This document shows positions 1 through 50,207 of a stretch of 50,207 nt of DNA, in pieces; position 1 is the stretch's first letter, and each line of letters opens with the position of its first letter. The notes beneath the pieces were generated by a model. It searched no databases and had not been told where the DNA came from. It saw nothing but the letters and a program-made list of their open reading frames with translations. The stretch is from the NCBI GenBank assembly GCA_025057645.1, contig JANXBJ010000018.1, positions 1-50,207 on the forward strand. The letters are read 5' to 3'. The position numbers and the translations under genes were made by a program. This DNA comes from Anaerolineales bacterium (GTDB taxonomy: Bacteria; Chloroflexota; Anaerolineae; Anaerolineales; UBA4823).

Positions 1-2
1 AG

Positions 3-2084
3 CAAATTCTTAAAACTTTTCAATATGGTTTAGGGGACACACGTCGCCCTATAAATGAAGTAACCCTTGCCGATTGGGCTGCTATTGTCGCAGCCTTATT
101 CAAGGCGGCGCTAAGTGGGGCAATTCTCACAAATACTCAACCGCAGATCCGTCAGTGGGATAACAAGGCAAAGATCATAGACCACGATTTCCGCTGGCGA
201 ATCCTGCGTGTCAACTTCGATGTTCTTGCGCTCTATGCCAAAGCGGTTAAGATCGCCGACTTGCTCGGCTACCAACGTGCCATAGATCAAGCCTGCGAAC
301 AGGTAAAGAGCTTGATTGAAGAAGAATATCCGCTTGGCAACGAGGTCTATCGTGATAGCACTGGCATTTACTTTACCTTCCCCGACCTCGATCTGTTCAC
401 CGACTTAGCGCAGGAGATCCGCCGCCTTTTAGAACAGGTCGAGCCCGAACTCTCCCCGCGCATCGCTGTGACTGTTGGGGATGGACAAAAAGCCGCCGAA
501 CAGCTAAAGGGCATCCTAGCTAAAGCACGCTGCGAAGCTCTGAGAGACCTTGGGCAACCCTTCGACACCGCCAATTTCACCTCGTACTGGCAACAGCTTT
601 GGGAGAACCCCGGCCTTGAGCAAAATTGGGAGCTTTGCCCGGTCTGTCGCCTACGACCGATGAGCGAGGGCAACGAAGCTTGTGAACACTGTCTGAAGCG
701 ACGGGGATCGCGCGTTAAGGAGTGGCAAAGTGACCCACGCTACACCATCTGGATCGATGAGCTTGCCGATGCCAACGGCCGTGTGGCGCTCCTGGTGGGC
801 AAGTTTGGTCTGGAGGACTGGCTCTCTGGCGAGCTCGTGCAGACTTTGCTGGTTGCAGCCAAGGCGAACGAACCAATAGGCTGTGTGCCCAAGAATCCCT
901 CCCCCGCTCGCCTGCGCCGCATTTGGGAAACCTGTCAGCGATTCTGGATGGACACGGTGGAAAATCAGATTCTGAACGGCTTGCCAGATCGTACTCGCTG
1001 GCTTCTGGAAGTGGAGCAAAAAGCATCCTTGCCACCCCCGGGCGTGGTTTGTGATGGGACGTTCAACGGCGATCCTATCAGCGTTTGGCACTTTGGAGAT
1101 GCGTTCCTAACCATTTCGTTTGTGCCTGAGCAGCCAAAGCCGGGGCTGCTAAGCCTCACCCGGGAAGATGACGGTCGGAAATCACAGGTGCAGTATCGTG
1201 TGCGCAGAGTCGTTGCACCTTCCAAGCAGTACTCCCGCTATCGACCCATCCTGACGATGCTTGCCTCCCCCGATCAGTTTCTTGCCTTTGTCCCCGCCGC
1301 CGATGCTCTGGAGATCGTTGAGCAGATTCGGGGTGAATACGAGAAGCAATTTGGTAAGGTGCAAAACCGGCTACCGCTTTTCTTCGGCATCGTCTTCTTC
1401 CCGCGCAAAATGCCTCTCGTAGCCGTGATCGATGCAGCGCAACGAATGCTAGAAACGCCGCTAGTTATGGAGGAGTGGCGTGTAGAGTATTGCTGTCCCG
1501 ATAGTCAGGGACTTGATCAGCATGTCTCTCTTTCGAGAGGTGGAGAACGAATCTTTTGGAAGATTGCAACGAAAATGGGTGATAACCAAACCGACGATTT
1601 GTGGTACCCGTACTTTTTCGTCATCCATTTTGCGGATGGCACTCCGGATGACCGCTCCTATCGCTTCCAACACAATGGCCACTGGCTAGTCCATGTCAAG
1701 GAGCTAAAAGAAGGAGATGTGGTCTCCATCGCCCCCTCTCGCTTTGCCTACCTCTGGCTAGACCACACTGCCAAACGCTTTGAGTTTGATCCCCAGAGAG
1801 ATGCTATGTTGCTAAGCGAATTGTCGCATCTGAGCAAAATGTGGGATGGAATTCGCAGTATCCCGGAGATGACCGATACCCAACTGCACGATATCTCGGC
1901 CTTGTTCGAAGTTAAAAGCACCCTATGGCAGAGAGAAAGTAGAGAATTCCAAAACCTTGTGCATGCAACGCTTAAGCGTGCGGGAATGTTGGATGTTATT
2001 TCCATAGAGGATGTATCGAGCGGACGTTTTGTCCGTTGCTTGGAACTATACGTCCGAATTCTCAAGAGAAAGATTAAGAATTGA
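3..2084 (+). CDS. csx11: Cas10-family large subunit of a type III CRISPR effector (Csx11/III-C-like), 5' truncated
   Basis: The reading frame is open from the window edge, so the N-terminus, including any HD nuclease domain, lies outside. Visible in order are a GLGDTRRPINEVTL stretch near the edge, typical of Cas10/Csx11 proteins, a first palm-like domain (about nt 200-550), a Cys4 zinc finger (CPVC...CEHC, nt 636-692), a second palm-like region and a helical C-terminus. Where active Cas10 proteins carry GGDD, this protein reads ASPDQ (nt 1263-1277), so cyclic-oligoadenylate synthesis is not expected. That combination is what is known for subtype III-C (Csx11/MTH326-like) Cas10. It is followed 12 nt later by a Cmr4-like gene, as expected of an effector operon. 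Cas10 membership is secure; the III-C assignment is inferred from recalled family features, without an alignment. Confidence 0.85.
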   Translation, partial: QILKTFQYGLGDTRRPINEVTLADWAAIVAALFKAALSGAILTNTQPQIRQWDNKAKIIDHDFRWRILRVNFDVLALYAKAVKIADLLGYQRAIDQACEQVKSLIEEEYPLGNEVYRDSTGIYFTFPDLDLFTDLAQEIRRLLEQVEPELSPRIAVTVGDGQKAAEQLKGILAKARCEALRDLGQPFDTANFTSYWQQLWENPGLEQNWELCPVCRLRPMSEGNEACEHCLKRRGSRVKEWQSDPRYTIWIDELADANGRVALLVGKFGLEDWLSGELVQTLLVAAKANEPIGCVPKNPSPARLRRIWETCQRFWMDTVENQILNGLPDRTRWLLEVEQKASLPPPGVVCDGTFNGDPISVWHFGDAFLTISFVPEQPKPGLLSLTREDDGRKSQVQYRVRRVVAPSKQYSRYRPILTMLASPDQFLAFVPAADALEIVEQIRGEYEKQFGKVQNRLPLFFGIVFFPRKMPLVAVIDAAQRMLETPLVMEEWRVEYCCPDSQGLDQHVSLSRGGERIFWKIATKMGDNQTDDLWYPYFFVIHFADGTPDDRSYRFQHNGHWLVHVKELKEGDVVSIAPSRFAYLWLDHTAKRFEFDPQRDAMLLSELSHLSKMWDGIRSIPEMTDTQLHDISALFEVKSTLWQRESREFQNLVHATLKRAGMLDVISIEDVSSGRFVRCLELYVRILKRKIKN

Positions 2085-2096
2085 GGAGAATTGAAA

Positions 2097-3017
2097 ATGG
2101 CGTACTTACCCGATGTGTTGCTGTATTTTACTCTCGCCCTCGATCCAATCCATGTTGGCACAGGCGGCGCGCGGTTGGGGCGCGTGGATATGAGCATTGT
2201 CCGTGAACCGGGGACGAACCTGCCCAAGATTCCCGCCACCAGCATCGCTGGTGCCTGCCGCACTTATGCCGCTTTGCAAGAGCCGGATAAGTTCCCCCAC
2301 TGCGCCGGGCAGGGACAAGCGCAGGGCAACTATCGAGGCCACTGTGGCAAGCCTGATTGTCCTATCTGCGTTACCTTCGGCTTTGCGAAGCGCGCCGGAG
2401 GTGGCTTTCAAGGCTTGGCACAGTTCTCGGATGCGCGCCTCGTTCTCTTCCCCGTGCACTCCCTTGCAGGCCCTGTGTGGGTGACCTGCTCGGAGGTACT
2501 GGGAGACTTGGGGATTGTAAAGCAAGAACCGCAAGATGGACAGGTGTATGTAGCAAGTGGTGTAAAGGCAAACGGGAAACTGAATCTCGGTTGGTTGATG
2601 CTAGAAATAGCTAGAAACGACTTCTCGCTTGATGGGAAGCTGAGTGATGTTCCGAACGAAATCCAACATCGCACCGTGTTGGTCTCGAACAAGATGTTTG
2701 CCCATATTGTCAACGATAATCTAGAGGTGCGCACCTCGGTCAGCATTGATCCCCAGACCGGTGCCGCTGCCGAGCATGCGCTCTTTACTTACGAAGCTCT
2801 TCCCCGCGCTTGCGTGCTTTATTTTGAAGTTGTGGTGAGCGATCCGAGATTTTATCAAGTTGAAGGTAAGACACCCCTCGACGGCGATATAGCGAAGGTG
2901 AAAAGAACCGTCATTAGCGGGCTCAAGCTGTTTGATTCTCTGGGTATAGGAGGAATGAACACGCGAGGCATGGGACGACTGCGAGTGCTCAATTTGGGAA
3001 ATGGAGGCGTAGAATGA
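2097..3017 (+). CDS. cmr4: RAMP-superfamily Cas7 protein, Cmr4-like backbone subunit
   Basis: This 306-residue RAMP protein would form the repeating backbone that holds crRNA in the type III effector. The N-terminus has the Cmr4-type signature (DPIHVGTGGARLGRVD, then VREPGTNLPKIPATSIAGA). A cysteine-rich insertion (HCGKPDCPIC) follows near residues 85-95. The C-terminus has the RAMP glycine-rich loop (GIGGMNTRGMGRLRV). ATG 2097 is preferred over the TTG at 2091 because GGAG at 2085-2088 lies 8 nt upstream of it. The stop overlaps the next start (ATGA), which implies translational coupling to the small subunit. Cmr4 and Csm3 are related, but the N-terminal motif fits Cmr4 better. Confidence 0.85.
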   Translation: MAYLPDVLLYFTLALDPIHVGTGGARLGRVDMSIVREPGTNLPKIPATSIAGACRTYAALQEPDKFPHCAGQGQAQGNYRGHCGKPDCPICVTFGFAKRAGGGFQGLAQFSDARLVLFPVHSLAGPVWVTCSEVLGDLGIVKQEPQDGQVYVASGVKANGKLNLGWLMLEIARNDFSLDGKLSDVPNEIQHRTVLVSNKMFAHIVNDNLEVRTSVSIDPQTGAAAEHALFTYEALPRACVLYFEVVVSDPRFYQVEGKTPLDGDIAKVKRTVISGLKLFDSLGIGGMNTRGMGRLRVLNLGNGGVE

Positions 3018-3370
3018 GTGCAATCAACTTAGATCAATTGTGTGCAAAGTATGGCTGGCAGATCGCTTGCGAACTCCATCAAGCTATTAGGAAGCAGTCT
3101 GAGAACCACATTACCCAATCTCTAGGAGTTTTGCAAGAAAACGGTGTGTATGCCTTCTTTCTGTATCAAGCTTCGCAGGGTTTGCAAGGAAAAGTGAGTT
3201 TTTATAAACTTTTGGAAGAAGCAGGCATCCAGTCCTTCCAAAACGTTTCCGACCCGCTAGCAGCCGTGCGAGATCACCTAGCCAATCATCTCGATCAACT
3301 CCTCTTCGCCAAACGCTTATTGGAACAAGCCCTAATTTATGCCCGCTACCACGCTAAGGCATTGGAGTAG
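3014..3370 (+). CDS. cmr5: Cmr5-like small subunit (Cas11) of the type III effector
   Basis: This 118-residue, almost entirely helical protein matches the size and position of Cmr5/Cas11, the small subunit that lines the crRNA-target duplex. The segment SLGVLQENGVYAFFLYQAS (about residues 36-54) is the recognisable Cmr5-type motif, and helices rich in Leu and Ala follow. Its start overlaps the stop of the Cmr4-like gene by 4 nt, and the next RAMP gene begins 9 nt downstream. Small subunits of types III-A and III-B are hard to separate by eye, so the class is surer than the exact name. Confidence 0.8.
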   Translation: MSAINLDQLCAKYGWQIACELHQAIRKQSENHITQSLGVLQENGVYAFFLYQASQGLQGKVSFYKLLEEAGIQSFQNVSDPLAAVRDHLANHLDQLLFAKRLLEQALIYARYHAKALE

Positions 3371-3379
3371 GGAGTAGGT

Positions 3380-4273
3380 ATGGCCTGGACGGTTTATAAA
3401 GTAACCTATGAGCTCTGTAGCCCACTGCATATCGGCTACCATAAAGTGGGAAATGTTCAACGCACGCGCTACTATGTCCCAGCCCGGAACCTCTGGGGCG
3501 CCGTGACCGAGACTCTCACCCGGCGCGGCTTTGCAATCGATGTGCTTAATACTCAACGGCCTGATGATTATCAAGCTGTGGGTGAGTGGGTTAAGTCCCA
3601 TTGTGCCTTCAGCTACTGGTTCATCGAGGAGAACGGCCTTGAACTCTCTCCAGCTTATCAGGACGGGGAATTGAAGTATGGATCGCTTACTGTCCCCGAA
3701 TTCGAGCGCCGCTATCTGGGTATCCATGTAACTACCGCTTTGGATGCTACCAATACTTCTGCTGCGGAGGGTAGCCTGCACGAAGTAGAATTTATCGCAC
3801 CCGTATTTCGTGTAACGAGAGATGGAGAGCAGCAAGTTCGTCGAGCGCAGGTCGGGGGCTATGTTTTCTTGCGTGGAGGCTCGCTCAGATCTCTCGGCGC
3901 AGCAAGCCATTGGCGGAATTGGTTGGGCGATCTGCAGATAGGTGGCGAGCGGCGTTACGGCTTCGGTCGGCTGCGCTTGATAGAGTTTCGTAGTATCGCT
4001 GAGGCCGGCTGGCACCTAGCCGCCGACCGCCCTCAGAGAACACTGCAATCGGGCAGTGCCCTTCCTGCTCATGCAATTGCGCAGGGTGTCAACGCTCGTG
4101 GGATGATCGAACCCCTTGTTGGTCGTGAAACAAGCGGCAGGAGTGATGCCTTTGGTCGTGTCTTAAGCCCTGCTTGGGTATGCTGGACTCCCGGTTCGGT
4201 ACTCGAAGAAGAGACGCAGTTTGAGATCGTCGACTCTGGGGTCTGGCAGAAAGTCGGGAGCTGCACAACATGA
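3380..4273 (+). CDS. RAMP-superfamily CRISPR-associated protein (Cmr6/Cmr1/Csx10-like, subgroup unresolved)
   Basis: This 297-residue RAMP protein presumably caps or extends the effector backbone. An N-terminal ferredoxin-like start (SPLHIGYHKVGNVQRTRYYVP, then ARNLWGAVTETL) matches uncharacterised RAMP proteins of type III loci. A glycine-rich loop (GGERRYGFGRLRL, about residues 189-201) is the RAMP hallmark. The last quarter holds a second short domain without a recognised motif. The stop overlaps cas1 by 4 nt, so effector and adaptation genes are one transcription unit. Whether it plays the Cmr6, Cmr1 or Cas5-like role cannot be read from sequence alone. Confidence 0.75.
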   Translation: MAWTVYKVTYELCSPLHIGYHKVGNVQRTRYYVPARNLWGAVTETLTRRGFAIDVLNTQRPDDYQAVGEWVKSHCAFSYWFIEENGLELSPAYQDGELKYGSLTVPEFERRYLGIHVTTALDATNTSAAEGSLHEVEFIAPVFRVTRDGEQQVRRAQVGGYVFLRGGSLRSLGAASHWRNWLGDLQIGGERRYGFGRLRLIEFRSIAEAGWHLAADRPQRTLQSGSALPAHAIAQGVNARGMIEPLVGRETSGRSDAFGRVLSPAWVCWTPGSVLEEETQFEIVDSGVWQKVGSCTT

Positions 4274-5319
4274 CCATCATCCAACACCTAATCGTTGACC
4301 AATACGGCGCCTTTATTGGCAAGCACAGCGAACGTCTGGTCGTCACCAAAGGCGAGGAGAAGATCGCTGCTGCGCCACTCATTCACCTCGAATCGGTGGT
4401 CATTGGCAACCGTGGCGTCAGTATCAGCGCCGAAGCCATACGGGAATGCACCGAGCGCGGTATCCCCATTTACTTCATCAGCGCCACCGGCACACCCTAT
4501 GCCAGTTTGTATAGTGCCGGCTTGATCGGTACGGTTGCTACCCGCCGCGCCCAGCTCGAAGCCTATCACCAACGCCGTGCACTCGAACTCGTCCTTGCCT
4601 TCGGGATCGGTAAATTGAAAAATCAATCCAACCTCTTAAAATACATCGCCAAGTATCGCAAAGAAAATGACCCCGAACTTTATCAGGAACTGCACCTTTC
4701 GGCGACCGAGATTGTTGATCAGATCATAGAGCTGGAGCGCCTTCGCACGTATCCCGGATATCGGGATGGCACAGTTACGGTGAACGACTTGCGCGCCGAA
4801 CTGATGGGCATCGAAGGTCAGGCCGCCCAAATTTATTGGCGCGCTGTTGGCTGTCTATTGCCCCAAGCGCTGCAGTTCCCCGGGCGCATCGGGCGCGGCG
4901 CAAAAGACCCCGTTAATGCTTGCCTCAATTATGCCTACGGCATCTTGTACGCTCAAATCGAGCGTTGTTTGGTTCTAGCCGGGTTAGACCCCTACGCCGG
5001 TTTTCTGCATGTCGATCGCCCCGGCAAACCCAGCCTGACCCTCGACTTTATCGAAGAATTCCGCCCAGTTGTGGTTGACCGCACCATCTTGGGGATGTTC
5101 AATAAAGGCTGGATGGCTGAATTCGACGAACACTACCTGCTCACCAAAGAAACTCGCCGCACAATTGTCGAAAAGATCAACGAACGTCTCGATACCCCTG
5201 TCCCCTATGAAGGCAAGCGTCACCCTTTGCGGGCAGTCCTCCAAATGCAAGCTCGACACATAGCTACCTTCTTGCGCGGCGAACGCCTTGAATATACTCC
5301 ATTTGAGATGGCATGGTAG
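4270..5319 (+). CDS. cas1: CRISPR-associated endonuclease Cas1
   Basis: Cas1 is the integrase subunit that inserts new spacers together with Cas2. The 349-residue length is usual. The N-terminal beta domain includes QYGAFIGKHSERLVV and HLESVVIGNRGVSIS. The catalytic helical domain carries the metal-binding residues E182 (GIEGQAA), H247 (GFLHVDRPGKPSL) and the acidic pair E262-E263 in DFIEEFRPVVVDR. ATG overlaps the upstream RAMP stop (ATGA), and the end overlaps cas2. All catalytic positions are present, so the gene looks functional. Cas1 genes accompanied by cas4 are common in type I and mixed loci and less usual for III-C. Confidence 0.97.
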   Translation: MTIIQHLIVDQYGAFIGKHSERLVVTKGEEKIAAAPLIHLESVVIGNRGVSISAEAIRECTERGIPIYFISATGTPYASLYSAGLIGTVATRRAQLEAYHQRRALELVLAFGIGKLKNQSNLLKYIAKYRKENDPELYQELHLSATEIVDQIIELERLRTYPGYRDGTVTVNDLRAELMGIEGQAAQIYWRAVGCLLPQALQFPGRIGRGAKDPVNACLNYAYGILYAQIERCLVLAGLDPYAGFLHVDRPGKPSLTLDFIEEFRPVVVDRTILGMFNKGWMAEFDEHYLLTKETRRTIVEKINERLDTPVPYEGKRHPLRAVLQMQARHIATFLRGERLEYTPFEMAW

Positions 5320-5618
5320 CTACGAAGGCACCGAATACCCTGGTCATCTACGACATCCCAGATGACCGCAGGCGCACCAAAGTCGCCGAGGTGTGTTTGG
5401 ACTACGGTTTAGATCGTATTCAATTTAGCGCTTTTTTGGGATGGCTGTTACCCACTCAACAGGAGGAGCTGTTTCTCAAGCTCAAGAAGACCTTGGGTAA
5501 GCAGAAAGGCAATATTCAACTTTTCAACATCTGCCTTGCCGATTGGAGACGCAGAAAAGTTCTCGACCAAAGTGGAGCGAAAGATGGAGAAGGAGTTAGC
5601 GGAGGAGCAACGCGATGA
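5313..5618 (+). CDS. cas2: CRISPR-associated endoribonuclease Cas2
   Basis: Cas2 is a small ferredoxin-like protein that bridges Cas1 dimers during spacer acquisition. The 101 residues begin with NTLVIYDIPDDRRRTKVAEVC, which contains the conserved Asp after the first beta strand (YDIPDD), followed by GLDRIQFSAFLG. The ATG lies inside the last codons of cas1 (ATGGTAG), so translation is coupled. The C-terminal 15 residues (DQSGAKDGEGVSGGATR region) look unstructured and are encoded where cas4 already begins, so they may exist only because of the overlap. Confidence 0.95.
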   Translation: MVATKAPNTLVIYDIPDDRRRTKVAEVCLDYGLDRIQFSAFLGWLLPTQQEELFLKLKKTLGKQKGNIQLFNICLADWRRRKVLDQSGAKDGEGVSGGATR

Positions 5619-6234
5619 AGAGCGCTTAGAGTGGAAGCTATCTCTTGACCCCGACCTTCCTTTCCGGGTGACCGATCTCAAGCAGTGGTTCTACTGCAGA
5701 CGCATCGTCTATTATGCCTATTGTTTGCCAGATGTGCGTCCGATTACCTATAAGATGCTTTACGGTAGAGAAGCCGGAGAAGAGGAAGTGCGGCGCGAGA
5801 TGCGCCGCAACACCCACCGTTATGGAGGTCTAGAAGGTCGCCGCGAATTTGATGTGGAGCTTTTCTCGCTGCATCTAGGATTGCGCGGCAAGGCCGATTT
5901 GGTTATTTGGGTAGAGGAGCCACAGCCAGAAGTGCTCGTGGTTGAGTTTAAGAACTCGGTGAAGATCGGTAAACAAGTGCAGATTCAGTTGCTCGCCTAT
6001 GGCTTAATGCTCGAGGAGCAGAGTCAAATCCCGGCTCGGCGCGGCTTTGTCTATCTTATCCCCAAACGGCGCACCGAAGAGATCGTCTTCAGCAAAGGTT
6101 TACGTCAGGAGCTGCTAGCGACATTGGAAGAAATGCACACCGCCGTGCGCAGCGAACAGATGCCACCGCCCACTGAAAATCGGGCAAAGTGTTTAGCGTG
6201 TGAGTTTCGTCGCTTTTGCAACGATGTGCTTTGA
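5584..6234 (+). CDS. cas4: CRISPR-associated Cas4 (RecB-like Fe-S exonuclease)
   Basis: Cas4 trims and orients prespacers for Cas1-Cas2. One Fe-S cysteine is seen in the N-terminal motif RVTDLKQWFYCRR, and three lie at the C-terminus (CLACEFRRFC). Between them is the RecB nuclease core: D in GKADLV, E-x-K in VVEFKNS, and the Q-x3-Y motif in IQLLAYGLML. ATG 5584 is chosen because GGAG at 5574-5577 lies 6 nt upstream. An earlier TTG at 5536 would add 16 residues and deepen the overlap with cas2. With ATG 5584 the overlap is 35 nt. This is the last gene of the CRISPR operon, with a 5-bp hairpin directly after its stop. Confidence 0.95.
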   Translation: MEKELAEEQRDEERLEWKLSLDPDLPFRVTDLKQWFYCRRIVYYAYCLPDVRPITYKMLYGREAGEEEVRREMRRNTHRYGGLEGRREFDVELFSLHLGLRGKADLVIWVEEPQPEVLVVEFKNSVKIGKQVQIQLLAYGLMLEEQSQIPARRGFVYLIPKRRTEEIVFSKGLRQELLATLEEMHTAVRSEQMPPPTENRAKCLACEFRRFCNDVL

Positions 6235-6743
6235 GGAGCTTATGGCTCCCCCAATCCTTCAAGAGAGACTAAAAAGTTACTACCCATTGCGGATTGTTCC
6301 GTCTGAGTCTCAGTCGGCTGCAGGCGCTCTAAGGCATAAGCAGGATTTGTCCTCAACTTCGGCCGAGCCTTCTCTCTTCTTGTACCTTTGGGCTTCTTTT
6401 CTGAGAGTTTGTGCACGACTCTTGCCCAACCCTTATCCTCTTCGCCCTGAGGGTGCTAGGAGGCTTCCCTAGGGAGAGGGATCGTTGCGAGAGCTTCTCG
6501 ATTTAGGACTCTAGCGCTTCGATTTAGGGGTATGCCGAGGGGCACGGCCTGGCTTCGGGGACAAGTTGCAGCCGTCCGCTTGAGGTTGCTGGAGTGCCAT
6601 TTCAGTTCGGCTCTGAAGGCGCCGGGCAATCTTCCTACTTTCTGGCAAAATCTTGCAAATTTGCGCAAAATTTGGTATACTTCAACTCAAGATTTCTCAA
6701 CTCTGTTCAGCTTTGAGTTCGATCGATCTCTTGAGATGATCTG
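6235..6743. other. Intergenic stretch after cas4: no gene or CRISPR array seen
   Basis: No open frame here has a credible start or resembles a protein, and no 25-40 bp unit is repeated with spacing. Directly after the cas4 stop, GGAGC (6235-6239) and GCTCC (6245-6249) form a 5-bp hairpin with no T-run, at best a weak terminator. The right-hand 90 bp hold the regulator promoter. The middle 350 bp show nothing I can name. Confidence 0.6.
6653..6681 (+). promoter_or_regulatory. Sigma70-type promoter with overlapping palindromes, upstream of the DeoR-family gene
   Basis: TTGCAA (6653-6658) and TATACT (6676-6681) are separated by exactly 17 bp. A perfect 10-bp palindrome GCAAATTTGC (6655-6664) overlaps the -35 box. 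A wider near-palindrome, CAAATTTGC followed by GCAAAATTTG, fills the spacer with one extra A in the right arm. The position suits an operator, most simply for autorepression by the DeoR-family protein, but that link is inference. Confidence 0.7.
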
Positions 6744-7535
6744 ATGGATGGACTCCAAGTTCCCCCTTCCCTGATCCCCGCTCAGCGGCACGAGTTGCTC
6801 CTAAAGGTTCTAGCGGCTCAGCGCATCGCCTCCTGTGCTGCGCTGGCAGAAGCATTAAATGTCTCGGAGTCAACCATTCGTCGCGATCTAGAAATTTTGG
6901 AAAAACAGGGGCTGATCGAGCGCACCCGCGGAGGCGCAATTCTCAATGAGCGAATTCGTTACGAGGCGGAATATGTTCAACGCGCCCAACGCATGATCGA
7001 AGAGAAACGCCTCATCGGGCGAGCCGCTGCAGCCCTTGTAGAACCCGGCGACGTGGTGTTCGCCAACTCAGGGACGACCACCGAACAAGTTCTGCGCCAC
7101 ATTCGCGGCGTCCCTAATGTGACTGTGTTTACCAACAATACCTCAGTGATCAGCGATGGATACGATGCGGATTACGAGTTGGTCCTTCTGGGTGGGAGTT
7201 ATCTACCGCTCTCCAAAGCTGTAGTGGGGCCGCTGACTTCCTCGAACCTCAGCCAAGTGTATGCCACCAAAACCTTTATTGGTGTTGAAGGCATTAGCCT
7301 GCGCTATGGTTGTACGGTGTCTACATTCCCCGAGGCGGAGATCATTCGTATTATGATTGAACACACCCAGGGTCCGGTGATCATCGTTACAGACCATACC
7401 AAATGGGGTGCGGTCTCTAATCACCTCATCGCCCGCCTCGAACAGGTGGATAAGGTGGTCACCGACCGCGGGTTGGATGCCAATGCGCGCATGGCTTTAA
7501 TCAGTCGTTCGATCGAGGTGATCATTGCCTCTTGA
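6744..7535 (+). CDS. DeoR/GlpR-family transcriptional regulator
   Basis: This DNA-binding repressor is of the type that responds to a sugar-phosphate-like metabolite. It is 263 residues, the normal family length. The N-terminal winged HTH runs from about residue 14 to 66, with LAEALNVSESTIRRDLEILEKQGLIERTRGGAI as its core region. The DeoRC sensor domain begins near VEPGDVVFANSGTTTEQVL (about residue 94) and ends with a D-H-T-K-W motif typical of the fold. It sits at the head of the methylamine-related cluster, 48 bp before the FAD-GcvT gene, so it probably controls that operon. The effector is unknown; known DeoR members mostly sense phosphorylated sugars, which makes a betaine-linked role unusual. 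Confidence 0.9.
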   Translation: MDGLQVPPSLIPAQRHELLLKVLAAQRIASCAALAEALNVSESTIRRDLEILEKQGLIERTRGGAILNERIRYEAEYVQRAQRMIEEKRLIGRAAAALVEPGDVVFANSGTTTEQVLRHIRGVPNVTVFTNNTSVISDGYDADYELVLLGGSYLPLSKAVVGPLTSSNLSQVYATKTFIGVEGISLRYGCTVSTFPEAEIIRIMIEHTQGPVIIVTDHTKWGAVSNHLIARLEQVDKVVTDRGLDANARMALISRSIEVIIAS

Positions 7536-7583
7536 GTTGTGTTCTTGTAGCTGTGAGAATGCGCCAAAATCGGAGGTGATTTT

Positions 7584-10010
7584 GTGAAAGAACAAGCCCA
7601 GATTGTTGTAATCGGAGGGGGGATTTATGGGGTGAGCATTGCCTACCACCTCGCCAAGCGAGGCTGGACAGATGTTGTTTTGTTGGAAAAGATGGACCTC
7701 GCTAGTGGCGAGACCGGGCACGCAGCGGGTTTAGTGACCCAATTCGCCACCTCGGAGACCCTGATGCAGATCCGTAAATACAGTGTGGAGTTATACACCG
7801 AACTAGGGCTGCTCAAAGTCGTCGGAAGCCTGCGCGTAGCGTCAAGTCCGGAACAATTCAAGGAGTTGCAGCGCAGTGTCAGCCGGGCCAAGGGGATTGG
7901 AATGGAGGTGGAGATCATCTCCCCCAGCGAGGCGCTAAAACTGATGCCCGCCATGAGTGACAAAGACCTCTATGGGGCGATCTACTTGCCCGATGACGGT
8001 CATCTAGACCCTTACCTGACAACCACCCACCTCGCTGCGTTGGCAAAGGCGATGGGGGTAGAGATCAACACCCACACCCGGGTGACCGGCATTGAATTAA
8101 CTCCGAAAGGAGAAATTGGCCGTGTTCTCACCGACAAGGGTGCTATCCGGACCGAGATCGTGATCAACGCTGCCGGGCTCTGGGCACCGCGTATTGCGGC
8201 AATGGCCGGCGTCCATATTCCCACTACGCCGGTAGATCATCAGCACATTGCGCTGAAAGCCATCCCTGGCAGGGAATTTAGTTCGAACACTCCGTGCTTG
8301 CGCGATCCGGATAACCTGATTTACCTGCGCGAAGAGCAAGGAGGACTGGTCATTGGCGGCTACGAACCCAACCCGAAAGAGCGTTGGATCGATGGTGTTC
8401 CCTGGGAGCACGGAAATGCCTCTTTACCCCCTGACTTCGAGCGTTTCGAACAGTTGTTGGAGGGGGCAATTCGACGTATTCCGATTCTCGAGCAAGCCGA
8501 GATGCTTAAGTTGATTTGCCATCCTGGGGCATATTCTCCGGACTGCCAGCCGATGATCGGGCCTGTCCCGCAGGTGCGTGGTTTGTGGATGGCCTGCGGT
8601 ATGTCTCTCAATGGCTTTGGCGGGGCAGGCGGAATCGGGAAAATTCTAGCCGAATGGATTATCGATGGTGAACCTTCATTGGATGTTTATCCCTTCAAGG
8701 CAACGCGCTTTGGGAATTACTACACCAGCTACTATTACACCACCGAGCGCACGCGTGAGGGAGTGAAGTACTACTATCGCCTAAAGTTCCCGAACGATGA
8801 GAACGAATGGGCGCGGCCTCATCGTGTTTCCCCGTTACACCACCGCCTGCAGGAGTTGGGTGCGGTGTTCGGTGAAAAGTTCGGTTGGGAGCGGGTGAAC
8901 TACTTCCAACCTGGGCAAGAAAGTCGTCGTATGGGGGCTGACCAGCGCAAGTGGGGCTGGGGCAAGCCACCCTATTTTGAGCGCCTGCGTATTGAACATA
9001 CTGCGGCGAGAGAGCGGGTAGCGATCTTTGACTTTACCTCCTTTGGCAAAATCGAACTGCGCGGGCCCGGCGCACTGCCGCTTTTGCAACGCGTGGCCGA
9101 TAGCAACATCGACCGTCCGGTCGGGAGCGTCATTTACACCCAGTTCCTGAATACACGCGGCGGCGTCGAAGCAGACCTGACGGTGACTCGACTGGGAGCG
9201 GAGCACTTCTGGGTGATCACTGGCTCTGCTTTCATCGCCAATGATTTGGCTTGGTTGCGGATGCACCAACGCCCTGAGGATGGAGACCTAGAAATCCGTG
9301 ACATCACCACCGAGTGGGCTTGCATTCCCCTATGGGGGCCGAACGCGCGCGCAACCCTTTCTCAAGTGACCAACAGCGATGTTTCCAACGAAGCAATTCC
9401 TTATCTGCATGCAGGTTGGGTCGAGATTAACGGCACCAAGGTCTTGGCCCAGAGAGTGAGTTACATTGGAGAGTTAGGATGGGAACTGTATGTGCCCTGG
9501 GAGCGCGCCGCTCAGGTCTGGGATCGCCTTTGGGCTGCCGGCCAAGAATTCGGCATCGAGCCTTGTGGGTATAAAGTGGCCGATTGCCTGCGCCTCGAAA
9601 AGGGCTATCGCTATTTTACCGGTGATGTCACTCCGCGCGAGAACCCTTACGAAGCCGGCTTAGGGTTTTGTGTCGATCTGGATAAGGGAGACTTTATCGG
9701 CAAGCAGGCCCTGCTCAGAGCCAAGCAAGAAGGCATTCGGCGCAAGTTGTGCACGCTCACGTTGGAAGGCCAAGATTGGCTGCCGGTTTATGGCGGGGAA
9801 GCGATCTATCTGGATGGTAAAGTGGTGAGTCGCGTGCGCAGCGGCGGTTATGGATTCACGGTGGGCAAAAACATTGTCTATGCCTATTTGCCCCTCGAAC
9901 TGGCTAAAGTTGGAAATTCCTTCCAAGTCGAGTTGTTTGACCAACGGGTGCAGGCCGTGGTTGCGCCTACAGTGTTGGTCGATCCGAAAGGTGAGAAATT
10001 GCGAGCCTAA
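7584..10010 (+). CDS. FAD-dependent dimethylglycine/sarcosine dehydrogenase-like protein with GcvT domains
   Basis: This 808-residue protein would oxidatively demethylate an N-methylated glycine, passing the one-carbon unit to tetrahydrofolate. The N-terminal DAO domain has a GGGIYG dinucleotide motif (residues 11-16). H46 in SGETGHAAGL aligns with the covalent FAD histidine of mammalian dimethylglycine dehydrogenase. An FAO_M bridge lies near residues 370-420, then come the GcvT folate-binding domain (from about residue 475) and its C-terminal barrel. Length and layout match dimethylglycine and sarcosine dehydrogenases. The GTG start is set by GGAGG ending 7 nt upstream. With the Rieske oxygenase downstream, dimethylglycine is the likeliest substrate, though sarcosine or another methylamine is possible. 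Confidence 0.88.
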   Translation: MKEQAQIVVIGGGIYGVSIAYHLAKRGWTDVVLLEKMDLASGETGHAAGLVTQFATSETLMQIRKYSVELYTELGLLKVVGSLRVASSPEQFKELQRSVSRAKGIGMEVEIISPSEALKLMPAMSDKDLYGAIYLPDDGHLDPYLTTTHLAALAKAMGVEINTHTRVTGIELTPKGEIGRVLTDKGAIRTEIVINAAGLWAPRIAAMAGVHIPTTPVDHQHIALKAIPGREFSSNTPCLRDPDNLIYLREEQGGLVIGGYEPNPKERWIDGVPWEHGNASLPPDFERFEQLLEGAIRRIPILEQAEMLKLICHPGAYSPDCQPMIGPVPQVRGLWMACGMSLNGFGGAGGIGKILAEWIIDGEPSLDVYPFKATRFGNYYTSYYYTTERTREGVKYYYRLKFPNDENEWARPHRVSPLHHRLQELGAVFGEKFGWERVNYFQPGQESRRMGADQRKWGWGKPPYFERLRIEHTAARERVAIFDFTSFGKIELRGPGALPLLQRVADSNIDRPVGSVIYTQFLNTRGGVEADLTVTRLGAEHFWVITGSAFIANDLAWLRMHQRPEDGDLEIRDITTEWACIPLWGPNARATLSQVTNSDVSNEAIPYLHAGWVEINGTKVLAQRVSYIGELGWELYVPWERAAQVWDRLWAAGQEFGIEPCGYKVADCLRLEKGYRYFTGDVTPRENPYEAGLGFCVDLDKGDFIGKQALLRAKQEGIRRKLCTLTLEGQDWLPVYGGEAIYLDGKVVSRVRSGGYGFTVGKNIVYAYLPLELAKVGNSFQVELFDQRVQAVVAPTVLVDPKGEKLRA

Positions 10011-10058
10011 ATGAAGGTGGCAAGGGAGAAGTGTAGAGGTGCTTCAGCCATTGCAGGA

Positions 10059-10094
10059 GGTGAAGCAGCTCGCTTCTAAGGGAGCTGCTTCACC
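10059..10094 (+). terminator. Strong 12-bp hairpin without T-run between the FAD-GcvT and Rieske genes
   Basis: GGTGAAGCAGCT (10059-10070) and AGCTGCTTCACC (10083-10094) are perfect complements around a 12-nt loop. No U-tract follows, so it may be an imperfect terminator, an RNA-stabilising hairpin or a protein site. The next start codon is 137 bp further on. Confidence 0.5.
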
Positions 10095-10230
10095 AGGGCT
10101 GGTAAGTGAAAATGTAAGTGGAAACGCGCCGTTGGTGGCTTGCGCAGCAGAGGTTCTGACTTTGCTAAAGACCCCTTGCAAAAGACTTATAACCCAAAAA
10201 CATAAAATTATTAGGTAAAGGAGAGCAGCA

Positions 10231-11493
10231 ATGAGCGTCACATTTACAAGTCAGGAGGTTGCAACCCTCAAGGCATACATCCAGTCTCGCCAGGATGGTT
10301 ATGGCCTGCCGCGGCCCTTTTACCATGACGAATTGATTTACCGCGCTGAAATTGAGGTATTCTGGCGCAGGGGATGGTTGTTTGCCGGACATAGTTGTCA
10401 GATCCCCAACCCGGGTGACTACTTCCTCTACGAAGTAGATACCGACTCGATTATCCTCGTCCGGGGCGACGATGGCGCCGTGAAGGCTTTTCATAATGTT
10501 TGCCGCCATCGGGGTTCATTGGTCTGCGTCGAGCCAGAAGGACATGTCCATCGCTTCATCTGTCCCTATCACCAATGGGCTTATGGCAGAGATGGACGGT
10601 TAATTACCTATCGAGGCATGCAAGAGGGCTTGGATAAATCTCAGTTGGGATTGCACCCGGTGCATGTTCGAGACGTGGAAGGCTTGATTTTCATCAGCTT
10701 GGCCGAGACCCCACCGGATTTCGAGCCGGCCTACGAAGAAATTGCCTTCTACGCCAGACCTCAAGGGTTCAATCGCGCTAAAGTCGCCAAAATCCTTGAC
10801 TATGAGGTACCAGCCAACTGGAAGCTGGTATGGGAAAATAACCGCGAATGTTACCATTGTAACGTCAACCACCCTCAATACATCAAGGCCAACTTTGACC
10901 ATTATAACGAGGACGACACGATCGAGAGAGTAGCACTACAACTCCATGCGGTGACTACTCGTTCCCAAGAAAAGTGGGCAAAGCTCGGTTTGGCCGTGAC
11001 TCACACGAAGACGGGCATGAGCGAGTTTCCCGACCCCGACACCGGGAGATGGTACTTAGCGAACCGCACACCGCTGGTGGACGGCTATGTCAGCGAGAGC
11101 ATGGACGGCAAGCAAGTTGCTCCTTTGATGGGAGATTATCCGGATGCAGACGTGGGCACGCTGCGCATCCGCACCATGCCGAATTTCTGGAATCACTCCA
11201 GTTGCGATCACAGCGTCTCAGTGCGGCTGACACCCAATGGCATCTATTCTACTAAGGTGCGCATGTTCTGGCTGGTGGACCAGAGCGCCGAAGAGGGCAG
11301 GGATTACGATTTGGAGAAGCTCTTACCCTTCTGGCAATTGACCGCCGAGCAGGATTGGGAGATCTGTAAGAATGCCCAGCTTGGGGTCAATTCACGGGCG
11401 TATGTTCCCGGGCCGCTTTCGACCTACAAAGAATACAACGTCGATCGCTTCTTGCGGTGGTATTTGAAGGAACTGGAGCAGGGTATATCTTGA
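10231..11493 (+). CDS. Rieske non-heme iron oxygenase, GbcA-like (glycine betaine demethylating) large subunit
   Basis: This oxygenase large subunit has 420 residues. The Rieske [2Fe-2S] ligands C91, H93, C111 and H114 (CRHRG...CPYHQW) are all present. The catalytic iron site shows E206, H209 and H214 (NRECYHCNVNHPQY) and a late Asp in TAEQDWEICKN. That arrangement, and the YHCNVNHP context, matches the GbcA/stachydrine/carnitine oxygenase branch that attacks quaternary amines, converting glycine betaine to dimethylglycine plus formaldehyde. AAAGGAG gives a clear ribosome site. A hairpin precedes it and a strong terminator follows, so it may be its own transcription unit. No ferredoxin reductase partner (GbcB) is encoded in this window. 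The substrate is inferred from family and neighbours. Confidence 0.88.
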   Translation: MSVTFTSQEVATLKAYIQSRQDGYGLPRPFYHDELIYRAEIEVFWRRGWLFAGHSCQIPNPGDYFLYEVDTDSIILVRGDDGAVKAFHNVCRHRGSLVCVEPEGHVHRFICPYHQWAYGRDGRLITYRGMQEGLDKSQLGLHPVHVRDVEGLIFISLAETPPDFEPAYEEIAFYARPQGFNRAKVAKILDYEVPANWKLVWENNRECYHCNVNHPQYIKANFDHYNEDDTIERVALQLHAVTTRSQEKWAKLGLAVTHTKTGMSEFPDPDTGRWYLANRTPLVDGYVSESMDGKQVAPLMGDYPDADVGTLRIRTMPNFWNHSSCDHSVSVRLTPNGIYSTKVRMFWLVDQSAEEGRDYDLEKLLPFWQLTAEQDWEICKNAQLGVNSRAYVPGPLSTYKEYNVDRFLRWYLKELEQGIS

Positions 11494-11500
11494 CCAAACC

Positions 11501-11537
11501 AAAGCCTCCCGTGATCTCGATAATTACGGGAGGCTTT
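11501..11537 (+). terminator. Intrinsic terminator after the Rieske oxygenase gene
   Basis: AAAGCCTCCCGT (11501-11512) pairs perfectly with ACGGGAGGCTTT (11526-11537) around a 13-nt loop. The 3' arm ends in T-rich sequence (CTTTGTCAAATTTTG). It begins 8 bp after the Rieske stop codon and lies upstream of the start chosen for the next gene, which argues against longer N-terminal versions of that protein. Confidence 0.85.
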
Positions 11538-11564
11538 GTCAAATTTTGTCCTCGGAGTTGGACT

Positions 11565-13016
11565 GTGTTTACTTATTCTGAGTTACTAACTGCGGATCAG
11601 GTCGAGCGCATCCACCAGGCTTCGCTCCACATTCTTGCCGAGGTAGGCTTGTTGGTACGCAATGAGAGGGCGCGCCAAATCTTTGCTCGGCATGGTTGTT
11701 GGGTAGACGAAGAAACTCACCTGGTTCGCTTCCCGATCGGGGTAGTGGAAGAATTCCGCCAAATGTTTCCATCAAAGTTTATCTTTCGCGGGCGGGATGA
11801 GAGGTTTGATAAGGTTCTGCCCGATGACAGTCCGGTGATCGTCACTGCTTCCTCTGCGCCGAATATCATTGATCCTGTCACCGGTCAAGAACGACGTGCC
11901 ACCTCGGAGGACATTGCCCGTATTGCCTACTTAGTCAATGAATTGCCCGGCTACGATGTCTTTTCGGTTTCGACCCTTGCCGAGGATGCCCCGCCGGGGT
12001 ATTTCACTCTAGCGCGTTTGTATCCGGCGTTGAAGAACTGTCTCAAGCCGGTGCGCAGCACCGCTACCGATTTGGAAGATGCCAGAAGGGTGCTTCAGCT
12101 TGGGGAACTCATTGCCGGGGATGAGAAGACTTATGCGCAACGGCCGTTTATCACCCATCACTTTTGCCCGGTGGTCTCTCCTTTGACGATGGATGTCGCC
12201 TCCACCGAACTAACCATTTTCTTTGCCGAAAAGGGGCTGCCGGTGTACCCGAGCATTGTTCCCAACGGCGGCTTAACTGCACCGATGACGATGAGTGGCA
12301 CGTTGGTGCAGGGGAATGCCGAGTTCTTGGCTGCTGCGGTTCTGATGCAAATGGTCAGACCTCAAACTCCGCTGATCTATTCCACTCTGCCGACTATCGC
12401 CGATATGCGCACCGGTGCCTATGCCTCGGGTGGGGTGGAGTGTGGGATGTTGCACATGGCTTTTGCGCAGATGGCCCGCTTCTACGGCGTACCCTGTGGC
12501 GGGTACATTGGGCTGAGCAACTCCAAGGTGAATGACGCTCAGGCTGGCTATGAGACGGGTATTTCGTGCACAGCTGCCCTGCTGGGTGGCGCCCATATGC
12601 TCAACATGGGCGGGTTGCTGGACGCACTGAAAGCGTTTGACTACGCCAAAGCCGTGATCGATGACGAGATCGCCCAGATGCTCAAACGCATCCGCCGAGG
12701 GATGGAGTTCAATGAAGAGAACTTGGCTTTAGATGTGATCGCCGAAGTCAAACCCGGCGGCAATTTTATGACTCATAAACACACTGTGAAGTGGATGCGC
12801 AAAGTAGCTTTGATGCCTCGCATTGCGGACCGCGAGCCGCGCGAAGTGTGGGAAAAGCGCGGTGCGCTGGACGCCTTTCAGCGAGCGAAGCAACGGGCAG
12901 CCGAAGTCTTGTCCAAACCTACCCCTGTCTCATTTCCGCCGGAAATCGAGGCTCGTATTCGCTCAGTCTTTCCCGAAATGGTGCACGGTGAGGTGATTCC
13001 TGTTGAGGGTTGGTAG
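11565..13016 (+). CDS. MttB-family (non-pyrrolysine) corrinoid-dependent methyltransferase
   Basis: This 483-residue member of the trimethylamine methyltransferase superfamily transfers a methyl group from a quaternary or tertiary amine to a corrinoid protein. Non-pyrrolysine members such as MtgB use glycine betaine. Recognisable stretches are HQASLHILAEVGLLV near the N-terminus, GLTAPMTMSGTLVQGNAE, and GCGYIG-type glycine-rich sequence (PCGGYIGLSNSKVNDAQAGYE) in the barrel. There is no in-frame TAG, so pyrrolysine is absent. GTG 11565 is chosen because GGAG (11554-11557) lies 7 nt upstream and because earlier in-frame codons run back through the terminator. No MtgC-like corrinoid protein is visible nearby. 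Betaine is inferred from the adjacent Rieske and FAD-GcvT genes. Confidence 0.85.
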   Translation: MFTYSELLTADQVERIHQASLHILAEVGLLVRNERARQIFARHGCWVDEETHLVRFPIGVVEEFRQMFPSKFIFRGRDERFDKVLPDDSPVIVTASSAPNIIDPVTGQERRATSEDIARIAYLVNELPGYDVFSVSTLAEDAPPGYFTLARLYPALKNCLKPVRSTATDLEDARRVLQLGELIAGDEKTYAQRPFITHHFCPVVSPLTMDVASTELTIFFAEKGLPVYPSIVPNGGLTAPMTMSGTLVQGNAEFLAAAVLMQMVRPQTPLIYSTLPTIADMRTGAYASGGVECGMLHMAFAQMARFYGVPCGGYIGLSNSKVNDAQAGYETGISCTAALLGGAHMLNMGGLLDALKAFDYAKAVIDDEIAQMLKRIRRGMEFNEENLALDVIAEVKPGGNFMTHKHTVKWMRKVALMPRIADREPREVWEKRGALDAFQRAKQRAAEVLSKPTPVSFPPEIEARIRSVFPEMVHGEVIPVEGW

Positions 13017-13084
13017 GAAGTTTCGGCGAGTTCAGGGCTGTTTCTATGGAAATTTGCTTGTATACTTAATCTCGGGAGAGTGCT

Positions 13085-14023
13085 ATGAAGTTTTTCTTCG
13101 CCACTGACGTGCATGGTTCGGAAATTTGTTGGAAGAAATTTATCAGCGGGGGGAAGTTCTACGGAGTGGATACGCTTATCCTTGGTGGCGATATGACCGG
13201 CAAAGCGATTGTGCCGATCATTGCTCAAGGGAATAATAAGTGGAAAGTGACCCTCCTAGAGCAGGAAATGATTTTAGAGGGGAAAGAAGCAGTGGACAAG
13301 ATGGTGGTCACGATTATGAACCGTGGCTATTACCCTCACGTCACCGACCCCGATGAAGTTAAGGAGATCGCAGAGACTCCTGGCCGGTCGGATGAGTTGT
13401 TTCATGAGTACGTGCTCAAGACCATTCAGCGCTGGATGGAATATGCGGATGAAAAATTAGCCGGTACAGGGATACGCTGCTATGTCTGTCCGGGGAACGA
13501 TGATGTGTTTGAGATTGACGAGGTGATTGCGCAGTCGAAGACTGTTCAGTTGGCAGAGGGTAGGGTGATCTGGCTAGACGATCACCACGAGATGATCAGC
13601 ACTGGTTGGTCCAATCCAACCCCCTGGGAGACGCATCGGGAGGAGGAGGAAGAAAAACTACTCCAACGCATCGAGGCAATGGTCGCTCAAGTGAGCGATG
13701 TGAGCAATGCAATTTTCAACCTCCATGCCCCGCCTTATGGTAGCGGTTTGGACGAAGCGCCGGAGTTGACAAAGGACATGCGCTTAGCCTACGCCGGACG
13801 TTCGATGGTGCCCGTAGGCAGTAAGGCGGTTCTACGGGTAATCGAAAAGTATCAGCCCTTGCTGAGCCTTCACGGGCACATTCACGAGGGTAAGGGAACC
13901 CGAAAATATCGCCGCACTTTATGTATCAATGCCGGCAGTCAATATGAGCAGGGTATCCTACAAGGGGTTGTGGTGGAATTGGAGCCGAAAAAAATTCGCA
14001 GCTATGTGCTAACCACCGGCTAG
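13085..14023 (+). CDS. Calcineurin-like metallophosphoesterase (Icc/COG2129-like)
   Basis: This is a two-metal phosphoesterase of 312 residues. The metal-ligand blocks appear in order: D-x-H (TDVHGS, residues 8-13), GGDMTG (about 38-43), GNDD (about 137-140), HAPP (about 217) and GHIHE (about 263). This layout is typical of predicted phosphoesterases from archaea and Chloroflexi, longer than the minimal YfcE fold, and with a charged insertion (REEEEEKLLQR). It lies 68 bp after the MttB-family gene on the same strand. Its substrate cannot be deduced; a role in the methylamine cluster is only suggested by position. Confidence 0.85.
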   Translation: MKFFFATDVHGSEICWKKFISGGKFYGVDTLILGGDMTGKAIVPIIAQGNNKWKVTLLEQEMILEGKEAVDKMVVTIMNRGYYPHVTDPDEVKEIAETPGRSDELFHEYVLKTIQRWMEYADEKLAGTGIRCYVCPGNDDVFEIDEVIAQSKTVQLAEGRVIWLDDHHEMISTGWSNPTPWETHREEEEEKLLQRIEAMVAQVSDVSNAIFNLHAPPYGSGLDEAPELTKDMRLAYAGRSMVPVGSKAVLRVIEKYQPLLSLHGHIHEGKGTRKYRRTLCINAGSQYEQGILQGVVVELEPKKIRSYVLTTG

Positions 14024-14081
14024 TGGGAGGAATCTATTGGCGGAGAGAATTCGGAGGAGAGTAAAGAAAAGGAGGTGACGG

Positions 14082-14185
14082 TTGAGAAAGCTTGGATTAA
14101 TTCAGGAGCAATGAGGCAATTTTCCTTTGGCGTTTTGCCGAGAGGCGTTTCCAAACCCCACCAGAAAGGAGATCGAAATGAGTGA
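14082..14185 (+). other. Two short overlapping reading frames ahead of the APC permease (possible coupled leader)
   Basis: GGAGG (14071-14075) sits 6 nt before a TTG that opens a 10-codon frame ending at TGA 14112-14114. That stop overlaps an ATG at 14111, which opens a 24-codon frame ending at TGA 14183-14185. The second frame overlaps the permease ATG at 14178 by 8 nt. The chain of overlaps would couple ribosome flow to the permease. Neither peptide resembles a known protein, and chance overlap cannot be excluded. Confidence 0.3.
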
Positions 14186-16058
14186 AGTTACTCTGTTTGT
14201 GCGTAGAGCGAGCGGTCTGGTTCGAGCGTGGTCTACCTTTGATGCTTTCATCTATGCCACGTTCTCTATTAACCTGATCACCCTCGGACTGTACATCTTT
14301 TCGTACTGTTACTATTTTGAGGGGAATTTGGCAACGGCAGTTGTTATCGGCGGTGTCTTTACGATTTTTGAAGTCATTGTTTATGCGAGTTTGATCTCGG
14401 CGATGCCGCGGGCTGGTGGAGATTACGTTTGGCAAAGCCGCATCTTGGGGAGAGGCATCGGTTTCCTCTTAGCGGTGACCGGATGGTGGTTCATCCTTTG
14501 GCTTTGGGTGCCCCTCTATGGGCAGATGTTGGTTTACACGACCATCACTCCTGCTCTAGCAATCTTAGGGGCAAGAGAGGCCGCCCTGTGGTTCACCAAT
14601 ACTTCAAGCGGGTTGCTAGTTGGGTGTTTGGCTGTCTGTTTGATTGTGTTTATCTACATCGCCGTAGGGATGAAGTGGTATGCCCGAGTACAGAAGTTCT
14701 GCTTCTTTGGCGGGATGCTAGGGTTGCTTGTGGTGTTCCTATTGCTCTTGTTTGGTAATCAGCAGACCTTCATCGCCAATCTGAACACCTTTGCGGCTAG
14801 ATACTTTGGAGCAAGCGGCCAAGACCTCTATCAAGCAACCCTGGCGGCCGGGGAGGCGGCAGGTACGGTTGCAGCTCCTCTGAGCAATTTCGCTGTTGGC
14901 GCCAGCATGGCTTTGATTCCTATGATCGTTTTCTTCAACCTTTGGCCGAACTGGGGTTCAACCCTCTATGGCGAAGTGCGCGGGGCCAATGACTACAAGC
15001 GCAATTTCTGGGGTATGGCTTCGGCGGTCATTGTGACTGCAATTTTAGCCCTCATTTTCTTTGCCCTGATCCACAAATCGATTGGCTGGGAGTTTTATCA
15101 CAAGGCCAACGGAGCTTTTTGGAACTACACTTGGGGCTACACCCAGGAAGCGCCACCCTTGCCCTTCTGGCCTTACCCGGTTTTGTTTGCAGCTTTCATG
15201 AGCCAAAGCCCTGTGGTGCATTTTGTGGTTGTGCTCTTGATGAGCCTCTGGTGGTTTGGTTGGTCGGGAACGGTCTTTCTAAGTTCGACGCGGGTGATCT
15301 TCGCCGCTGCCTTTGACCGCATGTTGCCGGAATGGGTTTCTGCGGTTGAGCCGCGCACCCGCACCCCGATCAACGCCTTGCTGCTGATGGTGATCCCTTC
15401 GGTGGTTATTTCTATCCTCTACTCTTTCAATATCTGGAATTTCCGGAGTTTAGCGCTGGATGCTACCTTGGTTATTGCAGTGACATTTCTCGGCACAACG
15501 GTTGCTGCCATCGTATTGCCCTGGCGACAGAAGGAGATTTTTGAGGGATCGCCCATTGCTCAATATAAGACGCCGCCCGCCCTAGGATGGTTGGTGCTGA
15601 TCCTGTACGCTATTGCGGCAGCGTATCTGATTATTACTTCTTTCAGTTACATGCAGAGTGTGCTAGGCGGATTGGCGGCGATCGGCGCCGAGGCGATTAC
15701 GTGGTTTAGTGTCGTTATCGTTTCCGTGCTGACCATTGTGAATGCCGTTCTACTCTTGTGGATTCTGTACTATGTCGGCTCGCGAGCGTTCAAAGGGGAG
15801 TTGTTGCCGGTGGTCACTACCTCCGGTTTGGTGTTCCTGGCTTTCCTGGACTGGCTGCTGGTCGAATGGTTCTGGGATCCGCATGTGCCGCCCTTTGACT
15901 TCCCCCTCTATGCCATCGGTTGGTCGAATGCAAGTTCAATGCTCTTTATGCTCTTCAATTACCTGCTGGCTGGCGCAATTTATGTAGGCTTCAATCTCTA
16001 CCGGCGGCGACAGGGAATCGATGTAGATAAGGTTTACAAAGAGATCCCTGTGGAGTAA
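14178..16058 (+). CDS. APC-superfamily amino acid/amine permease
   Basis: This 626-residue polytopic membrane protein, with roughly 12-14 hydrophobic segments, is an amino acid-polyamine-organocation transporter. The motif ISAMPRAGGDYVWQSRILG after the second or third membrane segment is the family signature. ATG 14178 is set by AAAGGAG about 8 nt upstream; an earlier in-frame ATG at 14127 lacks one. Two mini reading frames overlap the start. A strong T-tailed terminator follows directly. Its place between the betaine-type enzymes and the ABC transporter suggests uptake of a betaine, methylated amine or amino acid, but the substrate cannot be read from the sequence. Confidence 0.88.
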   Translation: MSEVTLFVRRASGLVRAWSTFDAFIYATFSINLITLGLYIFSYCYYFEGNLATAVVIGGVFTIFEVIVYASLISAMPRAGGDYVWQSRILGRGIGFLLAVTGWWFILWLWVPLYGQMLVYTTITPALAILGAREAALWFTNTSSGLLVGCLAVCLIVFIYIAVGMKWYARVQKFCFFGGMLGLLVVFLLLLFGNQQTFIANLNTFAARYFGASGQDLYQATLAAGEAAGTVAAPLSNFAVGASMALIPMIVFFNLWPNWGSTLYGEVRGANDYKRNFWGMASAVIVTAILALIFFALIHKSIGWEFYHKANGAFWNYTWGYTQEAPPLPFWPYPVLFAAFMSQSPVVHFVVVLLMSLWWFGWSGTVFLSSTRVIFAAAFDRMLPEWVSAVEPRTRTPINALLLMVIPSVVISILYSFNIWNFRSLALDATLVIAVTFLGTTVAAIVLPWRQKEIFEGSPIAQYKTPPALGWLVLILYAIAAAYLIITSFSYMQSVLGGLAAIGAEAITWFSVVIVSVLTIVNAVLLLWILYYVGSRAFKGELLPVVTTSGLVFLAFLDWLLVEWFWDPHVPPFDFPLYAIGWSNASSMLFMLFNYLLAGAIYVGFNLYRRRQGIDVDKVYKEIPVE

Positions 16059-16066
16059 AGCGAGAG

Positions 16067-16104
16067 AGAAGCAGGTCGAAACAAATTTCGACCTGCTTCT
16101 TTTT
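16067..16104 (+). terminator. Intrinsic terminator after the APC permease
   Basis: A 15-bp perfect stem (AGAAGCAGGTCGAAA, 16067-16081, with TTTCGACCTGCTTCT, 16086-16100) closes over a CAAA loop and is followed by a T-run. The core GCAGGTCGA/TCGACCTGC recurs in the terminator at 20578-20614. Confidence 0.93.
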
Positions 16105-16627
16105 GTGGGGCTTGTTAAGGGATGTTTACGTCTTGTTTACCTCTTCATTAATCGGACCTGAGAGAATATGTGTAAAATGGTGGGGCTGTTCGAAATCCTT
16201 TCTGCAGGGACAAAAGTTCTCGGAAAGTGCAATGTGCTGTTTTGCCGAGAGTCATGTCTGAGGACAGCACGCTACTGTAAGAGCTGCACCTTTCTGTCAA
16301 AAGGAGCTATTTGGTGACGTGTTTATGGGAAGCGGCACTAACCTAAAGCTGTCGGCCAAAGATATCCTGATTGACACTGGGGGTGGAATATGGTAAAATC
16401 CCTTAAAAGTTTAACAAACATTAATAATGAGAAGCGCCATTAAAGTCTATGGTAATAAACATAAACAAATGTGTGCTCCTTACGTTTCACTTTTAGGAGG
16501 ATCCCGCCTACTTTGATGCCAGAAAGGAGGTGGTGCAAGGCCTTATCGGTGAAGTTTGCACTTGAGCAGTTCTCTAAAAAATGCGGAAGTTTGTCCCGCA
16601 AATCCTATCTTAGCCAAGGAGGAAGAG
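16105..16627 (+). promoter_or_regulatory. Long 5' region of the ABC transporter operon: hairpins and promoter
   Basis: No protein-coding frame is credible here. Nested inverted repeats lie around 16218-16272, namely CTCGG...CCGAG and GTGCTGT...ACAGCAC, upstream of the main promoter. These could be an operator cluster or a separately transcribed RNA. I compared the region by eye with glycine, cobalamin and guanidine riboswitch cores and found no match. The leader downstream of the promoter is about 220 nt and contains two stray GGAGG sequences (near 16496 and 16526) without a suitably spaced start. Confidence 0.45.
16371..16399 (+). promoter_or_regulatory. Sigma70-type promoter for the ABC transporter operon
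   Basis: TTGACA (16371-16376, consensus -35) and TAAAAT (16394-16399) are separated by 17 bp. A transcript would start near 16406 and read a leader of about 220 nt before the binding-protein ATG. Confidence 0.8.
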
Positions 16628-17194
16628 ATGAAGCGCAAGATCTCGCGACGAGAATTTTTGAAGCTGACCGGTCTCGCCGGAGGTGCTGCTGTTTTAGCTT
16701 CCTGCGGGCCACGCGCTACGCCGACCCCTGAGTTTACTTTGCCAGATCTGACGAGTGGTGAGTCAATCCCGTTGGACCAGTTGATCAAAGCTGTTGAAAT
16801 TGAGGGGAAAAACCTGACCACTATTGCATTGCCCCACGACTGGGCAAACTACGGGGAAATGCTGGACACCTTTAAGAAGAAGTACGGCGTGAAGATCAAT
16901 GAGCTGAACCCGGATGCTGGCTCGGCGGAGGAGCTAGAAGCGATCCGCGCCAACAAAGACAGTAAAGGCCCCCAAGCACCCGATGTGATTGATATTGGTA
17001 TCGCGTACACTAAAATCGCCAAGGAAGAGGGCTTGTTGGCAAAGTACAAAGTTGCCACCTGGGATACTATCCCGCTAAAAGACCCGGAGGGTTATTGGTG
17101 GGGTGAATATTACGGCGTGCTGGTCTTTGAAGTGATCAAAGACCCCAAGATTCCAGTGCCGCAGGATTGGCCTGATCTGCTCAAGCCGGAGTAA
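16628..17194 (+). pseudogene. ABC transporter substrate-binding lipoprotein, N-terminal part (interrupted by in-frame TAA)
   Basis: This is the N-terminal 188 residues of an extracellular binding protein of the spermidine/putrescine-iron type. The signal is a Tat-lipoprotein one: SRREFLKLTGLAGG with a twin arginine, then a lipobox LASC. ATG 16628 follows AAGGAGGAAG. The frame stops at TAA 17192-17194 within LLKPE-stop-KGKVAMAGD. Homologues usually read LKPEYKGK here, so a TAC or TAT tyrosine codon has most simply become TAA, and the frame continues unbroken on the other side. The whole gene would be 385 codons plus stop, a normal length. Either the gene is newly inactivated or the base is a consensus error; TAA is not a known recoding codon for selenocysteine or pyrrolysine. 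Confidence 0.85.
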
Positions 17195-17785
17195 AAGGGG
17201 AAGGTGGCGATGGCAGGTGATGTGTTGAAGTCCCACCAGGCGGTGATGACCGTCATCGCTGCCGGCCTCTCGCGCGCTGGCGGAGATAAGTCTCAGGCAG
17301 CCAAGGCGGGTCTTGAATTTTGGAAGGAAATGCACGCCAAGGGCAACTTCATCCCGGTGATCGCTGATCAAGGCCGTATCGCCCAGGGCGAAACACCGGT
17401 TGTGATTGAATGGGATTACCTTGCCTTGGCCAACCGCGACGCTCTCGCCGGCAACCCCGAGTTAGAGATCGTTGTGCCTCAGACCGGGGTGCTGGGAGGG
17501 CCGTATGCTGGCGGCATCAGCGCTTATGCACCTCACCCGTATGCTGCCCGTTTGTGGTGGGAGTTTGTGATGTCGGATGAGGGACAATTAATCTATCTCA
17601 AGGGGTACGCCCATCCGATCCGCTTCAATGACATGGTCAAGCGCGGCGTAATCCCGCAAGACCTTCTCGACAAGCTGCCGCCAGCGGAAGCTTACGAGAA
17701 AGCTGTGTTCCTCACCGTCGAAGAACAAACCGAAATGAAGGACTATATTACGGCGAATTGGCGGAAAGAAGTTTATGGAGAGTAA
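17195..17785 (+). pseudogene. ABC transporter substrate-binding protein, C-terminal part (continuation in the same frame)
   Basis: This is the same frame as the preceding part, directly after the TAA. It encodes the second lobe of the binding protein: KGKVAMAGD, SHQAVMTVIAAGL, VIEWDYLALANRD, the lobe-hinge GGISAYAPHPYAARLWWEF and a C-terminus ending in EVYGE. An ATG exists at 17210, but no Shine-Dalgarno sequence supports independent translation, and a lobe without signal peptide would not be exported. The stop overlaps the first permease gene by 11 nt, so the operon organisation is intact. Confidence 0.8.
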
Positions 17786-18713
17786 AAGTGGTGTGGGCGT
17801 GAAAACACTTCAGGATACACGCCAGGCAGAGAAGGGCGCGCTAGAAGTGCGCCCTTCTCGGGCAGGCTCTGATTGGATAGCATGGCTAGGCCTGCTACCA
17901 TTCTTCCTCTTTGCGGTTATGTTTCTTTTTTTGCCTTCGCTTTCCATTTTTGTGCGCAGTTTTCAGGATCGCGGCGGAAATTTTACATTTGAAAACATTA
18001 TTGCTCTTTTCACCGTCAAAGATATTATTAATGCCTACCGGATGAGTTTGACCATTAGTTTGATCACCGCTGTGGGAGGGGGGATCTTTGGCTTCCTGCT
18101 AGCCTATGCGGTGATTATGGGTGGGTTGCCGAGAGTGTTGCGTTCCTTTCTGCTGACCTTTTCGGGTGTCGCTTCTAACTTCGCAGGGGTGCCGTTGGCT
18201 TTTGCCTTTGTGGCGACTATGGGCAATGCAGGCTTGGTAACTCGCCTGATCGAGCAAATCTTCAACATTAACACTCGGGAGATGGGGTTTTCTATCTATA
18301 ACATTTACGGATTGAGTATTGTGTATATGTATTTCCAATTTCCGCTTATGGTGCTGATCATGGCTCCTGCATTGGACGGCTTACGCCGCGAGTGGCGAGA
18401 AGCGTGCGAGAACCTAGGCGGCACGGAAATACATTATTGGCGCTATATCGCTTTGCCTATTCTTCTGCCCACTATCTTGGGCGCTATGATCTTGCTTTTT
18501 GGCAATGCCTTCGGGGCTTATGCAACCGCATATGCATTCTCGGGTAGCTTTATCAATCTGGTTACGATTCTTATCGGGGCGCAAATCCAAGGGGATGTTT
18601 TGTATAACCCCGGACTGGGCAATGCTCTGGCGCTCGGAATGATCGTGATTATGTCCTTAACTATGGTTGGCTATGTTAGCCTACAACGCCGTGCTTCGAG
18701 GTGGTTAAGATGA
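17775..18713 (+). CDS. ABC transporter permease (PotB-like)
   Basis: This inner-membrane subunit of a binding-protein-dependent importer has 312 residues. A basic, polar N-terminal tail of about 30 residues precedes six hydrophobic segments. The EAA loop that contacts the ATPase is visible at REACENLGGTEIHYWRYIAL (about residues 212-231). Topology resembles PotB of polyamine importers. It starts inside the last codons of the binding-protein gene and ends 13 nt inside the second permease. The partner binding protein is interrupted, so the system may be crippled in this strain. The substrate is unknown; position favours a cationic or betaine-like amine. Confidence 0.9.
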   Translation: MESKSGVGVKTLQDTRQAEKGALEVRPSRAGSDWIAWLGLLPFFLFAVMFLFLPSLSIFVRSFQDRGGNFTFENIIALFTVKDIINAYRMSLTISLITAVGGGIFGFLLAYAVIMGGLPRVLRSFLLTFSGVASNFAGVPLAFAFVATMGNAGLVTRLIEQIFNINTREMGFSIYNIYGLSIVYMYFQFPLMVLIMAPALDGLRREWREACENLGGTEIHYWRYIALPILLPTILGAMILLFGNAFGAYATAYAFSGSFINLVTILIGAQIQGDVLYNPGLGNALALGMIVIMSLTMVGYVSLQRRASRWLR

Positions 18714-19492
18714 GGCGGGTGAACCTTCTGGCTTGGTTTGTCTTCATGCTGGGGATGATTTACTTTTTCTTGCCCCTTTTTTCGACCTTTGAATTCAGCC
18801 TAAGGATGAAAAAGGGGGTTTATTCTTTTGAAGCTTATCGAGTCGCCTTTCAGGATCCGGGCTTCTACTATAACTTCGGTTCTTCCTTGCTATGGGCAGC
18901 ACTAACAATTCTGTGCAGCATCCTCTTAGTTGTGCCGACCGCCTATTGGGTTCACTGGCGTTTGCCAAAAGCAAGACCTATTGTTGAATTTGTTACCTTG
19001 ATGCCTTTTGTCATCCCGGCGGTGGTTTTGACCTTCGGCCTAATCCGACTCTATGGCGGTCCGCCTCTGATTCTGACAGCAACACCTATTCCTCTCATCG
19101 CTGGCTACGTGGTTCTTTCTCTTCCCTATATGTATCGCTCTGTTGACGCAGGATTGCGGGCGATTGACATTCGCACACTCACTGAGGCGGCTCTCAGTTT
19201 GGGTGCGGGGTGGGGGACAATTATCACTCAGGTGATTCTCCCCAATATCCGTGTTGCCATTCTGAGCGGGGTCTTTCTGACGTTTGCCATTGTCATGGGT
19301 GAGTATGTGTTTGCTTCTTTGCTTGGTTGGCCGGCTTTTGCCTATTACTTGGAAGAGATCGGTGCGATGCGCGCCTATACTCCTCAGGCGTTATCGCTGG
19401 TTAGCTTTGGAATCACTTGGTCAATGATGATGCTTATCCAGTGGATTGGGCGCGGCACAAGGGGAGCCGAGCAGGTTGCCGCCGCACATTAA
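18701..19492 (+). CDS. ABC transporter permease (PotC-like)
   Basis: This second permease of the importer has 263 residues, close to the PotC norm. It has six hydrophobic segments, and the EAA loop reads TEAALSLGAGWGTIITQVILP (about residues 162-182). The GTG/ATG region overlaps the upstream permease by 13 nt, a normal coupling for this transporter class. The ATPase gene follows 16 nt after its stop. No unusual features. Confidence 0.9.
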   Translation: MVKMRRVNLLAWFVFMLGMIYFFLPLFSTFEFSLRMKKGVYSFEAYRVAFQDPGFYYNFGSSLLWAALTILCSILLVVPTAYWVHWRLPKARPIVEFVTLMPFVIPAVVLTFGLIRLYGGPPLILTATPIPLIAGYVVLSLPYMYRSVDAGLRAIDIRTLTEAALSLGAGWGTIITQVILPNIRVAILSGVFLTFAIVMGEYVFASLLGWPAFAYYLEEIGAMRAYTPQALSLVSFGITWSMMMLIQWIGRGTRGAEQVAAAH

Positions 19493-19508
19493 AGTTTGCG
19501 AGGATCCT

Positions 19509-20576
19509 ATGGCGTTTTTAGAGATTAGGAATCTAAGCAAGTACTTTGGAAAGACTGTAGCGGTGAAAGACTTTAGTTTAGAGATTGAGAAGGGGGAGTT
19601 GGTCTCGTTACTCGGCCCTAGTGGCTGTGGTAAGACGACTACGCTGCGTGTGGTAGCTGGGTTCGAGGTGCCGTCCGAAGGGCAAGTGATCATTGATGGC
19701 AAGGATATGACTTTCACCCCGCCCAACCAACGCCCGGTGGGAATGGTCTTTCAAGCATATGCACTTTTTCCCAACATGACTGTAGCAGGGAATATTGGAT
19801 TCGGCTTGAAAATTGCGAAAAAGTCGAAAGAGGAGATCGAACAACGCGTCAGGGAAATGCTAGAGCTTATCCACATGTCCGGCTTCGAGAATCGCTACCC
19901 CCACCAGCTTTCTGGGGGGCAGCAACAGCGAGTAGCCCTCGCCCGTGCATTAGCCTTGCGTCCGCAGGTCCTACTTCTTGACGAGCCCTTGTCGGCCTTG
20001 GATGCCAAAATTCGCGTGGCGCTGCGCGCCGAGATCCGCTCTATCCAGCAGGAACTGGGGATCACTACAGTCTATGTCACCCACGATCAGGAGGAGGCGC
20101 TCTCTATTTCGGACCGGGTGGTGGTCATGAACAACGGGCGGATCGAACAGGTCGGTACGCCCTTTCAGATTTACAATTTCCCTCAAACTGAATTTGTGGC
20201 CCAGTTTGTTGGCACGCTCAATGCAGTTATCGCAGAGGTCATGGATGTCAAAGAAGGGGTGTTGCGCTTTGATGGCCAGCAGGTCTACACAGCGGACAAA
20301 TTAGAGGGATTCCGCAGCGGGGATAGGATTATGATTGCTATTCGACCGGAGCGGTTGAGCTTTGCCAATGAAGGGCGTAAGGCCAACATCCTAAAGGGGA
20401 CGGTCAAGAACATCACCTTCTTGGGTTCGATTGTGCGGATTCAGGTAAAATTAGGAGAGAACATCTTCTTCATGGATACGTTTAACAATCCGTATCTTGC
20501 GCTTCCCCGGGTGGGCGATCTCACCGAGATCACCTGCTCGAAGGAGGCGGTGCTTGTGCTCCAACGGCGATCCTAG
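19509..20576 (+). CDS. ABC transporter ATP-binding protein (PotA/FbpC-like)
   Basis: This 355-residue ATPase powers the importer. It has Walker A GPSGCGKTT (about residues 36-44), the Q-loop in MVFQAYALFPN, signature LSGGQQQRVALARAL, Walker B LLLDEPLSALDAK and the switch His in VTHDQEEA. The C-terminal about 110 residues form the TOBE-type regulatory domain of the MalK/PotA branch. ATG 19509, not an upstream in-frame codon, fits the family N-terminus (MAFLEIRNLSKYFGK), with AGGA 4 nt before it. A bidirectional terminator follows. Confidence 0.93.
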   Translation: MAFLEIRNLSKYFGKTVAVKDFSLEIEKGELVSLLGPSGCGKTTTLRVVAGFEVPSEGQVIIDGKDMTFTPPNQRPVGMVFQAYALFPNMTVAGNIGFGLKIAKKSKEEIEQRVREMLELIHMSGFENRYPHQLSGGQQQRVALARALALRPQVLLLDEPLSALDAKIRVALRAEIRSIQQELGITTVYVTHDQEEALSISDRVVVMNNGRIEQVGTPFQIYNFPQTEFVAQFVGTLNAVIAEVMDVKEGVLRFDGQQVYTADKLEGFRSGDRIMIAIRPERLSFANEGRKANILKGTVKNITFLGSIVRIQVKLGENIFFMDTFNNPYLALPRVGDLTEITCSKEAVLVLQRRS

Positions 20577-20577
20577 C

Positions 20578-20614
20578 AAAAGACCGCAGGTCGAACTCGA
20601 CCTGCGGTCTTTTT
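20578..20614. terminator. Bidirectional terminator between the ABC operon and the minus-strand exported proteins
   Basis: AAAAGACCGCAGGTCGA (20578-20594) and its perfect complement (20597-20613) make a near-continuous 17-bp stem with A-run and T-run flanks, so it can serve both strands. Its GCAGGTCGA core is identical to that of the terminator at 16067-16104. Confidence 0.92.
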
Positions 20615-20643
20615 GGTTTTGGGACGCCAGAAGTGTGCAAAGA

Positions 20644-20949
20644 CTACTGTCTCAAAAGGAGCGGTAGGAAAATCCGATAGAGCAATCCCAGTCCGGAGCA
20701 AAGAAAACCGCTGCAACTATTATAGGACGTGCTTGAGCTAGAGACGAGGATTGCGCTTCCGAAAGAACCCTCGAGCTGATAGCTACTGGAGGTAGAGATT
20801 CCCCCTCCCGTCCCTGCACCCTGGGGGGTGTTGCTGATTAGCTTATAGTTTGCAGAACTCATCGCTGCCGCTGCAAGCGGTAGGGCGATGAGGAGAAGCA
20901 GGAGCAGAAAGATGACCGCTCTGGTAGTCCAAGTCCATTTCACTCTCAT
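20644..20949 (-). CDS. Small exported protein with C-terminal LPLLLR-type tail
   Basis: This 101-residue protein of unknown function has an N-terminal signal segment (long Leu run, then ALPLAAAA) and a Ser/Gly-rich middle (SANYKLISNTPQGAG, SSSYQLEGSFGS, SCSGFLCSG). That pattern resembles Chloroflexota exported proteins with repeated S-x-Y-x-L motifs. It ends in a hydrophobic tail (LLYRIFLPLLLRQ) of the kind that recurs at the C-terminus of many secreted Anaerolineae proteins and may be a sorting or anchoring signal. It lies 11 nt after the lipoprotein gene on the same strand and probably shares its transcript. Confidence 0.7.
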   Translation of the reverse strand: MRVKWTWTTRAVIFLLLLLLIALPLAAAAMSSANYKLISNTPQGAGTGGGISTSSSYQLEGSFGSAILVSSSSTSYNSCSGFLCSGLGLLYRIFLPLLLRQ

Positions 20950-20960
20950 CTCTTCCTCCG

Positions 20961-22067
20961 CTACTTGAGCAAAAGCAGGACCAAAATCACTCCGGTGCCG
21001 CTTTCTAACTCTCCCATGGCTTTGCCTAGAATAGCACCGGGGATGTATTCGGTAGCTTTCATGGCATGACCGGGCAGGGAGGCAGAGGTGAGTAAGTCCC
21101 CTCGCTCGATCGGACCGTTTTCGGCTGAGACTTTCACTGGGACGATGCCGACAATAGCGACAGGAATGCGGTTGTCGGAGGTCTCTTCTGCACCACCCCC
21201 GCCGATGAAGCCGGGTTGGGTGGAATACACACCGGCGATCGCCGTAGAATAGGGCTCCTTTGCCAAAGTGACCGCTCGGTCGAGGCGAGGGCTAATAACC
21301 AGAACGTCGCCCGGTTCCACTTGACCGGCTTGGGGATCGACAGCGATCAATTCGGCGAAGTCGGCGCCCCCTCCGGCAATGGTTCCATCGGCTGAAACAT
21401 TTCCGGTGCGCGTAACGCGAAACTCTAGATCGGGACAAGTTCGGGTGGTCAGGTTGGTGGTTGTCGAACTGCAACCTCGGATCAGATCGCCGCTGCCGGT
21501 GCCCGGAGCGACTCCTACAAGGAGCGCCGTGCCTCCGCTGGGAGCCACAACGCTCAAGCTGCCGTAGTTTATATCTGTGGTATCTGTATCCCCAGACCCG
21601 GTGTTTCCGTCGCCCTCGTGAGTTGAGACGACCACCGATCCTCCTGCCAGACTCATCGCATAAGGAGCGCTCAGCAGTTTTTGGCGTGGGATGAGAGTTT
21701 GACCGTCGATGGTTAACTCAAGCCATAAGGGCTGGGCAAATTGTGCCGGATCGACCCCCTCCAACCCGTAGGTATCCGAGCTGCCTGCCCCGATTTCCAA
21801 ATTGAACAGTCCATTGCTCACATTCACGCTCGGGAACGTCTGTTGGAACGCTACATTACATCCAATCCCTGTCCCAGCAGCACAGGTCCAGAGTTTCACC
21901 GTCATGCTCTTGGTGCCGTTGATCGGATTTCCGGAGGCATCTGTCAGCCGTCCTTGGAAGCCGATCGTTCTCGGTGGACTGCATGCACCCAAGAAAAAGC
22001 CGACAATCGAGACGAATAGGAGTAACCCGAGTCTTTTCTCGGTGATGAAACTAAGGATATGTCGCAT
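20961..22067 (-). CDS. Lipoprotein with C-terminal peptidase G2/tail-fibre-like domain
   Basis: This 368-residue exported protein has the signal MRHILSFITEKRLGLLLFVS and a lipobox-like LGAC. The N-terminal domain (IGFQGRLTDASGNPINGT, LWLELTIDG, RQKLLSAPYAMSL) is the beta-rich start seen in many bacterial surface and tail-fibre-like proteins. A Gly/Thr/Asp-rich linker follows. The C-terminal 130 residues (ADFAELIAVDPQAGQVEPGDVLVIS to the end) resemble the peptidase G2 IMC-type domain, which can self-cleave. The start at 22067 is supported by AAGGAG just upstream; a longer frame begins at 22151 without a ribosome site. Function unknown. Confidence 0.72.
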   Translation of the reverse strand: MRHILSFITEKRLGLLLFVSIVGFFLGACSPPRTIGFQGRLTDASGNPINGTKSMTVKLWTCAAGTGIGCNVAFQQTFPSVNVSNGLFNLEIGAGSSDTYGLEGVDPAQFAQPLWLELTIDGQTLIPRQKLLSAPYAMSLAGGSVVVSTHEGDGNTGSGDTDTTDINYGSLSVVAPSGGTALLVGVAPGTGSGDLIRGCSSTTTNLTTRTCPDLEFRVTRTGNVSADGTIAGGGADFAELIAVDPQAGQVEPGDVLVISPRLDRAVTLAKEPYSTAIAGVYSTQPGFIGGGGAEETSDNRIPVAIVGIVPVKVSAENGPIERGDLLTSASLPGHAMKATEYIPGAILGKAMGELESGTGVILVLLLLK

Positions 22068-22302
22068 GATTATTCTCCTTTCTGCTATAGGCAAATTTAG
22101 TAGGCTCGGGGGAATGCGTTTTTGAGGAGTGCTTCTTTTTACGAGCAGCAAGGGGGAAAGCGTTATGAGGATGGCCTACTGATTTTTATTATAAATCGGG
22201 TAAAAAATCTATGAATTAACAGGAGGTTAATGATTCGTTAAGGCTTTATGCCTACTCGCTTGGAAGAGCTGCCTGAAAGCGAGGGTGAACTTTGGGTGTT
22301 TC

Positions 22303-22331
22303 TTGACAACTCCACTGACTTCGGATAGAAT
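22303..22331 (+). promoter_or_regulatory. Sigma70-type promoter of the csoR-copZ-copA operon
   Basis: TTGACA (22303-22308) and TAGAAT (22326-22331) are 17 bp apart, both near consensus. The expected start site, about 22338, lies inside the palindrome that follows, so a repressor bound there would block initiation. Confidence 0.88.
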
Positions 22332-22373
22332 CTCCACATCCCCCACCCCTTAGGGGTGGGGGATGTGGAGATT
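22329..22373 (+). promoter_or_regulatory. 45-bp perfect palindrome, probable CsoR operator
   Basis: Two 22-bp arms (22329-22350 and 22352-22373) are perfect inverted copies around a single T. The centre is CCCCCACCCC-TTA-GGGGTGGGGG, the G/C-tract style of known CsoR operators. It overlaps the 3' end of the -10 box, the start site and the GGAG ribosome site (22367-22370) of csoR. It would therefore occlude polymerase when bound and could also fold in the transcript close to the ribosome site. Confidence 0.82.
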
Positions 22374-22375
22374 GG

Positions 22376-22645
22376 ATGAACAAAGAAGCGGTCTTGAATC
22401 GGCTAACCGTGATCGAGGGTCATCTCAAGGGGGTTAGGAAAATGGTAGAGCAGGAGGCTTACTGCATGGATGTGCTCCACCAGATTCATGCCATTCGATC
22501 GGCCCTCAATAAGGTCTCGATGTTGATCTTGGACGAGCACTTGAACTCCTGCGTTATTTCGGCGATTCGCAGTGAGAGTCCGGAGGAGCGCGAAAGGGTT
22601 CTAAAGGAGATTGCAGAACTTTTTGAAACCGTTTCTAAGCCTTGA
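22376..22645 (+). CDS. csoR: Copper-sensing repressor CsoR (DUF156 family)
   Basis: This all-helical repressor releases DNA when Cu(I) binds. It has 89 residues, the family norm. The metal triad is intact: C30 in EAYCMDV, H55 and C59 in DEHLNSC, which is the C-H-C set of true CsoR rather than the H-based set of RcnR. N-terminal RLTVIEGHLKGVRKM is the conserved DNA-contacting helix. The gene is directly preceded by the palindrome and followed after 27 bp by the copper chaperone, so autoregulation of the whole operon is the simplest reading. Confidence 0.95.
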   Translation: MNKEAVLNRLTVIEGHLKGVRKMVEQEAYCMDVLHQIHAIRSALNKVSMLILDEHLNSCVISAIRSESPEERERVLKEIAELFETVSKP

Positions 22646-22672
22646 CGTATCACTCTGTTGAAGGAGAGGGAT

Positions 22673-22879
22673 ATGCCAACGGTCACCTACAAAATCCCTA
22701 ACATCTCCTGTCAGCATTGCGTGCACACCATCGAGTCCGAGTTGAGTGAGATCGCGGGTGTGAAGAGTGTTGTGGCGGTACTGCAGTCCAAAACGGCAAC
22801 GATCGAATTTGAGCCGCCTGCCACGGAAGAACTCATCATCCAGACCCTAGCTAAGATTAACTACCCCATCGAGGAGTGA
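22673..22879 (+). CDS. copZ: Copper chaperone CopZ (heavy-metal-associated domain)
   Basis: This is a 68-residue single HMA domain that carries Cu(I) in the cytoplasm to the export ATPase. The metal site is ISCQHC (C13, C16), and the beta-alpha-beta pattern continues with [18 protein letters not shown]. The Tyr or Lys often seen near the site is replaced by NYPIEE near the end, as in several Gram-positive CopZ proteins. ATG 22673 follows AAGGAG by 6 nt; an earlier in-frame ATG is unsupported. It lies one base before the copA GTG. Confidence 0.92.
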
Positions 22880-22880
22880 G

Positions 22881-25319
22881 GTGAGCTCAGCTAAAGCTAT
22901 GCAAATGCGCCGGGTGATCCTCCCGATTACCGGCATGACCTGCGCCAATTGTGCAGCGACGATCGAAAGAAACCTCAAAAAAGAGAGTGGTGTGCGCAGC
23001 GCCGTGGTTAACCTTTCTTCGGAGAAGGCGATAGTTGAATTTGATCCCCAGGTAACCGTCTTGAGCAATTTACTTCAGCGAGTGCAAAGGGCCGGCTATG
23101 GCATCGCCACCGGGCGATTGCAGTTCTCCCTAAAAGATTTTGATGATCCAATCCGCCTCAGTCGCTTAGAGCAGAAATTGGTCTCTTTAGAGGGGGTTCA
23201 AGGGGTGAGCTTAAATTACGTGAACGGGGGGCTGGAGGTCGAGTTTGTTCCTACGCTGATCGGGGTTGGGGAGCTGCGTAAGGCGATCACCGATTTAGGC
23301 TTTGCATTCGCTGAGACCGGGGAGGCGGAGGAAGAGCTGGAACGGATTACTCACGAATGCGAGAGCCGCACTCAATGGCGATTGCTGAAGGTGGGCTTGG
23401 CTTTTACGCTACCTTTGTTTCTTTTCTCCATGCTGCGCGATTTGGGTCTCTTGCCCCATTCCCTCGCTCATGCAACCTGGGGTAACTTCCTCATGGGGAT
23501 TCTGGCCACGCCGGTTCAATTTTATGTGGGCTGGCAATACTATGTTGGCGCCTATAAGGCTCTGCGCAACGGCGCGGCCAATATGGATGTGCTAATTGTC
23601 CTCGGCTCTTCGGCAGCGTATCTTTACAGTCTGTTGGTCGCTTTCGGCTTTCTGGAGGGGCATGTTTACTTTGAGACCTCCGCAATGATCCTAACCCTGA
23701 TTAAGCTGGGGAAATACTTAGAAGCGAGGGCAAGGGGACAAACCGGAGAAGCGGTTCGTAAGCTGATCGCTCTCAAGCCGAAGAGAGCGATCGTAATCAG
23801 GAACGGGAAGGAGATCGAAGTTGCGGTAGAGGACGTTCGGGTGGGAGACCTCTTACTGGTTAGGCCGGGCGAAAGAATCCCCGCCGATGGCGTGGTTGTA
23901 GACGGCTATTCCTCAGTGAACGAATCTATGCTAACCGGAGAGCCCTTGCCGGTAGAGAAGCGGATTGGGAGTTCGGTGTTTGCCGGGACGATCAACGGCG
24001 CGGGTTTCCTGCAGATTCAGGCGTCTAAAGTAGGCAAAGATACACTGTTGGCGCAGATCATTCGCATGGTCGAAGAGGCGCAGGGCAGCAAAGCCCCAAT
24101 TCAGAGGCTTGCCGACCGGGTTTCGGCAATTTTTGTTCCGATTGTCATTGCAGTTGCAGGCATAACCTTTGGGTTTTGGTACTGGATAGCTCCACAGCTT
24201 ATAGCAGCGGATTGGATTTACCTCGAAAGGGCAATCGTGCATGCGATAGCTGTGCTGGTGATTGCCTGTCCTTGTGCGCTGGGCTTGGCTACCCCGGCAG
24301 CAGTGACGGTAGGAAGCGGGAAGGGCGCTGAGATGGGGATTTTGATTAAGAGCGGCGAAGCGCTAGAGCAAGCGGGCAAAATCAGTAGTATAGTTTTTGA
24401 TAAGACCGGCACCTTAACTAACGGACGACCCAAGGTGACCAACATCGGCCTGGTGGACTTTCAGGGTGGTGAAAATGATCTTCTGTATCTTGTAGCCTCT
24501 CTGGAGCGGGTAAGCGAACATCCTCTAGCAGAGGCTGTTGTTGCAGAAGCAATACATCGGGGGATTGCATTAGGAAAGCCGGTGCATTTTGAGTCCTTTG
24601 CCGGCAACGGGATTGTCGGAGAGGTGGATGGACACCGCATCCTTATCGGCAATGAACGGTTTATTGAACAAAGCGGAGTTTTTTTGAAGGTCAGTCGACC
24701 GGAGATTGAGCGACTCCAACGTGAAGCCAAGACGATCATCTGGGCTGCGGTTGACGGTTGTCTTGCTGGGTACATAGGGATAGCGGACACTCTCAAGGAA
24801 GAAGCTGCTGCTGTCGTTCGGGAGTTAAGAGAAATGCACCTTAGAGTGGGGATGATCACTGGTGACTCCCAGAGGGTCGCCGATGTGATTGGCGAAAAAC
24901 TCGAAATGGACTTTATTCTTGCAGAGGTGTTACCCCACGAAAAGGCGCTACGCGTGAAGCAACTTCAAGAGCAGGGCGAAATCGTGGCAATGGTTGGAGA
25001 TGGGATCAACGATGCCCCCGCCCTCGCCCAGGCTGATTTAGGGATCGCCATTGGAAGTGGCACGGATATTGCTATTGCTGCGGCACCGGTAGTTCTGATC
25101 GGGAGCGACTTGAGAGGGGTGGTCCGGGCTATCCGTCTCTCCCGGATGACGCTGGCGACCATTAGGCAGAATCTGTTTTGGGCGTTTCTCTATAATGTGC
25201 TGTTGATTCCTGCTGCGGCGATGGGCTTTCTAAGCCCGGTTCTGGCTGCGGGGGCGATGGCCCTGAGCAGCGTTTTTGTAGTTACAAACAGTCTGAGGTT
25301 GAGAAGAAGGTCGATCTAG
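22881..25319 (+). CDS. copA: Cu(I)-exporting P1B-type ATPase CopA
   Basis: This 812-residue pump exports cytoplasmic Cu(I). The first HMA domain has GMTCANC (C21, C24). A second HMA-like domain (about residues 82-145) has the fold pattern but no CxxC. The membrane CPC motif is at 463-465 (IACPCALG), the phosphorylated D507 in [10 protein letters not shown], the SEHPLAEA motif specific to P1B pumps, and GDGINDAPA. Eight membrane segments fit. GTG 22881 has GGAG 4 nt upstream, overlapping the copZ end. All catalytic residues are present. Confidence 0.96.
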
Positions 25320-25323
25320 AGGG

Positions 25324-25352
25324 TTGACTGCATTGCGGAAAGCGAGTATCTT
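25324..25352 (+). promoter_or_regulatory. Candidate promoter for the L,D-transpeptidase gene
   Basis: TTGACT (25324-25329) and TATCTT (25347-25352) are 17 bp apart, 5 bp after the copA stop codon. The transcript would have a leader of about 33 nt. It suggests that the downstream envelope genes can be read independently of copper. Confidence 0.6.
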
Positions 25353-25391
25353 TGTGATTCCTGCCGAGCTTCCTGTGGCGAGGAGAACGCT

Positions 25392-26486
25392 TTGGGACAG
25401 ATCACACGGCGCGAATTTCTAAAGATAGGTGGATATGGCCTTGCGGGGGTTCTCTTCGGGAGGAGGCTTAGATACTTGGAGAACTCTCCTTTTCCCCAAG
25501 CCGAGAGACTGGGTAGAGCCTTTGCCAAGGTGGAAATCAAGGCGAGGCCCGATATCAACTCGCCAACAGTGGGCGTGCTCTATGACGATGCAGTGGTGGT
25601 ATGGCTGAGAGAGGTGGTAGGTTCCAATCCTTATCGATATCGCCAACGCTTTGTGGAGACTCCTGAGGGCTATATCTGGGCCTCTGAACTACAGCCTTGT
25701 CAGAATCGGCCAAACCCCCCTGTGGAAACATTACCGCAAACGAGCCTTGGTCCGGGGATGTGGGTCGAAGTGACCGTGCCGTGGGTAGAGGTCAAATTAG
25801 AGAGGGGCCCTTTCAGCCCGGGTTTCAAATATCGTGTGGAAAATCGATTCCCTATTCGCATGTATTACAGCCAGATTCTGTGGGTCGATCAGGTAAAGAA
25901 GGATGAGCAAGGGCAGGTGTGGTATCGAATCAACGAAAAGTACGGCTATGGGGATGTATTCTGGGCCAAGGCAGAAGCTTTTCGACCCCTGACTCCTGAA
26001 GATGTTGCTCCGATTAACCCAGATGCAGAAGAGAAATTAGTGGTCATTAACGTCGAGGAGAAGGTCCAAACCCTTTCCTGCTATGAGGGGAAGAGGGAGG
26101 TTTACTTCTGTCGCATTGCTGCGGGGAAGAAGTTTGATGCCGAGGGTAATTTCTTGGGCCACTCGTCCACCCCGACGGGCACAATGCTGATTTGGCGCAA
26201 ACTGATCTCTACCCATATGAGCGGTGGAACCACCGGGGCCGGGTATGATCTGCCCGGTATTGGATGGACGGTTTTATTCACCGGTGATGGTGTGGCGATT
26301 CACTCTACGTTTTGGCATAACAATTTCGGTGGAGAGCTAATGTCGCATGGATGCGTCAACGCTCGCCCGGAGGACGCCCGATGGGTATTTCGCTGGACGA
26401 ATCCACCCGTCCAGTATGATCCCGGAGAACTCTACAGCAAGGACGCAAATGTTCCTCCTACTAAAGTAAAGGTGATTGAAGGATAG
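25392..26486 (+). CDS. Tat-exported L,D-transpeptidase (YkuD domain)
   Basis: This 364-residue protein cross-links peptidoglycan by 3-3 bonds or attaches proteins to it outside the membrane. The signal is Tat-type (ITRREFLKIGGYGLAG). An SH3-like region (RPDINSPTVGVLYDDAVVVWL) follows. The YkuD domain occupies the C-terminal half, with HSTFWHNNFGG and the catalytic SHGCVN. The TTG start is supported by AGGAG 6 nt upstream and by the Tat motif directly after it. It sits between the copper operon and ccdA. Anaerolineae have a single membrane with an unusual wall, so the exact substrate is open. Confidence 0.9.
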   Translation: MGQITRREFLKIGGYGLAGVLFGRRLRYLENSPFPQAERLGRAFAKVEIKARPDINSPTVGVLYDDAVVVWLREVVGSNPYRYRQRFVETPEGYIWASELQPCQNRPNPPVETLPQTSLGPGMWVEVTVPWVEVKLERGPFSPGFKYRVENRFPIRMYYSQILWVDQVKKDEQGQVWYRINEKYGYGDVFWAKAEAFRPLTPEDVAPINPDAEEKLVVINVEEKVQTLSCYEGKREVYFCRIAAGKKFDAEGNFLGHSSTPTGTMLIWRKLISTHMSGGTTGAGYDLPGIGWTVLFTGDGVAIHSTFWHNNFGGELMSHGCVNARPEDARWVFRWTNPPVQYDPGELYSKDANVPPTKVKVIEG

Positions 26487-26497
26487 AAGGGTCTCCT

Positions 26498-27211
26498 ATG
26501 ATTACACCAACGGTTGGTTTAGCCTTTTTAGCCGGCTTGGCTTCGTTTTTGTCTCCGTGCGTCTTTTCCCTTGTTCCGGCCTATATCGGTTATTTGGGGG
26601 GCAGGTCGGCTGCGTTGAGGGAAGATTTCGCCACCAAAGGGCATACGGTTGTGCATGGGGTTACGTTCGTCTTGGGCTTTAGTTTGGTGTTCGTCACCTT
26701 AGGGGTAACCGCTTCTGCGCTGGGTGGACTCTTGGTCGGCTTTCGTGACCTGATCGCAAAGGTGGGAGGGATTATTGTGATCGTGTTTGGCTTGCACCTG
26801 ATCGGCATTTTACGCATCCCTTTTCTTGAGTACGATCTGCGATATCACTCGCAGCACAGTGAGCGCAGAGGATTGTTGACTTCGTTTCTCATGGGGGTGT
26901 TCTTCTCCGCAGGTTGGTCTCCTTGTGTGGGGCCGGTGCTGGGTGCAATCCTGATGATCGCTCTGAACGGGGGTTCGGTCACTCAGGGAATTGTCCTTTT
27001 GTCGGCGTATTCGGCCGGTTTAGCGATTCCGTTTCTGATTGCGGCCGTAGGGATTGGGTGGGTAACAACTATCCTGAGGAAATACGGCAAGGTGATGCGT
27101 TTCACCGAGATTGCAATGGGTGGAATTCTAGTGGTGGTCGGTGCCCTCTTAGCCCTAGGCTATTTGGCCCAATTGTCTCGTTTTGGCGTCTTTGTGGACT
27201 TTGGCTTGTAG
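26498..27211 (+). CDS. ccdA: CcdA/DsbD-like thiol-disulfide membrane transporter
   Basis: This 237-residue membrane protein with six hydrophobic segments carries reducing equivalents from cytoplasmic thioredoxin to the outside of the membrane. Conserved cysteines lie in the first segment (LSPCVFSLVPAYIGYLGG) and in the fourth (AGWSPCVGPVLGAIL), each with the flanking prolines of the family. It ends 1 bp before the start of the glutaredoxin-DUF2085 gene. No separate exported thioredoxin is encoded beside it. It could serve cytochrome c maturation, copper-site assembly or general disulfide reduction. Confidence 0.92.
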   Translation: MITPTVGLAFLAGLASFLSPCVFSLVPAYIGYLGGRSAALREDFATKGHTVVHGVTFVLGFSLVFVTLGVTASALGGLLVGFRDLIAKVGGIIVIVFGLHLIGILRIPFLEYDLRYHSQHSERRGLLTSFLMGVFFSAGWSPCVGPVLGAILMIALNGGSVTQGIVLLSAYSAGLAIPFLIAAVGIGWVTTILRKYGKVMRFTEIAMGGILVVVGALLALGYLAQLSRFGVFVDFGL

Positions 27212-27212
27212 T

Positions 27213-28196
27213 ATGCTCAACCTGATTCTTTACTCAAAACCAGGTTGTCACCTCTGCGAGCAGGTGAAGGAGTATCTGAGGGAGTTACAGGCGCAGTACC
27301 CTCACGAGTTGATGGAAATCGACATCGAGTCGGATGCCCAATTGCACGAACGATATGCCTTGGAAATTCCTGTGCTAAAAGTCGGTCCTTATACGCTCAA
27401 AGCACCCATCCGAGAGGAAGAGATTCGGATCGCACTTGCCGCAGCTAGCGATCACAAGAAGTACCTTGATAACCTTGGCGTTGAAACCGATGCGTATATA
27501 AAAAATCGCACCTGGGGCCTAGCAGACCAAATTGTCTACTGGGTGGCTCAACACTACCTAGAAGTCATTAATGGGATCGTCATGCTCTATGTGAGTTTGC
27601 CATTCCTCGCTCCGGTGCTAATGAAAGTTCACCTGGAACCCCCGGCGCGGCTGATTTATGGTCTGTATAGCGTGGTCTGTCATCAATTGGCTTACCGTTC
27701 TTTCTTTCTGTTTGGCGAGCAGCTTGTGTATCCTCGCGAAGCTGCGGGGCTAGAAGGGCTCAAAAGTTATTCTCAGGCTACCGGCTTGCCGGAAGGCAGC
27801 TCTGCCGAGACGATTCTGCGGGCGCGGCAATTTGTTGGAAACGAACAGGTGGGGTATAAAGTGGCTCTCTGTCAGCGAGACGTGGCGATATACTTGGGTA
27901 TACTCTCGTTCGGGCTGCTTTTTCTTTTTTACCGCAAGATCCGCTCCATACCGTGGTTTCTCTGGGTCCTATTCGGACTGGTGCCGATCGGATTGGATGG
28001 TGTGACTCAAATCATCAGTCAGCCTCCTTTGAGTCTCCTCCCCTTCCGGGAGAGCACACCGTACTTGCGAGTGTTGACCGGGTTTGGATTTGGCTTTTTT
28101 ACGGCTTGGTTTGGTTTCCCTTCGGTGGAAGAAAGCATGGCGGAGACAAGGAGAACGTTACATGCAAAGAGGATGCGCCTGCTATCCCGAGCATGA
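27213..28196 (+). CDS. Glutaredoxin-like domain fused to a DUF2085 membrane domain
   Basis: This 327-residue fusion has an N-terminal glutaredoxin-like domain with CxxC at C12/C15 (YSKPGCHLCEQVKEYL) and the cis-Pro loop (LEIPVLKV), ending near residue 78. From about residue 110 a DUF2085 membrane domain begins, with its diagnostic CHQLAYRSFF and ALCQRDVAIYLG motifs and about four further hydrophobic segments. DUF2085 function is unknown. The start ATG is just after the ccdA stop, and its own stop overlaps pgeF (ATGA). The fusion next to ccdA suggests a thiol relay at the membrane, which is inference. Confidence 0.85.
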   Translation: MLNLILYSKPGCHLCEQVKEYLRELQAQYPHELMEIDIESDAQLHERYALEIPVLKVGPYTLKAPIREEEIRIALAAASDHKKYLDNLGVETDAYIKNRTWGLADQIVYWVAQHYLEVINGIVMLYVSLPFLAPVLMKVHLEPPARLIYGLYSVVCHQLAYRSFFLFGEQLVYPREAAGLEGLKSYSQATGLPEGSSAETILRARQFVGNEQVGYKVALCQRDVAIYLGILSFGLLFLFYRKIRSIPWFLWVLFGLVPIGLDGVTQIISQPPLSLLPFRESTPYLRVLTGFGFGFFTAWFGFPSVEESMAETRRTLHAKRMRLLSRA

Positions 28197-29008
28197 TCTT
28201 GATTTCGCTTAAGACGGCTGAGAGAAACTTGAGACACTTCACAGTGAACGGGTTACACTACTACACCTTTGAAACCCTGGATCGCTACGGGGTTTGCCAC
28301 GCAATCTTCACCCGCAAAGGCGGAGTAAGCCCTCCCCCCTGGGCTTCTTTGAATGTCGGTGGAACGGTCGGGGACGACATGGAGAGGGTTAGAGAAAATC
28401 GGAAGCGAACTTTTGAGGCGCTCGGTCTTTCCTCTCAGCGCGCTTATGATGTCTGGCAAGTGCACAGTGCGGAGGTGCTCTGCGTGGATGCACCGAGAGC
28501 ACCTGACCAAATCCCTCAGAAAGCAGATGCGCTTCTAACGAACAAGCGCAACGTCCACCTTTTTATGCGCTTTGCAGACTGTGTGCCGATCTTATTGTTT
28601 GATAGAGCCAGAGGGGTAATTGGGATCGTGCATGCCGGGTGGCAAGGCACGATCAACCGCATTGCCGAGAAAGCTGTCTACAAGATGGAGAAGGAGTATG
28701 GCTCTGCTGCAGAGGACATCTGGGCGGGGATTGGCCCCTCGGTCGGCGCACATCATTACCCGGTGGGAGAGGAGATATGGGAGAGTGCCTGCTCCTTGAT
28801 TCCCGAGGTTGTCCAGCAGTCCTTTGGAGTCCATCAGGGGAAATATTGGTTTGATTTGTGGACGGCAAACAAGCTGCTGCTTGAAGGCGCTGGGGTGGGA
28901 GAAGTAGAAGTGGCTGGTATATGCACCGCCTGTAATCTGGAAGAATGGTACTCCCATCGTGCCGAATATGGGAAAACGGGTCGGTTTGGGGTTGTAATTA
29001 GCTTATAA
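28193..29008 (+). CDS. pgeF: Polyphenol oxidase/laccase-domain protein PgeF (YfiH family)
   Basis: This 271-residue protein belongs to the family that binds Zn or Cu and acts as a purine nucleoside phosphorylase or peptidoglycan-editing factor. Motifs in order are FTRKGGVSPPPW, WQVHSAEV (metal His), FADCVPILLFD (metal Cys), HAGWQGTINR (metal His), and CTACNLEEWYSHR at the end. The start ATG at 28193 overlaps the previous stop. It is followed by yggS-yggT-yggU, the usual companions of pgeF in many bacteria, so this is a conserved housekeeping block. Confidence 0.93.
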   Translation: MILISLKTAERNLRHFTVNGLHYYTFETLDRYGVCHAIFTRKGGVSPPPWASLNVGGTVGDDMERVRENRKRTFEALGLSSQRAYDVWQVHSAEVLCVDAPRAPDQIPQKADALLTNKRNVHLFMRFADCVPILLFDRARGVIGIVHAGWQGTINRIAEKAVYKMEKEYGSAAEDIWAGIGPSVGAHHYPVGEEIWESACSLIPEVVQQSFGVHQGKYWFDLWTANKLLLEGAGVGEVEVAGICTACNLEEWYSHRAEYGKTGRFGVVISL

Positions 29009-29040
29009 TTCAGTTAGCCTGAGCAGGTGATCGCCTATAG

Positions 29041-29787
29041 ATGCTTGAGACAAAGTCTGTCGAAGAGATAAAGTCGGAAATTGCAAGGAACTATCATGCT
29101 GTCCTTGAGCGCATCGCAGGTGCTTGCCTGCGCGTTGGACGTTCACCGAGGGAAGTCACTCTGGTGGTGGTCACAAAGGGGCATTCGGTAGAGCGAATAC
29201 AATGTGCTGTTGAGCTGGGGATGCGAAAATTTGGGGAAAACTATGCAGAAGAGGGAGCGAGCAAAATTGCGAGCCTTAGCCAGCACCCCGAGCTGGAATG
29301 GCATATGATCGGTCATATTCAAAGTCGAAAGGCGGAGTTGGTTGTGCGGTATTATGATATGGTGCACTCCCTAGATAGTGTAAGGTTAGCGCGGCGATTG
29401 GAAAGGTTTGCTGCCGAGAATGATCGGAAAATTCCCGTTCTCTTGGAGTGTAATGTAAGCGGCGAGGAGACAAAATTCGGGTTTGATGCCGCAGATCCGG
29501 AACGGTGGCTGAATTTGATCCCGGAGTTTGCGGAAATTGCTCAGTTACCTCATCTTGAGGTTTGCGGGCTGATGACTATGGCTCCGTTTTACGAGAACCC
29601 CGAGAACGCCCGACCGGTGTTTCGAAGATTGGTAGAGCTACAAAGCTACTTGCGCAAACACCTTCCTGAGGTCGATTGGCGCGAGCTTTCTATGGGCATG
29701 AGTTCCGATTTCGAAATCGCAATTGAGGAAGGGGCGACCATGGTTCGCATCGGGCAAGCAATTTTAGGTGAGAGGCCGCATCGATAA
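29041..29787 (+). CDS. yggS: PLP-binding protein YggS/PLPBP
   Basis: This 248-residue monomeric pyridoxal-phosphate protein has a PLP-homeostasis role and no known catalytic reaction. The cofactor lysine is K46 in [11 protein letters not shown]; most homologues read AVSKT here. Other family blocks are [43 protein letters not shown] and the C-terminal [28 protein letters not shown]-like end, which here reads AILGERP. A TATAAT overlapping the pgeF stop (29004-29009) could give it its own promoter. The yggT gene follows 10 bp later. Confidence 0.93.
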
Positions 29788-29797
29788 GGAGAGGCAA

Positions 29798-30058
29798 ATG
29801 TTATTTGTGGCGAGTGTTCTCCGTACGGTTCTTCAGGTTTATACGTTTGTCGTGATTTTGAAAGTGATTCTGTCGTATTTTCTATCACCCTACCACCCGA
29901 TTCGAGAGGCCATCGATCGCCTTGTTGACCCTCTCTTGAATCCGATCCGCCGGGTGTTGCCCCCCGTTGGGATGTTTGATTTCAGCCCGCTGGTTTTGAT
30001 CATTTTGATTCAGATTGTTGACTCCTTATTACATCAGCTTATCTTATCGTTCTACTAA
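29798..30058 (+). CDS. yggT: YggT-family small membrane protein
   Basis: This 86-residue protein has two hydrophobic segments joined by the diagnostic loop [29 protein letters not shown]. It belongs to the family commonly found beside yggS and linked to cell-division or envelope functions in some phyla. ATG 29798 follows AAGGAG by 6 nt, and the frame open further upstream has no ribosome site. yggU begins 2 bp after its stop. Confidence 0.9.
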
Positions 30059-30060
30059 AC

Positions 30061-30375
30061 ATGATCGGAAAACACAGATTTCACGACAGCGGCGGTGGTA
30101 CAGCTTTTGTCGTCCGAGTCGTACCGAGATCGACAAGCAATGAAATCACCGAATTGGCGGAGGATGGCACGGTGTGTATCCACCTGACTGCGCCTCCTGT
30201 CGAAGGAAAGACGAACCAGCAGTTAGTCCAGTTTCTCTCTGAAGTCTTTCAAGTCCACCCGGACCGGATTGGGATTGCGGCCGGGGAAAGCTCCGGGAAT
30301 AAAATCGTGACCGTGGAAGGTCTCTCTCCTTTTGAAGTGGAGCGACGCCTTTTTGCTAACCTGCGCAAGCGGTGA
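30061..30375 (+). CDS. yggU: DUF167 family protein YggU
   Basis: This 104-residue protein of the small alpha/beta DUF167 family (E. coli YggU) has unknown biochemical function. Recognised blocks are VVRVVPRSTSNEI, CIHLTAPPVEGKTNQQLVQFLSEVF and IAAGESSGNKIV. It is the last gene of the pgeF-yggS-yggT-yggU block. A convergent gene ends 10 bp after its stop. No hairpin terminator is visible between them, so transcripts probably overlap. Confidence 0.92.
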   Translation: MIGKHRFHDSGGGTAFVVRVVPRSTSNEITELAEDGTVCIHLTAPPVEGKTNQQLVQFLSEVFQVHPDRIGIAAGESSGNKIVTVEGLSPFEVERRLFANLRKR

Positions 30376-30385
30376 ATTTTTGGAG

Positions 30386-32707
30386 TTACCTACTGATCGA
30401 GAACGACCACAGGGTTCGGTAGACTGCGGATCGGATTTCAGGGTCAGGAGACCGGAGAAGGGTGCGTAACTGGGGCACGGCCGGTTGCAGAGGGTAGAAA
30501 AGCAGGAAATCCAGGACAGAGTGCTGAATTTCGGGATCGCCTTCCTCGAGCGCCGTCAGGAGAACATCCCAGTTGGCTTTGTTAGGGGTCAACCCCAAAC
30601 CTTTTCGAGCCGCAAATTGGATTAGCCAAGAGAGGTTTGCCGTTTCGGGCCGCCTTTTGGGGATAAGGCGGTTCGGTGACTCGAAGGCGGCCAGTGCGTT
30701 GGCGGCAGCATCTTTCACAAGCCATCCTTCTTCTTCGACCATCATTTTCTGAAGAATTTCTTTTGACCAAGGGGCTTCGATAAGCCGGATTCCGGCAATG
30801 GCGGCCTTGCGCACGCGCGCGTCTTCGTGTTGAGCGGCCTCTCGGAGGATCGCGTGCCCAATTTTAGGGTCATTGGCAAGCGCCTGTGCTGCTGCCTCCT
30901 TGAGACGATCGTGGCCATGGATCAGAGTTGAGATGACCGCATCGAGTGCAGAGTTTGAGCCGAGGTTCACCAAGGCGAGACAAGCGGATTGAAAACAGCT
31001 CGGCGTGGGATCTTCGAGCAGGTTGATCAGGGGTTGTGGATCGGCCGGAGGACCAAGTAAACCATACCCCAATGCGCCGATTTGGCGCAAAAACGTTTCT
31101 TTAGACTGGATCATGAATCGGCTCAACTGGAGTAGCTCCTCTCCCGGAAGGCGAAGTAGAGCAGAGTAAAGCCTGCTCCTCAGGTACTGGGTTTCTTGAT
31201 CGCTCAAGATCAGAGAGGCTAGCTGCTTGAGTTTGTTCCTCAAGTGTTCTGAAGATCGTGGCGTAAAGCAGAGAGCCTTTGCAAGATGGACAGAGGTTTC
31301 TCGGAGGAGGTCTTCTGCAGAGCTTTGGACGGACACGCTCTCGCGGCTGGCCAGAGCTATTCTGGCTGCCTGAACGGCCGGGCTCCACTTTGAGCTTAGA
31401 AAATTTTGGAGTTCCTCTTCGTGGTCGATCAGAGCATAAGAAGCAAATAGGGCAAGATACATCGGATTCTTGAAAAAGGTGGGGTGGGAAGAACTGAATC
31501 CGACTGCGTTCTCCAGAGCCAGTTTCTCCACCACACTTGGAGGAGGTGGAGGAGGAACCCGCCGGAGGGTGTTGAGCAAAAACTGAAAAGCCCATTGCGC
31601 AATTTCCTGCTTTGCGGAGGAGTCAATTTTGTTGAGACAAAGGCTTGCTTCGAGGAGGCGGGTTGGTAGAGGGGCAGTGGGGAATTTCAAGAAGAGGAGA
31701 AGCAAGAACAGAGTCCATTCTAGGGGAGTTAGGAGATGGGTCTCCTGGCCCGCCCAAGCGGACCACAGGACGATCTCCTCTGGGGTGGCTAGCTTTGTAT
31801 TCTGCCAGGCTGCTGCCCAAGTTTGCAGAAAAGCGGCTGAAGTGTTCTTATTCCAAAAACAGAGAGCGAGCGGTGCAAAACCCATGGCAACCAAATCGCC
31901 GAGGTAATTATTCGAGGTGGCTAGAACAATTTTGGTCTGCGGAAATTGCCGCAGCAGCATCTTGAGGTAGTCGGAGACTTGATCCACCTCTTGAGGTGGC
32001 AGCTCGTCTAGGCCATCCAGAAGGATAACTAACCGCTGTTCCTGGATGGCTTTGCGTAGGAGACGGGAGAGCGAGCGTCGCACGGCAGCAGAAAAGCCCT
32101 CCTTCGCTGCTTCACAGAGACGGATCAGGACGTCTGCGGTGGGCTTGTGCTCCCTGAGAAGTTGGGATGCGTGGAGGTATAGGGGCAAGTGAGAGTAAAG
32201 GTCTTTGAAGGAATGATCGCCACGAGCGAGGTGCAAGGCTGTTTCGAGAAGGGCAGTGGTTTTGCCGCTTCCAAGTTCGCCAAGAAGAAGCAAATGGGGA
32301 TTACCTTTGGCAAGAACTTCCAAAACGGAGAAAGAGGTGTTGCCGTAGCAACTGGCAAGAAGAGGGTCATCTAGGATCAGAGGGACGCTTTCGGGGACGG
32401 TGTCTTCGGAACGTTTTTCCCTGGTTTCCCACGGCGGGATGAGGGGAAGCACTCGAGAGGGGATAAGAAGTTCATCGAGGGCAAAGAGCGGACTTAGCAG
32501 GTGCTCTCTTTGGGCAAAGCGGATAAGGTCCCTGCGAAGCTGGATTTCAGCTTGCGCGCCGAGCGGTAGGAAGTTTTGCAAGTTCTGCCGGAACCATTGT
32601 CCAACTTCATAAAGCCTCGAACGGAGGTAATACGCAAGAACAACAATCAACAGGGAGCTAAGAACGCCAAGCCCAAAGGAGAAAAGGTCGAATTCCCAAC
32701 CTCTCAT
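30386..32707 (-). CDS. Membrane-anchored NACHT-type NTPase with HEAT repeats
   Basis: This 773-residue protein has one membrane segment at about residues 7-28, a basic linker, then a STAND/NACHT NTPase with Walker A GELGSGKTT (143-151) and Walker B VILLDGLDEL (227-236). A helical middle follows. The C-terminal 240 residues are HEAT-like repeats (LLEDPTPSCFQSACLALVNLG, AAQHEDARVRKAAIAGIRLIE, LLRSPDPEIRSAVYRTLWSF). Such proteins can be signalling switches, and some bacterial NACHT proteins defend against phage. No toxic effector domain is fused here. It is 13 nt downstream of the zinc-ribbon gene and shares its promoter. The Anaerolineae-type architecture could equally be regulatory; function is not assigned. 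Confidence 0.78.
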   Translation of the reverse strand: MRGWEFDLFSFGLGVLSSLLIVVLAYYLRSRLYEVGQWFRQNLQNFLPLGAQAEIQLRRDLIRFAQREHLLSPLFALDELLIPSRVLPLIPPWETREKRSEDTVPESVPLILDDPLLASCYGNTSFSVLEVLAKGNPHLLLLGELGSGKTTALLETALHLARGDHSFKDLYSHLPLYLHASQLLREHKPTADVLIRLCEAAKEGFSAAVRRSLSRLLRKAIQEQRLVILLDGLDELPPQEVDQVSDYLKMLLRQFPQTKIVLATSNNYLGDLVAMGFAPLALCFWNKNTSAAFLQTWAAAWQNTKLATPEEIVLWSAWAGQETHLLTPLEWTLFLLLLFLKFPTAPLPTRLLEASLCLNKIDSSAKQEIAQWAFQFLLNTLRRVPPPPPPSVVEKLALENAVGFSSSHPTFFKNPMYLALFASYALIDHEEELQNFLSSKWSPAVQAARIALASRESVSVQSSAEDLLRETSVHLAKALCFTPRSSEHLRNKLKQLASLILSDQETQYLRSRLYSALLRLPGEELLQLSRFMIQSKETFLRQIGALGYGLLGPPADPQPLINLLEDPTPSCFQSACLALVNLGSNSALDAVISTLIHGHDRLKEAAAQALANDPKIGHAILREAAQHEDARVRKAAIAGIRLIEAPWSKEILQKMMVEEEGWLVKDAAANALAAFESPNRLIPKRRPETANLSWLIQFAARKGLGLTPNKANWDVLLTALEEGDPEIQHSVLDFLLFYPLQPAVPQLRTLLRSPDPEIRSAVYRTLWSFSISR

Positions 32708-32720
32708 GGCTATGGGTGTC

Positions 32721-33422
32721 CTAACCCCCGTAGAGAATTCTGCCGCAAGAGGGACAGTAGGTTAGGCGGTCGGGAAGCCGCGATTCTTGAATTAATCCTC
32801 CCGTAAGCGTGGTACCGCACGCCGTACAGCTTCTATCCTGAACCCGACAGACTGCGATGCCCTTCTTGGCCTCACGAATCGCTAGGTAACGGGCGTAGAA
32901 TTCAGAGGCTAGGCTCGAGACAGCCAGTGCACGTTCGTTTTCGAGCCGTTGAATCTCCTTTTCCAGTTCGGTTTTTTCCCCAAGATACCTGGAATTGCGT
33001 TGGTAAACGTTCTGCTTGATTGAATTAAGGTGATGCTGGAAATCATGGAGAACTTGGGTTTCCTCTTCGAGGGTGAGCATCGACTCGAGTTGACGCTCTT
33101 CCAGTAGTTGGAGATGTCGCTTGAGTGCTTTGACCTCGTCTTCGAGTTCCTTTAGCCGTTTTGGGTTTTTTATCCGCCCACTGTATAGCTCGGTTTCACA
33201 TTCTTGGATTTTACTGGTTTGCTGTTCAACATTGTGCTCAAGCAGGCGCAATTGTTTCTCAAGGTCCCTAACGACTTTCTCTTGGCGATCAAAGTTCTCC
33301 TGCGCCTGACGTAGATCGGAGTCGTTTTCAAGCAGTCTAACAAGCTCGCTCAGCCGTGACCTTGCCTGGTCAAGCTGTGAGTCGATCTGTTGCAGGCGAT
33401 AAAGTTTGAAGATCTGACTCAT
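32721..33422 (-). CDS. Coiled-coil protein with C4 zinc ribbon (DUF164/CdsZ-like)
   Basis: This 233-residue protein has a long antiparallel coiled coil (residues about 5-175, Leu/Glu/Gln heptads such as LEDEVKALKRHLQLLEERQLES) followed by a zinc ribbon with CTAC and CPSC. The conserved segment GRIKNPKRLKELEDE between the coil arms is the family hallmark. Homologues are widespread and of uncertain function; a flagellar or type III secretion chaperone role and a nucleic-acid role have been proposed. It lies first in a two-gene operon with the NACHT protein. Confidence 0.88.
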   Translation of the reverse strand: MSQIFKLYRLQQIDSQLDQARSRLSELVRLLENDSDLRQAQENFDRQEKVVRDLEKQLRLLEHNVEQQTSKIQECETELYSGRIKNPKRLKELEDEVKALKRHLQLLEERQLESMLTLEEETQVLHDFQHHLNSIKQNVYQRNSRYLGEKTELEKEIQRLENERALAVSSLASEFYARYLAIREAKKGIAVCRVQDRSCTACGTTLTGGLIQESRLPDRLTYCPSCGRILYGG

Positions 33423-33436
33423 GCTCTTGACTATAG

Positions 33437-33464
33437 ATTATAAAGGCGAAGACCAGAATGACAA
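33437..33464 (-). promoter_or_regulatory. Strong promoter of the zinc-ribbon/NACHT operon with a very short leader
   Basis: On the minus strand, TTGTCA (33464-33459) and TATAAT (33442-33437) are 16 bp apart. The start site would be near 33430, only about 8 nt before the ATG, and no Shine-Dalgarno sequence is present. The message is therefore probably leaderless or nearly so. Confidence 0.78.
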
Positions 33465-33546
33465 GGGCGAATCACTTGCGCTTAGAAGTCTCCAAATCTC
33501 GGAGTACAATTGCACGCCGAGAGTTCTTCTCTGATCCTTTTGCAGC

Positions 33547-35121
33547 ATGAGTAGATTTGGCTGTCGAACGCCTGTTTTGTTTATCCTGGGGATTTGGGTC
33601 GTTCTCACTCAAGGGCTTTATCTATATGCGGCGCTTCAGACCCATCCCTCCTACGTTTTCGGCGGCTTTTTGCTAAATCCTCTGGATGGAAATACCTATC
33701 TATCCAAAATGCAGCAGGGTTGGGAGGGGAAGTGGTTGTTTGAGTTGACCTATAGTGTCGAAAGGAATCGTCCCGCTTTTTTGTTTGTCTTTTATTTGCT
33801 GCTGGGGCATCTGAGCCGAATTCTGGGTCTAAAGTTGCTGACAGTGTATCATCTGACACGGCTGGTTGCGGCACTGCTTTTATTCGTTCTGCTAAGAAAG
33901 CACTTTCAATGGCTGTTTGAGAGAGAAGAAACGGTTAGAGTTGCTCTGGCCTGGGTGATTTTCGGCGGAGGGATGGGCTGGCTGGCAATGGCCTTCGGAG
34001 GTTTCCCGCCTGATCTATGGGTGGTGGAGGGGTATGTTTTCCTCTCGGTGCTGACTAACCCTCATTTTCCCCTCGCTATTGCGCTGATGGTTTGGGCGGC
34101 GACTTTGTCGGAAGTTTCGCTCAATCACCCGCTCAACTTTTGGGGAGCTCTCCTCTGTGGTATCTTCCTCGCAAATCTTTCTCCTTTTGCGTTTGTGCTT
34201 ATTCTGGGCGCTCTAAGTTTCTACTTGTTTTTCGCTTTCTTTTGGCGTCACACAGGACTTCGTGCCGAGAAGCTCCTTCTTCGGGTAGTGGGCTTGGGGA
34301 TGGGTGGGTTGCCCTTTCTACTTTATCAATTTTGGGTGGTCAGGCAAGATGCGGTGCTCGCAGGGTGGAACCGCCAGAACGTGACTCCTTCTCCCGATGC
34401 GGGGTCGTTTCTTTTAGGATATTTTCCTCTTGCAGTTTGGGCCCTCGTAGGGGCGGTTCGGGTTGGGAAAAAAGAGGCAAAGTTCGTCCTCCCCCTAGTT
34501 TGGGTCCTCGTTTCGCTCATTTTAGTTTATTTTCCCTCTCCGCTGCAGCGAAGGTTTATGATCGGTTTGTACATCCCTATGGTCGCTCTAGCGATGCTCG
34601 CTTACCGAGAGGTCGCCGGCAGCCATGAGAAGAGGCTAAAGGGCTTACCCCTCTCTTTTTGGCTGAACCTCTCTGTGGGGGTTTCGATGGTGACCAACCT
34701 GATCTTGCTCTTTGCTGCTTTCAATGCTCTGCAGCGGCGAGATCCTTCGCTCTTTCTCTATCGTGAGGAAACAGAGGCTTTTCAGTGGTTGAGGGAACGA
34801 TTACCGAGGGATGGGGTCGTTCTAGCTGCTCCGACCAGCGGAAATTTGATTCCGGCGTGGACGGGGCTGAGGGTAGTTTATGGTCATCCGTTTGAAACCA
34901 TTCATGCCGCTGAGAGGAAAGCTCAGGTCGAAAGGTTCTACCGAGGGGAAATGTCTCTCGAGGAGCGAGAGAGTTTTCTGGCGGCGCACTCCGTGGATGC
35001 GGTTGTGTGGGGAGTTCGTGAGCGTGAGATCGCCACGGAGGAAATGGAGGAGTACTTAGAGAGGAGTTTCCCGGTTGGGTACCGCAGCGGACAAGTCACA
35101 ATCTATCTTGTCGGCCGATAG
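33547..35121 (+). CDS. Large polytopic membrane protein, GT-C-like (paralogue 1)
   Basis: This 524-residue protein has about ten hydrophobic segments and no recognised catalytic domain name. The N-terminal extracytoplasmic loop reads PLDGNTYLSKMQQGWEGKWLF. A loop PLQRRFMIGLYIPM lies near the last segments. The C-terminal soluble region contains PTSGNLIPAWTGLRVVYGH, resembling the terminal domain of dolichyl- or undecaprenyl-linked GT-C proteins. The next gene repeats this layout. No Shine-Dalgarno sequence is evident at the ATG; a TACAAT (33505-33510) may be its -10. A role in surface glycan or glycoprotein synthesis is inferred from fold and neighbours. Confidence 0.7.
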   Translation: MSRFGCRTPVLFILGIWVVLTQGLYLYAALQTHPSYVFGGFLLNPLDGNTYLSKMQQGWEGKWLFELTYSVERNRPAFLFVFYLLLGHLSRILGLKLLTVYHLTRLVAALLLFVLLRKHFQWLFEREETVRVALAWVIFGGGMGWLAMAFGGFPPDLWVVEGYVFLSVLTNPHFPLAIALMVWAATLSEVSLNHPLNFWGALLCGIFLANLSPFAFVLILGALSFYLFFAFFWRHTGLRAEKLLLRVVGLGMGGLPFLLYQFWVVRQDAVLAGWNRQNVTPSPDAGSFLLGYFPLAVWALVGAVRVGKKEAKFVLPLVWVLVSLILVYFPSPLQRRFMIGLYIPMVALAMLAYREVAGSHEKRLKGLPLSFWLNLSVGVSMVTNLILLFAAFNALQRRDPSLFLYREETEAFQWLRERLPRDGVVLAAPTSGNLIPAWTGLRVVYGHPFETIHAAERKAQVERFYRGEMSLEERESFLAAHSVDAVVWGVREREIATEEMEEYLERSFPVGYRSGQVTIYLVGR

Positions 35122-36772
35122 CGCTCCTCATGGCTCCGAGTGGCGCTGGGTTGGGGTCTTCGCTGGGGTGGTGATGCTCTTGACGTCTGTGCCCTATTTC
35201 ATCGGGTTTCAGAGAGCTTTATCGTGGGAGGGGACGGATGGCTGGAGGTTTTCCGGTTTTGTGTTTGGGGTGGAAGACGGTAATTCTTATATTGCGAAGA
35301 TGCGCAGGGGGATGGAAGGAGAGTGGCTGTTCCGTAGTCCGTATAGCGGCATGGAGCAGAAAGGGGTTATGGCTTTTTTTCCCTACTACCTCCTAGGCAA
35401 GCTTGTTGGTGGGAAAGCAACGCATGAACAGCTGGTGGTTCTCTTTCATTGGTTTCGCATCGGCTCCGGAATCCTTTGCATCTTCGCTACTTATCGTTTG
35501 CTCTGCGAGTATCTGACCAAGGTATCCTGGCAACGACTGGCTCTAGTGTTGATCTCAGTTGGAGGAGGGTTGGGTTGGCTCTCCTTAGCTCTCCCCCACT
35601 TTCATGTTTTGCCACTCGAGTTTTATTCCCCGGAGGCATTTGGATTCCTGAGTCTATACGCTTTGCCCCACTTGAACTTTGCGCGGGCGTTTCTCTTGCT
35701 GACCGTTGTGGAGTACTTGCAGTTGTGGCGTGAGCGAAGAGGCTGGGAAAGAGGTGTGAACTGCGTTCGAATGGGCTTGTACTGGTTGCTGGCCGGCCTG
35801 TTTCAGCCGATTCATGCGGGGATCGCTGCCTTGCTCTTCTCAGTTCATCTATTTGTGGTAGCCGTCAGCCGATTTTTAGGGTGGACTAGGGAGGTCAGTC
35901 GACAAAGGTTTATAACGACATTGCTGTCTTTTCTGCCCGCTGCCGCACCTGCGTTGCTTCTGTTAGTCTATACCGGTGTCTGCTTCTTGACCGATCCATA
36001 CTTGAAGATTTGGGCAATGCAGAATCGTCTTCCCGCCGCACCGCTCTCTGCATATGGTTTATCTTATGGCTGGCTGTTGCCCTTTGCTGTCGGAGAAATT
36101 CGCCGTTTGAGGGAAGGTGCGCAAGCCAAAGAGCTGTTGCTCCCGATTTGGTTGGGGGTTGGATTTGCACTAATTCTTGTGCCCATACCGATCCAAAGGC
36201 GGTTGGTTGAAGGGGTTTGGGTTGTTCTCGTCCTTCTCTCGCTCAAATTCTTGGAGTCTCTGCCGTGGTTCGTTGACCAACCAAAGCGGTTTCGTGGTCT
36301 AATAGGACTGGTGCTGATCTGCTCTCTGCCTTCCTCTTTGTTGTTGGTCTGGGGCGGAGTGCAGAGTGCAAGTGTAATCCGCTCTCCTCTCTTTCTGCCT
36401 GAGCATGCGGCTAAGGGCTTCGAGTATTTGGATTCTTTGGAGCGGGCGAGGGATGCCATCGTATTGGCCTCCTACAGCACCAGCAATGCCCTCCCGGCAT
36501 ATGCCTTTGTGCGAGTGATCATCGGTCATGGGCCCGAAAGCCCTTTCGTTGAGCGCGTGTCTGCGCAAGTGGCGCAGTTTTTTGAAGAGGAGACGACAGA
36601 TGCCTTCCGCAAGGCATTGATTCGGGAACACCAAATCCAGTATGTGATTTGGGGAGAGAATGAACGAAAGCTCGGTGAGTGGAGACCTTCGACGGCAAAC
36701 TACTTGATTCCGATCTATCAAGATCAAGCCCTTTCGATCTTCGAGGTTGATCGTGAAAAACTTGCGCACTGA
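35075..36772 (+). CDS. Large polytopic membrane protein, GT-C-like (paralogue 2)
   Basis: This protein of up to 565 residues has the same plan as its upstream neighbour: loop VEDGNSYIAKMRRGMEGEWLF, later PIPIQRRLVEGVW, and a C-terminal YSTSNALPAYAFVRVIIGHGPE. The shared motifs show that the two genes are tandem duplicates that have diverged. The start is uncertain. TTG 35075 would overlap the previous gene by 47 nt, and GTG codons near 35168 fall inside the first membrane segment. It runs 20 nt into the YfhO-like gene. Confidence 0.68.
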   Translation: MGTAADKSQSILSADSAPHGSEWRWVGVFAGVVMLLTSVPYFIGFQRALSWEGTDGWRFSGFVFGVEDGNSYIAKMRRGMEGEWLFRSPYSGMEQKGVMAFFPYYLLGKLVGGKATHEQLVVLFHWFRIGSGILCIFATYRLLCEYLTKVSWQRLALVLISVGGGLGWLSLALPHFHVLPLEFYSPEAFGFLSLYALPHLNFARAFLLLTVVEYLQLWRERRGWERGVNCVRMGLYWLLAGLFQPIHAGIAALLFSVHLFVVAVSRFLGWTREVSRQRFITTLLSFLPAAAPALLLLVYTGVCFLTDPYLKIWAMQNRLPAAPLSAYGLSYGWLLPFAVGEIRRLREGAQAKELLLPIWLGVGFALILVPIPIQRRLVEGVWVVLVLLSLKFLESLPWFVDQPKRFRGLIGLVLICSLPSSLLLVWGGVQSASVIRSPLFLPEHAAKGFEYLDSLERARDAIVLASYSTSNALPAYAFVRVIIGHGPESPFVERVSAQVAQFFEEETTDAFRKALIREHQIQYVIWGENERKLGEWRPSTANYLIPIYQDQALSIFEVDREKLAH

Positions 36773-39140
36773 CGCCAAAGAATTGATCCTTTGGCTGCTA
36801 CCGTTCATCCTTTTTGCGCCCGGGATTTTCGGCGGCAAAGCATTTTTCTGGGGGACAATTCTCTTGCAGTTCATCCCCTGGAGACATCTGGCCTTAGAAC
36901 TGCTCAGGCGAGGTGAACTGCCGCTTTGGAATCCTCTCTCGGGGATGGGGGCCCCTCTGTTAGCTAATTATCAAGCGGCGTTATTGTATCCACCGACTTG
37001 GGTGCTAATAGTCCTGGAGGCCTTAGGTGGCCTTATGTGGTCGGCCGTAGGACAAGGGGTCTTCTTGGCGTTGCACTTAGGATTCTGCGCTGTCGGGATG
37101 AAACGTTGGCTGAGAGAGTTGGGTCTAAGGGACTTGGGGCAAATGGTCGGGGGAATGGCTTTTGGACTCAGTGGGTATTTGGTCAGCCGGGCCAGCTTCC
37201 AGTCAATTCTGTTTTCGGCGAGTTGGATGCCTTGGGTGTTGCTCTTTGCCCATCGACTTGTTCTGGCTGAAGGGCGTGAGAGATACCGCGCTCTCTTCCG
37301 GCTGGTCGGGGTGATTGCGCTGAGCCTCTTAGCTGGGCACGCTCAAACCAGTTGGTACATTTTGTGGACGGCTACAGCTTGGGTCACCTGGCAAAGCTTG
37401 TGCACAAGCAGAGGGAATTGGAAGAAAGTTTGGCGATGGACAGGTCAGAGGTTGCTCCTTTGGTGCGGCGCAGTCCTTTGGGCGGCGTGCGTCGCCGCCG
37501 CACAGTTGATCCCTACCGGCGAGTATTGGTTAAACTCCCAGCGCAGCCGGGGTATCGATCCGGAAGTCGGCCTCACCTACTCTTTTTGGCCCTGGAGGTT
37601 TCTGACCATCCTAATGCCGAATTTTTTCGGCAATCCGGCTCGGGGAGATTATTGGGGATATGCTAACTACTGGGAAGATGCCATTTACAGCGGGGCAATG
37701 GCTTTACCGCTTGCAGTTTTTGCTCTATGGAGGGTGCTGCGTCGCTCCTCAACTTCGGAAGTGCAGCCAGACGGACAAGCAAGACTGGGACAAGTTGCTT
37801 GGTTTTGGGGGTTGGTGGGCTGCTTTGCCATGGTTTTGGCGCTGGGAAAAAATTTGCCTTTCTTCCCTTGGCTGGTAGAACATCTTCCCGGCTTCAACTT
37901 GTTTCAAGCGCCGACTCGTATTTCCATAGTGGCTCAATTTGGGTTGGCGGTCCTAGCAGCGATCGGGATAGACCTTTGGGAAGCACCCCAAGGCCGCATT
38001 CTCTATTGGACGCGGCTGGGGACGGCGGGCTTCTTCTCCATGCTTTTGGTCTCTTCTGTGGTTTCTGCTCAAGGTCAAGAGCTTTATCCCACAATCGTGC
38101 GTTCGGTTCAAGGGTTTGGTCTGCTGGGTTTCCTCTTCGGTCTGATTTTGCTGGCAAAGCCCTTCGAGCTCGTAGAGGGAGCGCCTAAGCTCAGGGGTCA
38201 ATTTCCGCTTTCGCCTTTTGTCTGGCAAATTGGTGTTCTGCTCTTTTGGGCGGGTGATTTATTGTGGATGGGGGAGGGGATAAACCCAGTTATCTCAAGA
38301 GAACTTTACAGAGACCGTTTTGGGAGCAAAGCGGAAGTGACCTCCGCTGACGGTCGTTACTTTATCCATCCGGACGATGAGTATGTGATCAAGTTCGAGG
38401 AGTTCTTTCGTTTCGACACCTTTCAGCATCTCAACGATTGGGTTGCTTTGCGCAACTCGATGCTACCCAATCTAAATTTATTGGATAAGAAAGCGATGGT
38501 GAACAACTTCGATCCGTTTGTGCCGGCTCGCTTTGCGGCTTGGATGGATGCTCTTAGCGGTGCGCGAAGAAACGGGAGGGAGGAGGCCTACCGAAGGCTC
38601 TTAGCGGAGAGCGCAGTGGCCTATCTCATCGAAATGCGTGATGGACGGGTGAGCATTGAGTCGATCGAAGGGGAGGACCGTTTTCAGTTCTTTCCCTGCG
38701 CAAAAATCGTTTCAACACCTGAGGCAGCTATCGAAGCGATTTTATCCCCAGCGGCCATGGGGGCGGGTAAGGTTGTCGTTGAGGCAAATGAGCTCACGCA
38801 CGAGAAAGCTTGTGAGGGGAATGCCGATGAAAGCTACCCCTCGATTCGTGTGCTCTCCGAAAGAGCGCGCTCGATCCGAGTAGAGATAGTGACGGCTCAG
38901 AGAGGGTGGCTGATTGTAAGGGATACTTTTTATCCCGGTTGGGTAGCGTGGGTGAATGGGGTTCGAAAGGAGATTCGGCCTGCGAACGGTGTGTTTCGTG
39001 CGGTGCCGCTTGAGCCGGGGAAAAATCGGGTTGATTTGTGCTATCAACCGCTCTCTTGGGGTTTTGGGGTGGGCTTGAGTTTGGTATCGGTAGCAGCTCT
39101 GTTTCTCTTGCAAGGTTACAGGGGGTATGAATCTGAATAG
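36753..39140 (+). CDS. YfhO-family large membrane protein
   Basis: This 795-residue protein has about twelve hydrophobic segments. It begins with FLAPGIF-type sequence and the loop FIPWRHLALELLRRGELPLWNPLSGMGAPLLANYQ, the hallmark of YfhO-like proteins. After the membrane part comes a C-terminal soluble beta domain (about residues 690-770) with YPGWVAWVNGVRKEI, also typical. YfhO members modify lipoteichoic acid or glycolipids in Firmicutes. GTG 36753 has GAGG 6 nt upstream and is preferred to the TTG at 36747. It overlaps both neighbours, forming a four-gene membrane-protein block. Confidence 0.82.
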   Translation: MKNLRTDAKELILWLLPFILFAPGIFGGKAFFWGTILLQFIPWRHLALELLRRGELPLWNPLSGMGAPLLANYQAALLYPPTWVLIVLEALGGLMWSAVGQGVFLALHLGFCAVGMKRWLRELGLRDLGQMVGGMAFGLSGYLVSRASFQSILFSASWMPWVLLFAHRLVLAEGRERYRALFRLVGVIALSLLAGHAQTSWYILWTATAWVTWQSLCTSRGNWKKVWRWTGQRLLLWCGAVLWAACVAAAQLIPTGEYWLNSQRSRGIDPEVGLTYSFWPWRFLTILMPNFFGNPARGDYWGYANYWEDAIYSGAMALPLAVFALWRVLRRSSTSEVQPDGQARLGQVAWFWGLVGCFAMVLALGKNLPFFPWLVEHLPGFNLFQAPTRISIVAQFGLAVLAAIGIDLWEAPQGRILYWTRLGTAGFFSMLLVSSVVSAQGQELYPTIVRSVQGFGLLGFLFGLILLAKPFELVEGAPKLRGQFPLSPFVWQIGVLLFWAGDLLWMGEGINPVISRELYRDRFGSKAEVTSADGRYFIHPDDEYVIKFEEFFRFDTFQHLNDWVALRNSMLPNLNLLDKKAMVNNFDPFVPARFAAWMDALSGARRNGREEAYRRLLAESAVAYLIEMRDGRVSIESIEGEDRFQFFPCAKIVSTPEAAIEAILSPAAMGAGKVVVEANELTHEKACEGNADESYPSIRVLSERARSIRVEIVTAQRGWLIVRDTFYPGWVAWVNGVRKEIRPANGVFRAVPLEPGKNRVDLCYQPLSWGFGVGLSLVSVAALFLLQGYRGYESE

Positions 39141-40233
39141 GATACTCAATCATTGGACCACTCCAGTTTGGATCACGTCGTGTCTGTGTTTGGGATTGAT
39201 TGCCTATACCCTCGTCAAGGCCGAGGGAGATATTTTTCAATTCATTCTGATCGGCACACGGTTTGCTGAGGGAGACCCGCAGGGCAGCGAAGGCTACGAT
39301 GGTCAGTTTGGCTATTACATTGCTCTAGACCCGGACCCTCAGGAAGTGAAATCCCATTTAGACAGGCCGGCCTATCGCTATCAGCGTATCCTGTTGCCCT
39401 TGCTTGCGCGGGTTTTATCCCTTGGGAATTGGCATTGGATTCCTTGGTGGTTGGTGATTCTTCCCTTTCTAGGGCAGGTCTTTGGGGTTCTCTTCGTGGC
39501 TAAGGTGATCGAGGAGTCGGGTCGTTCTCCACTTCTTGCGTTGATTTATGGTTTAAACGCCGGGGCTTTGCTTTCGATTCGGGTGGCCCTGCCCGAGCCG
39601 CTGGCTTATGGGTTTGTGGCAGCGGCTCTCTATGCGTACCTGAAGAGAAAGTACTGGTTGGGGGCAGCCGGTTTCGCCTGTGCGTTTTTTGCTAAGGAGG
39701 TGACACTGGTTTTCGGAGGGGCGGTTTTGGTCTCGCTTTTGCTCAGACGGGAGTGGAAAGCAAGCGCAGTGATGGGGGTTGGAAGCTTCTTGCCTTTTGG
39801 GCTATGGCAAGCTTGGCTTTGGAGAACTTTTGGTGAGGTTGGGCTTGGAAGCGGGGGGGAAGGGGCCACCGGATTTGAACTGCTTCCTTTTGGAGGCTTG
39901 CTGCGCATAGCCAACTACAGCTTGCTTTACTTCTTAGGAATGCTGGTCGTCTTTTCCCCTTTGGTAATTTTGCCCTCGATCTGGGGCTTCTGGGTCTCTT
40001 TGCGTCGGCTCCTTAGCGGTGATTGGAGGGTATTTCCGATAGCATTGTTTCTGCATTCTTTGATGATGTTTTTCTTGCCGTTTTCAACTTATCGTGAGAC
40101 AGGGGGCATTCTGCGCCTCTCCGTAGGCTTTGTTCTGGCTTTCCTTCTCTATGTCGCTACTGAGAATGTCCCTCAAAGGCTCGTTCGTTATCTTCCTTTT
40201 TGGTTGGTATATAATGTGTTTCTGTTGCGCTAA
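39127..40233 (+). CDS. Polytopic membrane protein (cell-surface glycopolymer type)
   Basis: This 368-residue protein has about nine hydrophobic segments. The loop EGYDGQFGYYIALDPDPQEV followed by RPAYRYQRILLPLLARVLS recurs in membrane proteins linked to glycopolymer formation (AZOBR_p60025-like). The conserved DGQ motif suggests a GT-C-like active-site loop. It starts 14 nt inside the YfhO-like gene and ends the block. No enzymatic activity can be stated. Confidence 0.7.
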   Translation: MNLNRILNHWTTPVWITSCLCLGLIAYTLVKAEGDIFQFILIGTRFAEGDPQGSEGYDGQFGYYIALDPDPQEVKSHLDRPAYRYQRILLPLLARVLSLGNWHWIPWWLVILPFLGQVFGVLFVAKVIEESGRSPLLALIYGLNAGALLSIRVALPEPLAYGFVAAALYAYLKRKYWLGAAGFACAFFAKEVTLVFGGAVLVSLLLRREWKASAVMGVGSFLPFGLWQAWLWRTFGEVGLGSGGEGATGFELLPFGGLLRIANYSLLYFLGMLVVFSPLVILPSIWGFWVSLRRLLSGDWRVFPIALFLHSLMMFFLPFSTYRETGGILRLSVGFVLAFLLYVATENVPQRLVRYLPFWLVYNVFLLR

Positions 40234-40390
40234 AGAGTCCATTGATGGCAATTGCGGAGATTCAACCACTTACCGATCGATCGCAGATTCGTCCGTTGGT
40301 TTTTCTAAGTCCGTCCTTTTGACCGGGGTCGAATTTCCTCCTTTTTGCTTCCCACTGTCCGAATCTTTATGAGAAATTCGCTCGGTGCGA

Positions 40391-40396
40391 TATAAT
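40391..40396 (+). promoter_or_regulatory. Candidate -10 box ahead of the deacetylase gene
   Basis: TATAAT stands 21 bp before the ATG, with only a weak TTATGA about 18 bp upstream. The region between the membrane-protein block and this gene (40234-40407) shows nothing else. Confidence 0.45.
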
Positions 40397-40416
40397 CCGA
40401 TGCAGAGTTGAGGACG

Positions 40417-41442
40417 ATGGAAGAGATCGTTTACTATTATCCTCAGGGGCATGAAAAGCATTTTCAGAGTGGTCATCCAGAACGACCTGAGCGGGTGGAG
40501 ACGATTGTGAAGGCGCTTCGTGAAAAAGGCCTTTGGGATGGTTATCCTAAAGTCGAGCCGAGGCCTCTCTCTCCGGAGGAAATTTCCGGTGTGCACTCCA
40601 TAAGTTACCTGAAGGAGCTGGAGGGCGCCTGCCGCTACGGCGAGTCACTGGACATGGATACCTATACTACTCCTTATTCTTGGGAGTTAGCAACCCGCAC
40701 TGCGGGGGGAGCGGTTTCGGTTGCCGAAGCCGTTTGGAAGCGGGAAGCCAAGCGAGGGTTTGCGCTTACGAGGCCGCCTGGCCACCACGCTACTTCAAAA
40801 AGAGGGATGGGTTTTTGCCTGCTCAACAATGTGGCTGTTGCAGCTCAATGGCTGGTGCAGCATCTCGGCGTCCAACGCATCGCTATTCTGGATTTCGATC
40901 TCCATCACGGCAACGGTACACAGGAGATTTTTTGGACGCGGTCGGATGTCTTCTTTCTTTCCACTCATCAATCTCCCTTATACCCCGGAAGTGGGTACCT
41001 CGATGAGATCGGTTATGGAGAGGGACGGGGATATACGGCTAACTTTCCCTTGCCGCCGGGCTCAGGTGATCAGGCGTTTTCCAGCTTGCTGCAAGAGGTG
41101 ATCATTCCATTGCTAGATCGATATCAGCCACAAATGCTGCTGCTCAGCTATGGATTCGATCCCCATTGGCGGGACCCGCTAGGCCATCTACAGCTCTCGG
41201 CAAAACAATATGGGGAAATGATCCGCCTTCTAAGCCGATGGTGTGACGCTCATTGTGAGGGGAGGATTGCCCTCTTCCTGGAAGGCGGGTATGACCTTGA
41301 GGCGGCGAAAGCATGCACTTTAGCCGTGGTCAATGCGCTGCTCGGGCAACCTTTTGAGGATCCCCTAGGACCTTCTCCACGAGAGGAGGGCCGTTCTTGG
41401 GTAAGAGTATTGGAGCAGGCGAAACAACTTTGGCAACTCTAG
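40417..41442 (+). CDS. Histone deacetylase-family amidohydrolase (acetylpolyamine/acetoin-utilisation type)
   Basis: This 341-residue zinc-dependent deacetylase of the arginase-deacetylase fold has HPERPERV near the N-terminus, RPPGHHATSKRGMGFCLLNN (active-site His pair), ILDFDLHHGNGTQEIF (zinc Asp and His), STHQSPLYPG, LLSYGFDPHWRDPLG (zinc Asp) and LEGGYD. In bacteria such enzymes deacetylate polyamines or protein lysines. ATG 40417 is preferred to TTG 40408 because it matches the family N-terminus. osmC follows 16 bp later, likely co-transcribed. A polyamine substrate is possible but not shown. Confidence 0.92.
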   Translation: MEEIVYYYPQGHEKHFQSGHPERPERVETIVKALREKGLWDGYPKVEPRPLSPEEISGVHSISYLKELEGACRYGESLDMDTYTTPYSWELATRTAGGAVSVAEAVWKREAKRGFALTRPPGHHATSKRGMGFCLLNNVAVAAQWLVQHLGVQRIAILDFDLHHGNGTQEIFWTRSDVFFLSTHQSPLYPGSGYLDEIGYGEGRGYTANFPLPPGSGDQAFSSLLQEVIIPLLDRYQPQMLLLSYGFDPHWRDPLGHLQLSAKQYGEMIRLLSRWCDAHCEGRIALFLEGGYDLEAAKACTLAVVNALLGQPFEDPLGPSPREEGRSWVRVLEQAKQLWQL

Positions 41443-41458
41443 TTTCAAGAGGTTTTGT

Positions 41459-41869
41459 ATGGGACAAGTTCGGATAAAGTGGGTTGAAGATCGCCTGATG
41501 ATCGGGACTGACTCGAATAACCACTCGATTGTGATCGGTCGCACACACCAAGACAATCATGGGATAGGAGTTAAGCCGGCGGAATTGCTCCTTATGGCGG
41601 CGGCCTCCTGTTCCGGGTACGATGTGGTCGAGATTTTGGAAAAGCAGCGTCAGCCGCTCAGGGGGTTAGAAATCCTTTGTAGCGGCAACCAACAAAAGGA
41701 TGCACCGTATTCCTTTACCGAGATGCATTTGCACTATATCCTCTACGGAGACCTTGATGCCGAAAAGGTAGAGCGCGCGATTCGGCTGTCTCAAGAGAAA
41801 TACTGTTCGGTAGTTGCTACTCTAAGACCTTCGATTCCAGTGACCTTTGACTATGAAATTAGAAGTTAG
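41459..41869 (+). CDS. OsmC/Ohr-family peroxide-detoxifying protein
   Basis: This 136-residue protein of the OsmC fold reduces organic or inorganic peroxides with two reactive cysteines. Here these are in MAAASCSGYDVVEIL and EKYCSVVATL. The family pattern PAELLLMAAASC is clear. AAGAGGT gives a good ribosome site. It sits between the deacetylase and a broken small gene whose GTG has a ribosome site directly after the osmC stop. Confidence 0.92.
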   Translation: MGQVRIKWVEDRLMIGTDSNNHSIVIGRTHQDNHGIGVKPAELLLMAAASCSGYDVVEILEKQRQPLRGLEILCSGNQQKDAPYSFTEMHLHYILYGDLDAEKVERAIRLSQEKYCSVVATLRPSIPVTFDYEIRS

Positions 41870-41879
41870 ATGAGGTCGA

Positions 41880-42202
41880 GTGGACGCTTTGAACAAGCTT
41901 TGCGCTAGATTGCAATCGTGGATAGACCTAGCGCTTACTTTGAAGGTGCCACATGCTAATGACGAGAAATGCCGTAGAGATGCGGCTCGTTATAGAACTG
42001 AGCTGGACATGGCCCTTTGGGGCAGGTCATGTTCTCAAGGGGTGACGCTCTGGATGATGTTTTCTGGAAGCTGCAACCCCTTATCGGGGAATATTCTATT
42101 TGGGTTCAAAATCACGGGGCAAGGGTGTGTGGCCGGGAATTTGGGACGATCGCTTACGAGGTGCGCTTAGGGATTTGCGGTGACGTTATGCGAAGCAAGT
42201 AA
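41880..42202 (+). pseudogene. Frameshifted small gene of unknown family after osmC
   Basis: A GTG with GAGG about 4 nt upstream opens a frame of 46 codons (VDALNKLCARLQSWIDLAL onward). At 42015-42022 (CTTTGGGG) the protein-like sequence passes to the -1 frame and runs to TAA 42200-42202 (LGQVMFSRGDALDDVFW, GEYSIWVQNHG, REFGTIAYEVRL). Joined, they make about 107 residues of plausible helical protein. One lost base in the T or G run would explain it. I recognise no family. The 155 bp after it, up to the next gene, show nothing. Confidence 0.45.
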
Positions 42203-42357
42203 GTCGGTCAGCCATGAGGGAGAAGCCTACGCCGATCCGTCTTCATCCCTTTTCTCTGCCGAGTTGGTCGATGAAAGACCCTTGGAGGGCTTTGCGGAAT
42301 TGCCTTGAATGCGTAAATCTTGTTCGGCACCTAATGTGAAGTCTCGTTGAGAACCCC

Positions 42358-43650
42358 ATGAGTGAGTCTGAGTTGAGCGAACGCGAAATCGAGATTTTGA
42401 AATTGGTCGCCTTAGGGCTGTCCAACAAAGAAATCGCTTACCGACTTAGGATCAGCCCCAACACGGTTAAGGTGCACCTCAAGAACATTTTCGGCAAGAT
42501 CGGGGTGGTTTCTCGGACCGAAGCGGCGATGTTTGCCGTACGTCAGGGATGGATCGAGGCAGGGAGTCCGTCCGCCGTGGGGACTGCTGAGAGCGAGGAG
42601 AAAGGCAGTGTTTTAGCAAGCGTTCCTGCCCCTTCTCCGCTCCCTCTTGGTCTGCTCGGGGTCGGGGGGTTTGCAGCGGTGGTGGGCTTAGTCGTTCTTC
42701 TGGTCAGCCTTGCTAGTTCAAGCAACCCCCGGGTGATCGAGATCGTGGTCACTCCAACCCCGGAGCCGGTGCGTTGGGAGTTGGTTACTCGCATGCCCGA
42801 ACCCAAGAAATCGATGGCTTACGCAGCGGTGGATAACAAAATCTACATCATTGGCGGGGAGACACCAAATGGAATTAGCGATCGGGTGGATATTTACGAT
42901 ACTGTTACGGAGCAATGGAGCGAAGGGGCACGCAAACCGACGCCTGTGAGCGAAGCCTGTGGGGCATATTTGGGAGGGAAGATCATCGTGGCGGGGGGGA
43001 AGAAGGCGGATGGTTCGGTGACGAATGTGGTAGAGGCCTATGATGTTGTCGAGGACCGCTGGGAGAGGCTGCCGGAGCTGCCCTTCCCATTGGCTGGCGC
43101 TGGGTGTGTTGAGCATGAAGGACACGTGTATCTATTTGGTGGTTTGGATATGGGGAAGACTCGTTCGGAAATCATCCTATATTCAATCTCCGACAAAGTC
43201 GTTAGAATCGTGGGTGAGTTGAGCGTACCTCGAGCATACTTTACGGTAAGCAAGCTAGGCAACCAAGTTTTCCTAGTAGGGGGGTGGGATGGGAAAGATG
43301 CACTGGATAGTATTACTAAATGGTCGTTGGGAACGGTAGAACCGGCTATAGAATTCGGTTCACTGAATGAGGGCCGTTACCGGTTGGCGAGTCAAAGCGT
43401 GTTAGATAGGGTTTACCTGATTGGTGGAACGAACGATTCGTTGGCTATACTCAATTCTTTTGAGTTTGATCCCAAAAACGGGAGACGACGGTTGATCGCA
43501 AATCCGGAAAATAGGCCTTGGTATGGACATGGAGCCGTCTCTCTTGGGGAGCACTTATACGGATTCGGAGGGGCAATTGGGGAAAGAATAGCGGGGGAAC
43601 TCTATCGATTGAGGGTATTGTATACGATCCTATTGCCCATTGTTCAGTGA
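42358..43650 (+). CDS. LuxR-type HTH, membrane segment and Kelch beta-propeller protein
   Basis: This 430-residue protein has a LuxR/GerE HTH at residues about 4-66 (LSEREIEILKLVALGLSNKEIA, ISPNTVKVHLKNIF). A Ser/Pro-rich linker and one membrane segment (97-120) follow. Residues about 140-415 form a Kelch propeller with repeated YIIGGE, IIVAGGK, YLFGGL, FLVGGW and YLIGGT motifs. It ends YTILLPIVQ, like the hydrophobic tail of other exported proteins here. The HTH would be cytoplasmic and the propeller outside, making a one-component sensor, possibly of a surface polymer given the adjacent glycan genes. No strong ribosome site is seen at the ATG. Confidence 0.85.
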   Translation: MSESELSEREIEILKLVALGLSNKEIAYRLRISPNTVKVHLKNIFGKIGVVSRTEAAMFAVRQGWIEAGSPSAVGTAESEEKGSVLASVPAPSPLPLGLLGVGGFAAVVGLVVLLVSLASSSNPRVIEIVVTPTPEPVRWELVTRMPEPKKSMAYAAVDNKIYIIGGETPNGISDRVDIYDTVTEQWSEGARKPTPVSEACGAYLGGKIIVAGGKKADGSVTNVVEAYDVVEDRWERLPELPFPLAGAGCVEHEGHVYLFGGLDMGKTRSEIILYSISDKVVRIVGELSVPRAYFTVSKLGNQVFLVGGWDGKDALDSITKWSLGTVEPAIEFGSLNEGRYRLASQSVLDRVYLIGGTNDSLAILNSFEFDPKNGRRRLIANPENRPWYGHGAVSLGEHLYGFGGAIGERIAGELYRLRVLYTILLPIVQ

Positions 43651-43668
43651 TGAGGTAGTCAAATACTT

Positions 43669-44898
43669 ATGAGAATTTTATTGATCACTTCTACATATCC
43701 AAGGTTTCGAGGGGATGGAGCAGGCTCCTTTATTCATTCGATCTCCGAAAAATTATTGGATCGTGGTCATGAACTGTATGTCATTGCTCCAGATAATCAC
43801 CAATCACAATCGCAATGGCAAAATAAAGTATGTGTTGACAGAATAAGATATATTTGGCCTAAAAAACTGGCAAGACTCGGACATGGGGAATCGCTAAGAT
43901 CCGATACTTATCTTAAGTGGTACTCGTATATTCTAGTGTCCCTTTTCTCTCTTTTTGCGCTTGTGCGAATTGTGACTAACCCTGTGTATCGCAGGGTAGA
44001 TGTTATCTATGCTCATTGGTTATTGCCCGGGGGGTTAATAGGAGCGTTGATAAGTCGGTTGCTCAAAATTCCACTGGTGATTCACCTACATGGGTCAGAT
44101 ATATTTGTTTCTGAACGTTATAAGATTTTTCGTCCCCTTGTCATGTATACCATACACTCTGTGTCCAAGATAATAGCGTGTAGTAAGGATTTGGCAGATA
44201 GAGTCAAAAATCTCGGCGCAAAAGATGTTCAAGTTATTCCATACGGGGTGGATGTTGACTTATTTTTACCAGATCGTAACACGTTGAAGAAAGGTGCCTC
44301 GGGAATTGCAGAACCGAAATATGTAACCGCGATAGGAAGACTTGTAAATAAAAAAGGCTTCAATTACCTAATAATGGCTGCGGAAGAAATTGTCAAGGTT
44401 TATCCTCAGTGTAAAATTCAGATAGTAGGCGATGGTGACCAACGAGATGAGTTAGTAAAATTATCCGACTCTCTGAAATTGCGTGAGAATGTTGTTTTTT
44501 TAGGTAACATACCATGGAGTAAAATACCAGATGTTATGAATAAAACGGATGTATTTGTTCTCCCATCCATAATTGATGATAGGGGAAACGTTGATGGACT
44601 ACCAGTGGTATTGCTCGAAGCCATGTCTTCAGGATGTGCCGTGGTGGCAAGTAAAATCGGGGGAGTGCCCGACGTGATTGTAGACAGGGTTAATGGCATA
44701 CTGGTTGAGCCCAGAAACTACCGCCAACTGGCGGAAGCCATTATATCTCTTCTGTTGGATGATGAATATAGAAATAAGTTGGGTAGGTCGGCCCGAGAGG
44801 AGGTAGAAGCCAATTATACATGGGATGTTATCGTAAAACGTATTGAGATGGTACTAGAAGAGTCTACTATAGTAGCAGCTCGTAGCTGCTCGGGTTAG
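43669..44898 (+). CDS. Glycosyltransferase family 4 protein (GT-B)
   Basis: This 409-residue retaining glycosyltransferase has an N-terminal acceptor domain starting MRILLITSTYPRFRGDGAGSF. The middle contains HLHGSDIF and IIACSKDLADRV, with IPYGVDVDLF. The nucleotide-sugar-binding half has AIGRLVNKKGF, VGDGDQRDEL and the E-x7-E motif (GLPVVLLEAMSSGCAVVASKIGGVPDVI). GAGGT precedes the ATG. It opens the AT-richer island. The sugar and acceptor cannot be deduced. Confidence 0.93.
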   Translation: MRILLITSTYPRFRGDGAGSFIHSISEKLLDRGHELYVIAPDNHQSQSQWQNKVCVDRIRYIWPKKLARLGHGESLRSDTYLKWYSYILVSLFSLFALVRIVTNPVYRRVDVIYAHWLLPGGLIGALISRLLKIPLVIHLHGSDIFVSERYKIFRPLVMYTIHSVSKIIACSKDLADRVKNLGAKDVQVIPYGVDVDLFLPDRNTLKKGASGIAEPKYVTAIGRLVNKKGFNYLIMAAEEIVKVYPQCKIQIVGDGDQRDELVKLSDSLKLRENVVFLGNIPWSKIPDVMNKTDVFVLPSIIDDRGNVDGLPVVLLEAMSSGCAVVASKIGGVPDVIVDRVNGILVEPRNYRQLAEAIISLLLDDEYRNKLGRSAREEVEANYTWDVIVKRIEMVLEESTIVAARSCSG

Positions 44899-44908
44899 AA
44901 GAGGTAAA

Positions 44909-46042
44909 TTGGTTAGAGTCCTTGTTGATGCCTCTGATATTACGAATCTTTCCGGCAGCCGCACAGCCGTTTATGAATTATATGATGCTGTTTTTCGGTT
45001 GAAAAGCGATTGGAATTTCGTGGTTCTCGTGAGCCAAGTAGAAGAGGGGTTCAGTAAATACCCGTGGGTAAAGCAAATTTGCATTCCATACGGCAATAGG
45101 CTTCTACAAAGAGTTTTTATTCAGTTGGTTATTCTCAGATATGATTTGTCTAGAAGAATTGACGTAGTGCATTTCTCAAGATCGATAGGGGGTATTACTA
45201 TTAATGCAAAGAATGTGCTTTCCGTGTTTGATATAACTCCCTTAATATACCCTAAGTACTATCCGAAATCCACGTATCTATACTGGAAGTGCTTAGCTCC
45301 GTTTCTATTCCCTTATACCAATAAGATTGTCGCGATCTCGCAAACGGTGAAAAGTGACCTTATTAGGTACTATCCCGGTATAGATAATAATAAAGTCGAT
45401 GTTGTTTATTGCGCCCCAAAGTCGACCCTTTTATCCAAGCCCAGAGCTATAGAGGTCAAGCAGGTACGATTGAAGTATGGGTTACCTGACGAATATTTGT
45501 TGTATTTGGGAATTCTGGCTAGAAAGAAAAACTTGCCCACCTTGGTAGACGCTTTATTTTTACTTAAAAAAAGATGCGTACGATTCCCGCCTCTAGTTGT
45601 GGCTGGAGGTATCTACCGCAAGAGCGATGATTATAGAGCATTGATGGACACCATTTCCAGAAAGAATATGGAGAGGGATATTCTTGTTGTAGGTCCTGTC
45701 CATGACAATGACTTGGCGGCATTACTTCATGGAGCTTTCATTTTCTTGTACCCATCATTGCACGAGGGATTTGGTATACCTTGTCTTGAAGCAATGGCTT
45801 GTGGTGTCCCCGTGATCACGACAAATAGTGGGGCCATCCCTGAGGTTGTAGGTGATGCGGCGATACTCGTTCAGAATCCATTAGATTCTGAGCTTTTTGC
45901 GGATGCAATATGTGCTTTGCTAAACGACCCTCAATTACGCCGAACACTGATTGAGAGAGGACTTAAGCGAGCACGCAATTTCAGTTGGACGAGTTCAGCA
46001 AAAAGATTAATCGAGATTTTTGAATCTATTGTTCAAGGATGA
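44909..46042 (+). CDS. Glycosyltransferase family 4-like protein (mannosyltransferase-like)
   Basis: This 377-residue GT-B enzyme starts at a TTG with GAGG 4 nt upstream. Its N-terminus reads VRVLVDASDITNLSGSRTAVYELYDA. Characteristic blocks are SVFDITPLIYPKYYP, VAISQTVKSDLIRYY, YLLYLGILARKKNLPTLVDAL, LYPSLHEGFGIPCLEAMACGVPVITTNSGAIPEV and the usual C-terminal helices. It lies 10 bp after the first glycosyltransferase and overlaps the methyltransferase by 4 nt. The mannose-like specificity is only a resemblance. Confidence 0.9.
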   Translation: MVRVLVDASDITNLSGSRTAVYELYDAVFRLKSDWNFVVLVSQVEEGFSKYPWVKQICIPYGNRLLQRVFIQLVILRYDLSRRIDVVHFSRSIGGITINAKNVLSVFDITPLIYPKYYPKSTYLYWKCLAPFLFPYTNKIVAISQTVKSDLIRYYPGIDNNKVDVVYCAPKSTLLSKPRAIEVKQVRLKYGLPDEYLLYLGILARKKNLPTLVDALFLLKKRCVRFPPLVVAGGIYRKSDDYRALMDTISRKNMERDILVVGPVHDNDLAALLHGAFIFLYPSLHEGFGIPCLEAMACGVPVITTNSGAIPEVVGDAAILVQNPLDSELFADAICALLNDPQLRRTLIERGLKRARNFSWTSSAKRLIEIFESIVQG

Positions 46043-46830
46043 GTATGAAAGTAATTAGTCCAGAAGATTATGACGATGAATATTACTTATCTGAGTGCAA
46101 TGGTTATCGTGAGTTCTCATTAGGAGATAATAGTAGGGCGCCTAGGCGTTTACAAGTTATTTGGAATATTGCTAGTCTGAGTCCTGAAATGAAACTCTTA
46201 GATGCGGGTTGTGGAAGAGGAGAAATATTGAGTAAGTGTATCCATGAGAATATTTTTTCTGTTGGAGTCGATTATTCGAAATATGCATTGAGAATAGCTA
46301 GGAACTTTTTGGTTAGAAACTGCAAAGGGGAAAGCGAGAGCATCAGATTAATCCGAGGAGATCTGAGGCGACTACCTCTTGCTAATAATTTATTCGACTG
46401 TGTAATTATGAGTGATGTAATCGAACATATTCACCCAAAGTATATTTTGGATGTGCTCGTAGAAATAAGAAGGATTTTGCGAATAAATGGCAAATTAGTT
46501 GTTCATACAATGCCCAATCTTTGGTATTATCGGTTCGGATATCCTCTATTTCGTCTTGTTGAATTGCTGCGAGGGAATAAGTTGCCTCAAAACCCACGAG
46601 ACCGGTATAAGTTTTCTCATTTTCATGTTAATGAACAAACGCCACATAGCTTGAACTCTATCCTAAGAGAAGCTGGCTTTAAGACGAAGGTGTGGTTGTA
46701 TGACTATCGAAGTTATTCCGAGTATCCTATACTCATGAGATTATGTATGAGGTTTGTAACTAGGGCTCCTCTGCTCAATGCGATATTTTGCGATGATATA
46801 TTCGCTGTAGCAACTAAGACGCATGATTGA
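46039..46830 (+). CDS. SAM-dependent methyltransferase (class I)
   Basis: This 263-residue class I methyltransferase has motif I LLDAGCGRGEIL (about residues 53-64), the acidic end of strand 2 in SVGVDYSKYAL, GDLRRLPLANNLFDCVIMSDVIEHI (motif post-II to IV) and LRINGKLVVHTMPN. The C-terminal third (FRLVELLRGNKLPQNPRDRYKFSHFHV) resembles glycan-cluster methyltransferases. Its ATG overlaps the glycosyltransferase stop. It probably methylates a sugar or lipid intermediate of the surface polymer; this is inferred from position. Confidence 0.88.
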   Translation: MSMKVISPEDYDDEYYLSECNGYREFSLGDNSRAPRRLQVIWNIASLSPEMKLLDAGCGRGEILSKCIHENIFSVGVDYSKYALRIARNFLVRNCKGESESIRLIRGDLRRLPLANNLFDCVIMSDVIEHIHPKYILDVLVEIRRILRINGKLVVHTMPNLWYYRFGYPLFRLVELLRGNKLPQNPRDRYKFSHFHVNEQTPHSLNSILREAGFKTKVWLYDYRSYSEYPILMRLCMRFVTRAPLLNAIFCDDIFAVATKTHD

Positions 46831-47542
46831 AAACAACGAGTATCTCGAATCACGAAGGAAAAAGGCGAAAAAAATCGTCAGTATATTGTCTGAGTTTCAC
46901 AAGAAGAGATTAGGCCATATAAGTCGATTGTGCCTCGATGTAGGTAGCAATATTGGAATTATTACAGCTGGCCTATCCTCTTGGTGCAATAAGGTTATAG
47001 GGATTGATCTCTCTTATGATCTAGTCAAGTTAGCAAAGAGCAGTAGTACAGAAGAAAGAGCAACTTACTTTCTCGTGGGGGATGGTCTCAGTTTGCCCTT
47101 TAGATCGGAAGCCTTTGATTTAGTTGTATGTGCACAAGTATATGAACATACTAGATCACCCGCCCTCTTGTTTCAAGAGATCTACCGTGTGCTGCGCCCC
47201 GGTGCGATATGCTTTTTTAGTGGGCCGAACAGGCTGTGGTTCTATGAATACCACTACGGATGGTACTTTTTGCACTGGTTGCCAAGAAAGTTACTAGACA
47301 CCTATCTTCTAAGAGTGTATGGGAAGAGTTTTGATCTAAACTTACTTAGTTATTGGCAAATAAGGAAAATGTGTTCTATGTTCGAAGTAGTTGACTACGG
47401 TTTCTATGTGGCTTATGAGTTGGGCGGGGTAGTAGAAGAAGAAAGTCTAAGGAAGTTTCTTGCTGCTTTGATTCCGCGCTCTTTTGCGAGATATTTCCCG
47501 TTTTTGCTTCCCAATTTTAACTGGATACTGGTAAAGCGCTAA
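46823..47542 (+). CDS. SAM-dependent methyltransferase (class I), second copy of the type
   Basis: This 239-residue class I methyltransferase has motif I LCLDVGSNIGIITAGL (about residues 36-51), VIGIDLSYDLVKLAK, GDGLSLPFRSEAFDLVVCAQVYEH and LRPGAICFFSGPNRLW. The C-terminal region contains YEYHYGWYFLHWLPRKLLD. It overlaps the previous gene by 8 nt. It is distinct in sequence from its neighbour, so the pair is not a recent duplication. It ends the tightly coupled glycan set; the next gene has its own promoter. Confidence 0.88.
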   Translation: MIENNEYLESRRKKAKKIVSILSEFHKKRLGHISRLCLDVGSNIGIITAGLSSWCNKVIGIDLSYDLVKLAKSSSTEERATYFLVGDGLSLPFRSEAFDLVVCAQVYEHTRSPALLFQEIYRVLRPGAICFFSGPNRLWFYEYHYGWYFLHWLPRKLLDTYLLRVYGKSFDLNLLSYWQIRKMCSMFEVVDYGFYVAYELGGVVEEESLRKFLAALIPRSFARYFPFLLPNFNWILVKR

Positions 47543-47559
47543 ATAATACAAACGGGTAA

Positions 47560-47588
47560 TTGAGTTATCGTCAATAAGCGGTTATAAG
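47560..47588 (+). promoter_or_regulatory. Promoter of the four-repeat secreted protein
   Basis: TTGAGT (47560-47565) and TATAAG (47583-47588) are 17 bp apart. The leader of about 35 nt ends in AAGGAGAAG before the ATG. Confidence 0.68.
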
Positions 47589-47629
47589 CTAGCAAAGTTA
47601 TTCGTATTAACAAGCAAGGAGAAGATCAA

Positions 47630-49075
47630 ATGAAAAAAATAGTGTGTTTCTTGTCTATTCTGTTAGTGGCTCTACTAGTTCACGGTAAAGCCTACGCTCT
47701 ACCATCAGGACCGTGGGTCTCCGGAGTAACTGTCGCCAACCTAACGAACGAGCAAGCAAATGTTCAAATAACGTTTTATAACCAAGATGGAAGTGTTGCT
47801 CTCTCGTTTAACGGTGGGACTATCCCAGGCAATGCATCCAAGACATGGTACTTACCTAGTCACGTTTCTGGATTGAGTAGCGGATTCATAGGTTCAGCCG
47901 TTGTCAGTTCTGATAAGCAAATTGCAGCGATTGTTAATACTCAATTACCAAGTGGTTCGAATCCAGCAAGGGTGGGAACAAGTGCTGGGGTAACTACCCC
48001 TGCAGAGACCGTCTATGCGACCCAAATCATGAAGAACTATTATGGGTGGAATTCATATTGTGCAGTTCAAAATACCGGGTCTTCTGCGTTTACAGTGTCT
48101 GCCTTTTATTATGACCAAAATGGTAATCAAGTTGGATCTGCTAGGACGCAATCTATTCCAGCTAATGCTAGCTACATTTTCGATCAATCGACAGATTCCG
48201 GACTACCTAATGGATTCAACGGCTCTGCGAAATTTGTGGGAGGCCCCAGTAATTTGCTTGCAGTGGTTTGTAACTTTTATAATGCTGGAACCGGCAGCAC
48301 CGATGCTCAATTCCATAGTTACAATGGGATGGGGTTTGGAGGAACAACCCTTTACGTCCCTCGTGTGGTAAAGGACTTTTATAACTATCAAAGCGGTTTG
48401 AAGATTCAGAATATTGGTACAGAACCGTTGACTGTCACTATTACCTTTAACTTCAATGGGATAAACTATACACTGACATCCCCCTCAATTGGTCCAGGAC
48501 GGTCATGGGGTCCTTATATGGGAGATCCATCCCAATTGGCAGGCGCAACGCCAAGCTTGTTGGGAGTTAGCGGAAGTGGTTCAGCGGTTATTAGTGTAAA
48601 TGATCCTAATCCCAATAAACAAATTATCGCTACGATCAACGAGGATAATAGGGTAAATCCGGCAGGTAGGGGCGTCACCTATGAGGCAGGCCTACCATCG
48701 GAAGCGAGTAATGTGATTGTGTTTCCACAGATAACCTCTGAATATTACGGATATAGCAGTGGCTGGCAAGTAATGAAGATTGAAAGCGGAACCGCAAACT
48801 GCACCGCTTCATACTCAGCTTCCGGTCCCATAGCTGCCTTCACGGAAAACTTTGTCCTAAGTGACAGCAATCCATCGTTTAGTCGCTTTGCTCCCGACGC
48901 ACCTGGAATGTTAGCCGGACCCGCCAACGACAATTATAACGGAGCAGTAACTATTAACTGCACTGGAGCAAAAGTAATTGGTATTTCTAACTTGTCATTT
49001 AGATACGATCGTGACACTCGCTATGGTAACTTGACTGGAGATAGCTTTACGACAGCCAGAGGTATAAATAAATAA
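47630..49075 (+). CDS. Secreted protein with four beta-rich repeats
   Basis: This 481-residue protein has a signal peptide (MKKIVCFLSILLVALLVHG...ALP) and four related units of about 105 residues. Each begins near a VxxPQ/VYATQ/LYVPR-type strand and contains a YYGW/YNYQ/YYGYSSG segment, an NTG/NIG turn and an FxGSA- or SGSAVI-type strand. Glycosylation-type Asn/Ser-rich loops are frequent. Cysteines are few. Nothing matches a catalytic motif. It sits right after the polysaccharide genes with its own promoter, so a surface structural or adhesin role is plausible. A 12-bp hairpin follows. Confidence 0.72.
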   Translation: MKKIVCFLSILLVALLVHGKAYALPSGPWVSGVTVANLTNEQANVQITFYNQDGSVALSFNGGTIPGNASKTWYLPSHVSGLSSGFIGSAVVSSDKQIAAIVNTQLPSGSNPARVGTSAGVTTPAETVYATQIMKNYYGWNSYCAVQNTGSSAFTVSAFYYDQNGNQVGSARTQSIPANASYIFDQSTDSGLPNGFNGSAKFVGGPSNLLAVVCNFYNAGTGSTDAQFHSYNGMGFGGTTLYVPRVVKDFYNYQSGLKIQNIGTEPLTVTITFNFNGINYTLTSPSIGPGRSWGPYMGDPSQLAGATPSLLGVSGSGSAVISVNDPNPNKQIIATINEDNRVNPAGRGVTYEAGLPSEASNVIVFPQITSEYYGYSSGWQVMKIESGTANCTASYSASGPIAAFTENFVLSDSNPSFSRFAPDAPGMLAGPANDNYNGAVTINCTGAKVIGISNLSFRYDRDTRYGNLTGDSFTTARGINK

Positions 49076-49104
49076 TGTAAAAACTGGAGCATAAAAATGA
49101 CTGC

Positions 49105-49133
49105 ATGCGAGCCATCTTCTCGATGGCTCGCAT
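49105..49133 (+). terminator. Perfect 12-bp hairpin after the repeat protein
   Basis: ATGCGAGCCATC (49105-49116) and GATGGCTCGCAT (49122-49133) pair across a TTCTC loop. No T-run follows, so it is a probable but atypical terminator. It separates the repeat protein from the lipoprotein gene. Confidence 0.6.
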
Positions 49134-49171
49134 AGTTGATTCTACATTGCTAATGACTCTGGAGTTTATCG

Positions 49172-49660
49172 ATGAGAACCGGATATATCTTTTGGGTTGT
49201 AACTCTTTTTATAACGAGCTGTCAAAGTGCTACTATACCTACAAATTCGCCGTATCCAGGAGTCACTCAAAGACAATCACTGTCGGAGCCTACTATTCAA
49301 AGTGATTTTAGTTCAATTTGGAATTCTACACCTCAGTTAGGAAAATCTGTTATCAGAGGGCGAATTGTTCTCAAGGATACATCTATACTCATTGGGGAGT
49401 TGTATTTGGCAAATGCAGTACCAACCAGCAGTGCTGAAATCCTGCTGCTAGAATTGGATCGGGAGAGGGCCTCAAAAGCGATCATTGACCGAGAAACTGG
49501 AAGATTTATTTTTCTCGATATCGAGCCTGGCGTTTATGGGATAATTGCATGGGAACCACTGAATTCTTTTCCACTTAGTGATCATCGTGAAGGAAAGACG
49601 CTATTTATCGAAGTTGAACCGAACGAAATAATTGATTTGGGTGATATTCCCGTCCCATGA
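49172..49660 (+). CDS. Small lipoprotein with carboxypeptidase-regulatory-like domain
   Basis: This 162-residue protein has a signal MRTGYIFWVVTLFITSC with a lipobox-like FITSC and a Ser/Pro/Thr-rich spacer. A beta-sandwich pattern (VIRGRIVLKDT, SSAEILLLELD, TGRFIFLDIEPGVYGIIAWEP) resembles carboxypeptidase regulatory-like domains. GGAG about 8 nt upstream supports the ATG. Function is unknown; it probably sits outside the membrane with the surface-polymer products. Confidence 0.68.
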   Translation: MRTGYIFWVVTLFITSCQSATIPTNSPYPGVTQRQSLSEPTIQSDFSSIWNSTPQLGKSVIRGRIVLKDTSILIGELYLANAVPTSSAEILLLELDRERASKAIIDRETGRFIFLDIEPGVYGIIAWEPLNSFPLSDHREGKTLFIEVEPNEIIDLGDIPVP

Positions 49661-49973
49661 TCTTATGCTGTTACCTGCGAAATACCAGCAGCGCTTAAAA
49701 AATTTTTACAAGTTCGCTGTTTTCCGGAAGTGGTTTGCAAAGCATGGTGGAGGTAGTGGAACTAATTTAGCATTTTTCCACCATAAATTTTGAAGTCGTT
49801 TATTTATGCAATAATATGCATTCGCATCTTCAAAGATAAGCTGAGGGCATTAGACCGTATCTTGTCGGGTTCGAGTTCGTTTTTCAGTGAGGAGTTAAGG
49901 TTTTAAAGGTTGTAATTCCATTTGTCTTGCCTAAGGTGCTTTGTTGCTGGTGGTTCAACTCGAGTTAAGTAAG
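49661..49973. other. Intergenic region before the transposase fragment
   Basis: The stretch is AT-rich. One 8-bp inverted repeat (ATGGTGGA 49744-49751, TCCACCAT 49777-49784) spans a 25-nt loop. The inner end of the insertion sequence should lie here, but it cannot be placed because the outer end is beyond the window. No gene is seen. Confidence 0.5.
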
Positions 49974-50207
49974 TCATTGCATGAATTTTAATAAACAGAA
50001 GCGATCAACGCGGCTACAGTCATTCTGCCGCTCCAGTTGATCAATAACAGACCGGACAAGCTCAGCCATGTCTGGATAGAGCTTGTTGAGAGAAATCCGC
50101 TCCTTGAGGTAACGCCAGAAGCGTTCAATTGGGTTCAGTTCTGAACAATAGGCGGGCAACCAAATCACGCTCACCCGATGCTCGAACAAACTCAAGGCCG
50201 CCAAGGA
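49974..50207 (-). mobile_element. IS630-family transposase, C-terminal part, truncated at window edge
   Basis: The frame is open to the window edge, so only the last 77 or so residues are present. VIWLPAYCSELNPIERFWRYLK is the IS630/Tc1-type signature around the third catalytic acid (E in NPIE). The remaining helical tail is normal. The frame is intact as far as seen. It marks the right border of the surface-polysaccharide island and may have helped its movement. Confidence 0.85.

Follow-up and report, generated by a model that had tools for sequence, protein, structure and literature searches.

Adjacent Rieske oxygenase and MttB-superfamily methyltransferase genes in an Anaerolineales locus: a candidate two-branched module for quaternary amine demethylation

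Within a stretch of 50,207 nucleotides from an Anaerolineales bacterium (contig JANXBJ010000018.1; the whole stretch is called the window here), genes for a dimethylglycine-dehydrogenase-like (DMGDH) flavoprotein, a Rieske oxygenase, and an MttB-superfamily methyltransferase follow one another on the forward strand between positions 7584 and 13016. Open reading frames and Pfam/NCBIfam matches bore out, at unchanged coordinates, the trio that a sequence-only reading had recognized, namely a GbcA-like Rieske oxygenase and an MttB-family enzyme beside a dimethylglycine-dehydrogenase-like protein. The evidence inclines modestly toward a catabolic module in which either of two demethylases could take the first step on a small quaternary (trimethylammonium) amine and a single enzyme, common to both branches, the second. 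If this is right, the same C-N bond could be broken at one locus by two unrelated kinds of chemistry, turnover of quaternary amines at oxic-anoxic boundaries becomes directly testable, and a large MttB subfamily, for which no function was found assigned in the literature searched, gains one. The features concerned are as follows:

6744-7535, forward strand: DeoR-family regulator (HTH_DeoR and DeoRC sensor domain), separated by 48 nt from the DMGDH gene that follows
7584-10010, forward strand: DMGDH-like flavoprotein with C-terminal folate (GcvT) domains, 808 aa (Pfam)
10059-10094, forward strand: hairpin in the DMGDH-Rieske gap, 13-bp stem plus two inner pairs (folding, joint prediction)
10231-11493, forward strand: Rieske non-haem iron oxygenase alpha subunit, GbcA/Stc2-like, 420 aa (Pfam, NCBIfam, motifs)
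11500-11538, forward strand: strong hairpin between the Rieske and MttB genes (stem of 16 bp, -27 kcal/mol), no immediate U tract
11565-13016, forward strand: MttB-superfamily methyltransferase, non-pyrrolysine, with Leu at the Pyl334 position (PF06253, residue comparison, start evidence)
13085-14023, forward strand: calcineurin-like metallophosphoesterase (Metallophos match weak, 26.3 bits; cut-off 21.5)
14127-16058, forward strand: APC-family (amino acid/polyamine/organocation) permease, start possibly at 14178 (PF13520, 59 bits)
16068-16099, forward strand: hairpin followed by TTTTTG, 3' of the permease gene (by eye and low-energy fold)
16371-16399, forward strand: sigma-70-like promoter match ahead of the importer genes, TTGACA-17-TAAAAT, agreeing with the consensus at 11 of 12 letters
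16556-20576, forward strand: ABC importer gene set (Pfam/NCBIfam), comprising a TAT-signal substrate-binding protein (interrupted), permeases at 17775-18713 and 18701-19492, and an ATPase at 19446-20576

The flavoprotein has the domain order of dimethylglycine dehydrogenase, DAO, FAO_M, GCV_T, and GCV_T_C (246, 35, 245, and 70 bits, respectively), and its best solved relatives are dimethylglycine dehydrogenases, matched over the whole length with 516 bits. Its HAAG motif (residues 46-49) aligns with the HAAG of DMGDH, which we take to be the covalent FAD site. The Rieske protein matches Ring_hydroxyl_A (102 bits) and Rieske (55 bits), and the Rieske and mononuclear iron motifs CRHRG (residue 91), CPYHQW (111), NNRECYHC (203), NHP (213), and QDWEI (374), which presumably provide the iron ligands, are all present and aligned with those of Stc2. 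PDB entry 3vca, which we take to be the stachydrine demethylase Stc2, is annotated as a ring-hydroxylating dioxygenase; a second, nearly identical chain is annotated as a demethylase. The best NCBIfam model for the Rieske protein is GbcA (NF058607), at 388.8 bits and below the curated cut-off of 670; homologues from S. meliloti and Paracoccus, each adjoining an NAD(P)-dependent oxidoreductase gene, likewise remain below it (514 and 524 bits). In the Rieske tree, the Chloroflexota form their own branch beside homologues from Aminobacter, Shinella, and Sinorhizobium. Comparison of the DMGDH, Rieske, MttB, metallophosphoesterase, and permease genes of the window with those of the sibling loci L051-L054, some of whose contigs lack some of the genes, gave 0.037-0.116 nonsynonymous against 0.67-0.84 synonymous changes per site, the latter near saturation; since the nonsynonymous values lie far below the synonymous in every pair compared, these genes are under strong purifying selection.

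The methyltransferase matches PF06253 over its full length, covering positions 29-489 of the 500 in the profile with 310 bits (cut-off 25). As called, its reading frame starts at 11457, inside the Rieske gene; an in-frame GTG at 11565 is preferred, with a GGAG read by eye just upstream, and this GTG is conserved in L051, L052, and L053. A score of 384 bits against the pyrrolysine trimethylamine model TIGR02369 falls below the cut-off of 525, and a pyrrolysine MttB (trimethylamine methyltransferase) was ruled out by the open frame with no amber codon and by the leucine at position 334, which all 80 clade rows compared share (the window counted, L053 excluded). The placement with MtgB, suggested earlier as a check, is not firm: in a quick tree the clade groups with MtgB and SmMttB, but support is weak (SH-aLRT 79), the stem is long (2.43 changes per column, with a long-branch warning), and MtgB, although the closest solved relative (247 bits), shares 34% identity. 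At the positions equivalent to Gly110 and Tyr364, active-site residues of MttB that are carried to MtgB by equivalence only, MtgB has Tyr and His, whereas the window clade has Ser and Asn (80 of 80 rows). Owing to the weak placement and these two differences, betaine is one candidate substrate only.

For comparison, 80 MttB-clade loci were fetched; counting the window, 58 loci were readable for Rieske presence. In 8 of the 80 loci, homologues of the Rieske and MttB genes are neighbors on one strand and in the same order, directly adjacent in three and separated by a PfkB gene in five; given this recurrence, the adjacency is not due to chance. The full trio is present in six of these eight; the contigs of the remaining two, L052 and L062, stop short of where DMGDH would be expected. 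The window MttB belongs to a widespread Anaerolineae locus of MttB with DMGDH, PfkB kinase, and often a choline-kinase-like gene, phosphate transporter, and ABC importer. The Rieske gene is its less common member, present in 9 of the 58 readable loci when the window is counted; this wider locus is arguably more interesting than the Rieske/MttB pair. DMGDH homologues occur in 59 of the 80 loci (in L055 and L109 distant and on the other strand), importer gene homologues in 45-48, homologues of the DeoR regulator (136.9 bits to DeoRC and 63.2 to HTH_DeoR in the window) in 42, and those of the metallophosphoesterase and the APC-family permease, near or distant, in 33 and 32, respectively. Roseobacter plasmids provide parallels, with Rieske and MttB genes adjacent in Leisingera (L139) and MttB and DMGDH genes adjacent in Roseovarius (L140).

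The window's cluster contains no corrinoid, RamA, or Rieske reductase gene. Corrinoid proteins, whose complete absence from the genome had been named as evidence against the sequence-only reading, were found elsewhere in it (three, stand-alone), as were two RamA; no GbcB-like Rieske reductase, for which a search had also been proposed, was detected by FAD_binding_6-type and Fer2 searches, the sole FAD_binding_6-type (PF00970) match in the genome being one of 33.5 bits within a hydrogenase-like gene set, beside 11 Fer2 matches that were identified in part. One corrinoid protein exceeds the TIGR02370 cut-off of 215.3 (246.8 bits) and two fall just under it (214.1 and 210.4). The highest-scoring one is encoded immediately after a RamA gene and, at 51%, resembles the corrinoid protein of L076 more than the other two do. 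Together with an AcsE-like methyltransferase (200.9 bits, under the NCBIfam cut-off of 370), a complete corrinoid demethylation set of corrinoid protein, RamA, and methyl-THF methyltransferase is present, and the corrinoid proteins, RamA, CODH/ACS, and a CtaD-like oxidase gene make both demethylation routes possible in this genome. RamA is common in the class anyway (218 of 296 sampled genomes) and was found in 50 of 51 genomes with the MttB clade; the genomes compared are related and partly the same. Same-clade MttB genes lie near a corrinoid protein and/or RamA in L076, L107, L121, and L128, in L076 inside the same DeoR-DMGDH-PfkB-MttB cluster. A corrinoid protein and a Rieske gene never occurred together in any of the 80 loci, which could mean that they serve different systems.

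As proposed, with oxygen the Rieske oxygenase would hydroxylate one N-methyl group, which would leave as formaldehyde; without oxygen, or where reduced corrinoid is available, the MttB-family enzyme would transfer a methyl group to a corrinoid protein whose gene lies at another place in the genome and which RamA would keep active, and the methyl group would pass onward to tetrahydrofolate and the Wood-Ljungdahl pathway. By either route, the dimethylamine product would go to the DMGDH-like flavoprotein, which would oxidize further methyl groups onto tetrahydrofolate. Uptake would be by the ABC importer and the APC permease, with the locus under the control of the DeoR regulator; the MttB/DMGDH pair would represent the common Anaerolineae core and the Rieske gene an added oxygen-using branch. 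We infer that the Rieske and MttB enzymes share one substrate, that the corrinoid protein of the genome is the working partner of the window MttB, that the Rieske gene arrived later in the locus, and that the choice of branch depends on oxygen. The candidate substrates are a carboxylate betaine, glycine betaine first, and (phospho)choline: the GbcA/Stc2-like Rieske protein favors the "betaine pathway" proposed earlier, but the weak placement of MttB with MtgB, its Asn in place of His, and the Rieske score under the GbcA cut-off do not, and (phospho)choline is a serious rival.

According to that rival, which we regard as tentative, the substrate is choline, phosphocholine, or another amino-alcohol phosphate and not glycine betaine; MttB would work like MthB of Eubacterium limosum, the Rieske enzyme would demethylate the same headgroup, the DMGDH-like enzyme would continue on the dimethylethanolamine product, and the phosphate would be handled by the metallophosphoesterase and the phosphate-transport genes of sibling loci. 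Choline-kinase-like genes occur in 37 of the 80 loci (20 close, 63-100%, query included; 17 distant, 30-34%), PHO4 and DUF47 genes in 41 each, and PfkB genes in 62, and the plasmid DMGDH homologues of L142 and L145 stand in DeoR-DMGDH-choline kinase sets. The Asn/Ser pair, in place of the His/Tyr of MtgB, also points this way, as do the importer's nearest models of 2-aminoethylphosphonate type, which, like those of polyamine type, stay under their cut-offs except for the general potA subfamily model for the ATPase; the MthB/MthK system gives a precedent (PMC12155760). However, the window's cluster has neither a choline-kinase-like gene nor a phosphate transporter, the only choline-kinase-like gene of the genome is a distant paralogue (35%) at another locus, and the Rieske branch is GbcA/Stc2-like, that is, of enzymes acting on carboxylate betaines. 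The best NCBIfam model for the choline-kinase-like protein is GntI_guanitoxin (205 bits, under the cut-off of 357), so that choline as its substrate is unproven, and the homocysteine methyltransferase of L076 best matches a betaine--homocysteine model (283 bits against a cut-off of 338).

A second alternative, also doubtful in our estimation, is that methyl groups from the corrinoid route enter methionine synthesis or C1 metabolism even when oxygen is present, the two routes running together with no switching. Corrinoid glycine betaine demethylation by MtgBCD works in aerobic Ruegeria (PMC12478193), RamA and MttB are separated in L075 and L076 by a gene for homocysteine S-methyltransferase, and a heme-copper oxidase is encoded in 45 of the 50 clade genomes chosen; against this, the CODH/ACS and RamA of the window's genome form an anaerobic-style set. 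Heme-copper oxidase presence does not track the Rieske gene, being found in 6 of 8 genomes of Rieske-bearing loci versus 39 of 42 chosen genomes whose loci have MttB and DMGDH but lack the Rieske gene. An oxygen-dependent and a corrinoid-type demethylase do stand side by side, as the sequence-only reading had it, but its "opposite oxygen regimes" are too simple in view of these oxidase-bearing genomes and of Ruegeria.

Two predicted RNA structures flank the Rieske gene. In the DMGDH-Rieske gap, the stretch 10030-10110 has a folding z of -3.5 (1 of 200 shuffles equally good), and a 13-bp helix is predicted jointly for the window, L051, and L053, with both-sided changes at 4 of 13 pairs; the two innermost pairs each have a non-pairing or gapped cell, and the L052 contig stops short of this hairpin. 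The Rieske-MttB gap hairpin, which from its form would be terminator- or processing-site-like, has z values of -8.0 in the window, -7.5 in L051, and -6.2 in L053, and folds in L052 too; joint prediction for the window and L051-L053 gave a helix of 15 pairs, of which one is compensatory and another fails in one row. Conserved hairpins on either side of the Rieske gene in the window's closest group fit its separate expression, and this pairing may be a hint, the only one, of an expression switch. Farther downstream, the hairpin at 16068-16099 is probably the end of a transcript, although absent from the output of a pattern scan; sigma-70-like sites at the stringency of the match at 16371-16399 number 6 in the region against a shuffle average of 10.3.

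The flanking hairpins also bear on a third and unlikely explanation, that the Rieske and MttB enzymes act on different substrates while sharing importers and regulation, the Rieske gene being an independent insertion for a different betaine. Its scarcity among the readable loci, with at least five changes of state on the MttB tree, agrees with this, as does the pairing of DMGDH with MttB but no Rieske gene in 49 readable clade loci; moreover, the nearest non-Chloroflexota Rieske genes among the tree rows (L137, L143, and L144) adjoin a DMGDH homologue in all three cases, an adjacency that counts for the two-branched module too, and no MttB homologue was found in those stretches. Yet the Rieske gene lies between DMGDH and MttB in all seven Rieske-bearing loci that reach DMGDH (window included), stands just before MttB or PfkB in L052 and L062, and adjoins an MttB-family gene in the Leisingera locus as well. 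Returning to the two-branched module on a shared substrate, a bolder version, for which our confidence is low, would make the Anaerolineae clade a new MttB subfamily with an Asn/Ser signature, acting on a quaternary amine to which no MttB enzyme of these bacteria has so far been assigned (phosphocholine or a related compound), and with a Rieske oxygen branch for the same substrate that in a few lineages was inserted, separately expressed, and bracketed by hairpins; if true, oxygen and corrinoid chemistry would be interchangeable at the same C-N bond within a single locus.

Among known systems, dimethylglycine dehydrogenase (PDB 4pab) and dimethylglycine oxidase (1pj5) share the full-length domain order of the window flavoprotein (the 516-bit match is to 4pab), but homologues of the window type adjoin choline-kinase-like as well as Rieske or MttB genes. 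GbcA and Stc2 (3vca) are Rieske alpha subunits similar to the window protein over nearly the full length and with the same motifs; the window protein differs in its score (389 against 670), its Chloroflexota branch, and the lack of a partner reductase gene nearby. MtgB of Desulfitobacterium hafniense (2qne/9yce) is, like the window MttB, a non-pyrrolysine member of the superfamily with Leu at the Pyl position, and its best solved match, from which the window protein is set apart by Asn for His and Ser for Tyr, by the long, weakly supported stem, and by the lack, next to it in the window, of genes for a corrinoid protein or a methyl-THF methyltransferase. The MthB/MthK phosphocholine system also employs an MttB-superfamily enzyme and recalls the sibling loci with a choline-kinase-like gene, although the window's cluster has no such kinase; the available part of that report names Firmicutes and delta-proteobacteria, not Chloroflexota (PMC12155760). 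Genes possibly for glycine betaine demethylation have already been attributed to Chloroflexi, among others (PMC8547467), and no locus with both chemistries was found in a literature search of titles and abstract openings, with subscription papers mostly outside it. In the available part of the Ruegeria pomeroyi report, which has GbcAB demethylating glycine betaine, bacteria with GbcAB but lacking MtgBCDE are set in contrast and no locus with both enzymes is described; its MtgBCD nonetheless resembles the present case as a corrinoid demethylase in oxygen-respiring bacteria, with later demethylation genes nearby in many genomes (PMC12478193).

At 7584-13016 of the window (contig C9 in a 63-contig genome assembly of 3.1 Mb), consecutive plus-strand genes encode a DMGDH-like flavoprotein, then a Rieske oxygenase and then a protein of the MttB superfamily. 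A DeoR regulator is encoded upstream of this trio, and a metallophosphoesterase, an APC permease and an ABC importer downstream. The sequence-only reading, which had placed the three genes side by side, was upheld in this respect; the arrangement is present and conserved, and would be sensible as a two-route quaternary-amine module. Among the best 80 of 122 relatives of the MttB protein, the nearest were those of the sibling loci L051-L053 (89% identity), and comparison with L051-L054, wherever a sibling holds the gene, revealed strong purifying selection on the DMGDH, Rieske, MttB, metallophosphoesterase and permease genes. A broken MttB gene in L053 was considered and rejected; its stop at residue 483 was taken as the natural end, after which the alignment overruns by one residue. 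The gene for the binding protein of the importer (16556-17785) is interrupted in the window by an in-frame TAA at 17192-17194, and is a single open frame in L053 (394, stop to stop) and in the comparison locus L058 (387 aa), the interruption being either a broken gene or an assembly error. Directly upstream of the DeoR gene, positions 261-6234 hold type III CRISPR-Cas-like genes for a Cas10-palm-like protein, two RAMP proteins, Cas1, Cas2 and Cas4.

Relatives of the MttB protein were collected by scanning named genomes with a three-protein MttB alignment, and the best 80 of 122 loci were retained, many on short contigs; L107 was titled Thermoanaerobacterales and L129 Spirochaetales, and the other 78, by their titles, were taken as Chloroflexota. 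Homologues of PfkB (62), DMGDH (59), the ABC ATPase (47), PHO4 (41), DUF47 (41), the choline-kinase-like protein (37), the metallophosphoesterase (33), corrinoid protein (9), Rieske protein (8) and RamA (5) were counted in these best 80 loci, in none of which did a corrinoid protein and the Rieske gene occur together. A large conserved Anaerolineae locus (L088:61-17304), with similar sets in many of the 80, carries genes for a CBS protein and an unknown protein divergent from those for DeoR, metallophosphoesterase, APC permease, choline-kinase-like protein, DMGDH, PfkB, MttB, DUF47, PHO4 and ABC importer. Counting the window and every locus with a readable DMGDH-MttB stretch or a visible Rieske gene, nine loci had the Rieske gene and 49 did not (the other 23 of 81 rows could not be read and were left out), and because of these counts, the MttB/DMGDH pair is regarded as the shared core, with the Rieske gene as the rarer component of the locus. 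Rieske presence changed state at least five times on the MttB tree, a count made without a shuffle control and in which gain and loss are not distinguishable. Across the class, the Rieske protein had matches at E 1e-40 in 11 of 396 genomes, and in three of the 396 (the window's own, G192 and G233) a match reached at least 69% identity. In a tree of 17 hand-picked Rieske rows, the nine Chloroflexota proteins of the cluster formed one group (bootstrap/SH-aLRT 85/93) adjoining, at 84/88, those of L137, L143 and L144, the nearest outside Chloroflexota; in all three of these loci the Rieske gene adjoins a DMGDH homologue, with a PDR/VanB-type reductase gene lying between the two in L137.

Residue comparison revealed that the window MttB has Leu at the Pyl334 position and is without pyrrolysine. 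Its best solved relative is MtgB, at 34% identity. A tree and residue counts were made with the window and 79 of the best 80 loci (of 122), L053 being left out; in this quick tree, which carries a long-branch warning, the resulting clade of 80 rows is set apart by a stem of 2.43 changes per column, and its grouping with MtgB and a Sinorhizobium (S.) meliloti protein has a support of only 79. Tyr364 and Gly110 are active-site residues of MttB, according to an excerpt of PMC9842639. The column equivalent to Tyr364 holds His in MtgB and Asn in all 80 clade rows, and that equivalent to Gly110 holds Tyr in MtgB and Ser in all 80. Identification of the window protein as MtgB itself was rejected on the low identity, the weak grouping and these two differing positions. 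The genome has five PF06253 genes, and the four further MttB-family genes, on contigs C18 (L033), C6 (L034), C7 (L035) and C33 (L036), encode paralogues with 27-32% identity to the window's.

A corrinoid route has candidate partners elsewhere in this genome: six B12-binding_2 matches, three of them in stand-alone corrinoid proteins, two RamA-type genes, and genes for the CODH/ACS catalytic, alpha/beta, gamma and delta subunits with an AcsE-like methyltransferase, none of these genes lying within the window's cluster. The corrinoid protein gene on contig C11 is directly 3' of a RamA gene (TIGR02370 score 246.8, cut-off 215.3), and of the three proteins, its product is the most similar (51%) to the corrinoid protein encoded in the L076 cluster. 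There, the order is DeoR-DMGDH-PfkB-corrinoid-RamA-homocysteine methyltransferase-MttB; in L128, MttB-DMGDH is followed by a corrinoid protein, a pterin-type methyltransferase homologue and RamA, while L107 has MttB-corrinoid-methyltransferase and L121 has MttB-RamA. These arrangements are the best evidence that the MttB clade would work with corrinoid. RamA was detected in 50 of 51 genomes with the clade versus 218 of 296 in the class sample (Fisher p 1.7e-5), an enrichment that counts as weak evidence, since these genomes share ancestry, several of them (including the window's own) belong to both samples, and readable clusters were the basis on which the 50 loci were hand-chosen. A homocysteine S-methyltransferase/BHMT-like gene lies between RamA and MttB at L075:3393-4265 and L076:8885-9778, which suggests that methionine synthesis could draw on the corrinoid-bound methyl group there. 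On contig C6 (L038:8302-10329), a non-pyrrolysine MtmB homologue (455 aa, PF05369 348 bits, without an in-frame stop) adjoins a stand-alone corrinoid protein, and an Ardenticatenales genome (L073:3378-12865) carries, closely spaced on a single strand, a pair of MtmB-like genes (about 31% identical to the C6 homologue), one for a corrinoid protein and two of the MttB family.

On the oxygen side, the Rieske protein of the window retains its motifs, and among the genome's five Rieske matches it alone has an oxygenase-size frame (424 codons; the others have 147-206). Of the three partners named in the sequence-only reading, corrinoid protein and RamA are encoded in the genome, but a GbcB-like reductase was not found among its PF00970 and Fer2 matches. 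The sole FAD_binding_6 (PF00970) match in this genome, the one genome scanned for that domain, at 33.5 bits, sits by eye among NiFe hydrogenase-like genes, and the 11 Fer2 matches, of which only some were identified, include both RamA genes. The genome holds one heme-copper oxidase gene, CtaD-like, at 592 bits (cut-off 671). Such an oxidase was present in 45 of 50 clade genomes, chosen from the best 80 loci (of 122) for readable clusters, so the clade in this selection occurs mostly in organisms able to respire oxygen. The Rieske gene as a marker of the oxygen-respiring members was rejected, with oxidase in 6 of 8 genomes with it at the locus and 39 of 42 without (Fisher p 0.18). Given this distribution, and since an excerpt of PMC12478193 reports corrinoid betaine demethylation in aerobes, the earlier proposal of opposite oxygen regimes is possible and is not implied.

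Two hairpins flank the Rieske gene:

10059-10094, 13-bp hairpin in the DMGDH-Rieske gap, predicted jointly for the window, L051 and L053
11500-11538, 16-bp hairpin filling the Rieske-MttB gap (-27 kcal/mol, z -8.0 in the window)

The Rieske-MttB hairpin is kept in all four loci of the window's group (window, L051, L052, L053), where one of its pairs is compensatory and another fails in a single row, and its arms have no other mismatch-free match in the window. The DMGDH-Rieske hairpin shows changes on both sides at four pairs, and its innermost cells are imperfect. In these two gaps the lowest local hairpin energies were -35.1 and -28.5 kcal/mol, compared with -9.9 to -14.6 in other in-cluster gaps and -28.9 in the long stretch that follows the permease gene. 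In the remaining five Rieske-bearing loci, a PfkB gene separates Rieske from MttB, and the Rieske-MttB hairpin is absent; L068 has its own strong hairpin in the DMGDH-Rieske gap. Ending, attenuating or processing the transcript are possible roles of the hairpins; termination is only a possibility because a clean U tract is missing. They fit a Rieske gene that would be expressed separately in the window's group, and are the sole hint of a switch that the sequence offers; switching with oxygen is put forward as a hypothesis. Seven Rfam matches over 6300-21000 (E up to 1), all below gathering scores, were taken as chance, and as promoter (6 sites, shuffle mean 10.3) and terminator (15, 16.9) scans gave fewer sites than the shuffle means, only single sites with other evidence were considered.

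As to substrate, betaine is plausible from the Rieske scores (GbcA 389 bits, Stc2 290 bits) and the relationship of MttB with MtgB, but both proteins fall short of GbcA and MtgB membership; we hypothesize it for the window locus. Choline-kinase-like, PfkB and phosphate-transport genes in sibling loci, along with DeoR-DMGDH-choline kinase sets carried by plasmids of Ruegeria and Alisedimentitalea, point to choline or phosphocholine; an MttB-superfamily route for these is known from Eubacterium limosum (excerpt of PMC12155760). However, none of these kinases is in the window's own cluster, and the best NCBIfam model of the choline-kinase-like protein is not choline kinase.

Cold-seep genes possibly for glycine betaine demethylation were assigned to Chloroflexi, Clostridium and Alphaproteobacteria, according to an excerpt of PMC8547467, and the titles and abstract openings returned by literature searches described no locus with both enzymes. 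Parallels are found on plasmids outside Chloroflexota: that of Leisingera encodes an ABC importer, an OYE-family flavoprotein, a Rieske protein and MttB consecutively, and on that of Roseovarius, MttB adjoins a DMGDH homologue.
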